Positions 1 to 64,000 of a stretch of 64,000 nucleotides of DNA are shown here, piece by piece. The notes below the pieces were generated by a model that did no database searches, had not been told where the DNA came from, and saw nothing but the letters and a program-made list of their open reading frames with translations. Where the stretch lies: positions 2,666,001 to 2,730,000 of the forward strand of contig NZ_LT629781.1 in assembly GCF_900105685.1 (NCBI RefSeq), read 5' to 3'. The stretch is from Verrucomicrobium sp. GAS474 (GTDB lineage: Bacteria > Verrucomicrobiota > Verrucomicrobiia > Methylacidiphilales > GAS474). The translations under genes and the position numbers were made by a program. Numbering within the stretch: the stretch's first letter is position 1; each line of letters begins with the position of its first letter.

Positions 1-610
1 CGCGGGCATCGTCGAGGGGTGGATCACCTGTGAGGCCGAGCTCTCCGTCCTCGTCGCCCGGGGCCTCGACGGCAAGGCGAAGACCTTCCCCGTCTCCCGC
101 AACGATCACCGCCACCACATCCTCGACCTCTGCGTCGTCCCCGCGCCGCTCCCCGTCGCCGCCGTGATCGAGGCCCAGCGCGTCGCCCTTGCCATCGCGC
201 AGCAGCTCGACCTCGTCGGCCTCCTCGCCGTCGAGTTCTTCCTGACGCGGGAAGGGGAGGTGCTGGTCAACGAGATGGCCCCGCGCCCCCACAACTCGGG
301 CCACTACTCCTTCGACGCCTGCCTCACCGGGCAGTTCGAGCAGCAGCTCCGCGCCGTCTGCGGCCTCCCCCTCGGCGAGACCGATCTCCTTTCCCCCGTC
401 ATCATGCGGAACCTCCTCGGCGATGTCTGGAAGGACGGCAAGGAACCGGCGTGGGACCGCCTCCTGGCGCTCCCCGGCCTCCGCCTCCATCTCTACGGCA
501 AGGCCGAAGCCCGTCCGGGCCGGAAAATGGGCCATTACTGCGTCCTCGCGCCGACCATCGAGAAAGCCCTCGAGATCGACGCCGCCGCGCAAAAGATACT
601 CGGTCGTTAG
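1..610 (+). CDS. purK: 5-(carboxyamino)imidazole ribonucleotide synthase, C-terminal part
   Basis: This is the last 202 codons of PurK, and the 5' end lies outside the window. PurK is an ATP-grasp enzyme of purine synthesis that carboxylates AIR to N5-CAIR in the cytoplasm. The reading frame is open from base 2. The family's C-terminal motifs are clear: CEAELSVLVARG, then NEMAPRPHNSGHY (metal/ATP-site Asn-Glu), then QFEQQLRAVCGLPLG, NLLGD, and the closing LHLYGK...RPGRKMGHY. A TAG stop ends the gene just before a long inverted repeat. The expected partner purE would lie upstream, out of view. Only truncation by the window edge limits the call. Confidence 0.93.
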   Translation, partial: AGIVEGWITCEAELSVLVARGLDGKAKTFPVSRNDHRHHILDLCVVPAPLPVAAVIEAQRVALAIAQQLDLVGLLAVEFFLTREGEVLVNEMAPRPHNSGHYSFDACLTGQFEQQLRAVCGLPLGETDLLSPVIMRNLLGDVWKDGKEPAWDRLLALPGLRLHLYGKAEARPGRKMGHYCVLAPTIEKALEIDAAAQKILGR

Positions 611-611
611 T

Positions 612-740
612 TTAGGGTCTATTTAGACATTCCGTTGGGGCTCGTTCCTTATGTGTGCTCCTACATTTGCTCACTTGCGCCTAGGGGAAGAGGCGAAGCC
701 CTTCCGGCAAGCCCCAACGGAATGTATAAATAGACCCTAG
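612..740. repeat. Long hairpin element (repeat family 1, copy 1)
   Basis: The outer arm TAGGGTCTATTTA (613-625) is exactly complementary to 727-739. The inner arm CATTCCGTTGGGGCT (628-642) is exactly complementary to 710-724. The loop holds CTTATGTGTG..TCC..ACA and GCGCCTAGG. The same loop words occur in the hairpin element at 4752-5021, whose arms are a different sequence. The element fills the purK-nrdR gap. It may act as a terminator or processing site for purK, or be a small mobile palindrome. Confidence 0.75.
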
Positions 741-789
741 TCTTCCCATTGACACCCCAACCCGTTGTGGATACCCTCTTCGCGAAGGT

Positions 790-1239
790 ATGAAGTGTCC
801 CAAATGTAGCTCCCAACAAGACCGGGTGGTCGATTCGCGCCCCCTAAAGGACGGGGCGGCCGTGCGCCGTCGCCGGGAGTGCATCGATTGCAGCTACCGT
901 TTTACGACTTATGAAGAGGTCGAGGGCGAGGATCTCCGCGTCCAGAAGCGCGATGGCCGCTACGAGCCCTTTGACCGGCGCAAGCTGATGAGCGGCCTCG
1001 AAAAGGCGTGCGAGAAGCGGCCCGTGAACCGCGAGACCATCGAGAAGGCCGTCGACACGATCGTCGAGGACCTCCGCCGCAAGTACAACGACGAGATTCC
1101 CACCACCGCCATCGGGGAGGGGATCATGCACCAGCTTCGGGAAATCGACGAAGTGGCCTACGTCCGCTTCGCCTCCGTCTACCGGAAATTCCGGGACATC
1201 AAGGAATTCGTCAGCACGGTCGAATCGCTCGACCTCTAA
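790..1239 (+). CDS. nrdR: Transcriptional repressor NrdR
   Basis: This is a 149-residue protein of normal NrdR length. An N-terminal zinc ribbon has C3-x2-C6 and C31-x2-C34. An ATP-cone follows (about residues 48-138), starting VQKRDGRYEPFDRRKL. NrdR senses ATP/dATP and represses ribonucleotide reductase genes by binding paired NrdR boxes. The start is supported by the zinc ribbon beginning at residue 3. It is followed after 18 bp by a second protein with an ATP-cone-like N-terminus, probably in the same transcript. No ribonucleotide reductase gene lies in the window. Confidence 0.96.
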   Translation: MKCPKCSSQQDRVVDSRPLKDGAAVRRRRECIDCSYRFTTYEEVEGEDLRVQKRDGRYEPFDRRKLMSGLEKACEKRPVNRETIEKAVDTIVEDLRRKYNDEIPTTAIGEGIMHQLREIDEVAYVRFASVYRKFRDIKEFVSTVESLDL

Positions 1240-1257
1240 CGAAGGACCGACTCTCTC

Positions 1258-1809
1258 ATGATCGCCCTTCCCCAGCGTCTCCCTTACGTTCTGTGGAAGG
1301 GGGATCGTCTCCTCCCGCTCTCCGAGGATTGGCTCGCCGAGTCCCTCAGCAGCGGTTCCCGCGCCGCCGGGCACGATCGCTGGGATCTCTCCGCCCACAT
1401 CGCCCGGGCCATCGTCTCCTACCTGGAGGAGGAGTATTGCGCCGCCACGATCACCCCGTCCCAGGTGAACCTGATGCTGGCCCAGTCGGTCGAGAAGGTC
1501 GGCTTCGGCGACATCGCCGGGAAGACGGCCCTCATCGCCCCCCGCCTCGCGATCTCCCTCGCCGAGATCGCCGACTCGGCCCCCTACGAGCTCCTCTTCT
1601 ATCTCCGCCTGCGGGAGAAGCTCGACGACGTCGTCGACATGGAGGTCCGCGGCCTCATCTGCGGCGACCTTCGGCCCTGCGTGAAGATCCTCGACCAGGC
1701 CCCCCGATGGCGGACGACGTGCGACGCGTTGAGCGAGCAGATCGTCACCTACATCCGCACGTACATGACCTCCGATCCCCGGCGGTCGTTCGACTTCGCC
1801 ATCGTTTGA
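1258..1809 (+). CDS. Uncharacterised protein with ATP-cone-like N-terminal region
   Basis: This is a 183-residue soluble protein of unknown function. Its N-terminus (about residues 10-85) follows the spacing of the NrdR ATP-cone just upstream: a V-x-x-K-x-x-R-x-x-P strand, a LAESL helix, an ARAIVSYLEEEY helix, and an IT-x-SQVNLML segment where NrdR has IPTTAIGEGIM. The C-terminal half (ISLAEIADSAPYELLFYLRLREKLDD...) is alpha-helical and unrecognised. No signal peptide or membrane segment is seen. The short gap after nrdR suggests co-transcription. The ATP-cone resemblance was seen by eye and is an inference. Confidence 0.75.
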   Translation: MIALPQRLPYVLWKGDRLLPLSEDWLAESLSSGSRAAGHDRWDLSAHIARAIVSYLEEEYCAATITPSQVNLMLAQSVEKVGFGDIAGKTALIAPRLAISLAEIADSAPYELLFYLRLREKLDDVVDMEVRGLICGDLRPCVKILDQAPRWRTTCDALSEQIVTYIRTYMTSDPRRSFDFAIV

Positions 1810-1844
1810 CCCGCCGCGCCGAGGCGGGGTAAGGTGGAACGATC

Positions 1845-2207
1845 ATGAAGACCTATTCCGTCGCCCCCGTGATGCAGGTGAACGACCTCGATGCCGCCCT
1901 GAGGTATTACGTCGACGTCCTCGGCTTCACCGAGGATTTCCGCTTCGGCGAGTACGCCGGGGTGCGGCACGGGGAGGCGGCGCTCCATCTCTGCGCCCAC
2001 CACGTCGGGAACCGCCCCGTCGGCGGCGGCTCGGCCTTCATCTTCTGCGACGAGGTCGACGACTATTGCGCGGAGATCCGCAAGAAGGGCGCCCGGATCG
2101 ACATGGAGCCCGGCGACCGTCCGTACAAGATGCGCGACTTCGGCGTCCTCGACCCCGACGGGAACCGGCTCTGCTTCGGCCGCGTCGATCCGGATGCCTG
2201 CGCCTGA
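1845..2207 (+). CDS. VOC-family (glyoxalase/bleomycin-resistance-like) protein
   Basis: This is a 120-residue single vicinal-oxygen-chelate domain. The beta-alpha-beta-beta-beta pattern is typical: VAPVMQVNDLDAALRYYVDVLGF at the start, an EAALHLCAHHV strand, and the closing DPDGNRLCFGRV, where the family has DPdGN. Such proteins bind metal and act as isomerases, dioxygenases or antibiotic-binding proteins, and the substrate cannot be read from the sequence. The stop lies 25 bp before the HIT gene start, so the two probably share a transcript. Confidence 0.88.
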   Translation: MKTYSVAPVMQVNDLDAALRYYVDVLGFTEDFRFGEYAGVRHGEAALHLCAHHVGNRPVGGGSAFIFCDEVDDYCAEIRKKGARIDMEPGDRPYKMRDFGVLDPDGNRLCFGRVDPDACA

Positions 2208-2232
2208 GAACGATCCTTCACCCCTTTTCCTT

Positions 2233-2574
2233 ATGCCGACCCTGTTTGAAAAAATCATCGCCCGGGAGATTCCCGCGAACATCATCTATGAGGACGACCG
2301 CGTCCTCGCCTTCCGGGACATCAGCCCCCAGGCGCCCCACCACATCCTCGTGATCCCGAAAAAGGCGATCGCCCGGATCGCCGAGGCGGGGGAGGAGGAC
2401 GAGGCCTTGATCGGTCACCTTCTCCTCACGGCCGCCAAGGTGGCCAAGGAAAATGGTTTCGCCGAGACCGGCTTCCGGCTGGTGATGAACAATGGGGGCG
2501 ATGGCGGGGAAACGGTCCCCCACATGCATCTCCATCTGCTGGGGGGGCGTCCTCTCGCGTGGCCTCCCGGTTAG
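2233..2574 (+). CDS. HIT-family (HINT-like) nucleotide-binding protein
   Basis: This is a 113-residue histidine-triad protein, probably a purine-nucleoside phosphoramidase. The sequence starts TLFEKIIAREIPANIIYEDD and ends with the triad PHMHLHLLGGR. The middle has the family AFRDISPQAPHHILVIPKK. The ATG at 2233 is preferred over an in-frame upstream ATG at 2194 that would overlap the previous gene, because MPTLFEKIIA is the usual family start. The length matches bacterial HINT proteins. Confidence 0.94.
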   Translation: MPTLFEKIIAREIPANIIYEDDRVLAFRDISPQAPHHILVIPKKAIARIAEAGEEDEALIGHLLLTAAKVAKENGFAETGFRLVMNNGGDGGETVPHMHLHLLGGRPLAWPPG

Positions 2575-2689
2575 CCTCGGCTCTAAATCGGCTACAGTAC
2601 TTTGCTTAGATTTTAAATTAAGAAACAAAAACAATCCTGTTGCTTTTTTCCATTCATTAGCATACCGTTGTTAACGACAGCGGTTGATA

Positions 2690-2854
2690 ATGAAAACAAA
2701 GACTTTCTTGATCCTCTGGGTAATCGGCTTCCTTTTCGTCGCCCCCAAATGGATGCCTGCCACGGCGACGACGCCCAAGGCGAAGGACCTCCTGCCCAGC
2801 CGTTCGACCGGGATTGAAGCGGGCAAGTCGCTCAGCTTCTTCTCGATCCGCTAG
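2690..2854 (+). CDS. Short secreted or membrane-anchored peptide (54 aa)
   Basis: A small open frame starts MKTKTFLILWVIGFLFV, an N-terminal signal or anchor helix. A polar tail ending SLSFFSIR follows. It starts after an AT-rich leader and ends 16 bases before a strong rho-independent terminator, so it looks like a real short gene. The function is unknown. The stretch 2575-2689 upstream is AT-rich, contains a GTTAAC-centred imperfect palindrome and no other gene. Confidence 0.5.
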   Translation: MKTKTFLILWVIGFLFVAPKWMPATATTPKAKDLLPSRSTGIEAGKSLSFFSIR

Positions 2855-2869
2855 CCTTCCTTTTCCGAC

Positions 2870-2906
2870 AACAAAAAACCCCGCCAACTCGGCGGGGTTT
2901 TTTGTT
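2870..2906. terminator. Bidirectional rho-independent terminator
   Basis: AAAACCCCGCC, AACTC loop, GGCGGGGTTTT: a perfect stem flanked by A- and T-runs on both strands. It separates the small peptide gene (plus) from the phoH-like gene (minus), which end toward each other. Confidence 0.9.
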
Positions 2907-2923
2907 GGGCGCTGGGTTGCCGC

Positions 2924-4510
2924 TTACATCCGCTGCGCGCCGATCTCGGCGAGGGCGCTCCGCTCGCCCTTGTTCAGCGCGACGTGGGCCGTGATCGGTT
3001 CCCCCTTCAGCCGGGTGCGGGTGTAGACGAGGCCGTTGGAGCGGCTGTCGACGTAGGGGTTGTCGATCTGGGCGGGGTCGCCGACCATGACGAGCTTCGA
3101 GCCCTTCGACATGCGGGTGACGATCGTCTTCGCCTCGAGCGGCGTGAGCTGCTGCGCTTCGTCGAGGACGAAGAAGCGGCGAGGGATCGAGCGGCCGCGG
3201 ATGTAGCAGAGGGCCTCGATTTCGAGGAGGCCCTGCTCGACGAGGCGCTCGTAGGGCTTCAGCGCCGGCCCGGCCATGCCGTTTCCGTTGGCCTTCGCGA
3301 TGGCGGCCTTCCGCTGCTCGGCTTCCTGCGCGGCGCTCTTGCTCTTCTTCGCCTGCTTCTTCCCGGCGAAGGGGGCCGACTTCGGCGCGTTGGCGGGGAG
3401 GAGGACTTCGAGGGCGTCGTAGATGCACTGGAGCCAGGGGCGCATCTTTTCCTCGAGGGAGCCGGGGAGGAAGCCGACGGACTCGCCCATCGGGACGACG
3501 GGGCGGCTGATGGTGATGCCGTCGTAGGCTTCCTCGTAGACCTTGCTGAGGCCTGCGGCGATCGACATCAAGGTCTTGCCGGTGCCGGCCTGGCCGTAGC
3601 AGGTGACGAGGGAGATGTTCGGGTCGAGGAGGGCGTCGACGAGGCACTGCTGGCCGAGGTTCATCGGCCGGATGTCGATGCCGCGCGGGATGTGGATCCG
3701 CTCCGGGACGTTGAGACGCTGGAAGGTGCCGTCCCCGTAGTAGCGGGCGGGCATCGTCTTGTTCTCGTTCACGGCGAGGAGGACGTACTCGTTCAGGCAG
3801 AGGGAGGAGGTGCGGGGATTGCCGAGGGAGAGGGTCCAGTTCGTCGCGAAACGCTGGAGCTCGTTCGCGCCGACCTCGATGCGGGGCAGGTCGTAGCTCT
3901 CGACGTCCTTCGCCTCGACCTTGTCGGTGAGGTAGTCCTCCGCCGGGATGCCGAGGACGAGGGCCTTCAGCTGCATGTTCAGGTCCTTCGTCACGAGGAC
4001 CGTCGGGCGGGGGGCCTTGTCGTAGGCGTAGAGGCAGGAGGCGAGGATGCGGTGGTCGATCTTGTCGAGGTCGGGGAAGATCTTCAGGAAGCGCTGCATC
4101 GCCGGATGGGGCTTCGAGGTGCGGACGAGGAGGTCGTTCACGGCCAGGCGGATCGTGCCGCCGCCGGGAAGGGGGGTGCCGTGGATGGCGGCCTCGGAAT
4201 CGCAGGCGAAGATCTTCGTGAGGTGGCGGTGGACGGCGCGGGCGTTGGCGCCGCGCTCGGTCTGCTCGTTCTTGAACTTGTCGAGTTCGGCGAGGACTTC
4301 GACGGGGATCCAGACTTCGTTGTCGGCGAAGTGGTAGAGGGAGTTCGGGTCGTGAAGGAGGACGTTGGTGTCGAGGATGTAGTTCTTCACTCTCAGGCTG
4401 GTCATGTCGACCTGGATGCGGTCGGCTCCTCCATTGCTGGCGGGAGCGTTTTTGGCGTTGGCGGCGGCTTCAGTTTCCTTCTTGGACAAGAACTCGGATT
4501 GGATTTGCAT
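2924..4510 (-). CDS. PIN domain-PhoH family ATPase/ribonuclease
   Basis: This is a 528-residue protein. An N-terminal PIN nuclease domain (about residues 43-180; YILDTNVLLHDP carries the first acidic residue, VLAELDKFK follows) is joined to a PhoH P-loop ATPase (GQAGTGKT Walker A near residue 305, VLDEAQQLTPLEAK Walker B, MVGDPAQID). This PIN-PhoH (YlaK/PhoH2-like) architecture is linked to RNA unwinding and cleavage. A lysine/alanine-rich insert of about 45 residues (KKQAKKSKSAAQEAE) sits within the ATPase region. No Shine-Dalgarno is evident. The upstream 170 bases are strongly structured (see 4530-4690). Confidence 0.92.
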   Translation of the reverse strand: MQIQSEFLSKKETEAAANAKNAPASNGGADRIQVDMTSLRVKNYILDTNVLLHDPNSLYHFADNEVWIPVEVLAELDKFKNEQTERGANARAVHRHLTKIFACDSEAAIHGTPLPGGGTIRLAVNDLLVRTSKPHPAMQRFLKIFPDLDKIDHRILASCLYAYDKAPRPTVLVTKDLNMQLKALVLGIPAEDYLTDKVEAKDVESYDLPRIEVGANELQRFATNWTLSLGNPRTSSLCLNEYVLLAVNENKTMPARYYGDGTFQRLNVPERIHIPRGIDIRPMNLGQQCLVDALLDPNISLVTCYGQAGTGKTLMSIAAGLSKVYEEAYDGITISRPVVPMGESVGFLPGSLEEKMRPWLQCIYDALEVLLPANAPKSAPFAGKKQAKKSKSAAQEAEQRKAAIAKANGNGMAGPALKPYERLVEQGLLEIEALCYIRGRSIPRRFFVLDEAQQLTPLEAKTIVTRMSKGSKLVMVGDPAQIDNPYVDSRSNGLVYTRTRLKGEPITAHVALNKGERSALAEIGAQRM

Positions 4511-4529
4511 AGTTAGGAAGAGTTTTTTT

Positions 4530-4690
4530 GCTGCTGCAAAGGGAAGTGCCGCCGTAATCGCAGGGCCGCTACATCGGTAGCGGTGGTGAACCGGGGGGTG
4601 GCGTCGCCTGGGATTCGAGGCTTAGGCCGCTCCTGATGGAGCGCTCTCTAAGCCGAACCTGAACCCGAACCTCAGAGAGGAGAACGTGGC
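4530..4690. other. Structured leader or candidate small RNA upstream of the PIN-PhoH gene
   Basis: This segment holds two strong stems. CCGCTAC-ATCG-GTAGCGG (4567-4584) is a perfect hairpin. GGCTTAG..GCTCC-TGAT-GGAGC..CTAAGCC (4619-4654) is a two-part stem with an internal loop. Short GAACCT / GAACCC direct repeats follow. On the minus strand it would be the phoH-like mRNA leader; on the plus strand it could be an independent RNA. No known RNA class (SRP, 6S, tmRNA, RNase P) could be matched by eye. Confidence 0.4.
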
Positions 4691-4751
4691 GGACGGTCTT
4701 GATGAAACCAAGTTATTAACAACTTATTCACATCGCGCAAGGGAATACTTA

Positions 4752-5021
4752 AGAACCTACTTCACGACTGGGCAGGGCCGCGTTGCTCCGCTTTTGGCTG
4801 AATGGCGCGACGCCGATCCGAAGGCATACCTGTATGGTCTGTCGAGGATCGGCAACAAAGCCAGGCGGCCAAAAGCGGAGCAACCCTTCGGGCTGGAGGG
4901 ATTTTTCTCTCCCCCGTTGTTGCTCGCGGCTTATGTGTGATCCACACACCGCACCGCTCGCGCCTAGGCGGAGAGAAAAATGCCTCTCAGCGCGGCCCCG
5001 CCCAGTCGTGAAGCAGGTTCT
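4752..5021. repeat. Complex cruciform element (repeat family 1, copy 2)
   Basis: The outer arms 4752-4782 (AGAACCTACTTCACGACTGG...) and 4991-5021 are inverted copies with two or three mismatches. Nested inside are TTGCTCCGCTTTTGGC (4783-4798) with its exact complement at 4868-4883, a GCCGATCC/GGATCGGC pair around a CATAC/GTATG hairpin, and GGGATTTTTCTCTCC paired with GGAGAGAAAAATGCC around the loop CTTATGTGTG..TCC..ACA...GCGCCTAGG. That loop matches copy 1 at 612-740. An 84-codon frame (4686-4940) crosses it but is judged non-coding. Confidence 0.7.
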
Positions 5022-5023
5022 AA

Positions 5024-5056
5024 AAAAACCCGCCCCTGTGAACGGGGCGGGTTTGA
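5024..5056 (-). terminator. Rho-independent terminator of the cyclophilin gene
   Basis: The stem AAACCCGCCCC / GGGGCGGGTTT has a short TGTGAAC-type loop and lies about 35 bases beyond the cyclophilin stop. On the minus strand it runs into a T-tract (the AAAAAAA at 5022-5028). Confidence 0.85.
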
Positions 5057-5088
5057 AAAGGGAAAACCTTTTGGAATCTTTGGGCTAC

Positions 5089-5616
5089 TTAGACAGAGGA
5101 GCGGGGAACGAGGGTGATCGATTCGACGCCGACGCGGGTGGTCGGCTTGCTCTTCTCGCCGCCGTTGCCGGTCTTCGTGGGGGTGTCGCCGATGGCGCCG
5201 AGGACGTCGTCGCCCTTGATGACCTTGCCGAAGGCCGTGTACTGGCGGTCGAGGAACTTCGCGTCGGCGAGGCAGATGAAGAACTGGCTGCCGGCGGAGT
5301 CGGGGTGCTGGGAGCGGGCCATCGAGAGGACGCCGCGGACGTGGGGACGCTCGTTGAACTCGGCCTTGATCTTGTAGCCGGGGCCGCCGGTGCCGACGGC
5401 GGGATCGTCCTTCTTGCTGAGGGGGTCGCCGCCCTGGATCATGAAGCCCTTCACGATGCGGTGGAAGGCGGTGCCGTCGTAGAAGCCTTCCCCGGCGAGT
5501 TTCTGGAAGTTCTCGACGGTCTTCGGGGCGACGTCGGACCAGAATTCGACGACCATTTCCCCGGCGGTGGTTTTGATGACGGCGGCCTGCGCTTCGGACG
5601 GAGTAGGGGTGCTCAT
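5089..5616 (-). CDS. Peptidyl-prolyl cis-trans isomerase, cyclophilin type
   Basis: This is a 175-residue cytoplasmic cyclophilin that interconverts cis and trans proline bonds. The family signature is complete: FHRIVKGFMIQGGD (catalytic Arg), MARSQHPDSAGSQFFI, and a closing FGKVIKGDDVL. The start MSTPTPSEAQ at 5616 is chosen because the domain begins 12 residues later and the upstream in-frame extension (to 5739) is basic and uninformative. No signal peptide is seen. It is monocistronic with its own terminator. The 256 bases upstream hold no gene. Confidence 0.95.
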   Translation of the reverse strand: MSTPTPSEAQAAVIKTTAGEMVVEFWSDVAPKTVENFQKLAGEGFYDGTAFHRIVKGFMIQGGDPLSKKDDPAVGTGGPGYKIKAEFNERPHVRGVLSMARSQHPDSAGSQFFICLADAKFLDRQYTAFGKVIKGDDVLGAIGDTPTKTGNGGEKSKPTTRVGVESITLVPRSSV

Positions 5617-5872
5617 GATGGGTGGTTTTTGAAAATTTCGGGTGGTCCGAAAAGGTGCCTTTCCGGGGCCGAATTGGCAAGCGGGATGAAACAGAAATTT
5701 ATTTTGGCGAAAGATTAATCCTGCTTGATGTGGTTGCACTTTTTTAGCACGGTAGGAAAGAAGTCCGGTTGGTGATTCCTGCGATGGGGGGAGGCGACGG
5801 GGAGGGGAGAGGAAGATCCGGGGCCTCTCAAGAAATATCGACGTTTTCCTTCACTTCCCATCCCGCGCGCGC

Positions 5873-6304
5873 ATGAATCATTCCTCCTCCCCCGCTTCCG
5901 AAATCGATCCGAAACCGGCCCGCCCGATTCTCGTCGTCGAAGACAATCCGGGGGTGGGTCAATTGCTGGTCCGGCACCTCACGAAGGCGGGTTTCACGCC
6001 CTACCTGGCTCCCGACGGGCAGACGGCGATCGGCTGGCTGGCGACGCTGAAGCCGGTGCTGGTGCTGCTCGACATCACCCTTCCCGACCTCGACGGCAGC
6101 GAGGTGTTCTCCCGCATCCGGGCGAACCGCTCGACGGAACGGACGCCGGTCATCTTCATCACCGGCCTCGTCGGTCCCGACGAGGAAGAGGCGCTGAACA
6201 GGAATACCGACGAGAACAAGTGTTACATGGGTAAACCGTTTACCCGGGACAAGCTGCTCTCCTGCATCTCGAGGATGCTCGGCGAAGAATTGCCGGCGGT
6301 GTAG
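5873..6304 (+). CDS. Single-domain response regulator (CheY-like receiver)
   Basis: This is a 143-residue protein with one receiver domain (about residues 17-137) and no output domain. The acidic pair is E22-D23, the phospho-acceptor is D67 in LLDITLPDLDG, the switch Thr is T97 in FITG, and K121 lies in MGKPF. A Ser/Pro-rich 16-residue N-terminal tail precedes it. Such proteins relay phosphate or bind a partner. No kinase is adjacent; the nearest in the window are at 53.5 and 58.9 kb. Its function is not deducible. Confidence 0.92.
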   Translation: MNHSSSPASEIDPKPARPILVVEDNPGVGQLLVRHLTKAGFTPYLAPDGQTAIGWLATLKPVLVLLDITLPDLDGSEVFSRIRANRSTERTPVIFITGLVGPDEEEALNRNTDENKCYMGKPFTRDKLLSCISRMLGEELPAV

Positions 6305-6353
6305 AGGGGGCCGCGCGAGCGGCGCAAGGAGCCGTAAACGCCTTTGTCGATCC

Positions 6354-6896
6354 CTACAGCTCTTCCTTCCACTCCTGGATGCATTGGAGGCAGTTCTCCA
6401 TGACGAAGGCGAGGAGATGGATCTCCCACACGGCCTGCTGCAATTCCTGGGGCTGGATCGCCTCGATGTCGGCTTCCATCAGGTCCTCGGTGACCAGGTA
6501 GAGGGCGGCGAGGGAGAGGCGGCGGTCGTTGATGATCGAAAAGAAAAGGTCGATCTCGTCGGGGGGGAGCGTCAGGACGCCGTTGCCGCCTTCGCCGAAG
6601 GGAGCGCCGGGGGCGAGCCATTTCTCCAGCATCACGAGCCGCTCGGAACGCCAGCCGAGGCGGGCCTCGGCGAGGTCGTCGGAGGCGGCGTCGGCTCCGG
6701 GGATCGAGGCGGGACGGCCCGAGAAGAGCCGCCCGCGCCAGTGCCGCTGCAGCACCTCGGGGAGTTCCTCGATGTCGACGGCGTAGAGGTCCTTTGAGGC
6801 GGAGAAGACCGCCTCCATCACCTGCCGCTCGGCCTTCTCGAAGGTCAGCGTCAGGGTTCCCTTTGCGGTCCCGTCGCGATTCAGGGCGATCTTCAC
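6354..6896 (-). CDS. DUF2017-like protein, ClpS operon partner
   Basis: This is a 180-residue soluble alpha-helical protein. Its GTG start at 6896 overlaps the clpS stop in a GTGA, so the genes are translationally coupled. In Actinobacteria clpS is commonly followed by a DUF2017 gene. The C-terminal FSIINDRRLSLAALYLVTEDL here resembles the LNDLRLALG...VTED end of DUF2017. The role is unknown, but the position suggests a link to ClpS-ClpAP substrate delivery. The start is inferred from the overlap and from where protein-like sequence begins. Confidence 0.78.
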   Translation of the reverse strand: MKIALNRDGTAKGTLTLTFEKAERQVMEAVFSASKDLYAVDIEELPEVLQRHWRGRLFSGRPASIPGADAASDDLAEARLGWRSERLVMLEKWLAPGAPFGEGGNGVLTLPPDEIDLFFSIINDRRLSLAALYLVTEDLMEADIEAIQPQELQQAVWEIHLLAFVMENCLQCIQEWKEEL

Positions 6897-7186
6897 CCGA
6901 CGCGCTCCATCGTGGCGTTCAGGCCGAAGGACTGGAGCTGGTGGACGAAGAGCTCCGCGTGCTCCCGCGTCTCGGTGGCGACGAGGCTCTTCCCCTTCGT
7001 GTGGACTTCCATCATGTGCTTCTCCGCCACGTCGCGGACCATCTTCAGCACCTTCTCGAAGACGTAGGTGACGTAGCTCATCGTGTTGATCGGATCGTTC
7101 CAGACGACGACGCCCCAGCACTTCTCGAAGGCCGAGTCGATCAGCGTCTCCACCTCCTGCCCGGTGTCCGGGGAGGGGGCGGCCAT
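6893..7186 (-). CDS. clpS: ATP-dependent Clp protease adaptor ClpS (actinobacterial type)
   Basis: This is a 97-residue adaptor that delivers N-degron substrates to ClpA/ClpC-ClpP. The core WGVVVWNDPINTMSYVTYVF and MMEVHTKGKSLV carries the ligand-pocket Asn-Asp and the conserved VH-x-x-G. The NDPxNxMSYVTYVF form is the one usual in Actinobacteria rather than the proteobacterial DDYTPMEFV form. The ATG at 7186 follows the upstream gene's TGA by one base (TGACATG), so it is preferred over the further upstream ATG. It is co-transcribed with the moeB-like gene and the DUF2017-like gene. Confidence 0.92.
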   Translation of the reverse strand: MAAPSPDTGQEVETLIDSAFEKCWGVVVWNDPINTMSYVTYVFEKVLKMVRDVAEKHMMEVHTKGKSLVATETREHAELFVHQLQSFGLNATMERVG

Positions 7187-7187
7187 G

Positions 7188-8378
7188 TCAATACACGGGG
7201 ACGGAAGGATCGATTTCATGGCTCCAGGCATCGATGCCCCCGGCCACGTTCTTCAGCTTGCGGAAGCCGGAATCGTGGAGGAGCTTCGCCGCCTTCATGC
7301 TCCGGGCGCCGACCTTGCAATGGAGGACGATCTCGCGAGAGCTGTCGAGCTCGTGGAGCCGCCTCGGAAGCTCGCCGAGGGGGATCAGCTTCGCCCCGGG
7401 GATCTTCGCGATCTCCCATTCCTGGGGCTCGCGGACGTCGATGAGGTCGAAGTCCCGCTTCATTTCCTGGTAGCTCTTCAGCTCCTTCACGGTGATCTCG
7501 GAGATGCCGTTCGGGTTGATCGCCGCGCCGCCCTCGACGGCGGCGGTGCCGCAGAAGACCTCGTAGTCGATCAGTTCGTGGATCGTCCGGTTCGGCCCGC
7601 AGACGGGGCACGCCGGATCCTTGCGCGGCTTCATCTCGCGGAACTTCATCTTCAGCGCGTCGAAGAGGAGGAGGCGGCCGATGAGGGGTTCGCCGATGCC
7701 GGTGATGAGCTTCACGGCCTCGATGGCCTGGATGACGCCGATGATGCCGGGCAGGACGCCGAGGACGCCGCCCTCGGCGCAGCTCGGGACGCTGCCCGGT
7801 TCGGGCGGCTCGGGGAAGAGGCAGCGGTAGCACGGCCCCTTCTCGCCCCAGAAGACCGTCGCCTGGCCCTCGAAGCGGAAGATGCTGCCGTAGACGTTCG
7901 GCTTCCCGGTGAGGACGCAGAGGTCGTTCACGAGGTAGCGGGTCGGGAAGTTGTCGGTCCCGTCGATGACGATGTCGTAATCCTTCGCGATCTCCATCGC
8001 GTTGTCGGAGCGGAAGGAGGTCTCGAAGGCCTCGACCTGGACGAAGGGGTTGATCTCCTTCATCGTCTCGATCGCCGAGGCGATCTTCGGCTTCCCGACG
8101 TTGCGGGTCTTGTGGATGATCTGGCGGTGGAGGTTGGAGTAATCGACCGTGTCGTAGTCGACGAGGCCGATCTTGCCAACACCCGCCGCCGTGAGGTAGG
8201 CGAGGAGGGGGGAGCCGAGGCCGCCGGTCCCGATCGTCAGGATCCGGGCCGCCTTCAGCTTCTGCTGCCCGGCGAGCGTGAATTCGGGCATGATGAGGTG
8301 GCGTCCGTACCGCTTGATCTCCTCATTCGAGAAAGAAATATTCCCGAAACGCTCATTAATCGCTGACAAGAAACTCAT
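7188..8378 (-). CDS. MoeB/ThiF-like adenylyltransferase-rhodanese fusion
   Basis: This is a 396-residue MoeZ-type protein. The E1-like adenylyltransferase domain (about residues 20-265) has the nucleotide loop GTGGLGSP, DGTDNF, a zinc site in CYRC and CPVC, and SCAEGGVLG around the catalytic Cys. The C-terminal rhodanese domain (about 290-396) has the persulfide loop CKVGARS. Such enzymes adenylate and thiocarboxylate sulfur-carrier proteins (MoaD, ThiS, CysO types). No carrier gene is nearby. It is the first gene of the clpS operon, and the reason for that coupling is unknown. Confidence 0.93.
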   Translation of the reverse strand: MSFLSAINERFGNISFSNEEIKRYGRHLIMPEFTLAGQQKLKAARILTIGTGGLGSPLLAYLTAAGVGKIGLVDYDTVDYSNLHRQIIHKTRNVGKPKIASAIETMKEINPFVQVEAFETSFRSDNAMEIAKDYDIVIDGTDNFPTRYLVNDLCVLTGKPNVYGSIFRFEGQATVFWGEKGPCYRCLFPEPPEPGSVPSCAEGGVLGVLPGIIGVIQAIEAVKLITGIGEPLIGRLLLFDALKMKFREMKPRKDPACPVCGPNRTIHELIDYEVFCGTAAVEGGAAINPNGISEITVKELKSYQEMKRDFDLIDVREPQEWEIAKIPGAKLIPLGELPRRLHELDSSREIVLHCKVGARSMKAAKLLHDSGFRKLKNVAGGIDAWSHEIDPSVPVY

Positions 8379-8435
8379 ACCGGGATTACATTAACGCCAC
8401 TCCGTGTTGCGACAACCGGAATAACGAAAAATTTC

Positions 8436-9563
8436 ATGTCCTCTCTTTGGGTCGACTCCCTGCCCTCCCTCGAAGCCTATACCGCCACCCTCCGCCACGG
8501 GCCGTGGCTGGCGATCGACACCGAGGCCGACAGCCTCCACCACTACAAGGAAAGCGTCTGCCTCGTCTCCGTCCGCCAGGGCGGCCATACGGAGCCGAAC
8601 CCGACGGCGCTGATCGATCCCTTCTCCCTCGCCACCGCCGAGGAGCTGGCGCCCTTCTGGGCCGTCGCCGCCTCGTCCCCGTGGATCCTCCAGGGGGCCG
8701 ACTTCGACCTCCGTCTCATGCGCCGCATCGGCGCGCCCGAGCCGCCCGAGGTCTTCGACACGATGCTCGGCGCCCAGCTCTGCGGCCTCCCCGGCATCGG
8801 CTATGCCGCCCTCGTCGAGAAGTACTTCGGCGTGAAGCTGAACAAGGCGAGCCAGAAGGAAGACTGGTCGGCCCGCCCGCTCACCCCGGCGATGCTCGAT
8901 TATGCCGCCCAGGACGTCACCTACCTCGACGGCATCCGGGAGCACCTCACGGCGGAGCTGATCCGCCTGGGCCGCCTCGATTGGCACAAGGAAGCCTCGG
9001 CCCGCGTCCTCCGGGCGAGCCGTGTGATGAAGGAGATCGATCCCGACGAGATCTGGCGGATCAACGGTTCCAACAAGCTCCCTCTCTCCGCCCTTCCGAT
9101 CCTGCGCGAAATCTGGCATTGGCGCGACGCCGAGGCCCGCGAGCGCGACCTCCCGACGTTCAAGGTCCTCTCCAACGACCGGATGCTCGAGATCACCGTC
9201 TGGGTCGATACCCATCGGGACCAGGACCACGTCCCGAATCACTTCCTTCCCTCGAACTGCCGGGGTGCGCGCCTCATCCGGCTCTACGATGCCCTCGACA
9301 AGGGCCGCGAATATCCTCCCTTCCCCATGCCGCCCCGGGAGCCGCGCCTCCGCCGCAATCCCGACTTCGAGCGGCGCGTCGACGCGATCAAGAAGGGCCG
9401 CGACGAAGTGGCGGCGAAGATCGGCCTCGATCCCTCGCTGATTGCCTCGAAGACGATCCTCTTCCAGATCGCCGAGGAAGGTCCCGAGGGGATCGACCGG
9501 CTCCTGGCCGAGAACCGCTGGTGCCAATGGCAGGCGGAGATTGTGCGACCGTTGCTGGGGTAA
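8436..9563 (+). CDS. rnd: Ribonuclease D
   Basis: This is a 375-residue 3'-5' exoribonuclease for tRNA and stable-RNA trimming. The DEDD exonuclease residues are visible in AIDTEADS, GADFDLRLM and YAAQDVTYL. An HRDC RNA-binding domain follows (about residues 208-285, PLSALPILREIWHWRDAEAR). It is divergent from the moeB-like gene. The length agrees with the family. The ATG at 8436 is 13 residues upstream of the first conserved strand. Confidence 0.93.
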   Translation: MSSLWVDSLPSLEAYTATLRHGPWLAIDTEADSLHHYKESVCLVSVRQGGHTEPNPTALIDPFSLATAEELAPFWAVAASSPWILQGADFDLRLMRRIGAPEPPEVFDTMLGAQLCGLPGIGYAALVEKYFGVKLNKASQKEDWSARPLTPAMLDYAAQDVTYLDGIREHLTAELIRLGRLDWHKEASARVLRASRVMKEIDPDEIWRINGSNKLPLSALPILREIWHWRDAEARERDLPTFKVLSNDRMLEITVWVDTHRDQDHVPNHFLPSNCRGARLIRLYDALDKGREYPPFPMPPREPRLRRNPDFERRVDAIKKGRDEVAAKIGLDPSLIASKTILFQIAEEGPEGIDRLLAENRWCQWQAEIVRPLLG

Positions 9564-9603
9564 AAGCGGTCGCGGAGGATTCGGAGTCGCTTCGCGCCCT
9601 CCC

Positions 9604-9999
9604 TCAATGGGGCCAGTGGAACGGTTCGCCGCTGAGGACGTTGCGGATGTTGTCGGCGATGAGGAGCCATCCGACCCCGCCCCAGAGCGCGCCCAGGAGC
9701 AGGGGAATGCCGAGCGCGGTTCCCGGCCCGACGCGTTTCGTTACTCCCAGATAAAGGGCGCCAAGGCTGACTGCCACGCCGGGATAGACCCCCGCGCCGA
9801 GGAGCGGGAAATACCAGGAGATGATGAAGTCGAAAAGCGGCTTCGGATAGAGATCGAGCCGGGTCGCCTCCTTCAGGTAGGTCAGCCCGGCGAGCCATCC
9901 CGCCATGGTCGCCGAATAGACCGTCACGCCCGTAATCCACCCCGCCAGCCTCGCCGCAAGAGGGGGGCGAGGCGGCGGGGCGAGCGTGGGATCGTCCAT
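9604..9999 (-). CDS. Small integral membrane protein of unknown function
   Basis: This is a 131-residue protein with a Pro-rich cytoplasmic-looking N-terminus and about three hydrophobic segments (near residues 20-42, 60-85 and 92-115; FDFIISWYFPLLGAGVYPGVAVSLGALYLG in two pieces). It starts 12 bases after the glycogen phosphorylase stop on the same strand, so it is probably co-transcribed. No family is recognised and a link to glycogen metabolism is only positional. Confidence 0.75.
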   Translation of the reverse strand: MDDPTLAPPPRPPLAARLAGWITGVTVYSATMAGWLAGLTYLKEATRLDLYPKPLFDFIISWYFPLLGAGVYPGVAVSLGALYLGVTKRVGPGTALGIPLLLGALWGGVGWLLIADNIRNVLSGEPFHWPH

Positions 10000-10011
10000 C
10001 GACGAGCGGCT

Positions 10012-12486
10012 CTAGACGGAGACGGGGGTCACCTTCCAGATTTCCTTCGCGTATTCGGCGATGGTCCGGTCGCTGGAGAACTTGTCGACGCGGGCGGTGT
10101 TCAGGATCGCCATCTTCGCCCACCGCTTCTTGTCGGCATAGGCGGCGTCGACCTTCTTCTGGCACTCGGAGTAGGCGGCGAAGTCGGCGAGGCAGAGGTA
10201 GGGATCGCCCCCTTCGAGGAGGCTGTAGCGGATCGAGCTGAGGATGCCGTGGGGATCGTTCGGGGTGAAGTAGTTCGAGCCGAGCCAATCGACGATGGAC
10301 TTCAGTTCCTCGTCGTTGTTGTAGTAGTCCCACGGATTGTAGCCTTTCCGGAGGAGGGCCTTCACCTCGTCGACGGTGAGGCCGAAGATGAAGATGTTGT
10401 CGGCCCCGACCTCTTCGCCGATCTCGACGTTGGCCCCGTCGAGGGTGCCGATGGTGAGGGCGCCGTTGAGGGCGAGCTTCATGTTGCCGGTGCCGGAGGC
10501 CTCCTTGCCCGCGGTCGAGATCTGCTCCGAGAGGTCGGCGGCGGGGACGATGCGCTGGGCGAGGGAGACGCGGTAGTTCGGGAGGAAGGCGACCTTCAGC
10601 TTGCCCTTGATGCGGGCGTCGTTGTTGATCGTCTGGCCGACGGCGTTGATCGCCTTGATGATGGTCTTGGCGAGGTCGTAGCCGGGGGCGGCCTTCGCGC
10701 CGAAGATGAAGACCCTCGGCTGCATGGGGTAGTCGGGGTTCTTCAGGAGGCGACGGTAGAGGGCGAGGATGTGGAGGAGGTTCAGGTGCTGGCGCTTGTA
10801 CTCGTGGAGGCGCTTGATCTGGACGTCGAAGAGGGCGTTGGGATCGACGTCGATGCCGCAATCCCGCTTGATGATGCCGGCGAGGTGGACCTTGTTCGCC
10901 TTCTTGATCTCCATGAACCGCTTCTGGAAGTCGGGATCGTCGGCCCATTTCTCGAGGCCGCGGAGCTGCTCGAGGTGCTTCGCCCAGCCATGGCCGATCT
11001 TCTCGTTGATCAGCTCGGCGAGGCCGGGGTTGCAGGCGAGGAGCCAGCGGCGGGGGGTGATGCCGTTGGTCTTGTTGTTGAAGCGGCCGGGGAAGAGCTC
11101 GTCGAACTCGGGGAAGAGGTCCTTCTTCAGCAGCTCGGTGTGGAGGGCGGCGACGCCGTTCACGGAATGGCTGCCGACGACGGCGAGGTGGGCCATGCGG
11201 ACCATCTTGTGGGAGCCTTCCTCGATGATGGAGAGGTCGCGTTTCTTGGCGTCGTCGCCGGGCCACTTCTTCTCGACGTCGTCGAGGTGGCGCTTGTTGA
11301 TCTCGAAGATGATCTCGGTGTGGCGGGGGAGGACCTTCGAGAAGAGGCCGAGGCTCCACTTTTCGAGCGCCTCGGGGAGGAGGGTGTGGTTCGTGTAGCC
11401 GAAGGTCTTCGTGACGATCGCCCAGGCGGCGTCCCAGCTCATGCCCATTTCGTCGTGGAGGATGCGCTGGAGCTCGGGGATGGCGACGGTGGGATGGGTG
11501 TCGTTGAGCTGGACGGCGACCTTGTCGGCGAAGATCGACCAGTCGTTCCCCTGGCCGAGGAAGCGGCGGATGATGTCGCGCAGGGAGGCGGAGACGAAGA
11601 AGTATTGCTGGACGAGGCGCAGCTCCTTGCCGCTCTCGGTCTTGTCGTTCGGGTAGAGGACCTTCGAGATGGTCTCGCCGAGGTTCTTCTGCCGGACGGC
11701 CTCGACGTAGCCGCCGTCGTTGAAGGCGTTGAGGTCGAAGTCCTCGGTCGACTTCGATTCCCAGAGGCGGAGGAAGTTGACGGTGTTCGTGCCGTAGCCG
11801 CTGATCGGGATGTCGTAGGGGATGGCGAGGATTTCACGGCCCTTCACCCAGCGGGAGGCGTAGTTGCCGAGGTCGTCGAAGACCCGCTCGACCTCGCCGT
11901 AGAGGCGGATGGTCTGGGTGTGGTCGGGACGGACGATTTCCCACGGGGCGCCGAACTTGATCCAGTTGTCGGGATGCTCGACCTGGTAGCCGTTGACGAA
12001 TTCCTGGCGGAAGAGGCCGAACTCGTAATGGATGCCGTAGCCGATGGCGGGGAGGTCGAGGGTCGCCATCGAGTCGAGGAAGCAGGCGGCGAGGCGGCCG
12101 AGGCCGCCGTTGCCGAGGCCCATGTCGTATTCCTCGCTGCGGACGAGGGCGGGGTCCTGGCCGAGCTCGGTCAGGGCTTGGGCGACTTCCTTCTCGACGC
12201 CGGTATTGTACATGTTGTTGCTGTACAGGCGGCCCATGAGGAATTCGAGGGAGAGATAGTGGATGCGGCGGGCGTTGGCCTTGTGGTGGGCGGCCATGGT
12301 GGCGATCATCCGCTCGACGACCCGGTCCTGGAGCGCCTTCGAGGTCGCCATCCACCAATCGCGACGGGTGGCGGTCTGGGTATCGCGCGCCTGGGTGAAC
12401 TTCAGGTGGTGAAGGATCTGTTGTTTGACGGCCTCGACGGAGGTGTCGATGCCGGAGACGAAGATCGGGGAAGGGGTGTCGCTCAT
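10012..12486 (-). CDS. glgP: Glycogen/starch phosphorylase
   Basis: This is an 824-residue cytoplasmic enzyme that releases glucose-1-phosphate from alpha-1,4-glucan using phosphate and PLP. The PLP lysine lies in [28 protein letters not shown] and the VQLNDTHPT box are family signatures, and the length matches bacterial GlgP/MalP. The start follows from the preserved N-terminus and ATG at 12486. Together with the ROK glucokinase at 35.1 kb it suggests polyglucose storage and use. It is first in a two-gene unit with the small membrane protein. Confidence 0.97.
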
Positions 12487-12651
12487 GGTCAGGTTTGGTA
12501 GCAGGATACGAGCCGCAAGGCTTTCAAAAATGATCTTTCTAGGTGAAAATTTTTAACGTCAAACAACTGACGGACCCGAGGCGGCGGAAGGAAGAAAAAA
12601 CCGCTTGCATCAGAAGGGGATGGGCGGCAATCTGACTCTTCCCCAAAATTT

Positions 12652-12906
12652 ATGAGCAACGCCGCCTTTGTCCAGGAAGCCCTTAACATCGTTGGAACCC
12701 CCGAGGTCCTCGTTAACGTCATTTCCCGGCGCGTCCGCCAGCTCGGGCAGGGTGCCCGCCCGCTCGTCGAGGTCCATCCCCGCTGGACGTTGATGGAAGT
12801 CGCCCTCCGCGAGATCGCCGACCACAAGCTGACTTTCGAGCTGATCGACCCGAAGGTCGCCCAGGCCGAATCGGACGAGGCCGCCGCCGCTGCCGCCGCC
12901 GCCTAA
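12652..12906 (+). CDS. rpoZ: DNA-directed RNA polymerase omega subunit
   Basis: This is an 84-residue protein. The omega core is visible as LVNVISRRVRQLGQGARPLVE (R-R-x-R-Q-L, the hallmark helix) followed by LMEVALREIADHKLTFE. Omega binds beta-prime and helps RNA polymerase assembly. The C-terminus is a run of alanines (EAAAAAAAA). The sequence is divergent from the proteobacterial form. It ends just before a strong terminator. gmk, often its neighbour in other bacteria, is not present here. Confidence 0.85.
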   Translation: MSNAAFVQEALNIVGTPEVLVNVISRRVRQLGQGARPLVEVHPRWTLMEVALREIADHKLTFELIDPKVAQAESDEAAAAAAAA

Positions 12907-12913
12907 TCCGATT

Positions 12914-12958
12914 TTGCTTTTTAAAAAGGGCGACTCCTAAAGGGTCGCCCTTTTTTAG
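12914..12958 (+). terminator. Rho-independent terminator after rpoZ
   Basis: AAAAAGGGCGACTC, CTAAA loop, GGGTCGCCCTTTTTT: a stem with a T-run directly after rpoZ, separating it from smpB. Confidence 0.9.
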
Positions 12959-12981
12959 TCTTCCCGCTATTCCTTATCCCC

Positions 12982-13434
12982 ATGGGTGACGACGTCATCA
13001 CAAACCGCAAGGCCCACCACCATTACCGCGTCCTCGACACGTACGAGGCGGGGATGGTGCTCCATGGGACCGAGGTGAAGTCGATCCGCCTCGGCCACGG
13101 CAATCTCGACGCGGCCTTTGCCCGGATCGAGAAGGGGGAGGCGTTCCTTTACCAGTTCGACATCCAGCCCTACGCGAAGGCCTCCGTGACGAATCACGAG
13201 GCGAAGGCGGTGCGGAAGCTCCTGCTCCACAAGACCGAACTGCGGAAGCTGAACGAGGCGACGACGATCAAGGGCCATTCCCTCGTTCCGCTGAAGCTCT
13301 ACTGGAAGAACGGCAAGCTGAAGCTCCTGCTCGGCGTCGGCACGGGCAAGGACGCGCGCGACAAGCGGCAGGACATCAAGAAGGCCGAATCGAAGCGCGA
13401 GGTCGACCGCGCGATGAAGCAGTATCGGAAGTAG
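12982..13434 (+). CDS. smpB: SsrA-binding protein SmpB
   Basis: This is a 150-residue tmRNA partner required for trans-translation and rescue of stalled ribosomes. Family motifs are all present: NRKAHHHY, YEAGMVLHGTEVKSIRLG, IQPY, KLLLHK, VPLKLYWKNGKLKLLLGVGTGK and DKRQDIKK. The basic C-terminal tail (MKQYRK) is the part that enters the empty A site. The ATG at 12982 gives normal length. The ssrA gene is not in the window. The gene ends directly against the repeat region at 13435. Confidence 0.96.
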   Translation: MGDDVITNRKAHHHYRVLDTYEAGMVLHGTEVKSIRLGHGNLDAAFARIEKGEAFLYQFDIQPYAKASVTNHEAKAVRKLLLHKTELRKLNEATTIKGHSLVPLKLYWKNGKLKLLLGVGTGKDARDKRQDIKKAESKREVDRAMKQYRK

Positions 13435-13545
13435 GGGCGGCAGCCCTTCGGGACGGGGTACATCTCCCTGTACAGGTGGAGGCGATCCGCGCGTTTGAAC
13501 GAACGGAGGGGCACGCCCCTCCGGACCCTCCTGTCTGATGGGCCG
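13435..13545 (+). repeat. Palindromic intergenic repeat, family 2 copy A
   Basis: This copy shares GGGGCGG, CCTTCGGGAC-GGG, CCCTGTACAG-TGGA and GCGATCCGC with copies B (13735-13960, opposite strand) and C (18495-18672). It contains short palindromes such as CTGTACAG and GGAGGGGC..GCCCCTCC. It begins at the smpB stop. The interval 13546-13734 between copies A and B contains further small stems (CCACCTCCATGGAAGAGG region) but no recognisable gene. Confidence 0.65.
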
Positions 13546-13734
13546 TGGTGTAGATGGGGCGTAACCCAAGAGGCCTATCTTCCATAAGCCCACTCTACTC
13601 CGCTGGATCTAACCTCGATGAGGGCCGAGGCCTGGGAAGGAGCATCCAAGGAGCAGTCCCATCTCCTCGGCTTCACCTCCTGAAGACACCTCTTCCATGG
13701 AGGTGGTCCCCCGGTTCTCCTAGCCTTTGGAAGC

Positions 13735-13960
13735 GTAGTTCCTCTCAAGCGGATAAGGGATCTAGCGGACCCTTTCTACCCGCAGCGGATAGCCTAATGC
13801 GGTGCCGCTCCGAACAGTTCAGGCCTATCTGACGGGGAGGTCCAGGAGGGGCGAAGCCCCTCTTGCGTCTCAAAACCCGTGCGGATCGCCTCCAGCTGTA
13901 CAGGGTCATCTGCCCGGTCCCGAAGGAGCACCCACCGCCCCTTCGCGAACCCTTGCCTTC
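13735..13960 (-). repeat. Palindromic intergenic repeat, family 2 copy B
   Basis: Read on the minus strand it runs GCTCCTTCGGGACCGGG, then a CAGATGACCCTGTACAGCTGG segment, GAGACGCAA, a GAGGGGCTTCGCCCCTC hairpin, and ends TCCGCTAGATCCCTT-TCCG and GAGGAACTACGC. Both ends match copy C, while the middle differs in sequence and length. With copy A in the opposite orientation it makes a large inverted pair filling the smpB/comEC convergent gap. Confidence 0.7.
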
Positions 13961-13965
13961 ATTCC

Positions 13966-16353
13966 CTAGCGTTCCGGGGCTTTCCACTCCCGCACTTCGG
14001 CGGGGCGTCCTCTTCCCGGAAGCGTAACGATCACGGTCCCGCTGCCGGTGTTGGCATCGGTCCGGTTCCATGAGCGAAGCGGCGGGGCGACTTCGAGGGC
14101 GGTGGCTTCTCTTCCCGTCGCCGAAATGAGGATCACGTCGTTTGGCGCGATCGCCGCGAGCCATTCGGGGTCGAGGGTGAAGTCTTTTTCTTTCCGGCTC
14201 TGGACGAGGACGGACGCTTTGAATGAGTCCTGATGCTCGCCCGCTTTGGCCAGCAGGTCGCGCTCCATCCCGATGCCGATGCCTCCGGCGTAGAGGAGAC
14301 GACTGCCGTCGTGATCGAAGAGGAGGACGAGGCCGAGATCGGAGGCGGTTCGTCCCGGAGAATCTTCCATGGGAGACAAGGCGGTGACTTTCAGTCCGCC
14401 GCCGAGGTCGAGAGTGTCTCCGTACGTCAGGAGGGAAGAGGGCCGGTAATCCCGGAGCACAGCGATCCATTCGGGGGCTTTCCGCCGTGTGGGGGGAAGC
14501 GGCGGCGCGTAGACGGCCGGGGCGTTGGCGAAGAGCTCAGGAAGGCGGGGGAGGACCGCGCCCTGCGGGGCCGTCCATTGGGTGAGGAAGAGGCCGTCGA
14601 GGCGGTTGATGCCGTAATATTTCCGGACGGGATCGAGGCCGGAGAAGTACCCTTTTTCGTTCCCGGGGTTGAGGAGGTAGGTCTTGCCGCCGCTTTGGAT
14701 CAGGGCGGCGGTGCCGTAGCCGGAGCGGGTGAGGATGATCCGGGTTTGAGGTTCCGATCCCAACGGGGCGACGTAGTGGGAGGCGTGGGGGAGGTGGGCC
14801 ATGAAGCTGACCCAGGCGAGGAGGGCTTTGACGAAGAGCCAATTGGCGTTGTTCAGCAGGATGCCGAGCCACGAGGAGATCGGGGCGAGGAGGAGGGTGA
14901 GGAAGCCGACGGTGAAGATGAGGCCGCCGAGGGGGACGGCGATGAAATTGGCGGGGACGGAGACGAGGCAGAGTTGGTGGAAGTCGAAGAGCTCGAGTCC
15001 GGCGACGCCGAGCCAGGCGACGAGGGAGGCGGCGAGGAGGGCGCAGACGGTTCGGTTGACGTGTTCGCGCCCCTGCTGCCAGGGGGTGGCGTAGCGGAGG
15101 GGGATGAAGGGATCGAGGGCGAAGGGCCGCCGCAGGAGGCGGTCGAGCGGGGCGGCGAAGAGGATGAGGGCGAGGACGATGGCGAAGGAGAGCTGGAACC
15201 CGAGGTCGAGGGCGGCGGCAGGGCGGAGGGCGAGGAGGCCGAGGAGGGTGAGGGACCAGAAGTTGAGCGGCGAGACGGGCCGCCCGATCCGCCACGCGAC
15301 GAAGAGGGCGACGGCGGCGAGGAAGGCGCGGATGATGCTGGCCTGGTTCCCGGTGGTGACGACGTAGAGGTAGAGGAGGGGTATCGCCATCCAGCCCCAA
15401 CGCCACGAGATGAGGCCCCCGAAGCGGAGGACGCCGATGAGGAGCCCGGCGAGGAGGACGAGGTTCCCGCCGCTGACGGCGAAGAGGTGGTAGGTGCCGG
15501 TGGTGCGGAATTCCGAGAGGACCCAGGGGGAGACGGTCTCCTTCTGGCCGAGCATCATGCCGGAGAGGATCGCGCCGACGGCGGGGTCGTCCTCGATCCC
15601 CTTTTGCAATTGGGCGACGCTCCAGGCCCGCGTTTTCTCTCCCAACGCGGCGCTTTCGAGCCCCTTTGATTCGCGGACAAAGAGGGCGCTCGAATCGGGG
15701 AGTCGCAGGCGGAAGTGGATCTCCTGTGCGGCGAGGTAGGAGCGGCTGTCGAACACGCCGGGGCCGGAGGGCGGGGCGGGTGGTTCGAGGGGGCCGGAGA
15801 GGCGGACGGTCTCGCCGGAGTTCCAGCGGTTCGGCGTCCCCTCCAGGGTGACGTCGACGAGGCCGGAGGCCGGTCGCCACGCGGCGTAGGGCGACTCCCG
15901 CCAGCGGGTGACGGCGAAGGGGAAGTGGGAGCGGCCCAAGGAGAGGGCGGCATCCGATTTGCGCGGGGAGGGGGTGAAGTCGGGCGCGGCGGCGATCCGG
16001 CCCTCCCATTGGGGGTTGAGGAACTTCCCTTTCGGGAGGACGCGAAGATCGTCCGGGGGAGGACAAGCGAGGGGGAGGCGGGCGTGGAACATTGCCCCGG
16101 CGAGGCAGAGGAGGAGGAAGAGGGCGGTGGAGAACCGCCGGAGCCACGAGGCGGGCCAGCCGATGCGGCCCGTTCCCAGGAGGAGCCATCCCGCCGACCC
16201 GCAGCCGAGGATGAGGCCGAGCGCGGGGAGGGAGAGGGGAAAGGCCCCGCCGACGACGGAGCCGACGGCGAAGGCGAGGGCGGGGAGGAAGAGCGGGGAG
16301 CGGGGGACGGAGGCGTGGGGATCGTGATCCTGGGTATGGGCGCCGTCCCCCAT
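13966..16353 (-). CDS. comEC: ComEC/Rec2-type DNA-uptake channel protein with degenerate C-terminal domain
   Basis: This is a 795-residue inner-membrane protein. N-terminal membrane helices (residues 20-85) and a periplasmic domain come first. The competence domain follows (about 230-520, with GMMLGQKETV, FRTTGTYHLFAVSGGN and many helices). A soluble C-terminal domain with a metallo-beta-lactamase-like fold pattern ends it. ComEC translocates single-stranded DNA into the cytoplasm. The usual metal motif HxHxDH is absent: the matching strand reads LFLTQWTAPQGAV. The nuclease activity is therefore probably lost. It lies 11 bases downstream of the nitroreductase gene on the same strand. Confidence 0.9.
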   Translation of the reverse strand: MGDGAHTQDHDPHASVPRSPLFLPALAFAVGSVVGGAFPLSLPALGLILGCGSAGWLLLGTGRIGWPASWLRRFSTALFLLLCLAGAMFHARLPLACPPPDDLRVLPKGKFLNPQWEGRIAAAPDFTPSPRKSDAALSLGRSHFPFAVTRWRESPYAAWRPASGLVDVTLEGTPNRWNSGETVRLSGPLEPPAPPSGPGVFDSRSYLAAQEIHFRLRLPDSSALFVRESKGLESAALGEKTRAWSVAQLQKGIEDDPAVGAILSGMMLGQKETVSPWVLSEFRTTGTYHLFAVSGGNLVLLAGLLIGVLRFGGLISWRWGWMAIPLLYLYVVTTGNQASIIRAFLAAVALFVAWRIGRPVSPLNFWSLTLLGLLALRPAAALDLGFQLSFAIVLALILFAAPLDRLLRRPFALDPFIPLRYATPWQQGREHVNRTVCALLAASLVAWLGVAGLELFDFHQLCLVSVPANFIAVPLGGLIFTVGFLTLLLAPISSWLGILLNNANWLFVKALLAWVSFMAHLPHASHYVAPLGSEPQTRIILTRSGYGTAALIQSGGKTYLLNPGNEKGYFSGLDPVRKYYGINRLDGLFLTQWTAPQGAVLPRLPELFANAPAVYAPPLPPTRRKAPEWIAVLRDYRPSSLLTYGDTLDLGGGLKVTALSPMEDSPGRTASDLGLVLLFDHDGSRLLYAGGIGIGMERDLLAKAGEHQDSFKASVLVQSRKEKDFTLDPEWLAAIAPNDVILISATGREATALEVAPPLRSWNRTDANTGSGTVIVTLPGRGRPAEVREWKAPER

Positions 16354-16363
16354 AGCCGTGCTC

Positions 16364-17011
16364 TTAGCTCAACCGGTTTTTGAAGACCGTCTGGGAGGCG
16401 GGGAGGCGGCCGCTGAACTTCGGGACCTCGGCGGGATAGCCGACGGGGAGGACGAGGGCGATGGCGATGTCGGGGTTGCCCTCCGCGCCGATCACTTTCT
16501 TCACGCCATCCTCGGTCCAGCCGTTCATGAAGCAGGAGCCGAGGCCGAGGCTCTCCGCCGCGAGGGCGGTGTGGGTGGCGGCGATGAGGGCGTCCTTGAT
16601 GGTGTATTCCCGGATGAGGCCGTTGGCCTCCAGGCCGTGCTGGAAGCCGGGGATCGCGCCGCCGAAGAACTCGATGACCTTCTCGGGCCACGCGCCGAGG
16701 CGGCGGGCCTCGTCGAAGGTGGCGGGAAGGGTCTTCTCCCAGCCCTTGAGATCGACGGCGAAGACGAAGACGGCGGGGGCCTGGGTGATCTGCTTCTGCT
16801 TCCAGCAGACCTCGGCGAGGGCTTCCTTCTGGGCCGGATCGTCGACGACGACGATGCGCCAGGGCTGGAGGTTGAAGCTGCTCGGCGCGGCGAGGGTGAG
16901 GGTAATGACCTGCTCGAGGATCTCGGCGGGGATCGCGTCGGGCTTGAAGCTCTTCACGGAACGGCGCTGGTGGATGGCGTCGGAGAGCGGTAGCGGGAGG
17001 GGAAGGCTCAT
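16364..17011 (-). CDS. Nitroreductase-family FMN oxidoreductase
   Basis: This is a 215-residue flavoprotein. HQRRSVKSF at the N-terminus binds the FMN phosphate, PSSFNLQPWRIVVV is the family core, and ALAAESLGLGSCFM contacts FMN in the dimer. Such enzymes reduce nitro compounds, quinones or flavins with NAD(P)H. The substrate is unknown. It is in a minus-strand run after the rhodanese-DUF5069 gene and before comEC. The alternative upstream start is unlikely because the hydrophilic leader is already short. Confidence 0.92.
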   Translation of the reverse strand: MSLPLPLPLSDAIHQRRSVKSFKPDAIPAEILEQVITLTLAAPSSFNLQPWRIVVVDDPAQKEALAEVCWKQKQITQAPAVFVFAVDLKGWEKTLPATFDEARRLGAWPEKVIEFFGGAIPGFQHGLEANGLIREYTIKDALIAATHTALAAESLGLGSCFMNGWTEDGVKKVIGAEGNPDIAIALVLPVGYPAEVPKFSGRLPASQTVFKNRLS

Positions 17012-17055
17012 GGCGGGGAGGGTTGGGTTTGGAGGTTCGTTTTAAGGCTGTTCCT

Positions 17056-17856
17056 TTAGAGCTGTTCCTTGAAGCGGCCTTCCTCGAGGTCGATCAGGTC
17101 GAAGTGGGTTTCGACGCGGCGGCGCGTGGCGGGGAGGCTGGCGCGGGTCTGGTCGAACTTCGCCTGCTTGTCGGCCGTGTCGGGCTTGCGGCGGGAGAGG
17201 CGCTCGTTGAACTCGGCGACGGCGTGGCTGCCGGGCCACGCGGGGCCGACGTGCTGGCGGAGGCGGCTGAGGACTTCCTCGTCGCTCCCGGCGTCCTGGG
17301 CGATCTTCTCGAAGGCTTTCCCTTCGAGGCAGAGGAAGTCGAGGAGGAACTTGTCGAAGCCGGTGGTGAGGTAGTTGTAGCCGGGGAGCTTCCCGGCGGG
17401 ATAGTAGCGGGCCTTGTCGATGAGGCGGGGGAGGTGGACGATGCCTCCGAGCTTCTCGTAGGGGCTGCGGGGCAGGACCTCGGGCTGGCGCGTGGTGGGA
17501 AGATTGGCCTCCGTCCAGGCCCGCCAGCCGCCCGCAACGGAGCGGACGTTCTTGTACCCCATCCGCATCAGGCTTTCCCCGGCGAGGGCGGAACGGTAGC
17601 CGCCGCCGCAGTAGAGGAGGATGGCGGTGTCGGTGTCGGGGAGGCGCTTCTCGATGTCGCGCTCGATCGTCCCCTTGCTCAGGTGGATCGCGCCGGAGGC
17701 GTGGAGGGCGTTCCATTCGCTCTCCTCGCGGACGTCGACGAGGTGGGCGTCGCCTTTTTTGGAGAGAAAGGCGGCTTCCTCGACCCCGATCTCGGGGACG
17801 CGGGCAAGGGCGGTTTCGACAAGCTGGAGAAAACGGGGGCTGTGGTTCGTGGACAT
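17056..17856 (-). CDS. Rhodanese-DUF5069 fusion protein
   Basis: This is a 266-residue cytoplasmic protein. The N-terminal rhodanese domain (about residues 15-115) has LVDVREESEW and the catalytic loop LYCGGGYRS. The C-terminal part (about 125-215) matches the DUF5069 pattern: PRSPYEKLGGIVHLPRLIDKAR, FDKFLLDFL and DEEVLSRLRQH. A final helical tail has RRRVETHFDLIDLEEGR. The start MSTNHSPRF at 17856 is chosen over an upstream ATG that would add an unrelated hydrophobic leader. The combined function is unknown; rhodaneses transfer sulfur. Confidence 0.85.
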   Translation of the reverse strand: MSTNHSPRFLQLVETALARVPEIGVEEAAFLSKKGDAHLVDVREESEWNALHASGAIHLSKGTIERDIEKRLPDTDTAILLYCGGGYRSALAGESLMRMGYKNVRSVAGGWRAWTEANLPTTRQPEVLPRSPYEKLGGIVHLPRLIDKARYYPAGKLPGYNYLTTGFDKFLLDFLCLEGKAFEKIAQDAGSDEEVLSRLRQHVGPAWPGSHAVAEFNERLSRRKPDTADKQAKFDQTRASLPATRRRVETHFDLIDLEEGRFKEQL

Positions 17857-17944
17857 GGGTGAACGGGAAATTATGCCTTCCAGGCCCGGAAAGGTCAACG
17901 GGCTAGACGGGGAGAGGGAGAAGGGGTAGACAGGTTCTTTCCCG

Positions 17945-18493
17945 ATGAAAAACATCGTTTACTTCGACCTCGAAACCCAGAGAAGCGCCGCCGAAGTCGG
18001 AGGCTGGCAGAACAAGCGCGAGATGAAGATGTCGGTCGGCGTGACCTACAGCACCGCCGCCGAGGCCTACCGCATCTATCCCGAGGAGGAGGCCGAGGAG
18101 CTGATCAAGGAACTCCGCCGGGCCGACTGCGTCGTCGGGTTCAACATCCTCAATTTCGACTTCCAGGTACTGGAGGCCTACACCCTCTTCGACCTCGGTA
18201 CCGTCGCCGCCCTCGACCTCATGGTCGACGTGGAGAAATCGCTCGGCCGCCGCCTCGGCCTCGACGCCATCGCCTCGGAGACCCTCGGGGTCGGCAAGAC
18301 CGGCCACGGCACCGACGCCCTGAAGTGGTGGAAGGAAGGCCGGATGATGGAGATCGCCGAATACTGCTGCTACGACGTGAAGGCGACGAAGCTGGTCCAC
18401 GAATTCGGCGCAAGCCGCGGCCAAGTCTATTACATGAACGACCGGACGAAGCGGCGCGAGGCGATTGCGGTCGGCGGGTGGAAGATCGAGTAG
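17945..18493 (+). CDS. DEDD-type 3'-5' exonuclease (RNase H-like fold)
   Basis: This is a 182-residue protein. The exonuclease acidic residues appear as YFDLETQR, VGFNILNFDFQVLEAY and YCCYDVKATKLVH, spaced as in DnaQ/RNase-H-like exonucleases. It may degrade DNA or RNA from 3' ends. It is divergently placed from the rhodanese gene (both starts face the 88-bp gap) and convergent with the helicase. A family-2 palindromic repeat follows its stop. Substrate specificity cannot be read. Confidence 0.82.
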   Translation: MKNIVYFDLETQRSAAEVGGWQNKREMKMSVGVTYSTAAEAYRIYPEEEAEELIKELRRADCVVGFNILNFDFQVLEAYTLFDLGTVAALDLMVDVEKSLGRRLGLDAIASETLGVGKTGHGTDALKWWKEGRMMEIAEYCCYDVKATKLVHEFGASRGQVYYMNDRTKRREAIAVGGWKIE

Positions 18494-18494
18494 G

Positions 18495-18672
18495 GGGTTG
18501 CGAAGCGGGCGGTGGATGCTCCTTCGGGACCGGGTAGATGACCCTGTACAGCTGGATGTAACCCACACGTGTTTTAAGACGCAAAAGGGGCTTGCCTCCC
18601 GGCCATCCAAGTCTTTCGGTAGAGCGCGTCCGCTAGATCCCTTGTCCGATTGGGAGGAACTACGCGTCCCAG
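18495..18672 (+). repeat. Palindromic intergenic repeat, family 2 copy C
   Basis: The segment runs from GCGGTGGATGCTCCTTCGGGACC through GGGTAGATGACCC (a small hairpin), CTGTACAG and GACGCAA to CGCTAGATCCCTTGTCCG and GAGGAACTACGCG. Both ends match copy B on the other strand at 13735-13960. It again lies between two convergent genes (exonuclease and helicase). Confidence 0.7.
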
Positions 18673-18692
18673 TGCTGGCGGAGCCGAAGCGG

Positions 18693-20684
18693 CTAAAACC
18701 CCGACTGCCGGGTGATCTTCCACTCGTTGACCAGCTCGCGGGGGAGTTCGAGGAGGAAGCGCGAGGGGCTCTGCCAGGCGTCCCGGTATCCGGCGCTGGC
18801 GCGGACGACGGGGTAGCTGAGATACAATTCATCCTTCGCCCGCGTGACGGCGACGTAGAAGAGGCGGCGTTCTTCTTCCTCGCCCTCGGGGCTCTCGCAG
18901 GCGCGGGAGGAGGGGAAGAGGCCGTCGCAGAGCATCATGACGAAGACGGCCTTCCATTCGAGGCCCTTGGCCTGGTGGACGGTGCTGAGTCGGATGGCGT
19001 CGCCGTTGAAGTCGTCCCGGCGGCGGTTCTTGCTCGCCTCGTCGTCGACGTTGGTGAGGAGGGTGAGCTGGGCGAGGAATTCGCTCGTGCTCTCGAACTG
19101 CTCGGAGAAGGCGCGGAGCTGGCTGAGGTCCTCGAGGCGGGCCTCGAAGTTCGGGAACTGGACCTTCATGTAGTCCTCGTAGACCGCCTCGATGACGAGC
19201 TTGATCATGTCGGAGGTCCGATTCTCCAGCTCGGGGGCGAGGAGCTGCTCGTGGGTGGCGGCCCATTGCTTCCAGGCTTCGACGGCCTTGGCGGGAGGGG
19301 CGATGGCGGCGAGGGGGGTGCCGGAGGCGAACTTGTACCAGAGCTTCTCGGCGGTCTTGTCGCCGAGGCCGGGGAGCATCCGGGCGATCCGCTTGAAGGA
19401 GATCTCGTCCTTCGGGTTGAGCGCCAGCTTGATGTAGGCGCAGACGTCCTTCACGTGGGCCTGCTCGAAGAAGCGGATGCCGCTGGTGATCTGGAAGGGG
19501 ATGTTCCGGCGGGTGAGCTCCATCTGGAGTTCCATCGCGTGGAAGTGGGCGCGGTAGAGGACGGCGATCTCCCGCAGCTCGATCCCCTCCTCGTGGAGCT
19601 CGACGATCCGCTGGCAGATGAACTGGGACTGCTGGTTGGCGTCGCCGAGGCAGACGAGGGCGGGCTTCACTCCTTCCTCGGGGCGGGAGGAACGGAGGTT
19701 TTTCTTGAACTGGTTGACGTTCCCGGCGATGGCGGCGTTGGCGAGGTTGAGGATCGCCGGGGTGCTCCGGTAGTTGGTCTCGATGCAGATGGTCCGGGTC
19801 CCGGGATAACGCTCGGGGAAGGAGAAGATGTTCTGGAAGTTGGCCCCGCGCCAGGCGTAGATACTCTGGGCGTCGTCGCCGACGGCCATGACCTGCTTGT
19901 GCCCGTCGGCGAGGAGGTCGATGAGGTCGGCCTGGAGCTTGTTCGTGTCCTGATACTCGTCGACGAGGAGGTGGTGGAAGTGCTGCTGGTAGCGTTCCCG
20001 CAGCTCGGGGCGGAGCTGGAAGAGGTGGAGGCAGAGGACGAGGAGGTCGTCGTAGTCCATGACGTTCGCCGCTTCCTTTCGCTCCTTGAAGAGGCGCTGG
20101 AGGGAGGCGAGGGCGTCGTAACGCTCGACGAGCCAGGGCTGGTGGGCCTCCAGCGAGGCGGCGAGGCTTTTCCGGGTGTTGGCGGCCATCCCGAAGGCCT
20201 CGAGGACGACGTCGCCCTTGGGGAATTCCTTGTCCTTCGGGTCGATCCCGGCGTCGCCGTAGCAGGCGTTGAGGAGTTCCTTCGAGTCGTCCCGATCCAT
20301 GATCGTGAAGTCGAGGCCGAAGCCGAGGAGGTTCGCGTGGCGGCGGAGGAGGCGGTTCGCGATGTGGTGGAAGGTGCCGCCCCACATCCGGCTGATGTCG
20401 TGCGGGAGGAGGTCGCCGACGCGGTGGAGCATTTCCTTCGCTGCCTTGTTCGTGAAGGTGGCGAGGAGGATGTTCTCCGGCTCGACGCCGTTCTCGATGA
20501 GGTAGGCGACGCGGTAGGTGAGGGTCCGGGTCTTGCCGGAGCCCGCGCCCGCGATGATGAGGAGGGGGCCGGGGGTGGCGGTGACGGCGGCGTACTGCTC
20601 CGCGTTCAGCTCCTTCGCGTAGTCGATCTGGTGGGAGGCGGGGCGGTGGGAGGGCGGGGTGTGGAGCGTGTATTCGTGCGCCAT
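18693..20684 (-). CDS. UvrD/PcrA/Rep-like superfamily 1A DNA helicase
   Basis: This is a 663-residue 3'-5' helicase with all main motifs: Q-motif region LNAEQYAAV, Walker A AGAGSGKT, motif Ia FTNKAAKEM, motif II VDEYQDTN, motif III GDDAQSIYAWRGA, motif IV ETNYRST, motif V TVHQAKGLEWK and motif VI VAVTRAKDELYL. It probably acts in repair or replication restart. It is last in a minus-strand run: YciI-like, ABC-F, lptB, prmA and this gene, with gaps of 4-47 bases. It lacks the longer C-terminal region of classical UvrD. Confidence 0.94.
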   Translation of the reverse strand: MAHEYTLHTPPSHRPASHQIDYAKELNAEQYAAVTATPGPLLIIAGAGSGKTRTLTYRVAYLIENGVEPENILLATFTNKAAKEMLHRVGDLLPHDISRMWGGTFHHIANRLLRRHANLLGFGLDFTIMDRDDSKELLNACYGDAGIDPKDKEFPKGDVVLEAFGMAANTRKSLAASLEAHQPWLVERYDALASLQRLFKERKEAANVMDYDDLLVLCLHLFQLRPELRERYQQHFHHLLVDEYQDTNKLQADLIDLLADGHKQVMAVGDDAQSIYAWRGANFQNIFSFPERYPGTRTICIETNYRSTPAILNLANAAIAGNVNQFKKNLRSSRPEEGVKPALVCLGDANQQSQFICQRIVELHEEGIELREIAVLYRAHFHAMELQMELTRRNIPFQITSGIRFFEQAHVKDVCAYIKLALNPKDEISFKRIARMLPGLGDKTAEKLWYKFASGTPLAAIAPPAKAVEAWKQWAATHEQLLAPELENRTSDMIKLVIEAVYEDYMKVQFPNFEARLEDLSQLRAFSEQFESTSEFLAQLTLLTNVDDEASKNRRRDDFNGDAIRLSTVHQAKGLEWKAVFVMMLCDGLFPSSRACESPEGEEEERRLFYVAVTRAKDELYLSYPVVRASAGYRDAWQSPSRFLLELPRELVNEWKITRQSGF

Positions 20685-20694
20685 GGGGTTCCCC

Positions 20695-21582
20695 TTATTT
20701 CGCCTTCGCCCGGGTCCAGCGGAGCATGTTCCACTTCCCCTTCGCCTTCTTTTGATCGAGGCGGAACCCGGCCTTGGCGAAGGCCTTCTCCACGTCGGCG
20801 ACCTGGTCCTTGAGGATGCCGCTCAGGAGGAGGAGCCCCTGCGGCTTCAGGGCCCGGGCGAAGACGGGGGCCTGGGTGATGAGGAGGTCGCTGAAGAGGT
20901 TGGCGCAGATGACGTCGTAGCGGACGGGGGGTTTCCACCGCTGGACGTCGACCTCGGCCCAGGCGATGGCGGCCTTGGCGAAGTTGCGGCGCTCGTTGGC
21001 CTTGGCGGTCTTGATCGCCTGGGGATCGTAATCGAAGGCGTCGACCTGGACGGCGCCGAGGACGCGCATGGCGAGGGCGAGGATGCCGCTGCCGGTCCCG
21101 GCGTCGAGGACGCGGAGGCCCTGCCACGAGTCGCGGGGGCGGGCGGCGAGTTCCCGGAGGATCATCCCCGTGGTGGCGTGCTGGCCGGTGCCGAAGGCGA
21201 GCCCGGCGGGGATGCGGAGGAGGGCGGGGCCCGACGGGTCTTGGGGTGCCTTGGGCGGCTTCGCGTCGGTTTCCTCGGGGAGGATGACGAGGTTCTTGCC
21301 GAATTTCATCGGCTTCGTCTCGGTCGCCTTGGCGAGCCAGGCGGCGACGGGAAGCTTCCGCAGGCGGCCGCCGAAGTGGCGGACGAGTTTCTTCCCCTCG
21401 GCCTCGGTCTTCGGCCACGCCTCGAGGCGGGCGAGGCGGCCGCCGGGCTTCTCGACGACGGTGAGGCGGTCGGCCCCGACGAAGGCGAGGCGCTCGAGCC
21501 AGGCGTCGATCCATTTCGGCGAGACGGGCCGGGTCCAGACCCAGTGGGCCGACGGCAGGGGGGGAGGGGGGGTGCTGCTCAT
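20695..21582 (-). CDS. prmA: Ribosomal protein L11 methyltransferase-like protein (PrmA family)
   Basis: This is a 295-residue SAM-dependent methyltransferase. PrmA motifs are LAFGTGQHATTGMIL, VLDAGTGSGILALA (SAM loop), DYDPQAIKTAKAN and ANLFSDLL. The ATG at 21582 starts 14 bases after lptB and gives a normal PrmA length. PrmA trimethylates L11 lysines. The N-terminal substrate-recognition part is less conserved, so a relaxed protein specificity is possible. It belongs to the five-gene minus-strand run. Confidence 0.9.
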   Translation of the reverse strand: MSSTPPPPLPSAHWVWTRPVSPKWIDAWLERLAFVGADRLTVVEKPGGRLARLEAWPKTEAEGKKLVRHFGGRLRKLPVAAWLAKATETKPMKFGKNLVILPEETDAKPPKAPQDPSGPALLRIPAGLAFGTGQHATTGMILRELAARPRDSWQGLRVLDAGTGSGILALAMRVLGAVQVDAFDYDPQAIKTAKANERRNFAKAAIAWAEVDVQRWKPPVRYDVICANLFSDLLITQAPVFARALKPQGLLLLSGILKDQVADVEKAFAKAGFRLDQKKAKGKWNMLRWTRAKAK

Positions 21583-21596
21583 GCCTGGCGCCTCCC

Positions 21597-22514
21597 TTAC
21601 ATGCTGAAGCGCGGCCCGAGGTAGAGGTCGCGCGTCACGGGGTCGTTGATGAGGAAGTCGCTGGTGCCGTGGCTCTCGACCTTGCCCTCGTAGATGAGGT
21701 AGGCGCGGTCGACGACGGAGAGGGTTTCCCGGACGTTGTGGTCGGTGATCAGGATGCCGATGCCGCGCTCGCGGAGGGAGAGGATGATCTGCTGGAGGTC
21801 GAAGACGGCGAGGGGATCGACGCCGCTGAAGGGTTCGTCGAGGAGGAGGATCGAGGGCTCGGTGACGAGGGCCCGGGCGATGGCGAGGCGGCGTTTCTCG
21901 CCGCCGGAGAGGGTGAGGGCGAGGTTGTTGCGGAGCCCTTCGAGGCCGAAGTCGAGGAGGAGTTCCTGGCACCGTTCCTCGCGCTCGCTCTCGTCGAGGG
22001 GGAGGAATTCGAGGATCGCCATGAGGTTCTCCTCGACGGTCATCTTGCGGAAGATCGATTCCTCCTGCGGGAGGTAGCCGAGGCCCCGGCGGGCGCGGCG
22101 GTACATCGGCATCTTCGTGACGTCCTCGCCGTTGAGGAAGACGCGCCCCTCGGTCGGCGGGACGATGCCGACGATCATGTAGAAGGTGGTGGTCTTCCCC
22201 GCGCCGTTCTTGCCGAGGAGGCCGACGACTTCGCCCTTCCTCACCGAGATCGTGACGCCGTTGACGACGGTCCGCCCGTCGTAGGCCTTCACGAGCGATT
22301 CGCCCCGGATCAGTTCCTCGGCGTCGTGGACGGTCTCGACACCGGTTCTGGCAGCCGCGACGGGCGTCGGCTCATTCACCGCTTCAATCGCCGGGGCGGG
22401 CGTTTCGAGCGGAGTCTCGGCCGGAACCTGGGCCTCGGGTTCCGCCTGGGGCGCGACGGCGCCGGGAGGCGGTGTTTTGGGAACGGGAGGGGTCTGTTCG
22501 GGTTCCGAGGACAT
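21597..22514 (-). CDS. lptB: LPS export ABC transporter ATP-binding protein with long Pro-rich N-terminal extension
   Basis: This is a 305-residue protein. Its C-terminal 235 residues are a typical LptB ATPase (GKNGAGKTTTFYMIVG Walker A, LSGGEKRRLAIARAL signature, LLLDEPFSGVDP, ITDHNVRETL) that powers LPS extraction with LptFG. Residues 1-70 are an added Pro/Ala/Glu-rich segment (PPVPKTPPPGAVAP), unusual for the family. The extension is in frame with ATG 22514 and has no signal features, so it is probably cytosolic and disordered. The true start could lie nearer the ATPase. Confidence 0.93.
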   Translation of the reverse strand: MSSEPEQTPPVPKTPPPGAVAPQAEPEAQVPAETPLETPAPAIEAVNEPTPVAAARTGVETVHDAEELIRGESLVKAYDGRTVVNGVTISVRKGEVVGLLGKNGAGKTTTFYMIVGIVPPTEGRVFLNGEDVTKMPMYRRARRGLGYLPQEESIFRKMTVEENLMAILEFLPLDESEREERCQELLLDFGLEGLRNNLALTLSGGEKRRLAIARALVTEPSILLLDEPFSGVDPLAVFDLQQIILSLRERGIGILITDHNVRETLSVVDRAYLIYEGKVESHGTSDFLINDPVTRDLYLGPRFSM

Positions 22515-22561
22515 GGGCTTCTAAGTTGGGGCGGGGCCGGAAAAAGGCAAGCCCGGCCCGG

Positions 22562-24526
22562 TTACGCCGCGTGGCCGGTCAGTTCGGCCATCTCGGCGGT
22601 GACCTTGTCCCACTCGCTGATCTTCTGGTTGAGCGTCGCGCCGGTCTCGGAGAGCTTCCGGCTGATCTCGGCCCCGCCGCCGTTGGCGTCGTAGTTGGCG
22701 GTGTCGGCCATGAGGGCGGTGAGCTCGGCCTGCTGGGCTTCGAGGTAGGCGATCTCCTTCTCCACGGCGACGAGGCGGGCTTCGACCTCCTTCTTGACCT
22801 TGGAGCGGGCCTGCCGGGCCTCGGCCTCGGCGCGCTTCTGTTCCTTGGTCTTGAAGACGGAGGGGCCGTCCTGCTTCTTCGCCTCGGCGGGGGCCTCGGG
22901 ACGGGCGTTCTCGCCGATGCCGCCGGCGACGAGGGCGGCCTTCTCGGAGACGGCGCCGCTCTTGTCGAGGTAGTATTGGTAGTCGCCCGCGTAGCGGACC
23001 GGCTTGCCGCCGTGGATGTGGACGACGCTCTTGGCGAGGGCGCGGATGAAGTAGACGTCGTGGCTGATGAAGATGAGGGTGCCGGAGAACTGCTTCAGCG
23101 CCTCGATCATCGCGTCGATGCTCCCCATGTCGAGGTGGGTCGTCGGCTCGTCCATGAGGAGGAGGTTCGGCGGGTCGAGGAGGAGCTTCACCAGGGCGAG
23201 GCGGCTCTTCTCGCCGCCGCTGAGGACGCTGATCCGCTTGAAGGCGTCGTCCCCCCGGAAGAGGAAGGAGCCGAGGACGGTCCGGGCGACCTGCTCGGAG
23301 ACCGGCTTCTCGCAGGTGAGGATCTCCTCCATCACGGTCCGCTTCGAGTTCAGCATCTCGACGCGGTTCTGGGAGAAGTAGCCGACCTTCGTGTTGTGGC
23401 CCAGCTCGCGGAGGCCCGCCTGGACGGGGAGGGCGCCGGAGAGGAGCTTCAGCATCGTCGACTTGCCCGCGCCGTTCGGCCCGACGAGGACGATCCGCTC
23501 CTCCTTCTCGACCTCGAAGTTGAGGTCCTTGTAGACGACGTGGTCGCCGTAGGCGTGGTCGACGTTCTTCAGGGTGATGACGCGCTGGCCGCTCGGCTTC
23601 GGCTGGGGGAAGCGGAAGCCGATGGTCTTCTCGGTGCCGAGGGGGGCCTCGATTTTCTCCATCCGCTCGATCTGCTTCAGCTTCGACTGGGCCTGGGAGG
23701 CCTTGCTGGCCTTGGCGCGGAAGCGGTCGGCGAAGTCCTGGAGGCGCTCGATTTCCTTCTGCTGGTTCTTGTAGGCCGCGAGCTGGCGTTCCTCGTCGGC
23801 GGCCTTCTGGACGACGTAGTCGTCATAGTTGCCGCGGTACCGCTTCAGCCGCCCGTGGGCGACGGCGACGACGGCCTCGGTGAGCTGGTTGAGGAAGTCT
23901 CGGTCGTGGGAGATCATCAGGATCGCCCCGGGATAGCCCATGAGGTAGTTGCGGAACCAGCCGACCGACTCGAGGTCGAGGTGGTTGGTCGGTTCGTCGA
24001 GCATCAGGAGGTCGGGCTCCATGACGAGGAGGCGGGCCAGGTGGGCGCGCATGACCCAGCCTCCGCTCATCGTCCGGGCGGGCTTGTCGAAGTCGGCATC
24101 GCGGAAGGCGAGGCCGGAGAGGATCCGCTTCGCCTTCGGCTCGAGGGCGTGGCCGCCGAGTTCGGAGAAGAGGCCGAGGGCGTCGTGGTAGGCGTCCTCG
24201 CTTCCCTTGCCTTCGGTCTCCCATTCGAGGATCACCTTCTGGAGGCGGCCGATCTCGGGGGTGATCGCGGTGGCGAGCTGGAGGATCGTCTCCTCGCCGA
24301 CGGGGGCGGTCTCCTGCGGGAGGAAGCCGAGGGTGGTCCCCTTCTCGCGGACGATCGTCCCGTCGTCGGGCTCGTTCAGGCCGAGGATCAGGGAGAAGAG
24401 GGTCGACTTGCCCGCGCCGTTCGGGCCGACGATGGCGATCCGCTCGCCGACGTTGATCTGGAGGGAGACGTCCTCGAAGAGGGTGCGGGAGCCGTAGGAC
24501 TTCGAGACGCCGGAAAGGGTGAGCAT
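22562..24526 (-). CDS. ABC-F family ATPase (Uup/EttA-like)
   Basis: This is a 654-residue soluble protein with two ABC domains and no membrane segments. Walker A sites are GPNGAGKSTLFSLI and GPNGAGKSTMLKLL, signatures are MSGGWVMRAHLA and LSGGEKSRLAL, and Walker B regions are LLMLDEPTNHLD and LLLMDEPTTHLD. The linker (QAQSKLKQIERM) and the C-terminal coiled coil (about residues 560-650) fit ribosome-acting ABC-F translation factors. It lies 4 bases downstream of the YciI-like gene and heads the lptB-prmA-helicase run. Confidence 0.93.
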   Translation of the reverse strand: MLTLSGVSKSYGSRTLFEDVSLQINVGERIAIVGPNGAGKSTLFSLILGLNEPDDGTIVREKGTTLGFLPQETAPVGEETILQLATAITPEIGRLQKVILEWETEGKGSEDAYHDALGLFSELGGHALEPKAKRILSGLAFRDADFDKPARTMSGGWVMRAHLARLLVMEPDLLMLDEPTNHLDLESVGWFRNYLMGYPGAILMISHDRDFLNQLTEAVVAVAHGRLKRYRGNYDDYVVQKAADEERQLAAYKNQQKEIERLQDFADRFRAKASKASQAQSKLKQIERMEKIEAPLGTEKTIGFRFPQPKPSGQRVITLKNVDHAYGDHVVYKDLNFEVEKEERIVLVGPNGAGKSTMLKLLSGALPVQAGLRELGHNTKVGYFSQNRVEMLNSKRTVMEEILTCEKPVSEQVARTVLGSFLFRGDDAFKRISVLSGGEKSRLALVKLLLDPPNLLLMDEPTTHLDMGSIDAMIEALKQFSGTLIFISHDVYFIRALAKSVVHIHGGKPVRYAGDYQYYLDKSGAVSEKAALVAGGIGENARPEAPAEAKKQDGPSVFKTKEQKRAEAEARQARSKVKKEVEARLVAVEKEIAYLEAQQAELTALMADTANYDANGGGAEISRKLSETGATLNQKISEWDKVTAEMAELTGHAA

Positions 24527-24530
24527 GGGA

Positions 24531-24830
24531 CTACTTTCCTTCGATCCAGCCGGTCATGAAATCCTGGCGGAGGACGGGGTTGAATTCGACGAAACGCTGG
24601 GTCGAGATGCCCTCGACGGCGAAGGGGTCCCCGGCGCAGAAGGCCTGGAGCTCCTCCAGGGTCTCGGCGCGGGCGAGGAGGATGCCCCCGGCGGCGGCGA
24701 CCTGGGGGCCGGAATAGAGGAGGATTCCCTTGTCGAAGCCGGTCTGGAGGTAGGCGCGATGGGCGGGCCGGTGGGCGGCGATGGTTTCTGGGGTGGCGGA
24801 GTAGCTGAGTTCGACAAGGAAATGCTTCAT
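24531..24830 (-). CDS. YciI-family protein
   Basis: This is a 99-residue ferredoxin-like-fold protein. It starts MKHFLVELSYSATPETI, with HRAYLQTGFDKGILLYSGPQ in the middle and DPFAVEGIS near the end, as in YciI/DGPF-type proteins. The YciI His-Asp pair is approximated by AHRPAHRAYL and D in CAGDPF. The function is unknown. It is the first gene of the five-gene minus-strand run. Confidence 0.85.
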   Translation of the reverse strand: MKHFLVELSYSATPETIAAHRPAHRAYLQTGFDKGILLYSGPQVAAAGGILLARAETLEELQAFCAGDPFAVEGISTQRFVEFNPVLRQDFMTGWIEGK

Positions 24831-24947
24831 GGGGACGGGGTCAAATTTGAGTGCGCCGTCGGGAAACGGAACACAGTGAAGGGTTACCTTAGGTTAACCC
24901 CTCCAGGTGTGGCAAGCCGCAAGCGGCTCTCTCTTTCCGGCGGCAAA

Positions 24948-25001
24948 AAGAAGCCCGGACGGCCCTGATCGCGTGAGGCGAATCAAGGCCGTCCGGGCGG
25001 A
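24948..25001 (-). terminator. Terminator hairpin after small lipoprotein gene
   Basis: CCCGGACGGCC..TGAT and ATCA..GGCCGTCCGGG form a long stem (24953-24997). On the minus strand it is followed by TTCTTTTTG, fitting termination of the lipoprotein gene at 25022. Confidence 0.75.
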
Positions 25002-25021
25002 ATGACGCCGAGGTGGGGGCT

Positions 25022-25243
25022 TTAGGGGTTCGCCGTGCCGGAGGAGGCGCTGGTGTCAGGGGCGGCGGGGGTCGAGGCGTCGGAGGGGCGGGGCGGCGTG
25101 GGGACCGGGGGCGGGTTGGTCTCAGAGTTCACGGCGGGGGAGGGAGGAGGGGGCGGCGTGACGCTGCTGTCGTTGTTCCGGTTGCACCCGCCGAGGGAGA
25201 CGGAAACGGTGAGGAGGGCGAGGCCCAAGAGTTTCATCTTCAT
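25022..25243 (-). CDS. Small Pro/Ser/Thr-rich lipoprotein
   Basis: This is a 73-residue protein. A type II signal (MKMKLLGLALLTVSVSLGGC) has a lipobox ending in GGC, so Cys20 would be lipidated. The mature part is a disordered Pro/Ser/Thr/Ala tail (TPPPPPSPAVNSE). It resembles the lipoprotein at 46045 (GGCQRN here GGCNRN, then Pro-rich), so the two are likely relatives. The ATG at 25243 is chosen to place the signal peptide correctly. The function is unknown. The 243 bases upstream hold no gene. Confidence 0.8.
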   Translation of the reverse strand: MKMKLLGLALLTVSVSLGGCNRNNDSSVTPPPPPSPAVNSETNPPPVPTPPRPSDASTPAAPDTSASSGTANP

Positions 25244-25486
25244 GATTTCGGAGGTGCAACTCGCATGCCCGGGGGAAGGCCTCCCGACGTGGGCCTTTCC
25301 CATTCAAGCGGATAGCGTTCCGGGGGGGAGAAAAGAGATCGCAGCCGTTCCTTGAATGCCATGCATTACTCGGTTTCGGCAGGCATAATGCAATGCCGCT
25401 CTTAAAGAGGTTTCGGGCGTGGATGCTGAATGGGAGGCACTTAACCCCCGTGAAAACCTTTGGCATGCCCCATGCACCTCGTGTGT

Positions 25487-25771
25487 ATGAAAAAGGCAAC
25501 TCCGACAAAACGTACGTCCTCCTCCTCTGCCGCCAAGCCCGCGCCCCGTGCGAGCCGCGCCACCTCGGTCCTCTCCAGCGGTCCCGCCAAAAAGGTCCTC
25601 ACGAAGGTCATCGCGGGCGCCGCAGCGAAGCGGGTCGGGAAGAAGGTCCTTAACAAGGCGGTCACCTTCGCCAAGGAAAAGCCGCTGGTCACCGCCGCCG
25701 CCGCCGCCGGGGCCGGGTTCCTGGTCGGCATGATCGCGCGCGGTTCCTCCAAGCCGTCCGACGAATCATGA
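25487..25771 (+). CDS. DUF883/ElaB-like small membrane-anchored protein
   Basis: This is a 94-residue basic, Lys/Ala/Ser-rich protein with one C-terminal hydrophobic segment (LVTAAAAAGAGFLVGMIARG), the layout of YqjD/ElaB/DUF883 proteins that tether ribosomes or stress factors to the membrane. The body (AKKVLTKVIAGAAAKRVGKKVLNKAV) is helical. The start MKKATPT at 25487 is preferred over an upstream ATG at 25460. Its ATGA stop/start overlap with the following Gfo/Idh/MocA gene implies translational coupling. Confidence 0.72.
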   Translation: MKKATPTKRTSSSSAAKPAPRASRATSVLSSGPAKKVLTKVIAGAAAKRVGKKVLNKAVTFAKEKPLVTAAAAAGAGFLVGMIARGSSKPSDES

Positions 25772-27036
25772 CTCCGATCCCGCGCCGTCAGTTCCTGTTC
25801 ACGGGCGCGGTAGGCTTGGCCGGGCTGGCCTTCTCGGGCAGGCTGGGGGCGGCGACGCCCCCGGGCCCGAGCGACATCGGCCCGGTTCCCCTCACTCCGG
25901 TCGGTCCGCCGCCGGTTCCCGTGGCGGCGAAGGCGTCGGCCGATGTGGCCGACGTCCCGTCCCCGGCGGCGTGGCCGGCCGAGAAGCGGATCGGCTTCGC
26001 GATCGTCGGCCTCGGTGGCCTGGCCCACGACCAGCTCCTTCCCGCTTTCTCCCTCTCGAAGCGGGCGCGGATCGCCGGTCTGGTCAGCGGCTCGCCCGAG
26101 AAGGCCTCGGCCGTCGCCGGTCAATACGGAGTGAAACAGGATAGCGTCTATGGATACGACGAGTGGGAGCGGATCGCCCAGAACCCCGACATCGACGCAG
26201 TCTATCTTGCGGTTCCGAACTCCCTCCACGCCCAATACACCTTCCTCGCGGCGAAGGCGGGAAAGCACGTCCTTTGCGAGAAGCCGATGGCGACGAGCGC
26301 CATCGAGGCCCAGCAGATGATCGACGCCTGCGCCCAGGCGAGCCGGAAGCTCATGGTCGCCTACCGCTGCCAATACGAGGTTTTCAATCGCGCCCTGATC
26401 GACCTCGTCCGCCAGAACCTCCTCGGGCAGGTCGGCCTGATCGAGGCCTGCAACGTCCAGTCGATCGGCAATCCGCTCCAGTGGCGGCTGAAGAAGGCGC
26501 TCTCCGGCGGCGGCTCCCTGCCCGATCTGGGGCTCTATTGCGTCAACTCGGCCCGGGCCGTCCTGGGCGAGGAACCGTTCGAGGTCTCGGCCCGCGTCTG
26601 GAACCCGCCGAACGATCCCCGCTTCAGCGAGGTCGAGGACACGATGGCCTTCACCCTCCGCTTCCCCGGCGGGGCCTTGGTCAACTGCTCGTCGAGCTAC
26701 AGCCTCCACCGGTCCCAATCGCTCCGCGTCTACGGGACGCAGGGCTGGGCCGAGCTTGAGAACGCCTTCGCCTACCGGGGCCCCCGGCTGATCGTCCACG
26801 GGAAGGACGGGACGAAGGAAATCACGACCGAGCCGACCCTCGAATTCCAGAATCCCTTCGCCCTCGAGCTCGATCACTTCGCGAGCTGCATCGTCCGCGA
26901 CGTGAAGCCCTATACGCCCGGCGAGGAAGGTCTCCAGGATCACCGCATCATGGAGGCGCTCTACCAGTCGGCCCGCATGGGACGGACCGCCGCCCTGGCC
27001 TTCCCTCCCGCGACGCGGGGGCCCGCCCCGATTTGA
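25768..27036 (+). CDS. Tat-exported Gfo/Idh/MocA family oxidoreductase
   Basis: This is a 422-residue protein. A twin-arginine signal (PRRQFLFTGAVGLAGLAF) and a Pro/Ala-rich spacer precede a Rossmann NAD(P) domain (IGFAIVGLGGLAHDQLLPA at about 75) and the GFO C-terminal domain. LCEKPMA holds the usual Lys of the E-K-P motif, and DLGLYCVNSAR matches the family D-x-G-x-Y. Glucose-fructose-oxidoreductase-like proteins are exported folded with bound cofactor. It probably acts on a periplasmic sugar, exact substrate unknown. Confidence 0.93.
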   Translation: MTPIPRRQFLFTGAVGLAGLAFSGRLGAATPPGPSDIGPVPLTPVGPPPVPVAAKASADVADVPSPAAWPAEKRIGFAIVGLGGLAHDQLLPAFSLSKRARIAGLVSGSPEKASAVAGQYGVKQDSVYGYDEWERIAQNPDIDAVYLAVPNSLHAQYTFLAAKAGKHVLCEKPMATSAIEAQQMIDACAQASRKLMVAYRCQYEVFNRALIDLVRQNLLGQVGLIEACNVQSIGNPLQWRLKKALSGGGSLPDLGLYCVNSARAVLGEEPFEVSARVWNPPNDPRFSEVEDTMAFTLRFPGGALVNCSSSYSLHRSQSLRVYGTQGWAELENAFAYRGPRLIVHGKDGTKEITTEPTLEFQNPFALELDHFASCIVRDVKPYTPGEEGLQDHRIMEALYQSARMGRTAALAFPPATRGPAPI

Positions 27037-27139
27037 GGGGTTCCTCGCGGAAGGGGATCGAATAGCGGGACCCTCGTAGGACGACACGGTCCGAAGCAGG
27101 AAAGGGAGAGCCCCGTAACGGGGAGAGGGAAAAGCCGGG

Positions 27140-27212
27140 TAGCCCCAACGGGATTCGAACCCGTGCACCCGCCTTGAGAGGGCGGTATCCTAACCAATTA
27201 GATGATGGGGCC
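27140..27212 (-). tRNA. tRNA-Glu (CUC anticodon)
   Basis: On the minus strand the acceptor GGCCCCA pairs with TGGGGCT. The D arm is CTAATTGGTTAG, the anticodon loop is CTCTCAA between CCGCC and GGCGG, and the T arm is CGGGTTCGAATCCCG. The anticodon CUC reads GAG. CCA is not encoded. Confidence 0.95.
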
Positions 27213-27376
27213 ATCCGAATCGGGGAGGGTGGAATATGACCAAAGGGCCCTTTTCGCGCAAGTTCTAACTTTGGAGGCCGCCACTTTGATGTTCCGGCCG
27301 ATGGAAAAGAAATCGGCTTCCCGCTCAGAGCCGCCTTGCCAAGGACGGGACAACATTACTAATGTCCCCTTCCCAT

Positions 27377-27447
27377 TGCCTGATGGTGTAAAGGTAGCAC
27401 AGGAGATTTTGGATCTCTTAGTCATGGTTCGAATCCATGTCAGGCAA
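27377..27447 (+). tRNA. tRNA-Gln (UUG anticodon)
   Basis: The acceptor TGCCTGA pairs with TCAGGCA. The anticodon loop TTTTGGA sits between GGAGA and TCTCT, giving anticodon UUG. The T arm is CATGGTTCGAATCCATG. CCA is not encoded. It is divergent from tRNA-Glu. Confidence 0.95.
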
Positions 27448-27515
27448 CTTCCCTCCCTCCGGTCTTCTACCTAAGGAACTCTCTCCGTTGGCAACCGGCC
27501 GATACGGGTGTATGC

Positions 27516-28520
27516 TTGGGGTGCGTGACTGAGAATGGCTATCTCTCGTGGCGAGTGGAGAAGATCAAGCTCCCGGCGATCCAGGATGGCTCCTCCGCGC
27601 CGGTTTCCCTTTCCCGGAACGACGTCCTCGCCGTCGAGGAACCCCTCGAAATCCAGGTCGAGGCGGGCGGGGTCTGGCGGACGATCACGATCACCATGCG
27701 GACGCCGGGGGACGATGCCGAGCTGGCCGCCGGATTCCTGGCCGGGGAGGGGATTCTCCGCTCTCCGGGGGAGATCGCCGAAATCGACGGGCGGACGCCC
27801 CATCCCGGACGCCAGATCCGCCTTCGCCTCTCCGTGGCGGAGGGCGCACCTGCTCCTGCTCCAGCTCTTATTGACCGCCTCGATCGCGCGGGGCGTCTCT
27901 CCTATGCGACCTCGGCCTGCGGCGTCTGCGGCAAGGCCTCGCTGCGGGGCGTCGACGAAAGCCTCGTCGAGGTCGATTCCCCCGATGCCGGAGTTTCCTC
28001 TGGTGAGGGAACGGTGTGCGTTCCCCTCCTGGCTCCCTTTTCGGCGCCGATACCGGCGGCCCTCGTCGCCGACCTGCCCCGGAGGCTCCGGGCGGCCCAG
28101 GCGGTCTTCGAGCGGACGGGGGGGCTCCATGCGGCGGGGCTCTTCGACTCGATCGGGGAACTCCCGCTTCTCGTGGTCCGGGAGGACGTGGGGCGGCACA
28201 ACGCGGTCGACAAGGTTGTCGGCAACCGCCTCCTGACCCCGGGCGGCTGGCCCGCGGGCCGGGCGATCCTCGTCGTCAGCGGGCGGGCGAGCTTCGAGCT
28301 GGTGCAGAAGGCGGTCGCGGCCCGGATTCCGATGCTCGTCTCGGTCGGTGCTCCCTCCAGCCTCGCGGCGGAGACGGCCCGCCACTTCGGCCTCACCCTC
28401 GTCGGCTTCACCCGCGCCGAGGGCTTCAATATTTACTCCGGAGGGGAACGGATCGCCGTCGTTCCCGAGGCCGGGGGTCTTTCCCGTTTCACCGAACCCG
28501 CTACCCTTTCCGTGCCATGA
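27516..28520 (+). CDS. fdhD: Formate dehydrogenase accessory sulfurtransferase FdhD
   Basis: This is an approximately 334-residue protein. FdhD passes sulfur from a cysteine desulfurase to the molybdenum cofactor of formate dehydrogenases. The catalytic pair is in TSACGVCGK, with VEEPLEIQV and MRTPGDDAELAAGFLAGEG near the start and VREDVGRHNAVDKVVG in the middle, all typical. The start is uncertain: TTG 27516 or GTG 27525. Its TGA overlaps the ATG of the molybdopterin oxidoreductase gene, so the maturation factor and its likely client are coupled. Confidence 0.94.
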   Translation: MGCVTENGYLSWRVEKIKLPAIQDGSSAPVSLSRNDVLAVEEPLEIQVEAGGVWRTITITMRTPGDDAELAAGFLAGEGILRSPGEIAEIDGRTPHPGRQIRLRLSVAEGAPAPAPALIDRLDRAGRLSYATSACGVCGKASLRGVDESLVEVDSPDAGVSSGEGTVCVPLLAPFSAPIPAALVADLPRRLRAAQAVFERTGGLHAAGLFDSIGELPLLVVREDVGRHNAVDKVVGNRLLTPGGWPAGRAILVVSGRASFELVQKAVAARIPMLVSVGAPSSLAAETARHFGLTLVGFTRAEGFNIYSGGERIAVVPEAGGLSRFTEPATLSVP

Positions 28521-30967
28521 CCTCGAAACCTTCCGATCTTTCCCGCTCCCATCCCTCGGCCCTGACCGCCGACGACGCCGAGAAGGTGCGCCAGGACGAC
28601 CGCTGCGAGGTCGCGGCGGGGATCCCCGGCGTCTGGCAGACGATGCGTTTCGCGGTCGGGGAGATGGGGCCGATCCGGGGGATCGGGCAGCTCCTGAAGC
28701 TGAACCAGAAGGACGGCTTCGATTGCCAAAGCTGCGCCTGGCCGACGCCCGACGGGGAACGCTCCTTCGCCGAGTTCTGCGAGAACGGGGCGAAGGCCGT
28801 CGCCGACGAGGGGACGAAGAAGCGGATCACGGCGGAATTTTTCGCGACCCACTCGGTCGCCGACCTGGCAGCGCAGACCGACCATTGGCTCAACGCGCAG
28901 GGACGGTTGACGGAGCCGATGGTCCTCCGCAAGGGGGCGACCCATTACGCGCCGGTCTCCTGGGACGACGCCTTCGGCCTGATCGGGGAGGAGCTCCGCT
29001 CCCTCGCCTCGCCCGACGAGGCGACGTTCTACACCTCGGGCCGGGCGAGCAACGAGGCGGCGTTCCTCTACCAGCTCTTCGTCCGCAGCTACGGGACGAA
29101 CAACCTCCCCGACTGCTCGAACATGTGCCACGAGTCGAGCGGCTTCGGCCTCCGGGAATCGATCGGGGTCGGGAAGGGGACGGTGACGCTCGACGACTTC
29201 AACCACACCGACGCCATCTTCCTCGTCGGCCAGAATCCCGGGACGAACCATCCCCGGATGCTGACCTCGCTGGCGACGGCCCATGAAAAGGGGACGAAGA
29301 TCGTCTCGGTCAACCCGCTTCCCGAGGTCGGCAATTTCCGCTTCAAGAATCCCCAGCATTTCAAGGACATGGGCCATCCGATCCTGGCGGCGACGACGCT
29401 CCTCGGGAAGGGGGCGCAGATCTCCGACCTCTGGCTTCCCGTCCGGCTCAGCGGCGACCTCGCCGTCTTCCGGGGCATCGCGAAGTTCCTCCTCGACGAG
29501 GAGGGCCGAAAACCGGGCTCGGTCCTCGCCGCCGATTTCATCGCGCAGAAGACCGACGGTTTCGAGGCTTACCGGAAGGCGGTCGAGGCGACGCCGTGGG
29601 ACGAGATCTGCCGCGTCAGCGGGTTGACCCGCCTCCAGATCGAGGAGGCGGGCCGGATCGCCCTCAACGCGAAACGGATGATCATCTGCTGGGCGATGGG
29701 GATCACCCAGCAGCCCGAGGGGGTCGCGGCGATCCAGGAAATGGTCAACGTCCTCCTCATGGGCGGCCACATCGGACGGCCCGGCGCCGGCGTCTGTCCC
29801 GTGCGCGGCCACAGCAACGTCCAGGGGGACCGCACCGTCGGCATCTGGGAGCAGATGCCCGAATCGTTCCTGGCGCGGCTCGACAAGGAATTCGGCCCGG
29901 CCGGTTTTCACGCGCCCCGGCATCACGGCTTCGACGCCGTCGAGACGATCAAGGCGATGCACGACGGGCGGCTCAAGGTCTTCTTCGGCCTCGGCGGCAA
30001 CTTCCTCTCGGCGACGCCCGACACCGAGTTCACGGCCCGGGCCCTCCGCAACTGCCGCCTCACGGCCCATGTCTCGACGAAGCTGAACCGCGCCCACCTC
30101 GTCACCGGCGAGGTCGCCCTGATCCTGCCGTGCCTCGGGCGGACCGAGGTCGATCTCCAACCCTCGCCCGGTTCGGACGATCCCGAGGGGAAGCCGCAGT
30201 TCGTGACCGTCGAGGATTCGATGGGGGTGATCAGTTCCTCGCGCGGGACGCTCGCCCCGGCCTCGGCGAATCTCAAGAGCGAGGTGGCGATCGTCTGCGG
30301 CCTCGCCAAGGCGACGCTGAAGGGCTCGCTCCGTGGACGGGAAAACCGGATCGACTGGGACGCGTTCCAGGCCGATTACGGGACGATCCGCTCGGCGATC
30401 GAGCGGGCGGTCCCCGGCTTCGAGCCCTACAACGCGCAGATCGCCGCCGGGCCCTTCTACCTGCCGAACGCGGCGCGGGGAGGGAAGTTCGAGACCCCCT
30501 CGGGGAAGGCGGTCTTTTGCACCCACGGCCTCCCGGACAACAGCCTTCCCGAAGGCCAGTTCGCCCTCATGACGATGCGGAGCCACGACCAGTTCAACAC
30601 GACGATCTACGGCCTCGACGACCGTTACCGGGGGATCTACGCCGGGCGGCGCGTCGTCTTCCTCAACCCCGACGACGTCCGGGAGATGGGCCTCCAGGCG
30701 GGCCAGATGGTCGACCTCACCAGCCACTTCAAGGGGGTCGAGCGGACGGCGACGCACTGGATGGTCGCCCCCTACTCGATCCCGCGCCGTTCCGCCGCCG
30801 CCTACTTCCCGGAGGCGAACGTCCTCGTCCCGATCGAGAGCGTCGTGAAGACGAGCAACACGCCCACGTCCAAATTTGTTCCCGTCACCATCCGGCCTTC
30901 TTCCGATGCGGAAGCGGCCTCCTCCGCCTTCGTCGCCTCCGTGGCGGGCGAAGTCGGAGGCAGATAG
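28517..30967 (+). CDS. FdhF/YdeP-type molybdopterin oxidoreductase
   Basis: This is an 816-residue cytoplasmic catalytic subunit of the DMSO-reductase superfamily. FDCQSCAWP occurs near residue 75, SNMCHESSGFGLRESIGVG supplies the probable Mo-ligand Cys, GQNPGTNHPRM and GVCPVRGHSNVQGDRTVG are YdeP-type signatures, and the C-terminal pterin-binding region has SHDQFNTTIYG. No Tat signal is seen. The start ATG 28517 overlaps the fdhD stop. YdeP-like enzymes are formate-dehydrogenase-like but their physiological substrate is unsettled. The following OFA transporter suggests formate or oxalate. Confidence 0.92.
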   Translation: MTSKPSDLSRSHPSALTADDAEKVRQDDRCEVAAGIPGVWQTMRFAVGEMGPIRGIGQLLKLNQKDGFDCQSCAWPTPDGERSFAEFCENGAKAVADEGTKKRITAEFFATHSVADLAAQTDHWLNAQGRLTEPMVLRKGATHYAPVSWDDAFGLIGEELRSLASPDEATFYTSGRASNEAAFLYQLFVRSYGTNNLPDCSNMCHESSGFGLRESIGVGKGTVTLDDFNHTDAIFLVGQNPGTNHPRMLTSLATAHEKGTKIVSVNPLPEVGNFRFKNPQHFKDMGHPILAATTLLGKGAQISDLWLPVRLSGDLAVFRGIAKFLLDEEGRKPGSVLAADFIAQKTDGFEAYRKAVEATPWDEICRVSGLTRLQIEEAGRIALNAKRMIICWAMGITQQPEGVAAIQEMVNVLLMGGHIGRPGAGVCPVRGHSNVQGDRTVGIWEQMPESFLARLDKEFGPAGFHAPRHHGFDAVETIKAMHDGRLKVFFGLGGNFLSATPDTEFTARALRNCRLTAHVSTKLNRAHLVTGEVALILPCLGRTEVDLQPSPGSDDPEGKPQFVTVEDSMGVISSSRGTLAPASANLKSEVAIVCGLAKATLKGSLRGRENRIDWDAFQADYGTIRSAIERAVPGFEPYNAQIAAGPFYLPNAARGGKFETPSGKAVFCTHGLPDNSLPEGQFALMTMRSHDQFNTTIYGLDDRYRGIYAGRRVVFLNPDDVREMGLQAGQMVDLTSHFKGVERTATHWMVAPYSIPRRSAAAYFPEANVLVPIESVVKTSNTPTSKFVPVTIRPSSDAEAASSAFVASVAGEVGGR

Positions 30968-30996
30968 CCGAAGAAGCATTCCGCATCGGGAGGTGT

Positions 30997-31014
30997 CCCG
31001 CACGTTCGTGCGGG
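30997..31014. other. Perfect hairpin between oxidoreductase and OFA transporter
   Basis: CCCGCACG-TT-CGTGCGGG is a perfect 8-bp stem in the 102-base gap between the two genes. There is no T-run, so it is more likely an mRNA-stability or attenuation element than a full terminator. Confidence 0.45.
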
Positions 31015-31069
31015 GCGGGGGGGATCGGGTGGCGACGGGGCAGAGCAACATCAGAAAGGAAAATCCACT

Positions 31070-32485
31070 ATGTCATTCCTCGATCGATCCCATTCCGTCG
31101 CCGGTCCCGGCTACAACCGATGGTTGGTGCCGCCCGCCGCCCTCGCCATCCACCTCTGCATCGGGGAGGTCTACGGATTCAGCGTCTTCAAGCTCCCGCT
31201 GGCCTCCCTCCTCGGCACCGGCGGGAAGCCGGGCGCGGGCGACTGGACGCAGACCCAGATCGCCTGGGTCTTCTCCATCGCCATCGTCTTCCTCGGCCTC
31301 TCGGCGGCGGTCTTCGGGAAGTGGATGGAGAAGAACGGCCCGCGCAAGGCGATGTTCGCCGCCGCGTGCTGCTTCGGCGGCGGCTTCCTCGTCGCCTCGG
31401 TCGGGGTGCGGATCCATTCGCTGAGCCTGATCTATCTCGGCTACGGCGTCCTCGGCGGGATCGGCCTCGGCCTCGGCTACATCTCGCCGGTCTCGACGCT
31501 GGTGAAGTGGTTCCCCGACCGGCCCGGCATGGCGACGGGGATGGCGATCATGGGCTTCGGCGGCGGGGCGATGATCGGCGGTCCGCTTGCGGTCCTGTTG
31601 ATGAAGCACTTCTCCGCCTCGCCCACCCACGGCGTCGCCCCCGCGATGGTCGTGATGGGGATCGTCTATTTCCTCTTCATGCTCTTCGGCGTCTTCACGG
31701 TCCGCGTCCCGGCCCCGGGCTGGGCGCCCGCCGGATATGTGCCGCCTGCCGAGTCGAAGGGGCTGATCACGAAGCACAACGTCTCGGTCGACCGGGCGTG
31801 GAGGACTCCCCAGTTCTGGTGCCTCTGGGTCGTCCTCTGCTTCAACGTCACGGCGGGCATCGGCATCCTGGAACAGGCCTCCCCGATGATCCAGGAGATG
31901 CTCCTGGTCCCGAGGGCGACGGCGGGGATCGATCCGGCCGACACCGCGTCGATCGCCGCCGCCAAGGCCCCGCTCGCCGCCGTCGCCGCCGGGTTCGTCG
32001 GCCTGCTGAGCCTCTTCAACATGGGCGGGCGGTTCTTCTGGTCGTCGATCTCCGATTACATCGGGCGGAAGCCGGTCTACTTCATCTACCTCCTCCTCGG
32101 GCCGGTGCTCTACTGCCTGATCCCCGTCGCGGGCCGGGCGGGAAGCGTCGGGTTCTTCGTCCTCCTCTGCGTCCTGATCCTGACGATGTACGGCGGCGGC
32201 TTCGCGACGGTGCCGGCCTATCTTAAGGATCTCTTCGGATCGGTCCAGGTCGGGGCGATCCATGGGCGGCTCCTCACGGCGTGGTCGGTCGCCGGGGTCC
32301 TCGGGCCGCTCCTCGTGAACAAGATCCGCGAATCCCAGATCGCCGCCGGGGCGACGGGGGTCGAGCGTTACGCTCCGACGATGTACCTGATGGCCGGTCT
32401 CCTGGTCGTCGGGGCGATCTGCAACGGGCTGGTCCGCCCGGTCGATTCCAAAAACTACCTCTCCGAAGAGGGGTCGAAAAAATAA
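31070..32485 (+). CDS. OFA-family major facilitator transporter (oxalate/formate antiporter-like)
   Basis: This is a 471-residue inner-membrane protein with about 12 helices. The N-terminal NRWLVPPAALAIHLCIGEVYGFSVF is typical of OFA carriers. The YGVLGGIGLGLGYISPVSTLVKWFPDRPGMATG loop is the MFS/OFA motif, split by helices, and GGRFFWSSISDYIGRK is the second-half MFS signature. It probably moves a carboxylate such as oxalate or formate, matching the fdhD-oxidoreductase pair upstream. A 40-residue membrane peptide follows after 17 bases. Confidence 0.93.
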   Translation: MSFLDRSHSVAGPGYNRWLVPPAALAIHLCIGEVYGFSVFKLPLASLLGTGGKPGAGDWTQTQIAWVFSIAIVFLGLSAAVFGKWMEKNGPRKAMFAAACCFGGGFLVASVGVRIHSLSLIYLGYGVLGGIGLGLGYISPVSTLVKWFPDRPGMATGMAIMGFGGGAMIGGPLAVLLMKHFSASPTHGVAPAMVVMGIVYFLFMLFGVFTVRVPAPGWAPAGYVPPAESKGLITKHNVSVDRAWRTPQFWCLWVVLCFNVTAGIGILEQASPMIQEMLLVPRATAGIDPADTASIAAAKAPLAAVAAGFVGLLSLFNMGGRFFWSSISDYIGRKPVYFIYLLLGPVLYCLIPVAGRAGSVGFFVLLCVLILTMYGGGFATVPAYLKDLFGSVQVGAIHGRLLTAWSVAGVLGPLLVNKIRESQIAAGATGVERYAPTMYLMAGLLVVGAICNGLVRPVDSKNYLSEEGSKK

Positions 32486-32502
32486 AGCAAGAAAGGCAAA
32501 GC

Positions 32503-32625
32503 ATGAACGATACCCCTCATTCCGTCCCCGCCGCCGCCATCGCCCTCTCCTGGCTCTTCGTCGGCATCCCGCTGGCGTGGGGCGTCTACCAGACGATCCA
32601 GAAATCGCTGGCGCTGTTCCATTGA
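32503..32625 (+). CDS. Small single-helix membrane protein, likely MFS transporter small subunit
   Basis: This is a 40-residue peptide with one hydrophobic segment (AAIALSWLFVGIPLAWGVYQ). It starts 17 bases after the OFA transporter stop, preceded by a purine-rich GAAAGGCAAAG. Small partner peptides of this size are annotated beside OFA-type MFS carriers, so it is likely an accessory subunit. No other domain is seen. Confidence 0.75.
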   Translation: MNDTPHSVPAAAIALSWLFVGIPLAWGVYQTIQKSLALFH

Positions 32626-32678
32626 GCCGAAGATTGAAGGCAATCTCGGGAATGGCTTGAAAAGGGCCGCCGGGCTGC

Positions 32679-35090
32679 TTGGTTGTGGGGGTGGCCCTGG
32701 CCTCCCCCGCATCCCGCCGCCTGTGCGGCCTCCTTCTTTGCTCGCTAGCCATGGGAATGGCTGTCCCGGGCTTCGGGGAGATCCTTTCCAATCCCGGCTT
32801 CGAGACCGGGCTGCAGGGTTGGAGCGCCCTCTGGACCCGGGAAGCCGACGCCGGGACGGTGGCCCTCGACGGCCGGGAGTTTCACGGCGGGGCGACCTCG
32901 CTCCGGATCGAGCATCGGGGAGCGAAGGACTGGAGCCTCGAGGCGAAAGACCGCCTCGCCGTCGCGCCCGGCGACCTGGTCGAGATCTCGGCCTGGGCAA
33001 AAAGCTCCGAGGCCGACTCCGACGCCAGCCACCTGACGCTTTGCGTGGCGAGCCGGAACGACTTCGGCACGGTCGAGCAATGGAACCTCGGCGCCTTCCC
33101 GTTCGATCGGGCCGAGGGCAAGGCGGGCGAGTGGCGGCGGCTCCGTTCCCGCTTCCTCGTCCCGCCCGGCGTCGTCGAGGTCCAGCTCCGGCTCATCGGT
33201 TCCGGCGTGGGACGGCTGTGGGTCGATGATCTCTCCCTCGTGAAGCTCCCCGGCCTCGGCGAACTGAGAAACAAGGACATGCCCCCGAAGATCACTCTCT
33301 CGAACCCGGCCCTCGACGTGACCCTCGATACGGGGGCGGGAGCCTTCACCGTCGTCGACCGCCGGACCGGGGAGACCTTCCGCCAGAATCCGGTCTCCCC
33401 CGACGTCGTCCTGCTGAACGCGGAGGCAGGAAAGGCTCCCGACGATCTCGCGCTCCGCTTCACCCTCCTCAACGCCGCCACGGGGATGAAGATCGAGGCG
33501 ACCCTCCGTCTCGACCCGGCCCGGCCCGAGTTCACCCTCGACCTCGCCGCCCAGGGGGAGTTGCCCGGCACCCTCCATTATCCCGGTCCCTTCCTCACGA
33601 AGCCGGGGCAATACCTCGTCGTCCCGATGAATGAGGGGATTTCCTACCCGGTCGAGGACCCCGACATCCAGCCGATGGACCTCGTCGCCTACGGCGGCCA
33701 CGGGATCTGCATGGCCTTCTGGGGCGTCACCGACGGGGAACACGGCCAGATGGCGATCCTCGAAACGCCCGACGACGCCGCGATCCGGATCGACCGCCAT
33801 GACGGAAAACTCGACATCGCCCCCCAATGGGAGCCGCAGAAGCGGCAGTTCGGCTACCCCCGCCGTCTCCGTTACATCTTCTTCGACCAGGGCGGCCATG
33901 TGGCGATGGCGAAGCGTTATCGGGCCTACGCGAAGGAGACCGGCCTGTTCAGGACCCTCGAGCAAAAGCGGAAGGAAAATCCCGAGGTCGACCGGCTGAT
34001 CGGGGCAGTCAACGTCTGGTGCTGGGACAAGAACGCCGTCCCCTTCGTCCGGGAGCTGAAGGCGGCGGGCATCGACCGCATCCTCTGGAGCAGCGCCCAG
34101 TCGCCCGAAACCCTCAAGGCCCTCAACGACCTCGGCGTCCTCACCAGCCGCTACGATATCTACCAGGACGTGATGGACCCGGCCCAGTTTCCCCGCCTCC
34201 GCTACGTCCATTCCGATTGGCCGACGGCGGCATGGCCCGACGACCTGGTCCGCAACGCGGGCGGCGATTGGGTCCACGGCTGGGACGTCGAGACGAAGGA
34301 CGGGGGGCTTTATCCCTGCGGCGTCCTCAGCGATGGCCAGGCGCTGAAATATGCCCGGGAACGGGTCCTCGCCGACCTCGCCACCCATCCCTACCGCTGC
34401 CGCTTCATCGACACCACCACCGCCTCCCCGTGGCGCGAGGACTACAATCCCCTCCATCCGATGACCCGCTCCCAATGCCGCGAGGCCCGGATGGCCCTCC
34501 TGAAGTTCATCTCGGCCGATTGCCACCTCGTCACCGGGAGCGAGACGGGGCACGACGCCGCGGTTCCCTTCGTCGATTACTTCGAGGGGATGCTCAGCCT
34601 CGGGCCCTATCGCGTCCCCGACGCGGGCCGGGAGATGCAGCGCGTCTGGGACGAGGTGCCGGAGAACCTCTCGAAGTTCCAGGTCGGCCACGCCTACCGC
34701 CTCCCGCTCTGGGAGCTGGTCTACCACGAGTGCGTCGTCGCCCAATGGTATTGGGGCGATTACAGCAACAAGCTCCCGGCCCTCTGGGACAAGCGCGACC
34801 TCTTCAACGTCCTCTACGGCACCCCTCCCATGTTCATGTTCGACCGCGCTGGCTGGGACAAGAACAAGGAACGCTTTGCCCAGAGCTATCGGAACGTCGC
34901 CCCGGCGGTCCGCGCCGTCGGCTACAGCGAGATGACGAACCACCGCTTCCTCACCCTCGACCGCAACGTCCAGCAGACAACCTTCGCCAACGGCACCGTC
35001 GTCACCGTGAACTTCGGTTCCCAGCCCTACCGGACGCCGGGTGGGACCCTCCTGGCTCCCCTCGGCTTCCGGGTCGATCAGGCGAATTAG
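32679..35090 (+). CDS. Secreted glycoside-hydrolase-like protein with N-terminal carbohydrate-binding-like domain
   Basis: This is an approximately 803-residue protein. A signal peptide (RRLCGLLLCSLAMGMAVPGFG) leads a jelly-roll CBM4/9-like domain starting ILSNPGFETGLQGW (to about residue 185). A beta-sandwich region follows, then a TIM-barrel-like half from about residue 420 (FVRELKAAGIDRILWSS, DVMDPAQFPRLRYVHSDW, RFIDTTTASPWREDYNP, GSETGHDAAVPFVDYFEG). The layout recalls GH101/DUF5696-type hydrolases and the family is uncertain. The start is TTG 32679, or GTG 32685 or 32691. A glucokinase follows. Confidence 0.8.
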   Translation: MVVGVALASPASRRLCGLLLCSLAMGMAVPGFGEILSNPGFETGLQGWSALWTREADAGTVALDGREFHGGATSLRIEHRGAKDWSLEAKDRLAVAPGDLVEISAWAKSSEADSDASHLTLCVASRNDFGTVEQWNLGAFPFDRAEGKAGEWRRLRSRFLVPPGVVEVQLRLIGSGVGRLWVDDLSLVKLPGLGELRNKDMPPKITLSNPALDVTLDTGAGAFTVVDRRTGETFRQNPVSPDVVLLNAEAGKAPDDLALRFTLLNAATGMKIEATLRLDPARPEFTLDLAAQGELPGTLHYPGPFLTKPGQYLVVPMNEGISYPVEDPDIQPMDLVAYGGHGICMAFWGVTDGEHGQMAILETPDDAAIRIDRHDGKLDIAPQWEPQKRQFGYPRRLRYIFFDQGGHVAMAKRYRAYAKETGLFRTLEQKRKENPEVDRLIGAVNVWCWDKNAVPFVRELKAAGIDRILWSSAQSPETLKALNDLGVLTSRYDIYQDVMDPAQFPRLRYVHSDWPTAAWPDDLVRNAGGDWVHGWDVETKDGGLYPCGVLSDGQALKYARERVLADLATHPYRCRFIDTTTASPWREDYNPLHPMTRSQCREARMALLKFISADCHLVTGSETGHDAAVPFVDYFEGMLSLGPYRVPDAGREMQRVWDEVPENLSKFQVGHAYRLPLWELVYHECVVAQWYWGDYSNKLPALWDKRDLFNVLYGTPPMFMFDRAGWDKNKERFAQSYRNVAPAVRAVGYSEMTNHRFLTLDRNVQQTTFANGTVVTVNFGSQPYRTPGGTLLAPLGFRVDQAN

Positions 35091-35145
35091 CCCTAACCTT
35101 TCCGGCACCTTTGCGGGATTCGTTTTTTCCTGTATCCTAGCCCAA

Positions 35146-35844
35146 GTGAAAATCCTCGTAATCGACGTCGGCGGAACGCATGTGAAGGTGAAGGCGACGG
35201 GGCTCCCGAGCCACCGGGAGGAGATCAAGATCGATTCGGGCCCCGGGATGACGGCCCGCCGGATGGTCGCGGCGGTTCGCAAGGCGGTCGCGGGGTGGAA
35301 GATTGACGCTGTCACCATCGGTTATCCCGGCGCGGTCCTCCACGGGCGGATCGTCAGCGAGCCCCACAACCTTGGCTCCGGCTGGGTCCGCTTCGATTTC
35401 AAGAAGGCCTTCGGAACCGCGAAGGTGAAAATCGTCAACGATGCCGCGATGCAGGCCCTCGGCAGCTACGAGGGGAAGGGGAAGCGGATGCTTTTCCTCG
35501 GCCTCGGCACCGGCCTCGGCTCGGCGATGATCGGCGACGGCGTCCTCGAGCCGATGGAGCTGGCTCATCTCCCCTTCAAGAAGGGAAAGACCTACGAGGA
35601 ATACGTCGGCCTCGCGGGCCTGGAACGGCTGGGGAAGAAGAAGTGGCGCAAGGCGGTGGCCGAGGTCGTCACCCAGCTCAAGGCGGCGCTGGCCGCCGAT
35701 TACGTCGTCCTCGGCGGCGGCAACGCCCGGCTGCTGAAGACCCTCCCTCCCGGCGCGTGGCTGGGCGACAACGAGAATGCCTTCCAGGGCGGCTTCCGGC
35801 TCTGGGAGAAAAAGGGGATCTCGCTCTCGGGAACCCGTCGATGA
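35146..35844 (+). CDS. ppgK: ROK-family polyphosphate glucokinase-like kinase
   Basis: This is a 232-residue kinase. The phosphate loop is VIDVGGTHVK, IGYPGAVLHGRI and GWVRFDFKKAFG are PpgK-type sugar and phosphate-site segments, the catalytic Asp lies in IVNDAAMQALG, and GLGTGLGSAMIGDG follows. It lacks the ROK zinc motif, as PpgK proteins do. It phosphorylates glucose from polyphosphate or ATP. GTG 35146 is the start. A TTGCGG-16-TATCCT box at 35111-35138 would leave almost no leader and is only a weak promoter guess. Confidence 0.85.
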   Translation: MKILVIDVGGTHVKVKATGLPSHREEIKIDSGPGMTARRMVAAVRKAVAGWKIDAVTIGYPGAVLHGRIVSEPHNLGSGWVRFDFKKAFGTAKVKIVNDAAMQALGSYEGKGKRMLFLGLGTGLGSAMIGDGVLEPMELAHLPFKKGKTYEEYVGLAGLERLGKKKWRKAVAEVVTQLKAALAADYVVLGGGNARLLKTLPPGAWLGDNENAFQGGFRLWEKKGISLSGTRR

Positions 35845-35886
35845 ATAGGCCCGCGGAAGTTAAATAATCGATCCCCCTCCGTCTTT

Positions 35887-36531
35887 ATGAACTTCGATCC
35901 CGCCGACCCCTCGACGCCCCATCTCGCCTACAACATGTTGATCGGCCTGGTCGCGCCCCGGCCCATCGCTTGGATCACCAGCTTCGACCTGGAGGGGAAG
36001 ATCAACGCGGCTCCGTTCAGCGCCTACAACTACGTGGGGACCGAGCCCCCCATCGTCGCCATCGGCGTCGGGAACCGGCCCGGCCCGGGCGTGATCGGGA
36101 AGGACACGGCGCAGAACATCCGCGCGACGCGGGAGTTCGTGATCAACGTCGTCGACGAGACCCTCGCCGAGGCGATGAACCTCTGCGGCGTCGAGTTCCC
36201 TCGCGGCGTGAACGAGCTCGAGGTCGCCGGCCTCACGACGGCTCCCTCGGCGGTGGTGAGGGTCCCCCGCATCGCCGAGGCCCCGGCCGCCCTCGAATGC
36301 CGCGAGATCACGACGATGGAGATGGGACGCTCCCGGATCATCCTCGGGGAAGTCGTCTCCTTCTACGTCCGGGACGAGTTCGTCGATCCCGCCGGTCCCT
36401 ACGTCCTCTCCGAGAAGCTCCACGCCATCGGCCGGATGAACGGGCGCGGCGCCTACGTGAAGACCCGCGACGCCTTCTTCACCATCCCCCGCCTGAGCTA
36501 CGACGACTGGAAGAAAAAGAACGGCCAGTAA
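35887..36531 (+). CDS. Flavin reductase-like FMN-binding protein
   Basis: This is a 214-residue protein of the flavin-reductase/DIM6-NTAB type. LIGLVAPRPIAWITSFD starts the split-barrel FMN site, SAYNYVGTEPPIVAIG follows, and TREFVINVVDETLAEAMN is typical. It is probably an NAD(P)H:FMN oxidoreductase. The tpsB gene converges on it with a 3-base gap. A second, broken copy of its 3' three quarters lies at 42055-42525 on the far side of the tps locus. Confidence 0.92.
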   Translation: MNFDPADPSTPHLAYNMLIGLVAPRPIAWITSFDLEGKINAAPFSAYNYVGTEPPIVAIGVGNRPGPGVIGKDTAQNIRATREFVINVVDETLAEAMNLCGVEFPRGVNELEVAGLTTAPSAVVRVPRIAEAPAALECREITTMEMGRSRIILGEVVSFYVRDEFVDPAGPYVLSEKLHAIGRMNGRGAYVKTRDAFFTIPRLSYDDWKKKNGQ

Positions 36532-36534
36532 CGC

Positions 36535-38310
36535 TCAATAGGCGAGGGTCATGCCGAGCGACCAGCGGCTGGAATGGGGATCGCCCGTGTCCCGCAGCTG
36601 GATGCCGTAATCGGCGTGGAAGGAGAGGTAGTTCCCGAGGTTGTAGCGGATGCCGGGGCCGACGCTCGCCATCGGGATGGCGTTCTTGGCCCGCCCCGCG
36701 TTGTCGGTGAGCGTGTCGCGGTGGGAGCGGGCCTCGCCGATGTCGAAGAAGCCGAGGATCTGGAGCTGGTCCCGAGCCTGCTTGGGGACGACGTTCGCGC
36801 CGAGGAGGTCGGTGAGGGAGACGGGGGGGAGACGCAGCTCGTTCCGCAACGTCCAGCCCTCGTCGGTGCCGGAGAGATCGTATTCGCTGTAGCCCCGGAT
36901 CGATTGCGCCCCGCCGAACTGGAGTTGCTCGCTCGGCAGGAGGGGGCCGTCACTCACCTGCCATTGGAGGTCGTGGGCGAGGGAGAAATTCCAGGGGAGG
37001 TTCGTCTGCCGCGAGAGAGCGAGGCGGAGGTAGGTGTAATCGGGCGAGGCCCCGGAACGGACCGCGTTGTAGGCCTCGTGGTTCTGGTGGCCCCAGACGC
37101 TGTTGCCGCTCCAGTAGAGCTGGGGATTCACCGTCGTCGTCCCCAGCGGATCGGTGATCGTCCCGCTGTAGGAGAGGACTTCCTGGCCGACGTCGACCGT
37201 CGAGTTCGACGCCGGGATCGAGCTGAATTCGAGCGAGTTCTGGGACTGCTTCCAATCGTAGCCGAGCGTGACGCTGTGGCGGTAGACCCCGGCCACCTCG
37301 GGAAGGGGGATTTCGTAGCGGGCGCCGACCTGGTCGCCCGCGCCCCGGATGTCGAGGGGGCCACTGACGGCGTGGCTGGTGGAGAGGGCACCGAAGAAGG
37401 TGAGGGTGTGGTGCCACGGCAGCGGGATGACCCAGGAGCCCGAGTGGCCGACGAAGGCGGTCCCGTCGCCGCTCATCGTGTATTGGTAGGAGAGGAGCTG
37501 GTTCTGGAGGAAGGCGTTGCCCCAGTTGAAGCCCGCCTCGTAGCGGTCCTCGCCCGTGATGGCGTTGCCGGTGTTCTCGTAGCCGGTGTAGAAGCGGAAG
37601 GGGAAGCGGTCCTCGGTCCGGAGGGTGATGTCGGTGGTGCCGACGTCGCTGCCGGGGCTGAAGACGGCGGTGCTTTGGTGGAAGGGATTCTGGTTCACCC
37701 AGTTCACGTCGGAGGCGAGGCGGTTCGTGCTGATCGGCTCGCCGGGGCGGAGGCGGACGCCGGAGACGAGGAGGTCCTTGGAGAACCAGCGGGTCCCCTC
37801 GGCCTCGACCTTGCCGACCCGGCCCTCGATGAAGACGAGCTGGAGGACGCCGTTCGTGATGTCCTGCTGGGGGACGACGACGTCGACGACGGGCCGGTCC
37901 TGCGCCCGGCACCAGACGACGACGTCCCGCACGAGGGCGCTGAGACTGGCGAGCGAGAGCCGCTTCCCGAGGTAGGGGGCGACGACGGCGTCGAAATCGT
38001 CCCGCTGGAGCAGCGGGATGCCGTTCGTGACGACGCCGCCCCGGGCCTCGGGCTGGGCGGCGACCTTTCCCGCCGCGTCGACGAAGACGACGGCCTGGAG
38101 CTTTTCGACGAGGAGCTTCGTGTTGTCGTTCTCCTCGGGGAGCGGCTTCTCCATCATGAAGGCGGGGAGCGTCGCCATCGGGGGGAGCTTCGGCTGGATG
38201 CTCGAATAATCCTGCGCGCGGAGAGGGGAAAGGCCGCCGAGGAAGGCGAGGGCCAAGATCCAAAGACCCGTCTGGGCCCCTTTCGGGCTTTTTTTTAAGA
38301 TAAGCGTCAT
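36535..38310 (-). CDS. Two-partner secretion outer-membrane transporter (TpsB/ShlB-FhaC family)
   Basis: This is a 591-residue protein with a signal peptide (about 1-32, ending LSPLRAQ). POTRA domains (about 90-240, RPVVDVVVPQQDITNGVLQLVFIEGRVG in pieces) lead into a 16-strand beta barrel ending in the aromatic-terminal SLGMTLAY. VNQNPFHQSTAVFSPG and FRFYTGYENTGNA are family-like. It exports the TpsA partner encoded 42 bases upstream in the same operon. The last residue Tyr fits a BAM-assembled barrel. Confidence 0.93.
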   Translation of the reverse strand: MTLILKKSPKGAQTGLWILALAFLGGLSPLRAQDYSSIQPKLPPMATLPAFMMEKPLPEENDNTKLLVEKLQAVVFVDAAGKVAAQPEARGGVVTNGIPLLQRDDFDAVVAPYLGKRLSLASLSALVRDVVVWCRAQDRPVVDVVVPQQDITNGVLQLVFIEGRVGKVEAEGTRWFSKDLLVSGVRLRPGEPISTNRLASDVNWVNQNPFHQSTAVFSPGSDVGTTDITLRTEDRFPFRFYTGYENTGNAITGEDRYEAGFNWGNAFLQNQLLSYQYTMSGDGTAFVGHSGSWVIPLPWHHTLTFFGALSTSHAVSGPLDIRGAGDQVGARYEIPLPEVAGVYRHSVTLGYDWKQSQNSLEFSSIPASNSTVDVGQEVLSYSGTITDPLGTTTVNPQLYWSGNSVWGHQNHEAYNAVRSGASPDYTYLRLALSRQTNLPWNFSLAHDLQWQVSDGPLLPSEQLQFGGAQSIRGYSEYDLSGTDEGWTLRNELRLPPVSLTDLLGANVVPKQARDQLQILGFFDIGEARSHRDTLTDNAGRAKNAIPMASVGPGIRYNLGNYLSFHADYGIQLRDTGDPHSSRWSLGMTLAY

Positions 38311-38352
38311 GATTTTCTGGGAAGTAAAATGGAAGAGGAAGGGAGTCCCCGA

Positions 38353-41300
38353 TCAATGGCCCGCCCGGGCGGCGACCTCGCTGCTGGAGGTGCCGTAGAT
38401 CAGGTTCGGGAGATACGAATACCAGTTGCCGGAGGTCTGCCCGGCGGGCGGCTGGGCGTAGGAGATCGTCGAGGGGAGGCCCGGGGCGTGGATCACGGCG
38501 GCGGTCTTGCTCCCTTTTTTGGCGGTGGCGGCCGAATCGTCCTGTTTGCCGACGGTCACGGTGTCGCCGTCGGAGGAGAAGGGCGAGGTATCGCCGAAGT
38601 CGGCCGCGTCGTCCTTCTTGGCGAGGGCCTTTGCCGTCTTGGCCGCGGTGGCGGTTCCGTTGGCGGCGGTGGCGGGGTTCTGGACCGTGGCCGCGGTCGA
38701 ACTGGCGGTCGCCCCCGTCGTGGCGGCGGTGGTCCGGACCTGGACGGTCTGGCCGTTGGAGAGGGGGGCTCCGGTGATCGTCAGCGCGGAGGCGTTGCCC
38801 GAGGCCTGGGTGAAGGTGTAGTTCCCGTTGTTCGCCGTAAGGCCGCCGCCCTTGATCGCGGCGGTGAGGCTGTCGGTCGTCTTCGTCGCCGTCGAGGTGA
38901 AGGCCAGCGTCCCGGTCGTCGCCGTGGCCTGGGTCTGCCCGAGGACGAAGCCGGTGACGGTGCCGCCGAAGGCGGGGTTGGCGGTGCCGTAGGCGCGGGT
39001 GCTCCGGTTCGCGGTGTAGGTCAGGATGGCGGGGTTGATCAGGTCGATGCCCGCCAGGTAGGTGATCGTGTAGTTGGTCAGGCCCGATCCGACCGCCCCG
39101 GAGGCGGTGATGGCGTAGCTGCCGACATTCGCCGCCGCCGCCGTGCCGGAGCTCGACAGCGTCACCGAGTTCACGGCGTCGCTGTTCTTCAGGCCGGTGA
39201 CGGCGTATTGCGTCAGAGTCTGGGCGGTGCCGTAGGTCTTGGTGAGGTCGGAGGCCTTGATCGTGAGGGAGGCCGTGTTCACGGTGTCGGTTCCCGCCAC
39301 GTAGGTGATGGTGTAGTTGGAGAGGCCGACGCCGGTCGCCCCCGAGGCGGAGAGGGTGTAGGCGGCGACGTTGGCCGTCTTGGCTGTGCCGAGGCTGCCG
39401 AGGGTCACCGAGTTCACGGCGTCGCTGTACTTCAATCCGGTGACGCTGAAGGCGGAGAGGGTCTGCTCGCTCCCGTAGGTCTTCGAGGCATTGCTGGCGG
39501 TGATCGTCAGGGGGGCCGTCGTGATGGTCTCCAAGGCGCTCTGGAACTCGACGGTGGAACCGGCCTTGACCGTCGCGGTGGGGACGATGAAGTTCGTCGT
39601 CCCGGCGTTGACGTTGCTCCCGCTCAGGGCGAGGGCGACGCTGCCGGTGATGTAGGTCGTCAGCGTGCCGCCCGCCGAGGTGTAGCTGGTGGAGAGGTTG
39701 GGGGCCGACCCGTAGGTCACGCTTTGGGCGCTGGCGATGACGGCGGCCTGGGTGAGGGGGGACTGCCATTGGAGGTAGGGGAGGCCGCCGTTCACCTGGC
39801 CCGCGCTGGTATAGCCGTTGAGGCCCCAGGTGCCGGTGAGGGGGGTGAAGGTCCAGCCGGTGCCGAAGCTGGAGGAGAGCTCCATCTGCGCGAGGGTGAG
39901 GCCGGAGGAGGTGGAGGCGGCGCTGGCGTTGACGATCGTGCCGGTGGTGGTGCCGGAGACCGACTCGTAGGCGTAGCTGTTGGCGAGGGTGCCGGTGTTG
40001 GTTCCGGCGATCGGGCCGATGGTGGTCGTGACGCCCCCGGCTTCGCTGCCGACGGCGTAGGAGTTCGAGATCGCGGCGCTGTTCGTCCCGGCGAGGCCGC
40101 CGACGGTGGCGGCCGAGGTTCCGGAGACGGAGGCCGAGGCGAAGGAGAGGCTGATGGTTCCCCCGGCATTCGATCCGACGAGGCCGCCGACGTTCGTCGC
40201 GGTGTTCCCGATGACCGTGCCGGTGATGTAGCTGGCGGTGATCGTCCCGGTGTTCTTCCCGACGAGGCCGCCGACGAGGCTGGCGCTCTTCGTCGAGGTC
40301 ACCGTTTCCGAGGTGAGGCCGAAGTTCGAGAGGGTGCCGCTGTTCGCGCCGATGAAGCCGATGTTCGTGTCGGTCGCGTCGGTGAGGGTCAGGCCGCTGA
40401 TCGTGTGGCCGAGGCCGTCGAGGTAGCCGGTGAGGGAGGCGATCGGATCGGCGGTGTAGGCGGCGGTGGGGGCCGAGACGCTCGCGCCCAGGGCGTAATT
40501 GCCGCCGGGGGTGGTGTTCACCGCGCTGATGAGGTTCGCGGCGGTGGTCACGACGGTGTAGGTGCGGAGGCTCCCCGACTTGCCGATCTTCAGCGCCGTG
40601 GTGCTGGCGGGGAGGGTGATGGAGGATGCCCCGCCGAGGGTATACCCGGCGGTCGTCAGGCCGTTGCTGCCGTAGCTGAGGGTCAGGCCCGCCGAGGCGC
40701 TGGAGGCGGTGATGTTCGCGTTGACGTAGATGCTGTTGTAGGCGTCGAGGATCAGGCTGCCGGTGCCGGTCCAGGTGATCGCCGAGGCCACGGTGATGTC
40801 GCCGGAGCCGCTGGCGGTGGTCCCCGACCCGGAGGTGGTGGTGGCCGTGGTCTGCTCGGTGACGTTGGTCCCGGTGTTGAGGGCGGTGACGATGGTCGCC
40901 GCCGCGGTGGCGTCGATCGTGAGGTTGGTCGGGTCGATCAGCCATTCGCCGCCCGGGGCGGTCTGGATGGTGCCGAGGAGTTCGACGCTCTCGCCGCTGG
41001 TCTCGATGTGGCCGCCCTTGCCGTCCTGGTTCTGGGCGGTGATCGTCCCGGTGTTCTTCGTCGTCCCGCCCTCGGCGAAGAGGAGGACCCGGCCGTCGAC
41101 CGTGGCGGAGCCGGTGGCGCGGATGATGCCGCCGTTGTTGATGGCGAGGGCATATTCGTTCCCGCCGACGGCCTTCAGGGTGGCGACGGCCGCCTCGATC
41201 GTCCCCGTGTTGGTGACGGTGCCCTGGCCCGAGGCGGGCTGGATGAGGACCTTGTCGTTGCCGCTCGCCGCCAGGAGGACGTCGGTCGCTCCCGCGAGGC

Positions 41301-41859
41301 CGATGGTGCCGCCGGGGGCGGCGAGGGTCCCCTTGTTCTCGACTTCCTTCGCGATGAGGTAGATGTCCCCGCCGTTGACGCTGATGTTGCCGAGGTTGGT
41401 GATTTTGCCGGTGCTGTTGCCGGAGAAGCGGAGATTCCCGCCCGCCAGGAAGTCGCTGTCGGAGACGTTCAGCGTGCTGGCGAGGAAGCCCGCCGTGTTG
41501 ACCGTGCTGCCGGCGTTGAAGACGATGCCGTTCGGGTTCAGGAGGAAGACCTGGCCGTTGGCCTGGATCGAGCCGGAGATCTGCGAGAGGCTCCCGCCCG
41601 TCACCCGGTTCAGGATGGCGCTGGTGGAGGAAGGCTGGATGAACTTCGTGACCTCGCCCGCGCCGACCGAGAAGCTGTTCCAATTGACGACCGCCCGGTC
41701 GGTCGATTGGGTCACGGTGACGGTGTTCCCGGAGGAGGCGATCGAGGCGGCTCCCTGGGCGACGGTCCCTCCCGAGGGATTGGCCCAGGTGCTGCCGGTG
41801 AAAAGAGTGAGGAGGAATCCGACCTGGAAACTCCTAGTCCGCGAAGAGTGAATCTTCAT
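38353..41859 (-). CDS. Two-partner secretion exoprotein (TpsA) with GLUG and MBG repeats
   Basis: This is a 1168-residue exoprotein. The signal peptide is followed by the filamentous-haemagglutinin secretion domain (GTVAQGAASIASSGNTVTV; NRVTGGSLSQISGSIQANG; FLLNPNGIVFN, the NPNGI box). Then come beta-helix repeats, GLUG-type repeats (GLVGKNTGTI, GLVGSNAGGT), and from about residue 770 repeated MBG-like domains (TKTYGTAQTL, SKTYGSEQTL). It is a probable surface adhesin. The ATG at 41859 is favoured over 41898. It is transcribed with tpsB. The C-terminus carries no recognised anchor. Confidence 0.92.
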   Translation of the reverse strand: MKIHSSRTRSFQVGFLLTLFTGSTWANPSGGTVAQGAASIASSGNTVTVTQSTDRAVVNWNSFSVGAGEVTKFIQPSSTSAILNRVTGGSLSQISGSIQANGQVFLLNPNGIVFNAGSTVNTAGFLASTLNVSDSDFLAGGNLRFSGNSTGKITNLGNISVNGGDIYLIAKEVENKGTLAAPGGTIGLAGATDVLLAASGNDKVLIQPASGQGTVTNTGTIEAAVATLKAVGGNEYALAINNGGIIRATGSATVDGRVLLFAEGGTTKNTGTITAQNQDGKGGHIETSGESVELLGTIQTAPGGEWLIDPTNLTIDATAAATIVTALNTGTNVTEQTTATTTSGSGTTASGSGDITVASAITWTGTGSLILDAYNSIYVNANITASSASAGLTLSYGSNGLTTAGYTLGGASSITLPASTTALKIGKSGSLRTYTVVTTAANLISAVNTTPGGNYALGASVSAPTAAYTADPIASLTGYLDGLGHTISGLTLTDATDTNIGFIGANSGTLSNFGLTSETVTSTKSASLVGGLVGKNTGTITASYITGTVIGNTATNVGGLVGSNAGGTISLSFASASVSGTSAATVGGLAGTNSAAISNSYAVGSEAGGVTTTIGPIAGTNTGTLANSYAYESVSGTTTGTIVNASAASTSSGLTLAQMELSSSFGTGWTFTPLTGTWGLNGYTSAGQVNGGLPYLQWQSPLTQAAVIASAQSVTYGSAPNLSTSYTSAGGTLTTYITGSVALALSGSNVNAGTTNFIVPTATVKAGSTVEFQSALETITTAPLTITASNASKTYGSEQTLSAFSVTGLKYSDAVNSVTLGSLGTAKTANVAAYTLSASGATGVGLSNYTITYVAGTDTVNTASLTIKASDLTKTYGTAQTLTQYAVTGLKNSDAVNSVTLSSSGTAAAANVGSYAITASGAVGSGLTNYTITYLAGIDLINPAILTYTANRSTRAYGTANPAFGGTVTGFVLGQTQATATTGTLAFTSTATKTTDSLTAAIKGGGLTANNGNYTFTQASGNASALTITGAPLSNGQTVQVRTTAATTGATASSTAATVQNPATAANGTATAAKTAKALAKKDDAADFGDTSPFSSDGDTVTVGKQDDSAATAKKGSKTAAVIHAPGLPSTISYAQPPAGQTSGNWYSYLPNLIYGTSSSEVAARAGH

Positions 41860-42054
41860 GCAATAACGATGAATAGGACGTTTAGCGGAAAGAGACAACG
41901 GAAATGGGGGAACAGGCTAACCAAATATTACTCAGTAATTTATCGATGATTTACCTAATGCAATAAATAAAATCTAAGGGTATAAGCCTATTGCCAATAA
42001 GAGCTAAGGTCCTTCCCGGGACGATCGTCGTTTGACAGGAAAAAGGGGTGTCGG
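41860..42054. other. AT-rich spacer upstream of tpsA
   Basis: This is about 195 bases with much lower GC than the surroundings (e.g. CCAAATATTACTCAGTAATT, an imperfect palindrome at 41921-41940). It should hold the tpsA promoter, reading minus, but no box is convincing. No gene is seen. It ends at 42054, where flavin-reductase homology begins abruptly. Confidence 0.5.
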
Positions 42055-42525
42055 ATGATCGTCGCCATCGGCGTCGGGAACCGTCCCGGCCCGGGCGTGA
42101 TCGGGAAGGACATGGCGCAGAACATCCGCGAGACGCGGGAGTTCGTGATCAATGTCGTCGACGAGACCCTTGCCGAGGCGATGAACCTCTGCGCGTCGAG
42201 TTCCCTCGCGGCGTGAACGAGCTCGAGGTCGCCGGCCTCACGACGGCTCCCTCGGCGGTGGTGAGGGTCCCGCATCGCCGAGGCCCCGGCCGCCCTCGAA
42301 TGCCGCGAGATTACGACGATGGAGATGGGCCGCTCCCGGATCATCCTCGGGGAAGTCGTCTCCTTCTACGTCCGGGACGAGTTCGTCGATTCCGCCGGTC
42401 CCTACGTTCTCTCCGAGAAGCTCCACGCCATCGGCCGGATGAACGGGCGCGGCGCCTACGTGAAGACCCGCGACGTCTTCTTGACCATCCCCCGTATCAG
42501 CTATGAGGAATGGAAGAAAAAGTAA
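42055..42525 (+). pseudogene. 5'-truncated, frameshifted flavin reductase copy
   Basis: This is the last ~157 codons of the flavin reductase at 35887, about 96% identical by direct reading (17 substitutions in ~470 bases). The first ~52 codons are missing. One base is deleted near 42192 (CTCTGC-GCGTCG versus CTCTGCGGCGTCG), giving a TGA at 42214. Two bases are deleted near 42270 (GTCCC-GC versus GTCCCCCGC), restoring the frame. It cannot make the enzyme. It lies in the same orientation as the intact gene, beyond tpsA-tpsB. Confidence 0.9.
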
Positions 42526-42617
42526 GCTTCAAATTTAATATTTTGTTTTGCTCTAACTAAAATGAAAATGCTCCTATTCTGTTGTGTTTCAATTTGGAGC
42601 ACGTTAGAACGATTGGA

Positions 42618-44678
42618 ATGGGATCAATCACGACCAATGGCGCGGGCGAACTTCTTCAATTTAATGATGCGAGCCAACTGCCTGTCGATTTAGATATCGA
42701 TGGGCATGTCTTCACAGGCGATGGGTCTGGGCTGATCAATCTTCCCGGGAGTAATATCACTCCTGGTTCCGTGAGTATTGTGGCTTTGGATGCGAGCGGT
42801 TCGCCTTCTTCGACAACTTTCTTAAGGGGAGATGACACATGGGCCACCGCTGTGACGAGTGTGGGTCTTTCCGTTGCACCCGTTCTTGGTACGGTTTCGG
42901 GTTCGCCAGTCACCGGCAACGGAACGCTGGCTATTGCAGCGCCAATCATGAGCGCTGGCACTTTCATTGCGGCGCCCTCAAGCGGAAGCGGTTCGGCAAT
43001 CGCCCGATCTATTTTGGGTTCGGATATCGAAGGGGTTCTCTCCGATGCTATGGATCTGGCCTTTGGGTCCTCGCAAGGTAGCATTCTGCAGCGGGATACT
43101 ACTGGTTGGGGTATTCTCACTCCGGGATCTGCGGGGCAGGTGTTGCAGACGAATGGTGTCAGCGCCAATGCTTCTTGGGCGGGCCGGGCTGGAGGAGCAT
43201 TGGTTCAGGTTCCTGTGAGGCAAACAGTGCTTTCGGGCGTCGCAAATGCCTCCGGTCAGGCGAACTTTATCACCACCGGGTCTGGATTGCAGCCGGGGGT
43301 TAATACCACTGCGGGGTCCACTCCCTTAACGTTAGCTTTTGCCGCCGGGTTCGGTTCTTTCGGAAGTGTTGATTATGTGGAGCAGATTGTCTCCGATCAA
43401 TCGACCTACTGGGGGTCTCTTACGGCCAATGTCTTTTCCTATTTGGCGATCACCCGCACTGGTGTTGGTGCGATTTCCCCCTATGTGACCCTTGCGCCTC
43501 CTCAGTATGATTATGCTTACAATCAGTCTGCGCAGGCGTCTCTTTCTTTAAATAATATCAGCACAGATGATTTTGGTAATTCCTGGACAAATACGAGTGT
43601 TACTTTTTCCAATGTTTCACCTGCTATTTCGGGAACCTATTTCGGATCTTTCAATGGCTCTTCTTCTAGAATGGCTGGAACGGGGTTCATATCACTTGGA
43701 AATGGAGGGTGGTCATTACGCGGATGGATCAAATCGACTTCCTTTGCTGCAGATAATGGCCTTTTTGGTCTAAACAATGTTTCGGGTTATGGTGCCAATA
43801 TTTTCATCAATACTTCAGGAAAACTTGTCGTTGGACTTAGTTCCAATGGTTCTTCATGGGATATTGCCAATATTACCGGCACAACGGCTCTTTCGGTTAG
43901 TACGTGGTATTTCGTCGAACTGACCTATGATCCCATCGCAGGAAAGTATTTCACCTATATCAATGGGGTTGCCGATGCCGGATTGACCATTGTTTCGACG
44001 AGCAAAATCGGTGCTGTTATGGTAGCTAATTTTGGAGCCGTTAATTTTGGGGGAACCAATAAGTTTCTCTCTGGAAATGGGCAAGGGTTTGAGTTCCTGC
44101 CTTATTGCCAACATCCGAATGGAATAACTTATTCAGTGCCGACCTCGTTATCGCTTATTACCGCCAGTGGCTATGCGTCGGATTGGTTCGATTTGACGAC
44201 TATGACGATGAAAAGCATTTTGGGGGCGTCCATCAGCCCGGGAACCAACCCAACGTTCACCCAGGTCAATCGTCTTTATGTCGGAGAGGCCACGACAGGG
44301 ACGAGTGCCGTTTCTGCCGTGGTCAGCTATGCCTTCCAAGGACAATATGACAGTGGTTACATCACCCCTCTCCCTGGGCCGGGAACAGCCATGTCTAAAA
44401 CGCATCATATCGGTGTTTCTCAGCTCATTCCTATTTTCAAGGTAAAATGCCTTACTTCGATTCAGGGATATAGCGTGGGAGATGTGGTTTGTGATTTCTT
44501 CACAGAAACGGCGACGCAATACAACACCCAGTCCAAATGGTACAATGCCGTAGCGCTGGGACTTACCGTAGGCTCGGGGCCAAGTGTTTGGGATGTCATT
44601 AATAAATCGAACGGTGCATTGAATTCCCTGCCTGCAGACAGTTTTGCCTATGCCTTTTCTGCCAAAAGAAGCTGGTAA
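42618..44678 (+). CDS. Tail-fibre-like surface protein with LamG-like domain
   Basis: This is a 686-residue protein of visibly lower GC than its neighbours. The N-terminus (GELLQFNDASQLPVDLDIDG) and the repeats GDGSGLINLPGSNIT and STTFLRGDDTWAT are phrases typical of phage tail fibres and trimeric collar-type adhesins. Residues about 345-480 (GSSSRMAGTGF, WSLRGWIKS, STWYFVELTYD, KYFTYINGV) form a laminin-G/concanavalin-like module. No signal peptide is evident. The start is ATG 42618; TTG 42582 would extend it by 12 residues. No other phage gene is adjacent. Function: probable binding protein, unproven. Confidence 0.75.
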   Translation: MGSITTNGAGELLQFNDASQLPVDLDIDGHVFTGDGSGLINLPGSNITPGSVSIVALDASGSPSSTTFLRGDDTWATAVTSVGLSVAPVLGTVSGSPVTGNGTLAIAAPIMSAGTFIAAPSSGSGSAIARSILGSDIEGVLSDAMDLAFGSSQGSILQRDTTGWGILTPGSAGQVLQTNGVSANASWAGRAGGALVQVPVRQTVLSGVANASGQANFITTGSGLQPGVNTTAGSTPLTLAFAAGFGSFGSVDYVEQIVSDQSTYWGSLTANVFSYLAITRTGVGAISPYVTLAPPQYDYAYNQSAQASLSLNNISTDDFGNSWTNTSVTFSNVSPAISGTYFGSFNGSSSRMAGTGFISLGNGGWSLRGWIKSTSFAADNGLFGLNNVSGYGANIFINTSGKLVVGLSSNGSSWDIANITGTTALSVSTWYFVELTYDPIAGKYFTYINGVADAGLTIVSTSKIGAVMVANFGAVNFGGTNKFLSGNGQGFEFLPYCQHPNGITYSVPTSLSLITASGYASDWFDLTTMTMKSILGASISPGTNPTFTQVNRLYVGEATTGTSAVSAVVSYAFQGQYDSGYITPLPGPGTAMSKTHHIGVSQLIPIFKVKCLTSIQGYSVGDVVCDFFTETATQYNTQSKWYNAVALGLTVGSGPSVWDVINKSNGALNSLPADSFAYAFSAKRSW

Positions 44679-44722
44679 CTAAGAATCGGTTGACAGCGTC
44701 CCGGGCTGAAGGATGGTACCTC

Positions 44723-45883
44723 ATGGTACCTATTTTCGCGGCGCGGTGGCGTTTACCGGCATTGGGTTTCGGTCTCGGATTGGCCTTCGCCCTGGCAGCG
44801 GGGAGCGCCTCCCTCTCGGGTGCTCCCGCGCTCCCGCCTCAGCCGGTCGACGGGCGGTTGATCCCGGCTTATCAATCGGACCGGATTTGGAACGGCGTGA
44901 CGTTGACGGGCGGCGGGCGCGTCTTCGTCGCCTTTCCCGGCGATGGGCCGGGGATCCAGCTGGGCGAGATCAATGCCGACGGCAAGGCGGTCCCTTATCC
45001 CGATGCGGCCTGGAACGGCTGGATCGCTGGGCAGGACCAAGCCCAAGCTCCCAAAGCGGCCTTCGTCCACGTCAACGCCCTCCGCATCGGGCCCGACGGG
45101 AAACTCTGGGTCGTCGACGCCGGGGCTCCCGGCATCGGCAAGGCGGCGGTACCGGGCGGGGCGCGGTTGATCCGCTTCGATCTTGTGAAGAACGCCGTCG
45201 AGCAGATCTACCCTCTCCAGGCCGGGGTGAAGCCGAAGAGCTTCATCGACGATTTCCGCTTCAACGGAGAGAACGTCTACCTCACCGATGCCGGGGAACC
45301 GGCGCTCCTCGTCCTCAACATGCGGACGGGCGTCGTCCGGCGGTTGCTCGACGGCGATGTCTCGACGACCGACCATCGGCCCGTGATGGCCGACGGCAAG
45401 GTCCTGCGGGACGAGAAGGGGAAGCCGGTCTGGATCCATGCCGACCAGATCGAGGTCGCCCCCGACGGCCACGAGGTCTATTACCAGCCCGCCTCCGGCC
45501 CGATGTCCCGCATCGCGGCCGGATGGCTCGACGACTCGACCCTCGATCCGGCGACGATCGGCACCTACGTCGAGCCCTGGCTCGATACGCCGACCGCGGG
45601 CGGGACGGCCATCGACGCCGAGGGGAGCATCTACCTCACCGACCCGAACCACCGCCGCATCCTGAAGATCGCGCGGGACAAGACCGTCACCACGCTGGTC
45701 GCCGATCCCCGGCTGATCTGGGCCGACGCGCTCTGGATCGACCACGACGGCTTCCTCTGGATTCCCGCGACCCAGATGAACCTGGGCAAGGGGCTGAACA
45801 ACGGGAAGAGCGAGATCCGGTACCCGGTCTGGATCTACAAGATGAAGATCGGCGTCGGCCCTGCGCCGAACGATCATTCGTGA
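44723..45883 (+). CDS. Secreted major royal jelly/yellow-like beta-propeller protein
   Basis: This is an approximately 386-residue protein with a hydrophobic export signal (LPALGFGLGLAFALAAGSASLSGA). Six-bladed propeller repeats of the MRJP/SMP-30 type follow (HVNALRIGPDGKLWVVDAG, FIDDFRFNGENVYLTDAGEPALLV, GTAIDAEGSIYLTDPNHRRILKI, WADALWIDHDGFLWIP). These proteins are lactonase-like or bind small molecules, and the substrate is unknown. The start is uncertain (44690 also in frame). GC returns to high values here. Confidence 0.85.
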   Translation: MVPIFAARWRLPALGFGLGLAFALAAGSASLSGAPALPPQPVDGRLIPAYQSDRIWNGVTLTGGGRVFVAFPGDGPGIQLGEINADGKAVPYPDAAWNGWIAGQDQAQAPKAAFVHVNALRIGPDGKLWVVDAGAPGIGKAAVPGGARLIRFDLVKNAVEQIYPLQAGVKPKSFIDDFRFNGENVYLTDAGEPALLVLNMRTGVVRRLLDGDVSTTDHRPVMADGKVLRDEKGKPVWIHADQIEVAPDGHEVYYQPASGPMSRIAAGWLDDSTLDPATIGTYVEPWLDTPTAGGTAIDAEGSIYLTDPNHRRILKIARDKTVTTLVADPRLIWADALWIDHDGFLWIPATQMNLGKGLNNGKSEIRYPVWIYKMKIGVGPAPNDHS

Positions 45884-46044
45884 GGAGGGAGAGCACTCCC
45901 GGTCTTGCAATTTTGGCCTCTTCCTTGCGCTTTGCAGGGGGAGGGGAGACCGGGCGATTTTTCTGCGGTGTCAGTATTTCATTGAGAGCAAGGGGATTAC
46001 GAAAAGAGGCCGGGATGGGGCACGGGTTCTGCACCTCCAAGGGT

Positions 46045-46353
46045 ATGAAAAAGCAATATCTGGGGGTCCTCCCCGTCGTCGGTCTCCTCGCTCTTTCCCT
46101 CGCCACGGGAGGGTGCCAGCGGAACGATAATCCTCCTCCTCCCAAGCCGATGTCGGTCAGCCCCGCGCCGGTCTCCGACACCTACAACACCTCGACCAAC
46201 ACGACCAATTCCCCCTCGGGCGCAAGTTCGGTGAAGGGGAGCGTCGCTCCCGGCGAGACCAACCCGCTGACCTCGCCGACGTCGAGCTCGGCGGCGAACT
46301 CGCAGTCGGCCTCCTCCTCGGCCAAGGGTTCCGTCGCCCCCGGCGCGCACTAG
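46045..46353 (+). CDS. Small Ser/Pro-rich lipoprotein
   Basis: This is a 102-residue protein with a lipoprotein signal peptide ending LATGGC (Cys24), then RNDNPPPPKP and a low-complexity Ser/Thr/Asn tail. The phrase KGSVAPG occurs twice (SSVKGSVAPG and SSAKGSVAPG). It is similar in design to the lipoprotein at 25022-25243. The ATG at 46045 is preceded by CCAAGGG. The function is unknown. Confidence 0.8.
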   Translation: MKKQYLGVLPVVGLLALSLATGGCQRNDNPPPPKPMSVSPAPVSDTYNTSTNTTNSPSGASSVKGSVAPGETNPLTSPTSSSAANSQSASSSAKGSVAPGAH

Positions 46354-46496
46354 CCGCTTAGAAACACCGCCTTCCCAACCGCAGGCGCATGGCTTCCCAA
46401 GCGGGGCCATGCGCCTGCCTGGTTTGCCGCTTTTCGCGTCGGTGGAAAGAGGGGCGATCTTGACCCTTGCTGTCTCCTGGGACAGTTTTCTTCGCA

Positions 46497-48248
46497 ATGC
46501 ATTCCCTTGCCCGCGTATGGCTTCCCGGCCTTCTTCTCCTCGGCTTCGGAGCAGAGCTGGCGGCGGCGGCAGAGGCGGCGTTGCCCATCGCCGACGCAGG
46601 CCTGGGGAAGACGCTCTTTCAGCAGAGTTGCGCGATTTGCCACGCGGACACTCTCAGTGTCGGGGATGCGCAGGTCGTGCGGCTGGGCCCCGGGCTCGTC
46701 GGCGTGATCGGGAGGCGCGCCGGCTCCCTTTCCGGCTTCGCGTACTCGAAGGCCCTCACGGCGTCCGACATCAGTTGGGACCTCTCCACCCTCGATCGCT
46801 TCCTCGCCGCCCCGGCCACGGTGGTTCCCGGCACCACCATGCCGGTTTCCGTTCCGAACGCGGACGACCGCCGCAATCTCATCGCCTACCTCGCCACGTT
46901 GAAGGCCCCGCCGGCTCCTTCCTCTCCGCCCAAACCCGTCCCGGCCGCCTCTGCGCCTCCTGTCAGCGATCCCAACGACTGGCACCATGCCGCCCCCGGC
47001 GTCGCCCACCACCTCACTGTCGCCGATCTCCCCGCGCCCTACAGCACGGTCTCCTCCGGGAACGGTCCGAAGGTGGTGACGCCGCCTCCCGGCACCGTCC
47101 CCGCCGTGCCGCCGGGCTTCACGGTCCGGCAGTTCGCCTCGGGCTTCTCCAATCCCCGCATCGTGCGCGTCGCTCCGAACGGGGACATCTTCATCGCGGA
47201 GACAGGCGCCGGGCGTCTCCGCGTGTTGCGGGCTGCCGACGGCGCCGATGCCCCCTCGGAAAACCAGATCTTCGCGACCGGCCTCGACCGGCCCTTCGGC
47301 ATCGCCTTCTATCCGCCCGGTCCCGACCCGCAGTGGCTCTACGTGGCGAACAACAACGAGGTCGTCCGCTATGCCTACCATAACGGGGACCTCCAGGCGG
47401 GCGGCCCTCCCCAGATCATCGTGCCGCTGCTGACGCAGAGCAATGGCGGCCATACCACGCGGGATCTCGCCTTTTCCCGGGACGGGAAGCGGCTGTTCAT
47501 CTCGATCGGTTCCGGGTCGAACGTCGCCGAATCGATGACCCTGAAGGATGCCGACGCGATCCGCGCCTGGGAGGCCGATCACGGCCTCGGCGCGTCCTGG
47601 GACGGCGAGACGAATCGCGCCGACATCGTGGTGACCGATCCCGAGGGACGCGCCCCCCTGCGCGCCTTCGCCACCGGCATCCGCAACGCCGTCGGTATCG
47701 CCGTGAACCCGGAGACGGGCGACCTGTGGGCCTCCGTCAACGAGCGCGATTCCCTGGGCGACGACCTGGTTCCCGATTACATCACCCGGGTGAAGGAAGG
47801 CGGCTTCTATGGCTGGCCCTGGTATTACCTCGGCAATCACGAGGACCCCCGCCACGCAGGCCGGCGACCCGACCTCGCGGGCCGGGTCCTCGTTCCCGAC
47901 GTGCTGGTGCAGGCCCACTCGGCTTCCTTGCAGATGACCTTCTATCCGGCGGCGGGCAGGGAGACGGAGGGGAGCGCCGCCTTCCCCGCCGCATATCGCG
48001 GAGACGCCTTCGCGGCCCTCCACGGCTCGTGGAACCGGAGTTCGCGCACCGGTTACAAGGTCGTCCGCGTCCGCCTGAACCACGGGGTTCCCACGGGGGA
48101 GTACGATGACTTCCTCACCGGCTTCGTCGTCGACGAGAAAAGCGTCTGGGGGCGTCCGGTGGGGGTGGCCGTCGCCCGGGACGGAGCACTCCTCGTGACC
48201 GAGGACGGAAACGGCACGCTGTGGCGCGTTTCCTACGGCGCTCATTGA
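46497..48248 (+). CDS. Cytochrome c-PQQ-dependent sugar dehydrogenase fusion
   Basis: This is a 583-residue periplasmic protein. After a signal peptide (to about residue 26) a cytochrome c domain carries haem motif C45-A-I-C48-H49 and a likely axial Met in TTMPVSV. A Pro-rich linker (about 145-190) leads to a sorbosone/glucose-dehydrogenase-like beta-propeller (about 200-580; GFSNPRIVRVAPNGDIFIAETGAGRL, FGIAFYPPG, GGHTTRDLAFSRDGKRLFISIGSGSN, GSWNRSSRTGYKVVRV). It should oxidise a sugar and pass electrons internally to haem. PQQ use is from family. Confidence 0.92.
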   Translation: MHSLARVWLPGLLLLGFGAELAAAAEAALPIADAGLGKTLFQQSCAICHADTLSVGDAQVVRLGPGLVGVIGRRAGSLSGFAYSKALTASDISWDLSTLDRFLAAPATVVPGTTMPVSVPNADDRRNLIAYLATLKAPPAPSSPPKPVPAASAPPVSDPNDWHHAAPGVAHHLTVADLPAPYSTVSSGNGPKVVTPPPGTVPAVPPGFTVRQFASGFSNPRIVRVAPNGDIFIAETGAGRLRVLRAADGADAPSENQIFATGLDRPFGIAFYPPGPDPQWLYVANNNEVVRYAYHNGDLQAGGPPQIIVPLLTQSNGGHTTRDLAFSRDGKRLFISIGSGSNVAESMTLKDADAIRAWEADHGLGASWDGETNRADIVVTDPEGRAPLRAFATGIRNAVGIAVNPETGDLWASVNERDSLGDDLVPDYITRVKEGGFYGWPWYYLGNHEDPRHAGRRPDLAGRVLVPDVLVQAHSASLQMTFYPAAGRETEGSAAFPAAYRGDAFAALHGSWNRSSRTGYKVVRVRLNHGVPTGEYDDFLTGFVVDEKSVWGRPVGVAVARDGALLVTEDGNGTLWRVSYGAH

Positions 48249-48321
48249 TCGACGCTGCAAAATGGGCCCGATTTAGAACGCGGCCACGACAGTGCCGTGC
48301 GATGCTTTCGAATGAGGAAAA

Positions 48322-48361
48322 GAAAAAAGCTCCGATCTTCTCTGGCGAGAAAGACCGGAGC
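48322..48361 (-). terminator. Terminator of tRNA-Asp
   Basis: GCTCCG..TCTTCTC and GAGAAAGA..CGGAGC form a stem-loop. On the minus strand it is followed by TTTTTTCTTTT. The stem reuses the last bases of the tRNA. Confidence 0.65.
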
Positions 48362-48429
48362 CAACGGGGCTCGAACCCGCAACCTCCGCCGTGACAGGGC
48401 GGCGCTCTAACCAATTGAGCTATGGCTCC
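48356..48429 (-). tRNA. tRNA-Asp (GUC anticodon)
   Basis: The acceptor GGAGCCA pairs with TGGCTCC. The D arm is AGCTCAATTGGTTAGAGC. The anticodon loop CTGTCAC between CCGCC and GGCGG gives GUC. The T arm is CGGGTTCGAGCCCCG. CCA is not encoded. Confidence 0.96.
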
Positions 48430-48565
48430 TTAGCCGCGCGCTGCTCGGGGGTTGATTCCAGAGCCTCGCGGGAGGTTCAGACGATATGGAAATGGCGTGC
48501 GGAGGCAAGAAGATTTCTGCCGTCGCCGCGTTTTTTTTGCACCGCTCCTGAGGGAGCGGGCGCGA

Positions 48566-49105
48566 TCAATAAATGATGGCGCTGTGGATGGTGTGGCCCT
48601 TGAGTTTCTCGCGTCCGTGGAGGGCGGAGAGCTCGACGAGGAAGGCCAGCTCGATGAGGTTGCCGCCGGCTTCGGTGACGAGCTTCGCGGCGGCGGCGGC
48701 GGTCCCGCCGGTGGCGAGGACGTCGTCGAAGATGACGACGCGTTCGCCGGGCTGGACGGCACCGTCGAGAAGGGTGAGGGTGGCGGAGCCGTATTCGAGG
48801 TCGTAGGAGGCTTCGAGGTAGGGCGGGGGGAGCTTGCCTTTCTTGCGGATGGGGATCATGCCGATGCCGAGGACGTTGGCGATGGCGCCGCCGAGGATGA
48901 AGCCGCGGGCGTCGACGGCGACGATCTTGTCGATGCTTTTCCGCTGGTAGCGGTCGGTGAAGAGGGTGATGGCGAGGCGGAGGAGCTGGCCGTCGGCGAG
49001 GATGGGGCTGATGTCGCGGAAGGTGACGCCGGGAGTGGGGAAGTCGGGAACGGTGCGGATGTTTTCCTTGAGCCGACCGATGCCGCTGCGGAACGAGAGG
49101 TTCAT
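48566..49105 (-). CDS. apt: Adenine phosphoribosyltransferase
   Basis: This is a 179-residue purine-salvage enzyme making AMP from adenine and PRPP. Signatures are PDFPTPGVTFRDI, DARGFILGGAIA, IRKKGKLPPP, the YLEASYDLEYG flexible loop, and the PRPP loop VVIFDDVLATGGTAAAA. The ATG at 49105 overlaps the TGA of the upstream sigma-factor gene (ATGA), so the two are translationally coupled, an unusual pairing. The length is normal. Confidence 0.95.
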   Translation of the reverse strand: MNLSFRSGIGRLKENIRTVPDFPTPGVTFRDISPILADGQLLRLAITLFTDRYQRKSIDKIVAVDARGFILGGAIANVLGIGMIPIRKKGKLPPPYLEASYDLEYGSATLTLLDGAVQPGERVVIFDDVLATGGTAAAAAKLVTEAGGNLIELAFLVELSALHGREKLKGHTIHSAIIY

Positions 49106-49944
49106 TCTATTTTCCTTCCCTTGTCCTTGGTTTCGATGGCCTTCAATATTTTCCGCAGGCCGCCGTTCTGGAGCTGCCGGATCCGCTCGCGGGTGACTTT
49201 GAATTTCTTCCCGATTTCCTCGAGGGTCAGTTCCTTTTTGCCGTCGAGGCCGAAGCGGAGGGAGAGGATTTTCCGCTCGCGCTCGTCGAGGAGGGGGAGC
49301 TGCTCGCGGACGACTTCGCGGAGGTTGCTGCCCTGGAGGAGGTCGTAGGGGCTGAGGGCAGCCTCGTCCTTGACGATTTCGCCGAGGGTGGCGCTGTCCT
49401 CGTCCTGGCTGACGGTGGCGTCGAGGGAGGCGGGGCGGATGGAGGCGGTGCGGAGGTGGGTGATCTTCGCGACGGGCAGCTCCATTTCCTCGGCCAGTTC
49501 CTCGTCGGTGGGATCGCGGCCGAATTCTTCCGAGAGGCGCATGGCGACGCGGCGGAGGCGGGCGATCTTGTCGACGAGGTGGACGGGAAGGCGGATGGTC
49601 TTGCTCTGGTTGGCGAGGGCGCGCTTGATCGATTGCTTGATCCACCAGGCGGCGTAGGTGCTGAGCTTGCCGCCCTTGGCGGGGTCGAAGCGGTCGACGG
49701 CCTTCATGAGGCCGATGTTGCCCTCGGAGACGAGGTCGAGGAGGGGGAGGCCGTAGTTGGCGTAGTCGTGGGCGATCTTGACGACGAGGCGGAGGTTGGC
49801 CTGGATCATCTGCTGCCGCGCGGCCTGGTTGCCTTTTTTGATCTTGGCGGCCAGGCGGACTTCGTCTTCTCGGGTGAGGAGGGGGATCTGGCTGATTTGG
49901 CGGAGGTAAATCCGCATTCCAGATTCGCTATCGTCCTTAAACAT
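49102..49944 (-). CDS. Sigma-70 family RNA polymerase sigma factor (RpoD-like)
   Basis: This is a 280-residue sigma factor. Region 1.2 is IYLRQISQIPLLTREDEVRLA, region 2 ends with TYAAWWIKQSIKRALAN, region 3 holds PVHLVDKIARLRR, and region 4 is KILSLRFGLDGKKELTLEEIGKKFKVTRERIRQL with its helix-turn-helix. There is no N-terminal 1.1 region or non-conserved insert, so it resembles short group 1/2 sigmas. It could be the main sigma or a general-stress relative. It is coupled to apt by overlapping stop/start. Confidence 0.92.
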   Translation of the reverse strand: MFKDDSESGMRIYLRQISQIPLLTREDEVRLAAKIKKGNQAARQQMIQANLRLVVKIAHDYANYGLPLLDLVSEGNIGLMKAVDRFDPAKGGKLSTYAAWWIKQSIKRALANQSKTIRLPVHLVDKIARLRRVAMRLSEEFGRDPTDEELAEEMELPVAKITHLRTASIRPASLDATVSQDEDSATLGEIVKDEAALSPYDLLQGSNLREVVREQLPLLDERERKILSLRFGLDGKKELTLEEIGKKFKVTRERIRQLQNGGLRKILKAIETKDKGRKIE

Positions 49945-50136
49945 GGCGCGTCAAAAATCGAAGCCGGGGTGTCAGATAAGAGAAAGGCTCGATTTTTTCC
50001 GCATTTTTCGGATGAACTCGAGTTCACCCCGGAGTTTGCAGAAAACTTCGTGGGAGACAATAGAAAAGGGTGCTTAATGTAGAGGCAATATTTTCATTTT
50101 AAGGGGATTTCAGGGGATTAGGCGATTGAGCCTCTT

Positions 50137-50307
50137 TTATTCGGCGTGATGGCAGCTGTGGAATGATTTTCGAGGCGTGGGCCACTTCATGAGAAGCTCT
50201 CCAGGGGAGGCTTTGCGGTATTCCTCGACGAGGGCGACGAGGCGGTAGGGATCGATGGGATCGGAGTCGGACGGGGCGGTCTTTTTCTTGCTGTTCCGGG
50301 AGGTCAT
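50137..50307 (-). CDS. Hypothetical short protein (56 aa)
   Basis: A short frame starts MTSRNSKKKTAPSDSDP, with an amphipathic middle (YRLVALVEEYRKASPGELLMKW) and a His/Cys-rich end (SFHSCHHAE). It has an ATG and a TAA stop, and a GGGGAAAC-like stretch lies upstream. It has protein-like codon use in the GC-rich part. No family is recognised. The flanks 49945-50136 and 50308-50373 hold no gene. Confidence 0.45.
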   Translation of the reverse strand: MTSRNSKKKTAPSDSDPIDPYRLVALVEEYRKASPGELLMKWPTPRKSFHSCHHAE

Positions 50308-50373
50308 CGGGGGGAAGTTTCCCCAAGGATGAATGGGAAAGATTATATTACAATAAATGTAATATAAGGATAT

Positions 50374-50973
50374 TTACTCGGAGGCGGAGGGGGTGCCGGG
50401 GGTCAGGAAGCAGATGCCGGTCTCGCCGTAGCGGCGCTGGAGGAGGATGCGGAGGCCAGGCGGCAGGTGGTCGAGCGATTGGCCGCTGAAGTATTCCCAG
50501 ACGAGGATGCCGTCGGTGCCGAGCCAGGGGGTGATGGCGGCGAAGAGGGGATGGAGGCCGGTGTCGCTCTTGGTCTTGTCGTAGGGGGGATCGGCGAAGA
50601 CGAGGTCGTAGGGGGTGGGCGGGGTGCGGCGGAGGAAGTCGAGGGCGTCCTGGGAGAGGACGCGGCCCTGGTCTTCGGCACCGACGCCGACGGTGAAGCC
50701 GCAGAGGGCGATGTTTTCGGTGATGCACTGGCAGGCGGTGCGGTTCTGCTCGACGAAGAGGGCGCGGGTGGCGCCGCGGCTGAGGGCTTCGAGGCCGAGG
50801 GCGCCGGTCCCGGCGAAGAGGTCGAGGACGCGGGCCTCGGGGACGCGGTTGCCGAGGGCGGAGAAGATGGCCTGCTTGATCCGGTCCTGGGTGGGGCGGA
50901 TCTCGACGCCCCGGCCTTTCGGTACTTTGAGGCGGCGGCCCCCGGCGCTGCCGGCGACGATGCGGAGGTTCAT
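50374..50973 (-). CDS. rsmD: 16S rRNA (guanine966-N2)-methyltransferase RsmD
   Basis: This is a 199-residue methyltransferase. It opens MNLRIVAGSAGGRRLKVPKG and has RPTQDRIKQAIFSALG, the SAM loop VLDLFAGTGALGLEALSRG and the catalytic VFADPPYD. It methylates G966 of 16S rRNA during 30S assembly. Its ATG overlaps the stop of the AsmA-like gene (ATGA). Confidence 0.95.
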   Translation of the reverse strand: MNLRIVAGSAGGRRLKVPKGRGVEIRPTQDRIKQAIFSALGNRVPEARVLDLFAGTGALGLEALSRGATRALFVEQNRTACQCITENIALCGFTVGVGAEDQGRVLSQDALDFLRRTPPTPYDLVFADPPYDKTKSDTGLHPLFAAITPWLGTDGILVWEYFSGQSLDHLPPGLRILLQRRYGETGICFLTPGTPSASE

Positions 50974-52439
50974 GGCGTCGGGGTGGGGATCGGGCTGCCC
51001 GCCGTGGCAGGTGCGGCTGCGGCAGGTTTGGCCTTGGGAAGGCCGAGGCGGGTGAGGAGGTCGCTCTCGGGATTGTCGAGGCGGCCCCGGAGGGTGAAGG
51101 GAACGAAGGCGTCGCCGTTCTCTTCCTTGGTGAGCTTCGCGGCGACGGCGGCGGGGAGCCGGGCGACGGTTTCGGGGTGGAAGTGGAGGCGGCAGTCGAG
51201 GGCGAGGGTGCCGTCGAGGCCGGCGGCCCCGGCCCCGGTGAGGGTCCAGGCGGCGGCGGCGAGGGAGAAGTCGGAGAGGAGGAGGCGGCCCTCGGAAAGG
51301 GTGAGGGTGCCGTGGCAGTCGGTGAAGTCGGGCTGGGAGAGGTCTTTGAGGTTGAGGGCGGTGGCGAGGTCCTCGACGAAGCCGACGCGGATGAGCTGGC
51401 CGTCCCGGATGGTGAAGCCGGCGGAGGCGGCGACCTGGGAGAGTTCCCGCGAGGGCCCGCGCCCGGAGAGGGTGAGGGAGAGGGAGCCGGAGAGGAGGTC
51501 GGGGCGGCCTGCCGATTTCAGGATTTCGCTGAGTTCGATGCCGGTGCTTTGGAACTCGAAATCGCAGGGGAGGCCGGGGGCGTCGGTCTTCAGCACCAGC
51601 TTGCCGGTCCATTGGCCGTGGTAGGCTGTGCCGAGAAGCTTCGTGAGGCTGATGGTGGCCTGGGAGAAGGTGTAGCCGCCCTGGAGGTTGGCCGAGGTGA
51701 ATTTCCCGAAGCGGAGGGCGGTGGCGGAGAACTGGCCGAAGGCGTTCAGGGAGTCCTGGCGGGGCTCCTGGTCGCCGTTGCCGCCGCGGGAGATCCGGCC
51801 TCCGTGCTCGATGCCGTCGAGGAGGACGGCGTCCCGGCCCTCGCGGTCGAGGATGCGGAGGCGGCCTCCGGTGATGGAGAGGGAGGAGAGGGTGAGGGGC
51901 CACGGCTGGGGGGCGGCGGCCGGTTCCGGGGTGTTTTCCTTTTCGGTCCCGGAAGAGGCGGGGGCGGGGGTGGCCTGGCGCGGGGTGTGGAGGGGGAGGA
52001 TGAGGCGGCCTTCGGCGTCTTCGGGGAGGGCGAGGACGGGGTGGTCGAAGGAGAGCTTCGGCAGGACGACGCGGCCGTCGAGGAGGTCGAGGGGGGAGTA
52101 GGCGACCTCGACACGGGGGGCCTCCAGCAGGGGGGGGTGGATCGGGGGCTGGCTGGGAGTGGGGCCCGGGTCCCGGACCTCGGGGGCGAGGCCGCCCTCG
52201 CCGGGGATGCGGAAATCGAGGATGGTGGTGCCGCGCAGGATGTTGATGTGTTCCATCCCCTTCCACAGGACGGGGGTGCCGAGGGCCCCGGTGGCCAGGG
52301 TGCGGAGGCGGGCCTGGGTGCCGGAAAGGCCAAGATAAAAATTGAGGGAAAGCGTCAGGATTGCTACGACTGCGAGGATGCCTAAGGCAATTCGCAGGGC
52401 GTATTTGAATAATCCGGCAACCATTTCCGAGTAAGGCAT
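50970..52439 (-). CDS. AsmA-like envelope protein
   Basis: This is a 489-residue protein anchored by one N-terminal helix (residues 10-37, YALRIALGILAVVAILTLSL) with a large periplasmic beta-rich part. Features typical of AsmA/TamB-like proteins are ILRGTTILDFRI, SLSITGGRLRILDREG and GTLTLSEGRLLLSDFSL. A Pro/Ala-rich insert lies near residue 145-165. These proteins affect lipid transport to the outer membrane. The start MPYSEMV at 52439 is preferred over much longer upstream frames. It is coupled to rsmD. Confidence 0.8.
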   Translation of the reverse strand: MPYSEMVAGLFKYALRIALGILAVVAILTLSLNFYLGLSGTQARLRTLATGALGTPVLWKGMEHINILRGTTILDFRIPGEGGLAPEVRDPGPTPSQPPIHPPLLEAPRVEVAYSPLDLLDGRVVLPKLSFDHPVLALPEDAEGRLILPLHTPRQATPAPASSGTEKENTPEPAAAPQPWPLTLSSLSITGGRLRILDREGRDAVLLDGIEHGGRISRGGNGDQEPRQDSLNAFGQFSATALRFGKFTSANLQGGYTFSQATISLTKLLGTAYHGQWTGKLVLKTDAPGLPCDFEFQSTGIELSEILKSAGRPDLLSGSLSLTLSGRGPSRELSQVAASAGFTIRDGQLIRVGFVEDLATALNLKDLSQPDFTDCHGTLTLSEGRLLLSDFSLAAAAWTLTGAGAAGLDGTLALDCRLHFHPETVARLPAAVAAKLTKEENGDAFVPFTLRGRLDNPESDLLTRLGLPKAKPAAAAPATAGSPIPTPTP

Positions 52440-52541
52440 AAGACGCCCCCTGTCCGCAATCCAAATGGAACTCCCCATGTCGATCCCATCGCAACGCTTT
52501 TTCCGTCCGGGCGGCATCACGGGGCAATCCCCCCTCCTTTC

Positions 52542-53429
52542 ATGAATCGGACCTGCATCATCCTCAATCCGGCGGCCCGGAGCGAGCGGGCGAAGCGCCT
52601 GAAGAGCCAGATCGAGGCCCTGGCCGAAGGGGTGACGATCAAGTACACCGAAGGTCCCGGCGATGCCGAGGCGAAGGCCGAGCGGGCCGTCGAGCAGGGC
52701 TATACGACGATCGTCGCCGCCGGGGGAGATGGGACGATCAATGAGGTGGTGAACGGGCTGACCGGCTTCGCCGAGAACGAGGGGAAGGGGAAGCCCGCCG
52801 ACGTGACCCTCGGTATCCTGCCGATCGGGACGGTGAACGTCTTTTCGATGGAGCTCGGCATCCCTTCCCAGCTGGAGAAGGCGTGGGAGGTCATCACGAA
52901 CGGGAAGACCCGGCTGATCGACCTGGCCCGGGCCAACGACCACCGGTTCGTCCAGTTGGCCGGGGTCGGTTTCGACGCGCAGATCGTGGCGCGGACGGAG
53001 TGGAAGTCGAAGAAGCGCCTCGGCCCGCTCAGCTACGTCCTGACGGGGGCGCAGATCGTCACCGAGAAGCCGCCGAAGATCGTCGTCCGCACTGAGGAAG
53101 GGAAGACCTACAAGGGCTCCTTCGTCCTGATCGGCAACGGGCGCTTCTACGGCGGTCCCTTCTCGATCTTCAAGGAGGCGAAGCTCGACGACGGCCTCCT
53201 CGACATCTGCATCTTCGAGCAGATGAATCCGCTGGCCCTCGTCTGGTACCTCCAGGGCATCCTCACGGGGAAGCACACCACCTTCCGCGATGTCCGGTAT
53301 TTCAAGAGCCGCTCTATCCGCGTCGAGTCGGAGGAGCGGGTCCCCGTCGAGGTCGACGGGGAGCTCCTCGGCTTCCTCCCGTGCGAGTTCACCGTCTCGC
53401 CCCGCGCCCTGCGGGTGCTGGCCCCCTGA
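52542..53429 (+). CDS. Diacylglycerol/lipid kinase family protein
   Basis: This is a 295-residue protein of the DagK/YegS type. ILNPAARSERA opens it, the nucleotide site is VAAGGDGTINEVVNGL, LPIGTVNVFSMELGIP follows, and the C-terminal domain has VLIGNGRFYGGPFSIFKEAKLDDGLLDI. It probably phosphorylates a membrane lipid such as diacylglycerol. It is divergent from the AsmA-like gene (102-base gap) and is followed after 26 bases by a histidine kinase gene. Confidence 0.92.
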   Translation: MNRTCIILNPAARSERAKRLKSQIEALAEGVTIKYTEGPGDAEAKAERAVEQGYTTIVAAGGDGTINEVVNGLTGFAENEGKGKPADVTLGILPIGTVNVFSMELGIPSQLEKAWEVITNGKTRLIDLARANDHRFVQLAGVGFDAQIVARTEWKSKKRLGPLSYVLTGAQIVTEKPPKIVVRTEEGKTYKGSFVLIGNGRFYGGPFSIFKEAKLDDGLLDICIFEQMNPLALVWYLQGILTGKHTTFRDVRYFKSRSIRVESEERVPVEVDGELLGFLPCEFTVSPRALRVLAP

Positions 53430-53455
53430 AGGGACGAAAGGCTGAATCCCTCTCG

Positions 53456-55174
53456 ATGAAGACAAAGCCCCGGCCTTCGGTCCCGTCCCCCTCGATCATT
53501 CCCGTTCTCTCTCCGGCCTCCGGGCTGAACCTCGGCCTCTTCCTCGATCCGAAGCGGGCGATCAGCCACTTCCTCGGGATCGCGATCGAGAAGAGCGGGG
53601 CGACGTGCGGCTCCTTCATCCTCATCAACCCGAACACCGGCCTCCTCGACATCGAGGCGAGCCGGGGCATGCCGCTCCGCATCCGCAAGACGAAGCTCCA
53701 CCTCGGCGAGGGCGTCACCGGATGGGTCGCCACGACGGGGAAGGCGATGCGGATCCCCGACGTCCGTCAGGAACGGAAATATGTCGCCGTCCTGCCGAAG
53801 GTGATGTCGGAACTCGCCGTGCCGGTCGAATACCAGGGGCAGGTCCTGGGGGTGCTCAACCTCGACAGCGTCCACCTCGGCCACTTCACCGAGGAGCATG
53901 AGCGCGCGATGCTCGCCCTCGCCGCCGAGGCCGCCGAGTGGCTGAAATACGGCTGGGAATTGACCGCCCTCCGGGTGAAGGATCAGCAGCTGAACGCCCT
54001 CGTCCAGATGGGGCGCTCCATCGTCTCGATGACGGGGCTCGAGGAGACCCTCTCCGGCATCGTCGCGAACGGGGCCGGGCTGATGAAGACCCGGGTCTGC
54101 TCCCTCATGCTCCTGAGCCAGGACAAGAAGGAGCTGGGGCTGAAGGCGACCTTCGGCGCGGGCGTCCGTTACCAGAACCGGCCCCCGCTGCGGGTCGACG
54201 AATCGCTCGTCGGGGCCGTGGTGAAGCGGAAGAAGCCGTGCGTGGTCTTCAACGTCGAGACTGATCCCCGCTATCACGAGGTGGCGATGGCGCGGGAGGA
54301 AGGGCTGGTCTCGATGCTCTCCGTGCCGCTGATCTTCGCCGCCGAGGTGATCGGCGTCCTCAATGTCTACACCGACGAGCTCCACCGGTTTTCCAACCAG
54401 GAAATCAAGCTCCTCCAGACCCTGGCCGACCTCTCCGCCGTGGCGATCGGGCGGACGCGCCTCCTGACCCGCGTCGTCGACACCGAGGAAAGCCTCCGGC
54501 AGAGCGAGCGGCTTTCGGCCCTCGGCCTCCTGGCCGCCGAGGTCGCGCACGAGATCCGCAATCCGCTGACGGTGATGCAGATGCTCTTCCACAGCCTCGT
54601 CACCTCGACGCCGATGAACGGGGCGGCGGCGGAGGACGCCCGGATCATCGAGGAGAAGATGAGGCACATGAACCGGATCGTCGACCAGATCCTCTCCCTG
54701 GTCCGCTCCGCCGAGCCGATCAAGGAGCCCGTCGACCTCGCCCAGATGATCGACGACATCATCCTCCTCGTCCGCCACAAGCTCCACCGGCAGGGGATCG
54801 AGATCCGGCGGGACGCCGACGAGGCGCTCCCCCCGGCGAAGGTCGACCGGGCGCAGATCGAGCAGGCCATCCTGAACCTGGTCCTCAACGCCGTCGGCGC
54901 GATGCCGGAGGGCGGGGCGCTCTCGATCGGGACCTCGATCGACGAGGTCGAGGGAGCTTCCTATTTCGTCCTGACCGTGCGGGACAACGGCGTCGGCATG
55001 ACGGCGACGCAGATCGACAACCTCTTCGCGCCGTTCCTCACGACGAAGCAGCACGGCACCGGCATCGGCCTCGCCATCGTCGCCCGCATCATGGAGAACC
55101 ACAGCGGTCGGATCGAGGTCGAGTCGAAGCCGAAGCGCGGGACGCGGTTCCGGCTGCTGTTGCCGGTGGGGTAG
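53456..55174 (+). CDS. Soluble GAF-domain sensor histidine kinase
   Basis: This is a 572-residue kinase with no membrane segment. Two GAF sensor domains (about 35-185 and 200-345) precede a HisKA domain with H box AAEVAHEIRNPLTVM (about 362) and an HATPase with N box QAILNLVLNAVGAMPEGG, G1 DNGVGM and G2 GTGIGLAIV. It autophosphorylates on the H-box His in response to a cytoplasmic ligand or redox cue. The response regulator partner is not adjacent; the lone receiver at 5873 is a candidate only by absence of others. The ATG at 53456 fits the first domain. Confidence 0.92.
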   Translation: MKTKPRPSVPSPSIIPVLSPASGLNLGLFLDPKRAISHFLGIAIEKSGATCGSFILINPNTGLLDIEASRGMPLRIRKTKLHLGEGVTGWVATTGKAMRIPDVRQERKYVAVLPKVMSELAVPVEYQGQVLGVLNLDSVHLGHFTEEHERAMLALAAEAAEWLKYGWELTALRVKDQQLNALVQMGRSIVSMTGLEETLSGIVANGAGLMKTRVCSLMLLSQDKKELGLKATFGAGVRYQNRPPLRVDESLVGAVVKRKKPCVVFNVETDPRYHEVAMAREEGLVSMLSVPLIFAAEVIGVLNVYTDELHRFSNQEIKLLQTLADLSAVAIGRTRLLTRVVDTEESLRQSERLSALGLLAAEVAHEIRNPLTVMQMLFHSLVTSTPMNGAAAEDARIIEEKMRHMNRIVDQILSLVRSAEPIKEPVDLAQMIDDIILLVRHKLHRQGIEIRRDADEALPPAKVDRAQIEQAILNLVLNAVGAMPEGGALSIGTSIDEVEGASYFVLTVRDNGVGMTATQIDNLFAPFLTTKQHGTGIGLAIVARIMENHSGRIEVESKPKRGTRFRLLLPVG

Positions 55175-55198
55175 GGCTGGGGGGAAGGAAGGCGGCGG

Positions 55199-55930
55199 TT
55201 ACTTCGCCGCCGGGGCCGTATCGCCCGGGACCGCCGTGTCGGAGAAGAACTTCTCCAGCTGCGGATCCTTCGGGATGCCGAGATCGAGCGCCTTCTGGTA
55301 GTGCTTCCGCGCGAGTTCCCGCGAGGGGGGCTTCTGCGTGGCGTAGATGACGGCGAGGTTGAAGTGGGCGTCGCCGAGGGTCGGGTCGATCTCGACGGCC
55401 TTGCGGAGCTGTTTCTCGGCCGCTTCCTGCCAGCCCTTCTGAGAGCAGGCAATGCCGAGGTAGTTCCGGGTGCGGGCGTCGTTGGGATCGAGGGTGGTCG
55501 CCTTCGTGAGCATGTCGATCGCCTCGTCGAAGCGGTTCTGCTGGTAGAAGACGATGCCGAGGATCGAGTGGGAGAAGGCGTCGTTCGGGTTGAGGCGGAT
55601 CGCCTCCTTGAGGGCGCGCTCGGCCTCGGGATACCGCTGCTGCTGGAAGCGGACGACGCCGAGGTTCGACCAGGCGTAGAGGCTGTCGGGATACTTCTGG
55701 ACGATCTTCGAGTAGGCCTCGGCGGCGGCGTCGAACTGGCCGCGGGAGAAGGCGTCCGAGGCCTGCTGGGCGATGGGCCGCATGTCGTCGGGGACGCGGG
55801 CCTTCGCGGCGACGTCGGCGGCGGCGGCCGCCGCCGTGCCGGAATCGGCGGGCGCGGAGGAGGCCGCCGGGGCGGCAGGGGCGGCCGAGGTGTTCGGGAG
55901 GTCCTTGCGGGCCTCGAAGTTCTGCCCCAT
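55199..55930 (-). CDS. TPR-repeat protein, C-terminal part of a gene split by an in-frame amber codon
   Basis: This is a 243-residue frame from ATG 55930. From about residue 50 it holds at least four tetratricopeptide repeats (AYSKIVQKYPDSLYAWSNLG, ALKEAIRLNPNDAFSHSILG, MLTKATTLDPNDARTRNYLG, QLRKAVEIDPTLGDAHFNLA). The frame is in fact open upstream to the TAG at 56108-56110, and the 59 codons between (KSEILRQQLDILASPIIALNPEERALL) are protein-like. It looks like the second half of the coiled-coil protein encoded at 56108-57070. Without readthrough it has no export signal. Confidence 0.8.
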   Translation of the reverse strand: MGQNFEARKDLPNTSAAPAAPAASSAPADSGTAAAAAADVAAKARVPDDMRPIAQQASDAFSRGQFDAAAEAYSKIVQKYPDSLYAWSNLGVVRFQQQRYPEAERALKEAIRLNPNDAFSHSILGIVFYQQNRFDEAIDMLTKATTLDPNDARTRNYLGIACSQKGWQEAAEKQLRKAVEIDPTLGDAHFNLAVIYATQKPPSRELARKHYQKALDLGIPKDPQLEKFFSDTAVPGDTAPAAK

Positions 55931-56107
55931 CGCGGGGGTCGCCGGATCGGCATCGGCAGCGGGGGCCGCGGTCTGGGAGGGGACGACGGCGGCGGTGTTG
56001 ATGCGGAGGAGGGCCCGTTCCTCGGGGTTGAGGGCGATGATGGGGGAGGCGAGGATGTCGAGCTGCTGGCGGAGGATCTCCGACTTGATCTTGAGGTTGC
56101 CGATCTC

Positions 56108-57070
56108 CTAGTCGGCGAGGCGCTTCGCGGCGTCGCGGCGGGCCTGTTCCTGGAGTTGGCGGGTGACGATGCCGCGCAGGATCTCGTTTTCCTTGCGGCT
56201 GGAGTCGTTGTTGGCGAGCTGCCCGGCCTGCTGGTCGGCGAGGGTGAGCTTCTGCTGGGCGGTCTCGAGCTGGGCCTTGAGGTCGTTCGTCGTGGTGCGG
56301 AAGGCCTGGTTCTCCGCCTGGAGGTAGGAGAGCTGGTCCTGGACCTTCTTCAGCTGGTCCTTGAGGAGGGGGACGGAGTTGCTGCTGTCGCCGCCGCTCT
56401 GGAGGGTTTTGACCCGTTCCTCGGCGTCGGCGAGCTTCGTCTTGAGCGACTTGTTTTCCTCGAGGATCGTCGCCATCCGCTCTTCGAGGTTGGACGACTT
56501 CACGTTGGAGAGTTCGCGCTCGGCGGCGTCGAGGCGCTGGCGGAGCTGGGTCGCCTGGGTGAGGGCGTCGTTGAGCTGCTTCTTCGTGTCGGCCAGCTCC
56601 CCTTCGAGGGAGCTGATCCGCTGCTTGAGGGCCGTGGTCTCCGAGGAGATGGCTCCTCCCGAAGTGACCGGAGCGGGGGCGACGGGAGCGGGCGGCACAT
56701 CCGCCGTGACCGTGACCGGGGGATTGGCCGCCGGTTTCGGCGTCGGGGTGAGGGTGGGGGAGGGATTGCTATCGGCCTTGTCGGCGAGCTGGGCGATCTT
56801 GTCCCGGGCGAATTTGATGCGGAAGTTGACGATGCTCGGCTCCCAGTCGGGATAATTCTTCTTCAGGTCGGAAAGCTGGTCGGCAACCTCGGTGTAGCGG
56901 CTCCGGGAGCTCGCGTATTGGCCCTTCTGCTCCATCCGGTCGGCGTCCTGGAGGAGGAAGTAGATTTTCAGGAATTGATCCTGGGGCGTCAGCGTCGCCG
57001 CATGGCCAACCTCAAAGCTGCCGAAGAAGGTGAAGAGAGCCAGCAGGACGATGAGGATGCGTTTGGCCAT
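56108..57070 (-). CDS. Secreted coiled-coil protein ending at an in-frame amber codon (N-terminal half of split gene)
   Basis: This is a 320-residue product from ATG 57070 (MAKRILIVLLALFTFFG, a signal peptide cleaved near GHA). A helical domain (TPQDQFLKIYFLLQDADRMEQKGQY) is followed by a Pro/Thr/Val-rich linker (about 100-145) and a long coiled coil (about 155-310). It stops at TAG 56110-56108 in the same frame as the TPR segment just downstream. The two halves together would make one exported coiled-coil/TPR protein. The break could be a mutation, a sequencing error or recoding. Confidence 0.8.
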   Translation of the reverse strand: MAKRILIVLLALFTFFGSFEVGHAATLTPQDQFLKIYFLLQDADRMEQKGQYASSRSRYTEVADQLSDLKKNYPDWEPSIVNFRIKFARDKIAQLADKADSNPSPTLTPTPKPAANPPVTVTADVPPAPVAPAPVTSGGAISSETTALKQRISSLEGELADTKKQLNDALTQATQLRQRLDAAERELSNVKSSNLEERMATILEENKSLKTKLADAEERVKTLQSGGDSSNSVPLLKDQLKKVQDQLSYLQAENQAFRTTTNDLKAQLETAQQKLTLADQQAGQLANNDSSRKENEILRGIVTRQLQEQARRDAAKRLAD

Positions 57071-57149
57071 AAGAGACGGATAGGTCTGGTCGGGTTTATA
57101 ACTTATAACTAAGTAAAAAGTCAAACTCCCTGGGAATATTTTCACCAAT

Positions 57150-57192
57150 GAAAAATTGCCTTCCTCCCGGCGAGGTGGGGGAAGGCTTTTTC
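57150..57192. terminator. Terminator between purH and the coiled-coil gene
   Basis: GCCTTCC...GGAAGGC (57158-57186) is flanked by AAAAATT and TTTTTC. It lies 25 bases beyond the purH stop (minus strand). Confidence 0.75.
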
Positions 57193-57216
57193 ATCGGTGG
57201 ATGGAGGGAAGCTCGA

Positions 57217-58761
<1,545 letters not shown>

Positions 58762-58903
58762 CGGATGACTTTGAGGAAAACGGAGGAGATTTCAACCCCT
58801 AACCCGACGCGGGCGGCTCAAAAAACCCAGGGCGGCCATTCTTGGGATGCCGCTTAACCTACTCTGGACATTCTCCCTCGGGTTCCTCTACCGTCGGAGC
58901 TTC

Positions 58904-60199
58904 ATGGAGATCGGCGAACATCGTTTTTTCAAGGGATTCCCGCAGGAGGCCATCGACCTTCTCCGTAAAGAAGCGGACATCATCGACCTCGCTCCGAGCC
59001 AGCTCCTTTTCAGCGAGGGTGACGCGCCCGACGGCGTCTACCTCGTCCTCGACGGCGAAATCAACATCGTGAAGGCCGGTGCCGACGGCTCCATGCGGAC
59101 CCTGGCCACGATGTCGCCCGATGCGGCCTTCGGTGAGATGGGCGTCTTCGACCAGGCCCCGCGCAGCGCCGGGGCGCAGGCGAGCGGCGCGGGTGGCGTC
59201 CGTCTGGCCCGCATCCCCGGCGAGCTCCTGATGAACACCCTCGCCGTCGCCTCCGGGCAGACGGTCGTCAACTTCATCCAGCCGATCTTCGACCGCCTCC
59301 GCCAGTCGAACTCAAAGTACATGAACGACATCGTCCGCAAGGAAAAGATGTCCCTCATCGGCGAGATGGCGAACACGATCATCCACGACATCCGCGGCCC
59401 CTTCCAGTCGGTCCAGCTCGGCTCGGAGCTCCTGCTCGAGATGCACGGCGACGACGCGACGAAGGACATCTGCCGGATGATCGGCCTCCAGATCAACCGC
59501 GTCGCGGTGATGGCCGAGGAACTCCTCGAGTTCTCCCGCGGCACCTCGAAGCTGACGATGGACGTCGTCGACCTCCACGAGCTGATCGAGGAATTCCAGT
59601 TCCTCAACAAGGACCTCTTCCGCGACAAACAGATCCCGATCACCTTCCACTCCGCCTCGGTCTTCATCGAGGCCGACCGCCACAAGCTGATGCGGACGGT
59701 CCAGAACATCGTGAACAACGCCCTCGACGCTCTCAAGGGGAAGCCCGGGGTGGTGATCCAGGTGGTGACGGGCGAATTCGACGGCATGGCCCAGATCCGG
59801 ATCGCCGACAACGGCCCCGGCATCCCGGAGCAGATCCGCGCCCGTCTCTTCGAGCCGTTCGTGACCCATGGCAAGAAGAACGGCACCGGCCTCGGCATGG
59901 CGATCGTGAAGAACGTGGTCGAAGCCCACAAGGGGAAGATCTTCTTCGAGACCGAGACGAACGTCGGGACGACCTTCTACATCCAGGTTCCCGTCCAGCC
60001 GATCCCGGAAGGGAAGGCCCTCGCCGTTCCGTCCGAGACGCCGTTGGTGAAGACCTACGGCGAGCCGGTCGCCGCCCCGGTGGCCCCGATCGCGGCGGTC
60101 TCAGCGGTCGCCCCGCTTGCGCCGCTCTCTCCCGTTTCGCCGATTTCCCCGTTGAGCCCCGTCTCTCCGATCTCGCCCCTGCAGCCGCCGACGGCTTAA
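58904..60199 (+). CDS. Cyclic-nucleotide-binding-domain histidine kinase
   Basis: This is a 431-residue soluble kinase. A CRP-like cNMP-binding domain (about 5-120, LLFSEGDAPDGVYLVLDGEINIV; AFGEMGVFD) is joined to a HisKA-like domain with IIHDIRGPFQSV and an HATPase (IVNNALDAL, DNGPGIP, GTGLGMAIVKNVVEAHKG). A low-complexity tail (about 380-431) repeats PLSPVSPIS. The sensor pocket RSAGAQASG differs from classical RSA-T cAMP sites, so the ligand is uncertain. The start MEIGEHR at 58904 is preferred over 58847, which adds a hydrophobic leader. Confidence 0.9.
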   Translation: MEIGEHRFFKGFPQEAIDLLRKEADIIDLAPSQLLFSEGDAPDGVYLVLDGEINIVKAGADGSMRTLATMSPDAAFGEMGVFDQAPRSAGAQASGAGGVRLARIPGELLMNTLAVASGQTVVNFIQPIFDRLRQSNSKYMNDIVRKEKMSLIGEMANTIIHDIRGPFQSVQLGSELLLEMHGDDATKDICRMIGLQINRVAVMAEELLEFSRGTSKLTMDVVDLHELIEEFQFLNKDLFRDKQIPITFHSASVFIEADRHKLMRTVQNIVNNALDALKGKPGVVIQVVTGEFDGMAQIRIADNGPGIPEQIRARLFEPFVTHGKKNGTGLGMAIVKNVVEAHKGKIFFETETNVGTTFYIQVPVQPIPEGKALAVPSETPLVKTYGEPVAAPVAPIAAVSAVAPLAPLSPVSPISPLSPVSPISPLQPPTA

Positions 60200-60273
60200 T
60201 TCCCCTCCCGGGATTAGCTCCCTTTCAAGGCACGACCATGCCTGGAGGGCGGACTGGGACGAAAAGAGGGAAG

Positions 60274-60297
60274 GGGAGGAGAATCCTCCCTTGATTT
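60274..60297 (+). terminator. Probable terminator after the cNMP-histidine kinase gene
   Basis: GGGAGGA-GAA-TCCTCCC is followed by TTGATTTTTG, 75 bases past the stop and directly before tRNA-Ala. Confidence 0.6.
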
Positions 60298-60305
60298 TTG
60301 CTTGG

Positions 60306-60378
60306 TGGAGATAAGGGGGTTCGAACCCCTGACCTTCTCATTGCGAACGAGACGCTCTACCAACTGAGCTATATCCCC
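60306..60378 (-). tRNA. tRNA-Ala (CGC anticodon)
   Basis: The acceptor GGGGATA pairs with TATCTCC and has the alanine-defining G3-U70 pair. The anticodon loop TTCGCAA between TCTCG and TGAGA gives CGC. The T arm is AGGGGTTCGAACCCCC. CCA is not encoded. Confidence 0.95.
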
Positions 60379-60392
60379 AAAGCAAAATAAGG

Positions 60393-60467
60393 TGGAGCCA
60401 CTTGTCGGATTTGAACCGACGACCCACGCTTTACGAAAGCGTTGCTCTACCCCTGAGCTAAAGCGGC
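60393..60467 (-). tRNA. tRNA-Thr (CGU anticodon), CCA encoded
   Basis: The acceptor GCCGCTT pairs with AAGTGGC. The anticodon loop TTCGTAA between ACGCT and AGCGT gives CGU. The T arm is GTCGGTTCAAATCCGAC. Unlike the other tRNAs here, the 3' CCA is encoded (60393-60395). Confidence 0.95.
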
Positions 60468-60731
60468 ATCGTTGATTACCAACGTTCTTGCACCTTCTTG
60501 TTTGAACTTGTTTTAGGTTTTTCTTGGCAACAACTTGGCAACAAACCAACTCGTCGTTTCGATCACCTTCACAAGTCTAACCCCCACTTTTTTAAGGTGG
60601 GACGAAGAGCGTATTCAAGGGGCAGGGGGCATGCAATTCAAAAATGCGGTTTGAGATGAACTCCGCGAGGCAAACCTAACGGAAATAGGAATGCCACTGG
60701 TATTGTGGTCGGGATAGGCTACAAAAGGGCA
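60468..60731. other. Spacer at the start of the low-GC block
   Basis: These 264 bases lie between tRNA-Thr and the first gene of the right-hand block. They contain a tandem TTGGCAACAAC/TTGGCAACAAA (about 60523-60544) and a CCCCAC..TTTTTTAA..GTGGG stem (about 60583-60601). No gene or integrase remnant is recognisable. GC drops clearly from here to about 62.6 kb. Confidence 0.5.
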
Positions 60732-60989
60732 ATGAGTGATAATTTTCCCAAAACGGAGTTCATTGAGTTAATTCGTGACGAGGGCAATGGTCCCTTGATG
60801 ATTCGTGTGGACGCAATCAATAGCATTACCTTCATCCCCGCCGATTCATCGATTGGACGGAAGGACATGATATGGATCAAGATCGCATCATGGGAAAAAC
60901 CATACATTTATGAAAGCGATCAGGCTAAAGCTGTTTATGATGGCTTAAATCAATTTTTGAAGCCTTCTTATACCGCCCATCTACGGTAG
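60732..60989 (+). CDS. Hypothetical protein (85 aa)
   Basis: This is a small soluble protein of unknown family. It starts MSDNFPKTEFIELIRDEG and contains VDAINSITFIPADSS and a C-terminal helix SDQAKAVYDGLNQFL, an alpha/beta layout. Its codon use is more AT-rich than the core genes. The structured motif at 60990-61080 begins directly after its TAG. An in-frame ATG at 60705 is less likely. Confidence 0.7.
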   Translation: MSDNFPKTEFIELIRDEGNGPLMIRVDAINSITFIPADSSIGRKDMIWIKIASWEKPYIYESDQAKAVYDGLNQFLKPSYTAHLR

Positions 60990-61080
60990 TCAGGGTTGAC
61001 CGTCCCTCACGCCACTCTCCTTCCCTAACGGGGAGTGGCTTACCGGGGCCTTCGCCGCCGCTGGTGGCGGCGATCATTCC
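60990..61080 (+). ncRNA. Conserved structured element, copy 1 (two stems)
   Basis: Stem 1 is GCCACTC...GAGTGGC (61011-61039) enclosing CCCTAACGGG. The linker TTACCGGGGC follows. Stem 2 is TCGCCGCC...GGCGGCGA (61052-61073) with CTGG in the loop. The motif ends CGATCA. Copy 2 at 62731-62817 keeps the same linker and loop, but its stems differ in a paired fashion. Each copy follows a stop codon. It could be an RNA element or a DNA recombination or processing hairpin; ncRNA is the nearest type label. Confidence 0.55.
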
Positions 61081-61168
61081 AAATGGCAAAGCGGCTGGTC
61101 TTCGCACGCGAAGCGGGCTACAAAAAGGCGTGTCTACCTCTCCTAACCAGCCTTTCCCCCCTAGCCCA

Positions 61169-61819
61169 ATGCGGGTGGAGTCTTTCAAGCACACCCTGCA
61201 AGCCGGGGTGGAAACCTTAAAGCTGATGTTCCTCCTCAGCGGAGGTGGGGCTGTCGCGCTTCTGGCCTTTTGTGGCAGCAAGTCTCTCGATGGCGTTCCC
61301 CTTCCTGATCTTGGAACGGCCCTTACCCTGTACGTATCTGCTGCATTCTTAGCTGTTGTTGGCCTAGGGGGAACGTATTGGGCACAGGGCAAGTACACTT
61401 ACGCCATGGCTCATGCCGACTGGGCAAAGGAGGAGATGGCCAAAGGCGAAAATGCGATCAAGGAGGCGAAGGCCAAGGGGGAGAACTACGAAGAGTCATT
61501 GGAGGGCCGGACCAGAAAAATCTATATTTCTCAACGCATGGACGATGAGGTCCGCCTTAATAGAGATGGGAGAAATCGGACCATCGCAGTTGTCACCCTA
61601 ACGCTTGTCGCTTGGGCGCTCTTCGCTTTGGGAACAGGTTCGGCATACAGAGCATTTACCTCGATGTCCCCTCATGCCGCTGCCGTAGACAAAAAGGTCG
61701 ATTGTCAATGCAAGGAGGTCGCATTGCCGTCCTCTGTCACGGTGAATGTTAATGAGTCGACGCCGGTGCCGCCCATCGTTCCTCCCCCTGCGGCAACACC
61801 TCACGCCCCTGCCAAGTAG
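61169..61819 (+). CDS. Hypothetical membrane protein (216 aa)
   Basis: This protein has about three hydrophobic segments (LMFLLSGGGAVALLAF, LTLYVSAAFLAVVGLGGTYW, TIAVVTLTLVAWALFALGTG) separated by a charged helical loop (AKEEMAKGENAIKEAKAKGENYEES). A Cys-containing and Pro-rich C-terminal tail follows (VDCQCKEV, PPIVPPPAATPH). The start MRVESFKH at 61169 follows a short upstream frame. No known family. It is one of several membrane proteins with Pro-rich tails in this block. Confidence 0.68.
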   Translation: MRVESFKHTLQAGVETLKLMFLLSGGGAVALLAFCGSKSLDGVPLPDLGTALTLYVSAAFLAVVGLGGTYWAQGKYTYAMAHADWAKEEMAKGENAIKEAKAKGENYEESLEGRTRKIYISQRMDDEVRLNRDGRNRTIAVVTLTLVAWALFALGTGSAYRAFTSMSPHAAAVDKKVDCQCKEVALPSSVTVNVNESTPVPPIVPPPAATPHAPAK

Positions 61820-61888
61820 CTATCGCGTTTCCTAAAGGATTGGCTGACTTAGGGTGCCGCCGGGAGCTTGGCCGACCAGGGCGTCCAA

Positions 61889-62116
61889 CTAGAACGACAT
61901 CAAGTCGTCCCAACTCACGCCCAGCCCCTTCCGCAAAGCCTTGGCGATGGCGACCGAGGGCAACCGCATCCCGAGTTCCACTTGCCGGACGTAGACAGCG
62001 GACATGTCCGCTCGTTCGGCTAGGCCCTCCTGCGTCAGGCCCGCACCGGCCCGGAGCCTTTTCAGGTTCCTTCCAAATTTGGTTGCTTGCTGGCGTCGCT
62101 CGGCGGGCGTGGACAC
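61889..62116 (-). CDS. XRE-family helix-turn-helix regulator
   Basis: This is a 75-residue Cro/CI-type DNA-binding protein. The HTH is LKRLRAGAGLTQEGLAERADMSAVYVRQVELGMRLPSV (in pieces), followed by AIAKALRKGLGVSWDDLM. It has no other domain. It is the only minus-strand gene between two plus-strand membrane-protein genes, the usual position of a regulator of a mobile element. Confidence 0.9.
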   Translation of the reverse strand: MSTPAERRQQATKFGRNLKRLRAGAGLTQEGLAERADMSAVYVRQVELGMRLPSVAIAKALRKGLGVSWDDLMSF

Positions 62117-62211
62117 CTGTTCAGGTTGAGCATTTCCTTATTTCAGAACAGATGCAGGTGCTTCTGTTTTGACTCGACGTGGTACCTGCCGGGAGGTAGT
62201 CCAAGTGCCGC

Positions 62212-62730
62212 ATGGAACTTTTAAACGGCTTGTTCATTGGCGGCTTCATTTTCCTTACCTACGTCGAATGGGTCTTGGTGAAGGATCTTCGGGAGGTGGG
62301 ACGGGAGAAGTACGGGTGGGTGCCAATCACCCTCGTGAAGGCTGTGCTATTGCATCTGGTGACTGTCGTCACTTTCTTCGGTTTAGCCTTCCTTTCTGGC
62401 CTTGCTCGTCTTCCCGACTCAGCTTGGACTATACCCGTCATATCAATTATCGCTGTGGCGGCGATGCCGTTGACGATGCTGTGGTGGGCGTTAAAAAAAA
62501 CGAATGACTGGATGTTTTCTGCCAAATCCGCGCTCGCCATTTTGCTTATCCTGCCCGCTATCCTTGGCCTGATCATCGGTGTGTGTGTCAGCTTCGGCTT
62601 CTTGTTGAAATTCCTCGGCCTTGGCCGTGCGGCTGCTCCACCGAGCGGCGGAAACGGCGGCAATGCCGGACTCCCTATTGTGCAACCCCCTCCCAACTAC
62701 TACGATGCGAACGGTAATCCCGTTCACTAG
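62212..62730 (+). CDS. Hypothetical membrane protein (172 aa)
   Basis: This protein has about four hydrophobic helices (LFIGGFIFLTYVEWVLV; LLHLVTVVTFFGLAFLSGLA; TIPVISIIAVAAMPLTMLWW; ALAILLILPAILGLIIGVCV). A Gly/Pro/Asn-rich tail follows (PPSGGNGGNAGL, PPPNYYDANGNPVH). It starts MELLNGLFIG. The second copy of the structured motif begins at its TAG. No known family. Confidence 0.68.
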   Translation: MELLNGLFIGGFIFLTYVEWVLVKDLREVGREKYGWVPITLVKAVLLHLVTVVTFFGLAFLSGLARLPDSAWTIPVISIIAVAAMPLTMLWWALKKTNDWMFSAKSALAILLILPAILGLIIGVCVSFGFLLKFLGLGRAAAPPSGGNGGNAGLPIVQPPPNYYDANGNPVH

Positions 62731-62817
62731 GTGTGACCGCCCCTAACGCCACCCTCTTTCCCCTACCGGGGGGTGGCTTACCGGGGCTTCGCGGGCTCTG
62801 GCTCCCGCGATCACCCA
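62731..62817 (+). ncRNA. Conserved structured element, copy 2 (two stems)
   Basis: Stem 1 is GCCACCC...GGGTGGC (62748-62777) enclosing CCCCTACCGGGG. The same linker TTACCGGGGC follows. Stem 2 is TCGCGGG...CCCGCGA (62789-62810) around CTCTGGCT, then TCA. Compared with copy 1, paired bases change together (T-A to C-G in stem 1; CGCC to GGG in stem 2). Confidence 0.55.
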
Positions 62818-62819
62818 AA

Positions 62820-62852
62820 CAAAAACCCCCGGCCACTCGGCCGGGGGCGTGT
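62820..62852 (-). terminator. Rho-independent terminator of the 62863-63255 gene
   Basis: AAAAACCCCCGGCC-ACTC-GGCCGGGGG is a perfect stem with a T-run on the minus strand, just beyond the stop of the minus-strand membrane protein gene. Confidence 0.85.
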
Positions 62853-62862
62853 GTCAGCGGAT

Positions 62863-63255
62863 TTAGTTCCGCCCGACCTCAAGCGAGGTCGGCCAGAGCG
62901 AAACTCGCTTCCCGCAGATGGTCTTCCGCTTCGGCTTCGATGCCGAGGCATGGTCGGCTAGGATCGCCGCCCGCACCTCCATCGCCGCCCCGTGCGACGG
63001 GGCCGGTGACGGGGCCGTCGGCGGGGTGCCTCCGTCGCCTCCATTGTCCCCGCCGGTCGCCTCGGGAGGCGTCAGGAGCCGCTGCCAAAGAGGCTGTTGG
63101 ATCACGATGAAGACCGCCGCGAACCAAGGCCCAAAGGCCATGACCGCCCAATGGTGGGAGAGGGTGCCCCATGCGACCATCCCTATGGCTGCGAGGGATA
63201 GGTATACGATCTCACGTTTACAATTTTTCCGAATCTGACTATCGGTTAGTTTCAT
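62863..63255 (-). CDS. Hypothetical membrane protein (130 aa)
   Basis: This protein has a basic start (MKLTDSQIRKNCKRE), two hydrophobic segments (IVYLSLAAIGMVAWGTL and WAVMAFGPWFAAVFIVI) and a Gly/Pro-rich then basic soluble tail (GGDNGGDGGTPPTAPSP; KPKRKTICGKR). No known family. It follows the edge gene on the same strand (79-base gap) and ends at a strong terminator, so the two probably form one unit. Confidence 0.65.
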   Translation of the reverse strand: MKLTDSQIRKNCKREIVYLSLAAIGMVAWGTLSHHWAVMAFGPWFAAVFIVIQQPLWQRLLTPPEATGGDNGGDGGTPPTAPSPAPSHGAAMEVRAAILADHASASKPKRKTICGKRVSLWPTSLEVGRN

Positions 63256-63334
63256 AGTTGTTCCTTTCTTTTTTTCTCACGCAGCCCCTCCGCGCCACAG
63301 CGCCAGACGGCACCGTGTGGGATGGGAAATTGGG

Positions 63335-64000
63335 TTAGTCGGTCTGGCGGCGGGCCGGATTCCGAGGGGGCGGATTGAACCCCGCCGAGGGCGTCGTCTG
63401 CCCCGTGGTGGAGCCGTCGGAATGGCGACGGCCATGCTCTCCGGCCCCGCTCGACGGCGTGGAGCCGCCGCCGCCGGAGTGACCTCCAGTCAGCCAGCTT
63501 CCCGCCGTGGACGGCCCCGAGGTGCCGCCCGCCCCGGAGGCTTTTCCCGCATACCAATCGCCGAGGGCGAGGCCGCCAGTGACGAGGACGGCGGCGACCG
63601 TCGGAATCGAGGTCAACGCCAAAATCCAGATGTAAAGCGATTGATCGACCCCCGCAATCCACGACGTGAGGGAGAAGACCGAGGTGCTTCCGGTGGATGC
63701 CGTTGCCGTCAGACTATTCAACGCGGCGGTCGCTAAATAGACCGCCAGCACAGCGGCCACCGTCTGACTCAGGACGACGACGACGATGCCCTTGATGATC
63801 GTGACGGGCGACCCGAAGAGGCCAGCCGACGCCAACCAGATTGCTCCGGAGGCACAGCTAAGTGGGATCATCCAGACCCCCACAACGATATATCCAAGGG
63901 TCCCGTTTAGAGCGATTTGCAGGAGATTATTCTCTTTGCCCATCGACGGCTGAGGCAGCCAGCGCATTGCCTGTGAGACCTCGAGGACCATGTTTTGGCC
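63335..64000 (-). CDS. Polytopic membrane protein with Gly/Ser-rich tail (may extend past the window)
   Basis: At least 219 residues from ATG 63991 are read, and the frame is still open at the window edge. About four hydrophobic helices (LGYIVVGVWMIPLSCASGAIWLA, IIKGIVVVVLSQTVAAVLAVYLA, LYIWILALTSIPTVAAVLVTGGLAL) precede a low-complexity C-terminus (SGAGGTSGPSTAGSW; GGHSGGGGSTPSSGAG). The layout (polytopic, then Gly/Ser tail) recalls VirB6/TrbL conjugation proteins, but no sequence signature was recognised, so this is only a suggestion. Confidence 0.6.
   Translation of the reverse strand, partial: GQNMVLEVSQAMRWLPQPSMGKENNLLQIALNGTLGYIVVGVWMIPLSCASGAIWLASAGLFGSPVTIIKGIVVVVLSQTVAAVLAVYLATAALNSLTATASTGSTSVFSLTSWIAGVDQSLYIWILALTSIPTVAAVLVTGGLALGDWYAGKASGAGGTSGPSTAGSWLTGGHSGGGGSTPSSGAGEHGRRHSDGSTTGQTTPSAGFNPPPRNPARRQTD

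Follow-up and report, generated by a model that had tools for sequence, protein, structure and literature searches.

How did a two-partner secretion locus in Verrucomicrobium sp. GAS474 come to lie between an intact flavin reductase gene and a second, partial copy of the same gene? GAS474 is a Harvard Forest soil isolate that was sequenced with PacBio only, at 178x coverage (PMC5786674). The window, that is the whole stretch of DNA analysed here, is 64 kb long and corresponds to bases 2,666,001-2,730,000 of the single-contig genome. Positions below refer to the window unless given in Mb.

The reductase repeat and the enclosed tps pair

The features that bear on this question are the following.

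27214..48355, no strand: plastic interval from tRNA-Glu/tRNA-Gln to tRNA-Asp, 21.1 kb (tRNA positions, comparison with congener G001)
35887..36531, plus strand: intact flavin reductase-like gene (ORF), 214 aa, PF01613 E 2.3e-28
36052..36519, plus strand: repeat copy 1, codons 56-211 of the intact reductase (repeat alignment)
36535..38310, minus strand: tpsB, predicted outer-membrane transporter, 591 aa, PF03865 E 3.2e-24, POTRA PF08479 E 1.1e-9
38353..41898, minus strand: tpsA, predicted secreted exoprotein, TPS domain and MBG_2 repeats, PF05860 E 1.2e-31, PF18676, TIGR01901 E 1.2e-23
41899..42057, no strand: AT-rich region upstream of tpsA, 41.5% GC, up to the joint 42057/42058
42058..42522, plus strand: repeat copy 2, truncated reductase pseudogene with deletions of 1 and 2 nt, followed by TAA
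42582..44678, plus strand: low-GC (49%) orphan ORF in the right flank, 698 aa, TTG start

The stretch 36052-36519 recurs at 42058-42522 on the same strand, with 95.7% identity over 468 aligned columns (E = 0), which bears out the original prediction of direct repeats of about 470 bases at roughly 96% identity in the same orientation. The match is far above chance and is the sole pair longer than 200 bp and above 90% identity in the 64 kb window; in the complete one-contig genome of 3,763,444 bp, the reductase repeat is present in these two copies and no others. The left joint, 42057/42058, is abrupt as had been described, but homology begins at 42058 (36052 in the intact gene) and not at 42055, and bases 42055-42057 form an ATG that is in frame, maybe by chance. 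On the right, identity ends at 36519/42522, three codons short of the intact stop, after which the copy enters a TAA of its own (42523-42525).

The copy lacks the first 55 codons of the reductase, and differs from the intact gene by 17 substitutions and by two deletions, of 1 nt (opposite 36187) and 2 nt (opposite 36264-36265). Translation from the in-frame ATG at 42055 halts after 53 residues. Judged by its two frameshift deletions and 17 substitutions, the copy is a pseudogene that would be unable to encode a reductase. There is a small residual doubt that PacBio consensus errors lie behind the two deletions, since these fall in short G and C runs.

Between the repeats, tpsA and tpsB are adjacent and co-oriented on the minus strand, and the Pfam matches confirm the complete pair that had been proposed there. 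The tpsB gene lies tail-to-tail with the intact reductase at a distance of 3 bp. The likely start of tpsA is the ATG at 41859, and its product contains three MBG_2 domains according to Pfam. Tandem 243-bp units, 71% identical, are found within tpsA at 39020-39505, consistent with MBG_2-type domains. By its domains the pair is a two-partner secretion (type Vb) locus, with export of TpsA by TpsB predicted. It resembles other such loci in having a TPS/FHA-type N-terminal TpsA domain beside a TpsB with POTRA and a ShlB-type barrel, and is in itself unremarkable. The GAS474 genome has four tpsB loci, and this one alone is bracketed by a repeated gene. Flanking gene repeats or duplications are absent at the other three, ruling out bracketing by gene repeats as a general habit of the tps loci in this genome.

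Age of the duplication and its genomic setting

To polarise the differences between the two copies, the reductases of the congener G002 (80% identical at the protein level) and of G015 (70%) served as outgroups. Over 36052-36488, eight changes fall on the branch of the copy and one on that of the intact gene, and six of the eight polarised substitutions of the copy in these first 437 bp are C to T. Over the same bases the copy differs from the intact gene by 2.5%, and the intact gene from that of G002 by 13.5%. Barring gene conversion, the duplication clearly postdates the separation of GAS474 and G002.

The density of differences rises from 2.5% to 19% in the last 31 bp of the repeat, where the copy retains two states common to both outgroups and the intact gene is derived. 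The clustering in this tail gives an uncorrected Fisher p of 0.0004 and a permutation p of 0.00075. After calibration for the fast evolution of the tail, the p value is 0.07 on G002 and 0.0009 on G015. Both the density and the polarity of the differences shift near 36480-36492; a recombination boundary there is suggested rather than proven, because the clustering falls to p 0.07 when calibrated on G002. The intact reductase ends in KNGQ, similar to KNPQP in G015; its tail may accordingly be the native one, with a second breakpoint at the right edge of the copy. A phylum-wide search returned reductases at 41-55% identity, which are too distant for synteny but informative on the C-terminus.

We compared the genomes of 40 relatives. 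A clear reductase homologue was found in four of them (G002, G015, G024 and G032), and in none of these four was there a tpsB match on the same contig as the reductase. Two remote homologues (28% each), located 12 kb apart on one contig of G003, are not orthologues, and a scan of GTDB contigs with the reductase gave two distant relatives only. The TpsB orthologue of G002 is 80% identical at the protein and 84% at the DNA level. In that genome the reductase is located between fdhD and ppk1 (contig 569), and the orthologous tpsB abuts an HD-domain gene (contig 487); their GAS474 counterparts, the ppk1 block (1.33 Mb) and the HD gene (2.84 Mb), have neither reductase nor tps beside them. The G002 contig stops inside tpsA, and the upstream flank of the orthologous tpsA was not found in this genome; its other tpsA matches are paralogues (54% and 46%). 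The larger context in G002 is limited by its assembly, which is fragmented and 82% complete. In the congener G001, tpsB is absent and the one reductase-like match is partial (29%). The lack of contig sharing in the four relatives, and the location of the G002 orthologues at other addresses, support the view that this reductase and the tps pair are not conserved neighbours. Among the genomes compared, the repeat-tps arrangement is private to GAS474.

In GAS474 the interval between the tRNA genes contains fdhD, fdhF, an MFS transporter, genes for a GH129-like and a ROK protein and the reductase, followed by tps, the low-GC orphan gene and two further enzymes, whereas the tRNA-Glu to tRNA-Asp interval of G001 is 4.7 kb and contains a chemoreceptor and other genes. 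With unrelated neighbourhoods in G002, neither gene in G001 and an interval of 4.7 vs 21 kb, this tRNA-bounded interval is plastic, and congeners differ in where tps is located. As to an empty site, no relative has the same flanks. The closest case is the whole-interval difference in G001, and not a single reductase between these flanks without tps.

Two further observations concern this interval. The orientation and order of tRNA-Gln relative to tRNA-Glu (27137-27448) are reversed in GAS474 compared with G001 and G002, and the 3' ends of tRNA-Gln and tRNA-Asp both point into the variable interval. Furthermore, the fdhD-fdhF-MFS transporter block (window 27516-32485; L014:1-3780) is located near the reductase in both GAS474 and G002, inverted relative to the reductase.

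Origin of the arrangement

The repeat is most likely an ordinary recombination scar, left by a process of a documented kind. The reading that we prefer, at somewhat less than even odds (a probability of about 0.45), is a single insertion event, with a homologous exchange inside the reductase at one end and an illegitimate joint at the other. A single past rearrangement would have placed tpsA-tpsB beside the reductase, within the plastic tRNA-bounded interval. One end of the incoming or relocated DNA would have undergone homologous recombination in the 3' part of the reductase, whereas the other end, upstream of tpsA, would have been joined illegitimately to reductase codon 56 (joint 42057/42058). 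The expected product is a full-length reductase, tpsB-tpsA, a partial reductase and then the old downstream flank, and the spare reductase copy would have decayed afterwards.

Such an insertion is expected to leave part of the homologous gene duplicated beside the insert, as is the case here. Among 60 Lac- integrants analysed in E. coli, the homologous gene was partially duplicated in 56; the duplications measured 109-950 bp in 14 sequenced clones, and were attributed to a single crossover by a shortened, recircularised molecule (PMC3240628). The GAS474 locus is similar to such single-crossover integration, or to homology-facilitated illegitimate recombination (HFIR), in combining a homologous exchange in a resident gene with an illegitimate joint, and in the partial duplication beside the insert. 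The donor in that study was a known plasmid in E. coli, whereas for GAS474 we infer the donor and the timing, as well as the order of events and the homologous-plus-illegitimate mechanism. The outcome of classical HFIR is deletion, and one-sided insertions in competent species typically bring deletion, not duplication (PMC3240628), whereas a duplication is seen in GAS474. A one-sided process of a related kind was put forward to explain displaced T6SS immunity genes (PMC5361080). The orphan 3' genes of the Vibrio cholerae T6SS share with GAS474 a one-sided homologous anchor and a piece of the old gene left downstream. The module there replaces the function of the homologous locus itself, whereas the anchor in GAS474 is an unrelated metabolic gene.

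DNA uptake by GAS474 is conceivable, since a gene for a ComEC-type competence protein is present at 13966-16353. Neither a donor with reductase-tpsB adjacency nor a recipient with the reductase adjoining the low-GC ORF was found among the genomes compared. Since the copies are only 2.5% apart over the first 437 bp, a simple single crossover is disfavoured for a donor that had diverged as far as G002. With such a donor, the segment would have to be a copy of the recipient's own gene, to which the illegitimate joint would have returned. The low divergence is also compatible with a donor of nearly identical sequence or with a move within the genome.

One original prediction, offered beside a duplication, was that the tps locus had arrived with a replacement 3' end for the reductase. 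Insertion or relocation remains likely. The mosaic over the last ~30 bp fits a newly acquired 3' end in the intact gene, with the old end retained by the displaced copy, and provides modest evidence for this part of the proposal, whereas the C-terminus points in the opposite direction. That this C-terminus may be native, and that the tail mosaic reaches only p 0.07 on the G002 calibration, both speak against the insertion reading.

The main rival, which we regard as rather unlikely, is a tandem duplication with partial loss, tps being already beside the reductase. The DNA from codon 56 to just upstream of tpsA would have been duplicated, creating the joint 42057/42058, and the second tps copy then deleted, so that the remaining piece of reductase would have become joined to the right flank. 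This scenario accounts for the left joint being single and abrupt, for the low divergence, for a right edge three codons inside the gene and for the native-looking C-terminus of the intact reductase. However, two events are required, it is left unexplained why differences cluster in the last 31 bp and why the copy has the outgroup state there, and the adjacency of reductase and tpsB occurs in no relative.

Still less probable is that a dead piece of reductase was inserted in a separate event, unconnected with the arrival of tps and perhaps jointly with the low-GC ORF. The fragment does adjoin an atypical gene (49% vs 65-69% GC) without relatives elsewhere in 384 genomes of the class. Its location in the same orientation, 6 kb from its source, makes an unlinked event less economical, though, and no reductase fragment accompanies the ORF's paralogue at 0.61 Mb.

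Hardly credible is the speculation that tps is the cargo of a site-specific integrating element, with the reductase as an attachment site whose 3' end was restored and the repeats as att sites. As in integrative elements at gene 3' ends, the cargo has an intact gene on one side and a displaced piece of that gene on the other, and the wider interval is delimited by tRNA genes, but the 6 kb between the repeats contain tpsA and tpsB only, with no integrase or transposase among the ORFs and Pfam matches, and the absence of a recombinase largely refutes site-specific integration. Short identical att cores are likewise missing at both ends, where instead a 468-bp repeat of decayed coding sequence with 17 substitutions and two deletions is found; the tRNA-Asp 3' end has no 12-bp match in the interval or elsewhere within 24-52 kb; and the other three tpsB loci are without flanking gene repeats. 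No precise empty site was found in the relatives, none of which has the same flanks, and the earlier comparison with integrating elements is not supported.

Possible deletion between the repeats, and the low-GC neighbour

RecA-dependent deletion between the repeats would be possible, and was originally expected to leave one full-length reductase. Identical tracts of at least 20 bp provide 190 candidate exchange positions, 113 of which (59%) are computed to yield a 211-aa reductase ending in YEEWKKK, and 77 a frameshifted product. The expectation holds for exchanges 3' of 36265 but fails further 5', where the product has one or both frameshifts. We consider it very improbable that the repeats hold tps in a reversible state, with RecA-dependent deletion and re-acquisition via the reductase, and with tps presence polymorphic in the species. 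If true, this would represent an on/off surface trait with a metabolic gene serving as a recombination handle.

The wider weight of the locus is small, because the general process is already documented. It may serve as a clear natural example of a surface-adhesin locus that lacks its own mobile element and has moved on the chromosome by way of an unrelated metabolic gene that provided the homology. It also identifies the interval from tRNA-Glu/Gln to tRNA-Asp as variable, in a verrucomicrobial lineage that has been sampled only sparsely.

The ORF at 42582-44678 has 49% GC in surroundings of 65-69%, and gave no Pfam or NCBIfam match. Its sole relative among the 384 genomes of the class is a paralogue in GAS474 itself, 991 aa long, located at 612,534 and 56-59% identical. 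A phage origin was considered and rejected, as no phage record matched and there was just a weak match to a PHROG of unknown function. Finally, a dispersed intergenic repeat of ~100-220 bp, 79-88% identical, is present in several parts of the GAS474 genome (window 13700-13980, 13445-13544 and 18495-18669; L037:5135-6089; L039:14979-15042).

Follow-up and report, generated by a model that had tools for sequence, protein, structure and literature searches.

An in-frame amber codon in a conserved coiled-coil/TPR gene of Verrucomicrobium sp. GAS474, probably a recent nonsense mutation

In the window analysed here, a stretch of 64,000 nucleotides from the genome of Verrucomicrobium sp. GAS474 (contig NZ_LT629781.1, positions 2,666,001 to 2,730,000), a conserved coiled-coil/TPR gene on the minus strand is interrupted once, in frame, by an amber codon. 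The interruption is probably a recent nonsense mutation, in a verrucomicrobial gene that is conserved, present in one copy, and predicted to encode an exported coiled-coil/TPR protein. A single substitution would have turned an acidic codon into TAG within the conserved block that joins the coiled coil to the TPR region; release factor 1 would then terminate translation at codon 320, and the cell would export a coiled-coil fragment, about 296 residues long, that lacks the TPR domain, while the TPR half would either not be made or not be placed. The TPR half is probably lost because it has no signal peptide and the first ATG, GTG, or TTG lies 177 bases on. The resulting allele would be a young null or a partial loss, arisen in nature or in culture, and it resembles the young pseudogenes or null alleles that amber mutations create in bacterial isolates, in that it involves one substitution, an ordinary stop, a single genome, and no other damage.

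The layout of the intact protein suggests an envelope scaffold, in which the coiled coil would oligomerise and the TPR region would hold a partner. The loss of the gene is somewhat unexpected, given its wide conservation across the order and the failure to find a full-length paralogue in the genome. For users of the isolate, 56108-57070 and 55199-55930 are to be treated as one broken gene rather than two, and the isolate is expected to miss the TPR half of a protein kept by its relatives, which is of little import beyond the strain. Should the mutation be real, it would make the isolate a naturally occurring partial knock-out for a conserved verrucomicrobial envelope protein.

Layout of the interrupted frame

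Minus-strand positions 57070..55199 translate as a single frame of 624 codons with one internal TAG and a terminal TAA (Table 1). The first half, of 320 codons, opens with a signal-like N-terminus, followed by a helical domain and a Pro/Ala-rich linker, and ends in a coiled coil, and the second half, of 302 codons after the TAG, contains a clear TPR array; the translation around the stop reads LAD-stop-EIGN. From the TAG to the next in-frame ATG (55930) there are 59 codons, which score +30.8 in frame, versus -53 and -42 in the other frames, according to a self-trained codon model, and which can be aligned to homologues. The signal-like N-terminus, recognised by eye in the translation, is confined to the first half. 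An earlier sequence-only reading had described a frame with an in-frame TAG at 56110-56108, protein-like codons from the TAG up to the first later ATG, and a signal peptide on the first half only, and its description holds on all of these points, the signal peptide being judged by eye.

Table 1. Features of the interrupted coiled-coil/TPR gene, in window coordinates
Feature	Positions	Strand	Basis
Whole conserved coiled-coil/TPR gene, with its one in-frame interruption	55199..57070	-	Translation and homologues
In-frame TAG, codon 321; Glu/Asp codon in 58/58 homologues	56108..56110	-	Translation and alignment
Signal-peptide-like N-terminus, residues 1-24	56999..57070	-	By eye; putative cleavage site
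Coiled-coil region, about residues 141-320	56111..56650	-	Weak coiled-coil matches, all below curated cut-offs
Conserved block spanning the stop, about residues 301-345	56036..56170	-	Homologue comparison
302 open codons 3' of the TAG	55202..56107	-	Translation, codon model
TPR array, second-half residues about 114-283	55259..55768	-	Domain match
First in-frame ATG/GTG/TTG past the TAG, 177 bases on	55928..55930	-	Sequence
Promoter-like TTGACT-18-TATAAA	57095..57124	-	By eye; also present before the G002 gene

The promoter scan, whose rule accepts only a second hexamer ending in T, reported none upstream of the gene. A search of positions 52000-60500 against Rfam returned two tRNA genes and no other family.

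Homologues across the junction

Each half was searched in 60 genomes, 59 of which are other members of the genus or order. A homologue was found in 58 of these 59; none was found in G033, which is 77% complete. The junction-crossing frame was extracted for all 58 homologues, and every one of them is open across the junction, with Glu at the TAG position in 38 and Asp in 20 (GAG in 19, GAA in 19, GAT in 12, and GAC in 8). Both same-genus genomes carry GAG at this site, one substitution from TAG, and the site lies inside a strongly conserved block. Because all 58 homologues are open here with an acidic codon, the two halves are read as one conserved gene divided by an amber codon, and not as two genes, in agreement with the sequence-only reading. 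A split at the TAG position, that is, two proteins with the same break, was sought in the 58 homologues and found in none of them, and a conserved split gene is thereby rejected.

The intact orthologue of the congener G001 (G001:C9, L017) has an identical domain order, with 58% identity in the first half and 67% in the second, and differs in being open across the site. Its neighbourhood is also the same as here, with a histidine kinase gene adjacent and purH further off. In Pfam, the sole matches of this orthologue are TPR models, and no named function was found. A contig search with the TPR half returned only eight distant relatives, and a search of the PDB with profile A1 gave only TPR proteins among the best 60 of 192 matches, with the match in the TPR part; in the strain's own genome, the other hits of profile A1 cover generic TPR positions only. 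A class-wide profile search of 141 genomes, including the strain's own, produced some match in 136, and among the matches listed an internal stop occurs only here (one TAG) and in a partial match in G081 (one TGA).

Two of the homologues are irregular away from the site. The G029 homologue (L080, G029:C51) is interrupted upstream of the junction, giving frames of 157 and 364 codons, and is open at the site. The G002 homologue is likewise open at the site, and stops matching about 60 residues past the junction, in the tail of its contig. The end of that contig (L016:1-250, G002:C136) cuts the homologue off with about 300 bases unlike the gene, and for its last 250 bases there is no other match in G002; it is either a contig-edge artefact or an insertion.

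Beyond the TAG, the second half contains no stop or frameshift, and near-invariant sites are changed at 1 of 43 positions in the second half versus 0 of 17 in the first. Relative-rate counts are mixed and of little power, with a Fisher p of 0.043 against the 13 near outgroups and of 1.0 against all 56. Maximum-likelihood branch lengths for the strain are 0.290 in the first half and 0.269 in the second, a ratio of 0.93, which is higher than the second-to-first ratio of the whole tree (0.68; 5.470 versus 8.082) yet within the spread of the other genomes. The dN/dS values against G001 are 0.51 and 0.41 for the first and second halves, respectively; against G002, dN/dS is 0.70 over the 57 shared post-stop codons, which enter a variable linker, versus 0.25 in the first half. 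A long decay of the second half was not seen in these tests, which have little power, and the data are compatible with a recent change that they do not date. An undecayed second half would also be predicted by a base error or by functional readthrough.

Assembly quality and a possible base error

If the TAG were a consensus mistake, the gene of the strain would be intact. A base error of this kind is unlikely, and what speaks for it is the confinement of the stop to one genome, the undamaged state of the rest of the gene, and one relative-rate count without relaxation of the second half. Against it stands the quality of the sequence, which was obtained on a PacBio RS at 178x and assembled with HGAP into one contig, according to the genome paper of Verrucomicrobium sp. 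GAS474; the genome is here, too, a single contig, with a length of 3,763,444. A 12.5-kb block is found at both contig ends (G000:C1:1-12536 and 3744596-3757135; L174, L175), and a comparison of the two copies shows 16 single-base indels, every one of them within the first 3.1 kb of the start copy, and no substitutions. The visible discrepancies of the assembly are thus indels, and the TAG needs a substitution, which favours a real mutation over a base error without proving it: the block may be either an overlap left untrimmed or a real repeat, the same reads may underlie both copies, and a comparison over 12.5 kb bounds the substitution rate only loosely.

Comparison with the congener also argues against a base error. 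Among 53 G001 genes matched at 40% identity or more in 224 kb of the strain's own genome, the present gene is the only one interrupted, and systematic gene interruption in the assembly is therefore rejected. The reverse comparison, of own genes versus the congener, flagged 6 of 49. Four of the six were inspected and proved to be two stops near the natural end, one stop before the conserved start, and one stop-free partial match; the remaining two comprise one match reaching the end of the fetched stretch and one covering half of the query.

Decoding of TAG and fate of the second half

In this genome, TAG serves as an ordinary stop. It ends 13 of the 41 genes predicted in the window, the present gene included, and, over 224 kb of the strain's own genome, 44 of 140 predicted genes, compared with 45 of 140 in 200 kb of the congener G001. 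The gene purK, the example that the sequence-only reading gave in calling TAG a normal stop elsewhere, runs in from before the window, and its TAG, at 608-610, coincides with the end of its family profiles or lies near it; a glycogen phosphorylase gene is also ended by TAG at or near the end of its family profile. Release factor 1 (prfA) is present, with 468 bits versus a cut-off of 423, and no anticodon CTA occurs among the 47 tRNA matches typed by ARAGORN, from which a very divergent tRNA could escape; the genome paper reports 47 tRNAs as well. With release factor 1 present, no CTA tRNA among the 47, and TAG in ordinary use, a change of the genetic code or a suppressor tRNA is rejected.

The same evidence weighs against functional amber readthrough, by which a short coiled-coil form would be accompanied by a scarce long TPR form. 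Both halves are intact and coding-like, as readthrough would have it. However, besides the presence of release factor 1 and the failure to find a UAG-reading tRNA, the 100-base stretch that follows the TAG shows no better folding than shuffled sequences (z 0.32), and the stop recurs in no relative, nor was any recoding signal found to be kept among them, the site being a sense codon in 58 of 58. In Belinky et al. 2021 (PMC7918605), in-frame stops in bacterial genes are described as common and mostly short-lived, and readthrough is argued for many of them, so that the source lends readthrough some support and, through the short life of most such stops, also counts against it. The cases in that source are like the present one in having an in-frame stop (here TAG) in an otherwise conserved gene, and differ in that their stops are shared by at least two species, whereas the present stop occurs in one genome of the 59 with the gene. 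The present case fits the short-lived class, and functional readthrough is unneeded. Readthrough is accordingly judged very unlikely. Were it to reach a useful level, the gene would be a new dosage switch, with the exported coiled-coil form of an envelope scaffold in abundance and its partner-binding TPR form scarce, an outcome that is hardly to be expected. The sequence-only reading had left three causes side by side, and the best fit among them is a recent nonsense mutation, with a base error less likely and readthrough disfavoured by the tRNAs, release factor 1, RNA structure, and the relatives.

Fission into two working proteins, with the TPR half restarted at 55930 or later, is highly improbable: an in-frame ATG at 55930 is followed by the complete TPR array, but the restarted half would have no signal peptide and hence never meet the exported half, the conserved residues directly after the stop would be discarded, no relative is split at the TAG position, and the start, far past the TAG, has no purine-rich site ahead of it, which is a weak objection given that the gene's own start has none either.

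The end block mentioned above has features of its own. The end-block match does not extend into the last 6.3 kb of the contig, and the block is either a true direct repeat or a circular overlap that was left untrimmed and carries a structural difference. Owing to this duplication, one tRNA gene of the 47 (Ala, TGC, 34.9 bits) is counted twice. Within the block, self-matches shifted in 27-base steps (L174:6952-7481 and L175:8107-8636) suggest a putative tandem array of 27-base units.
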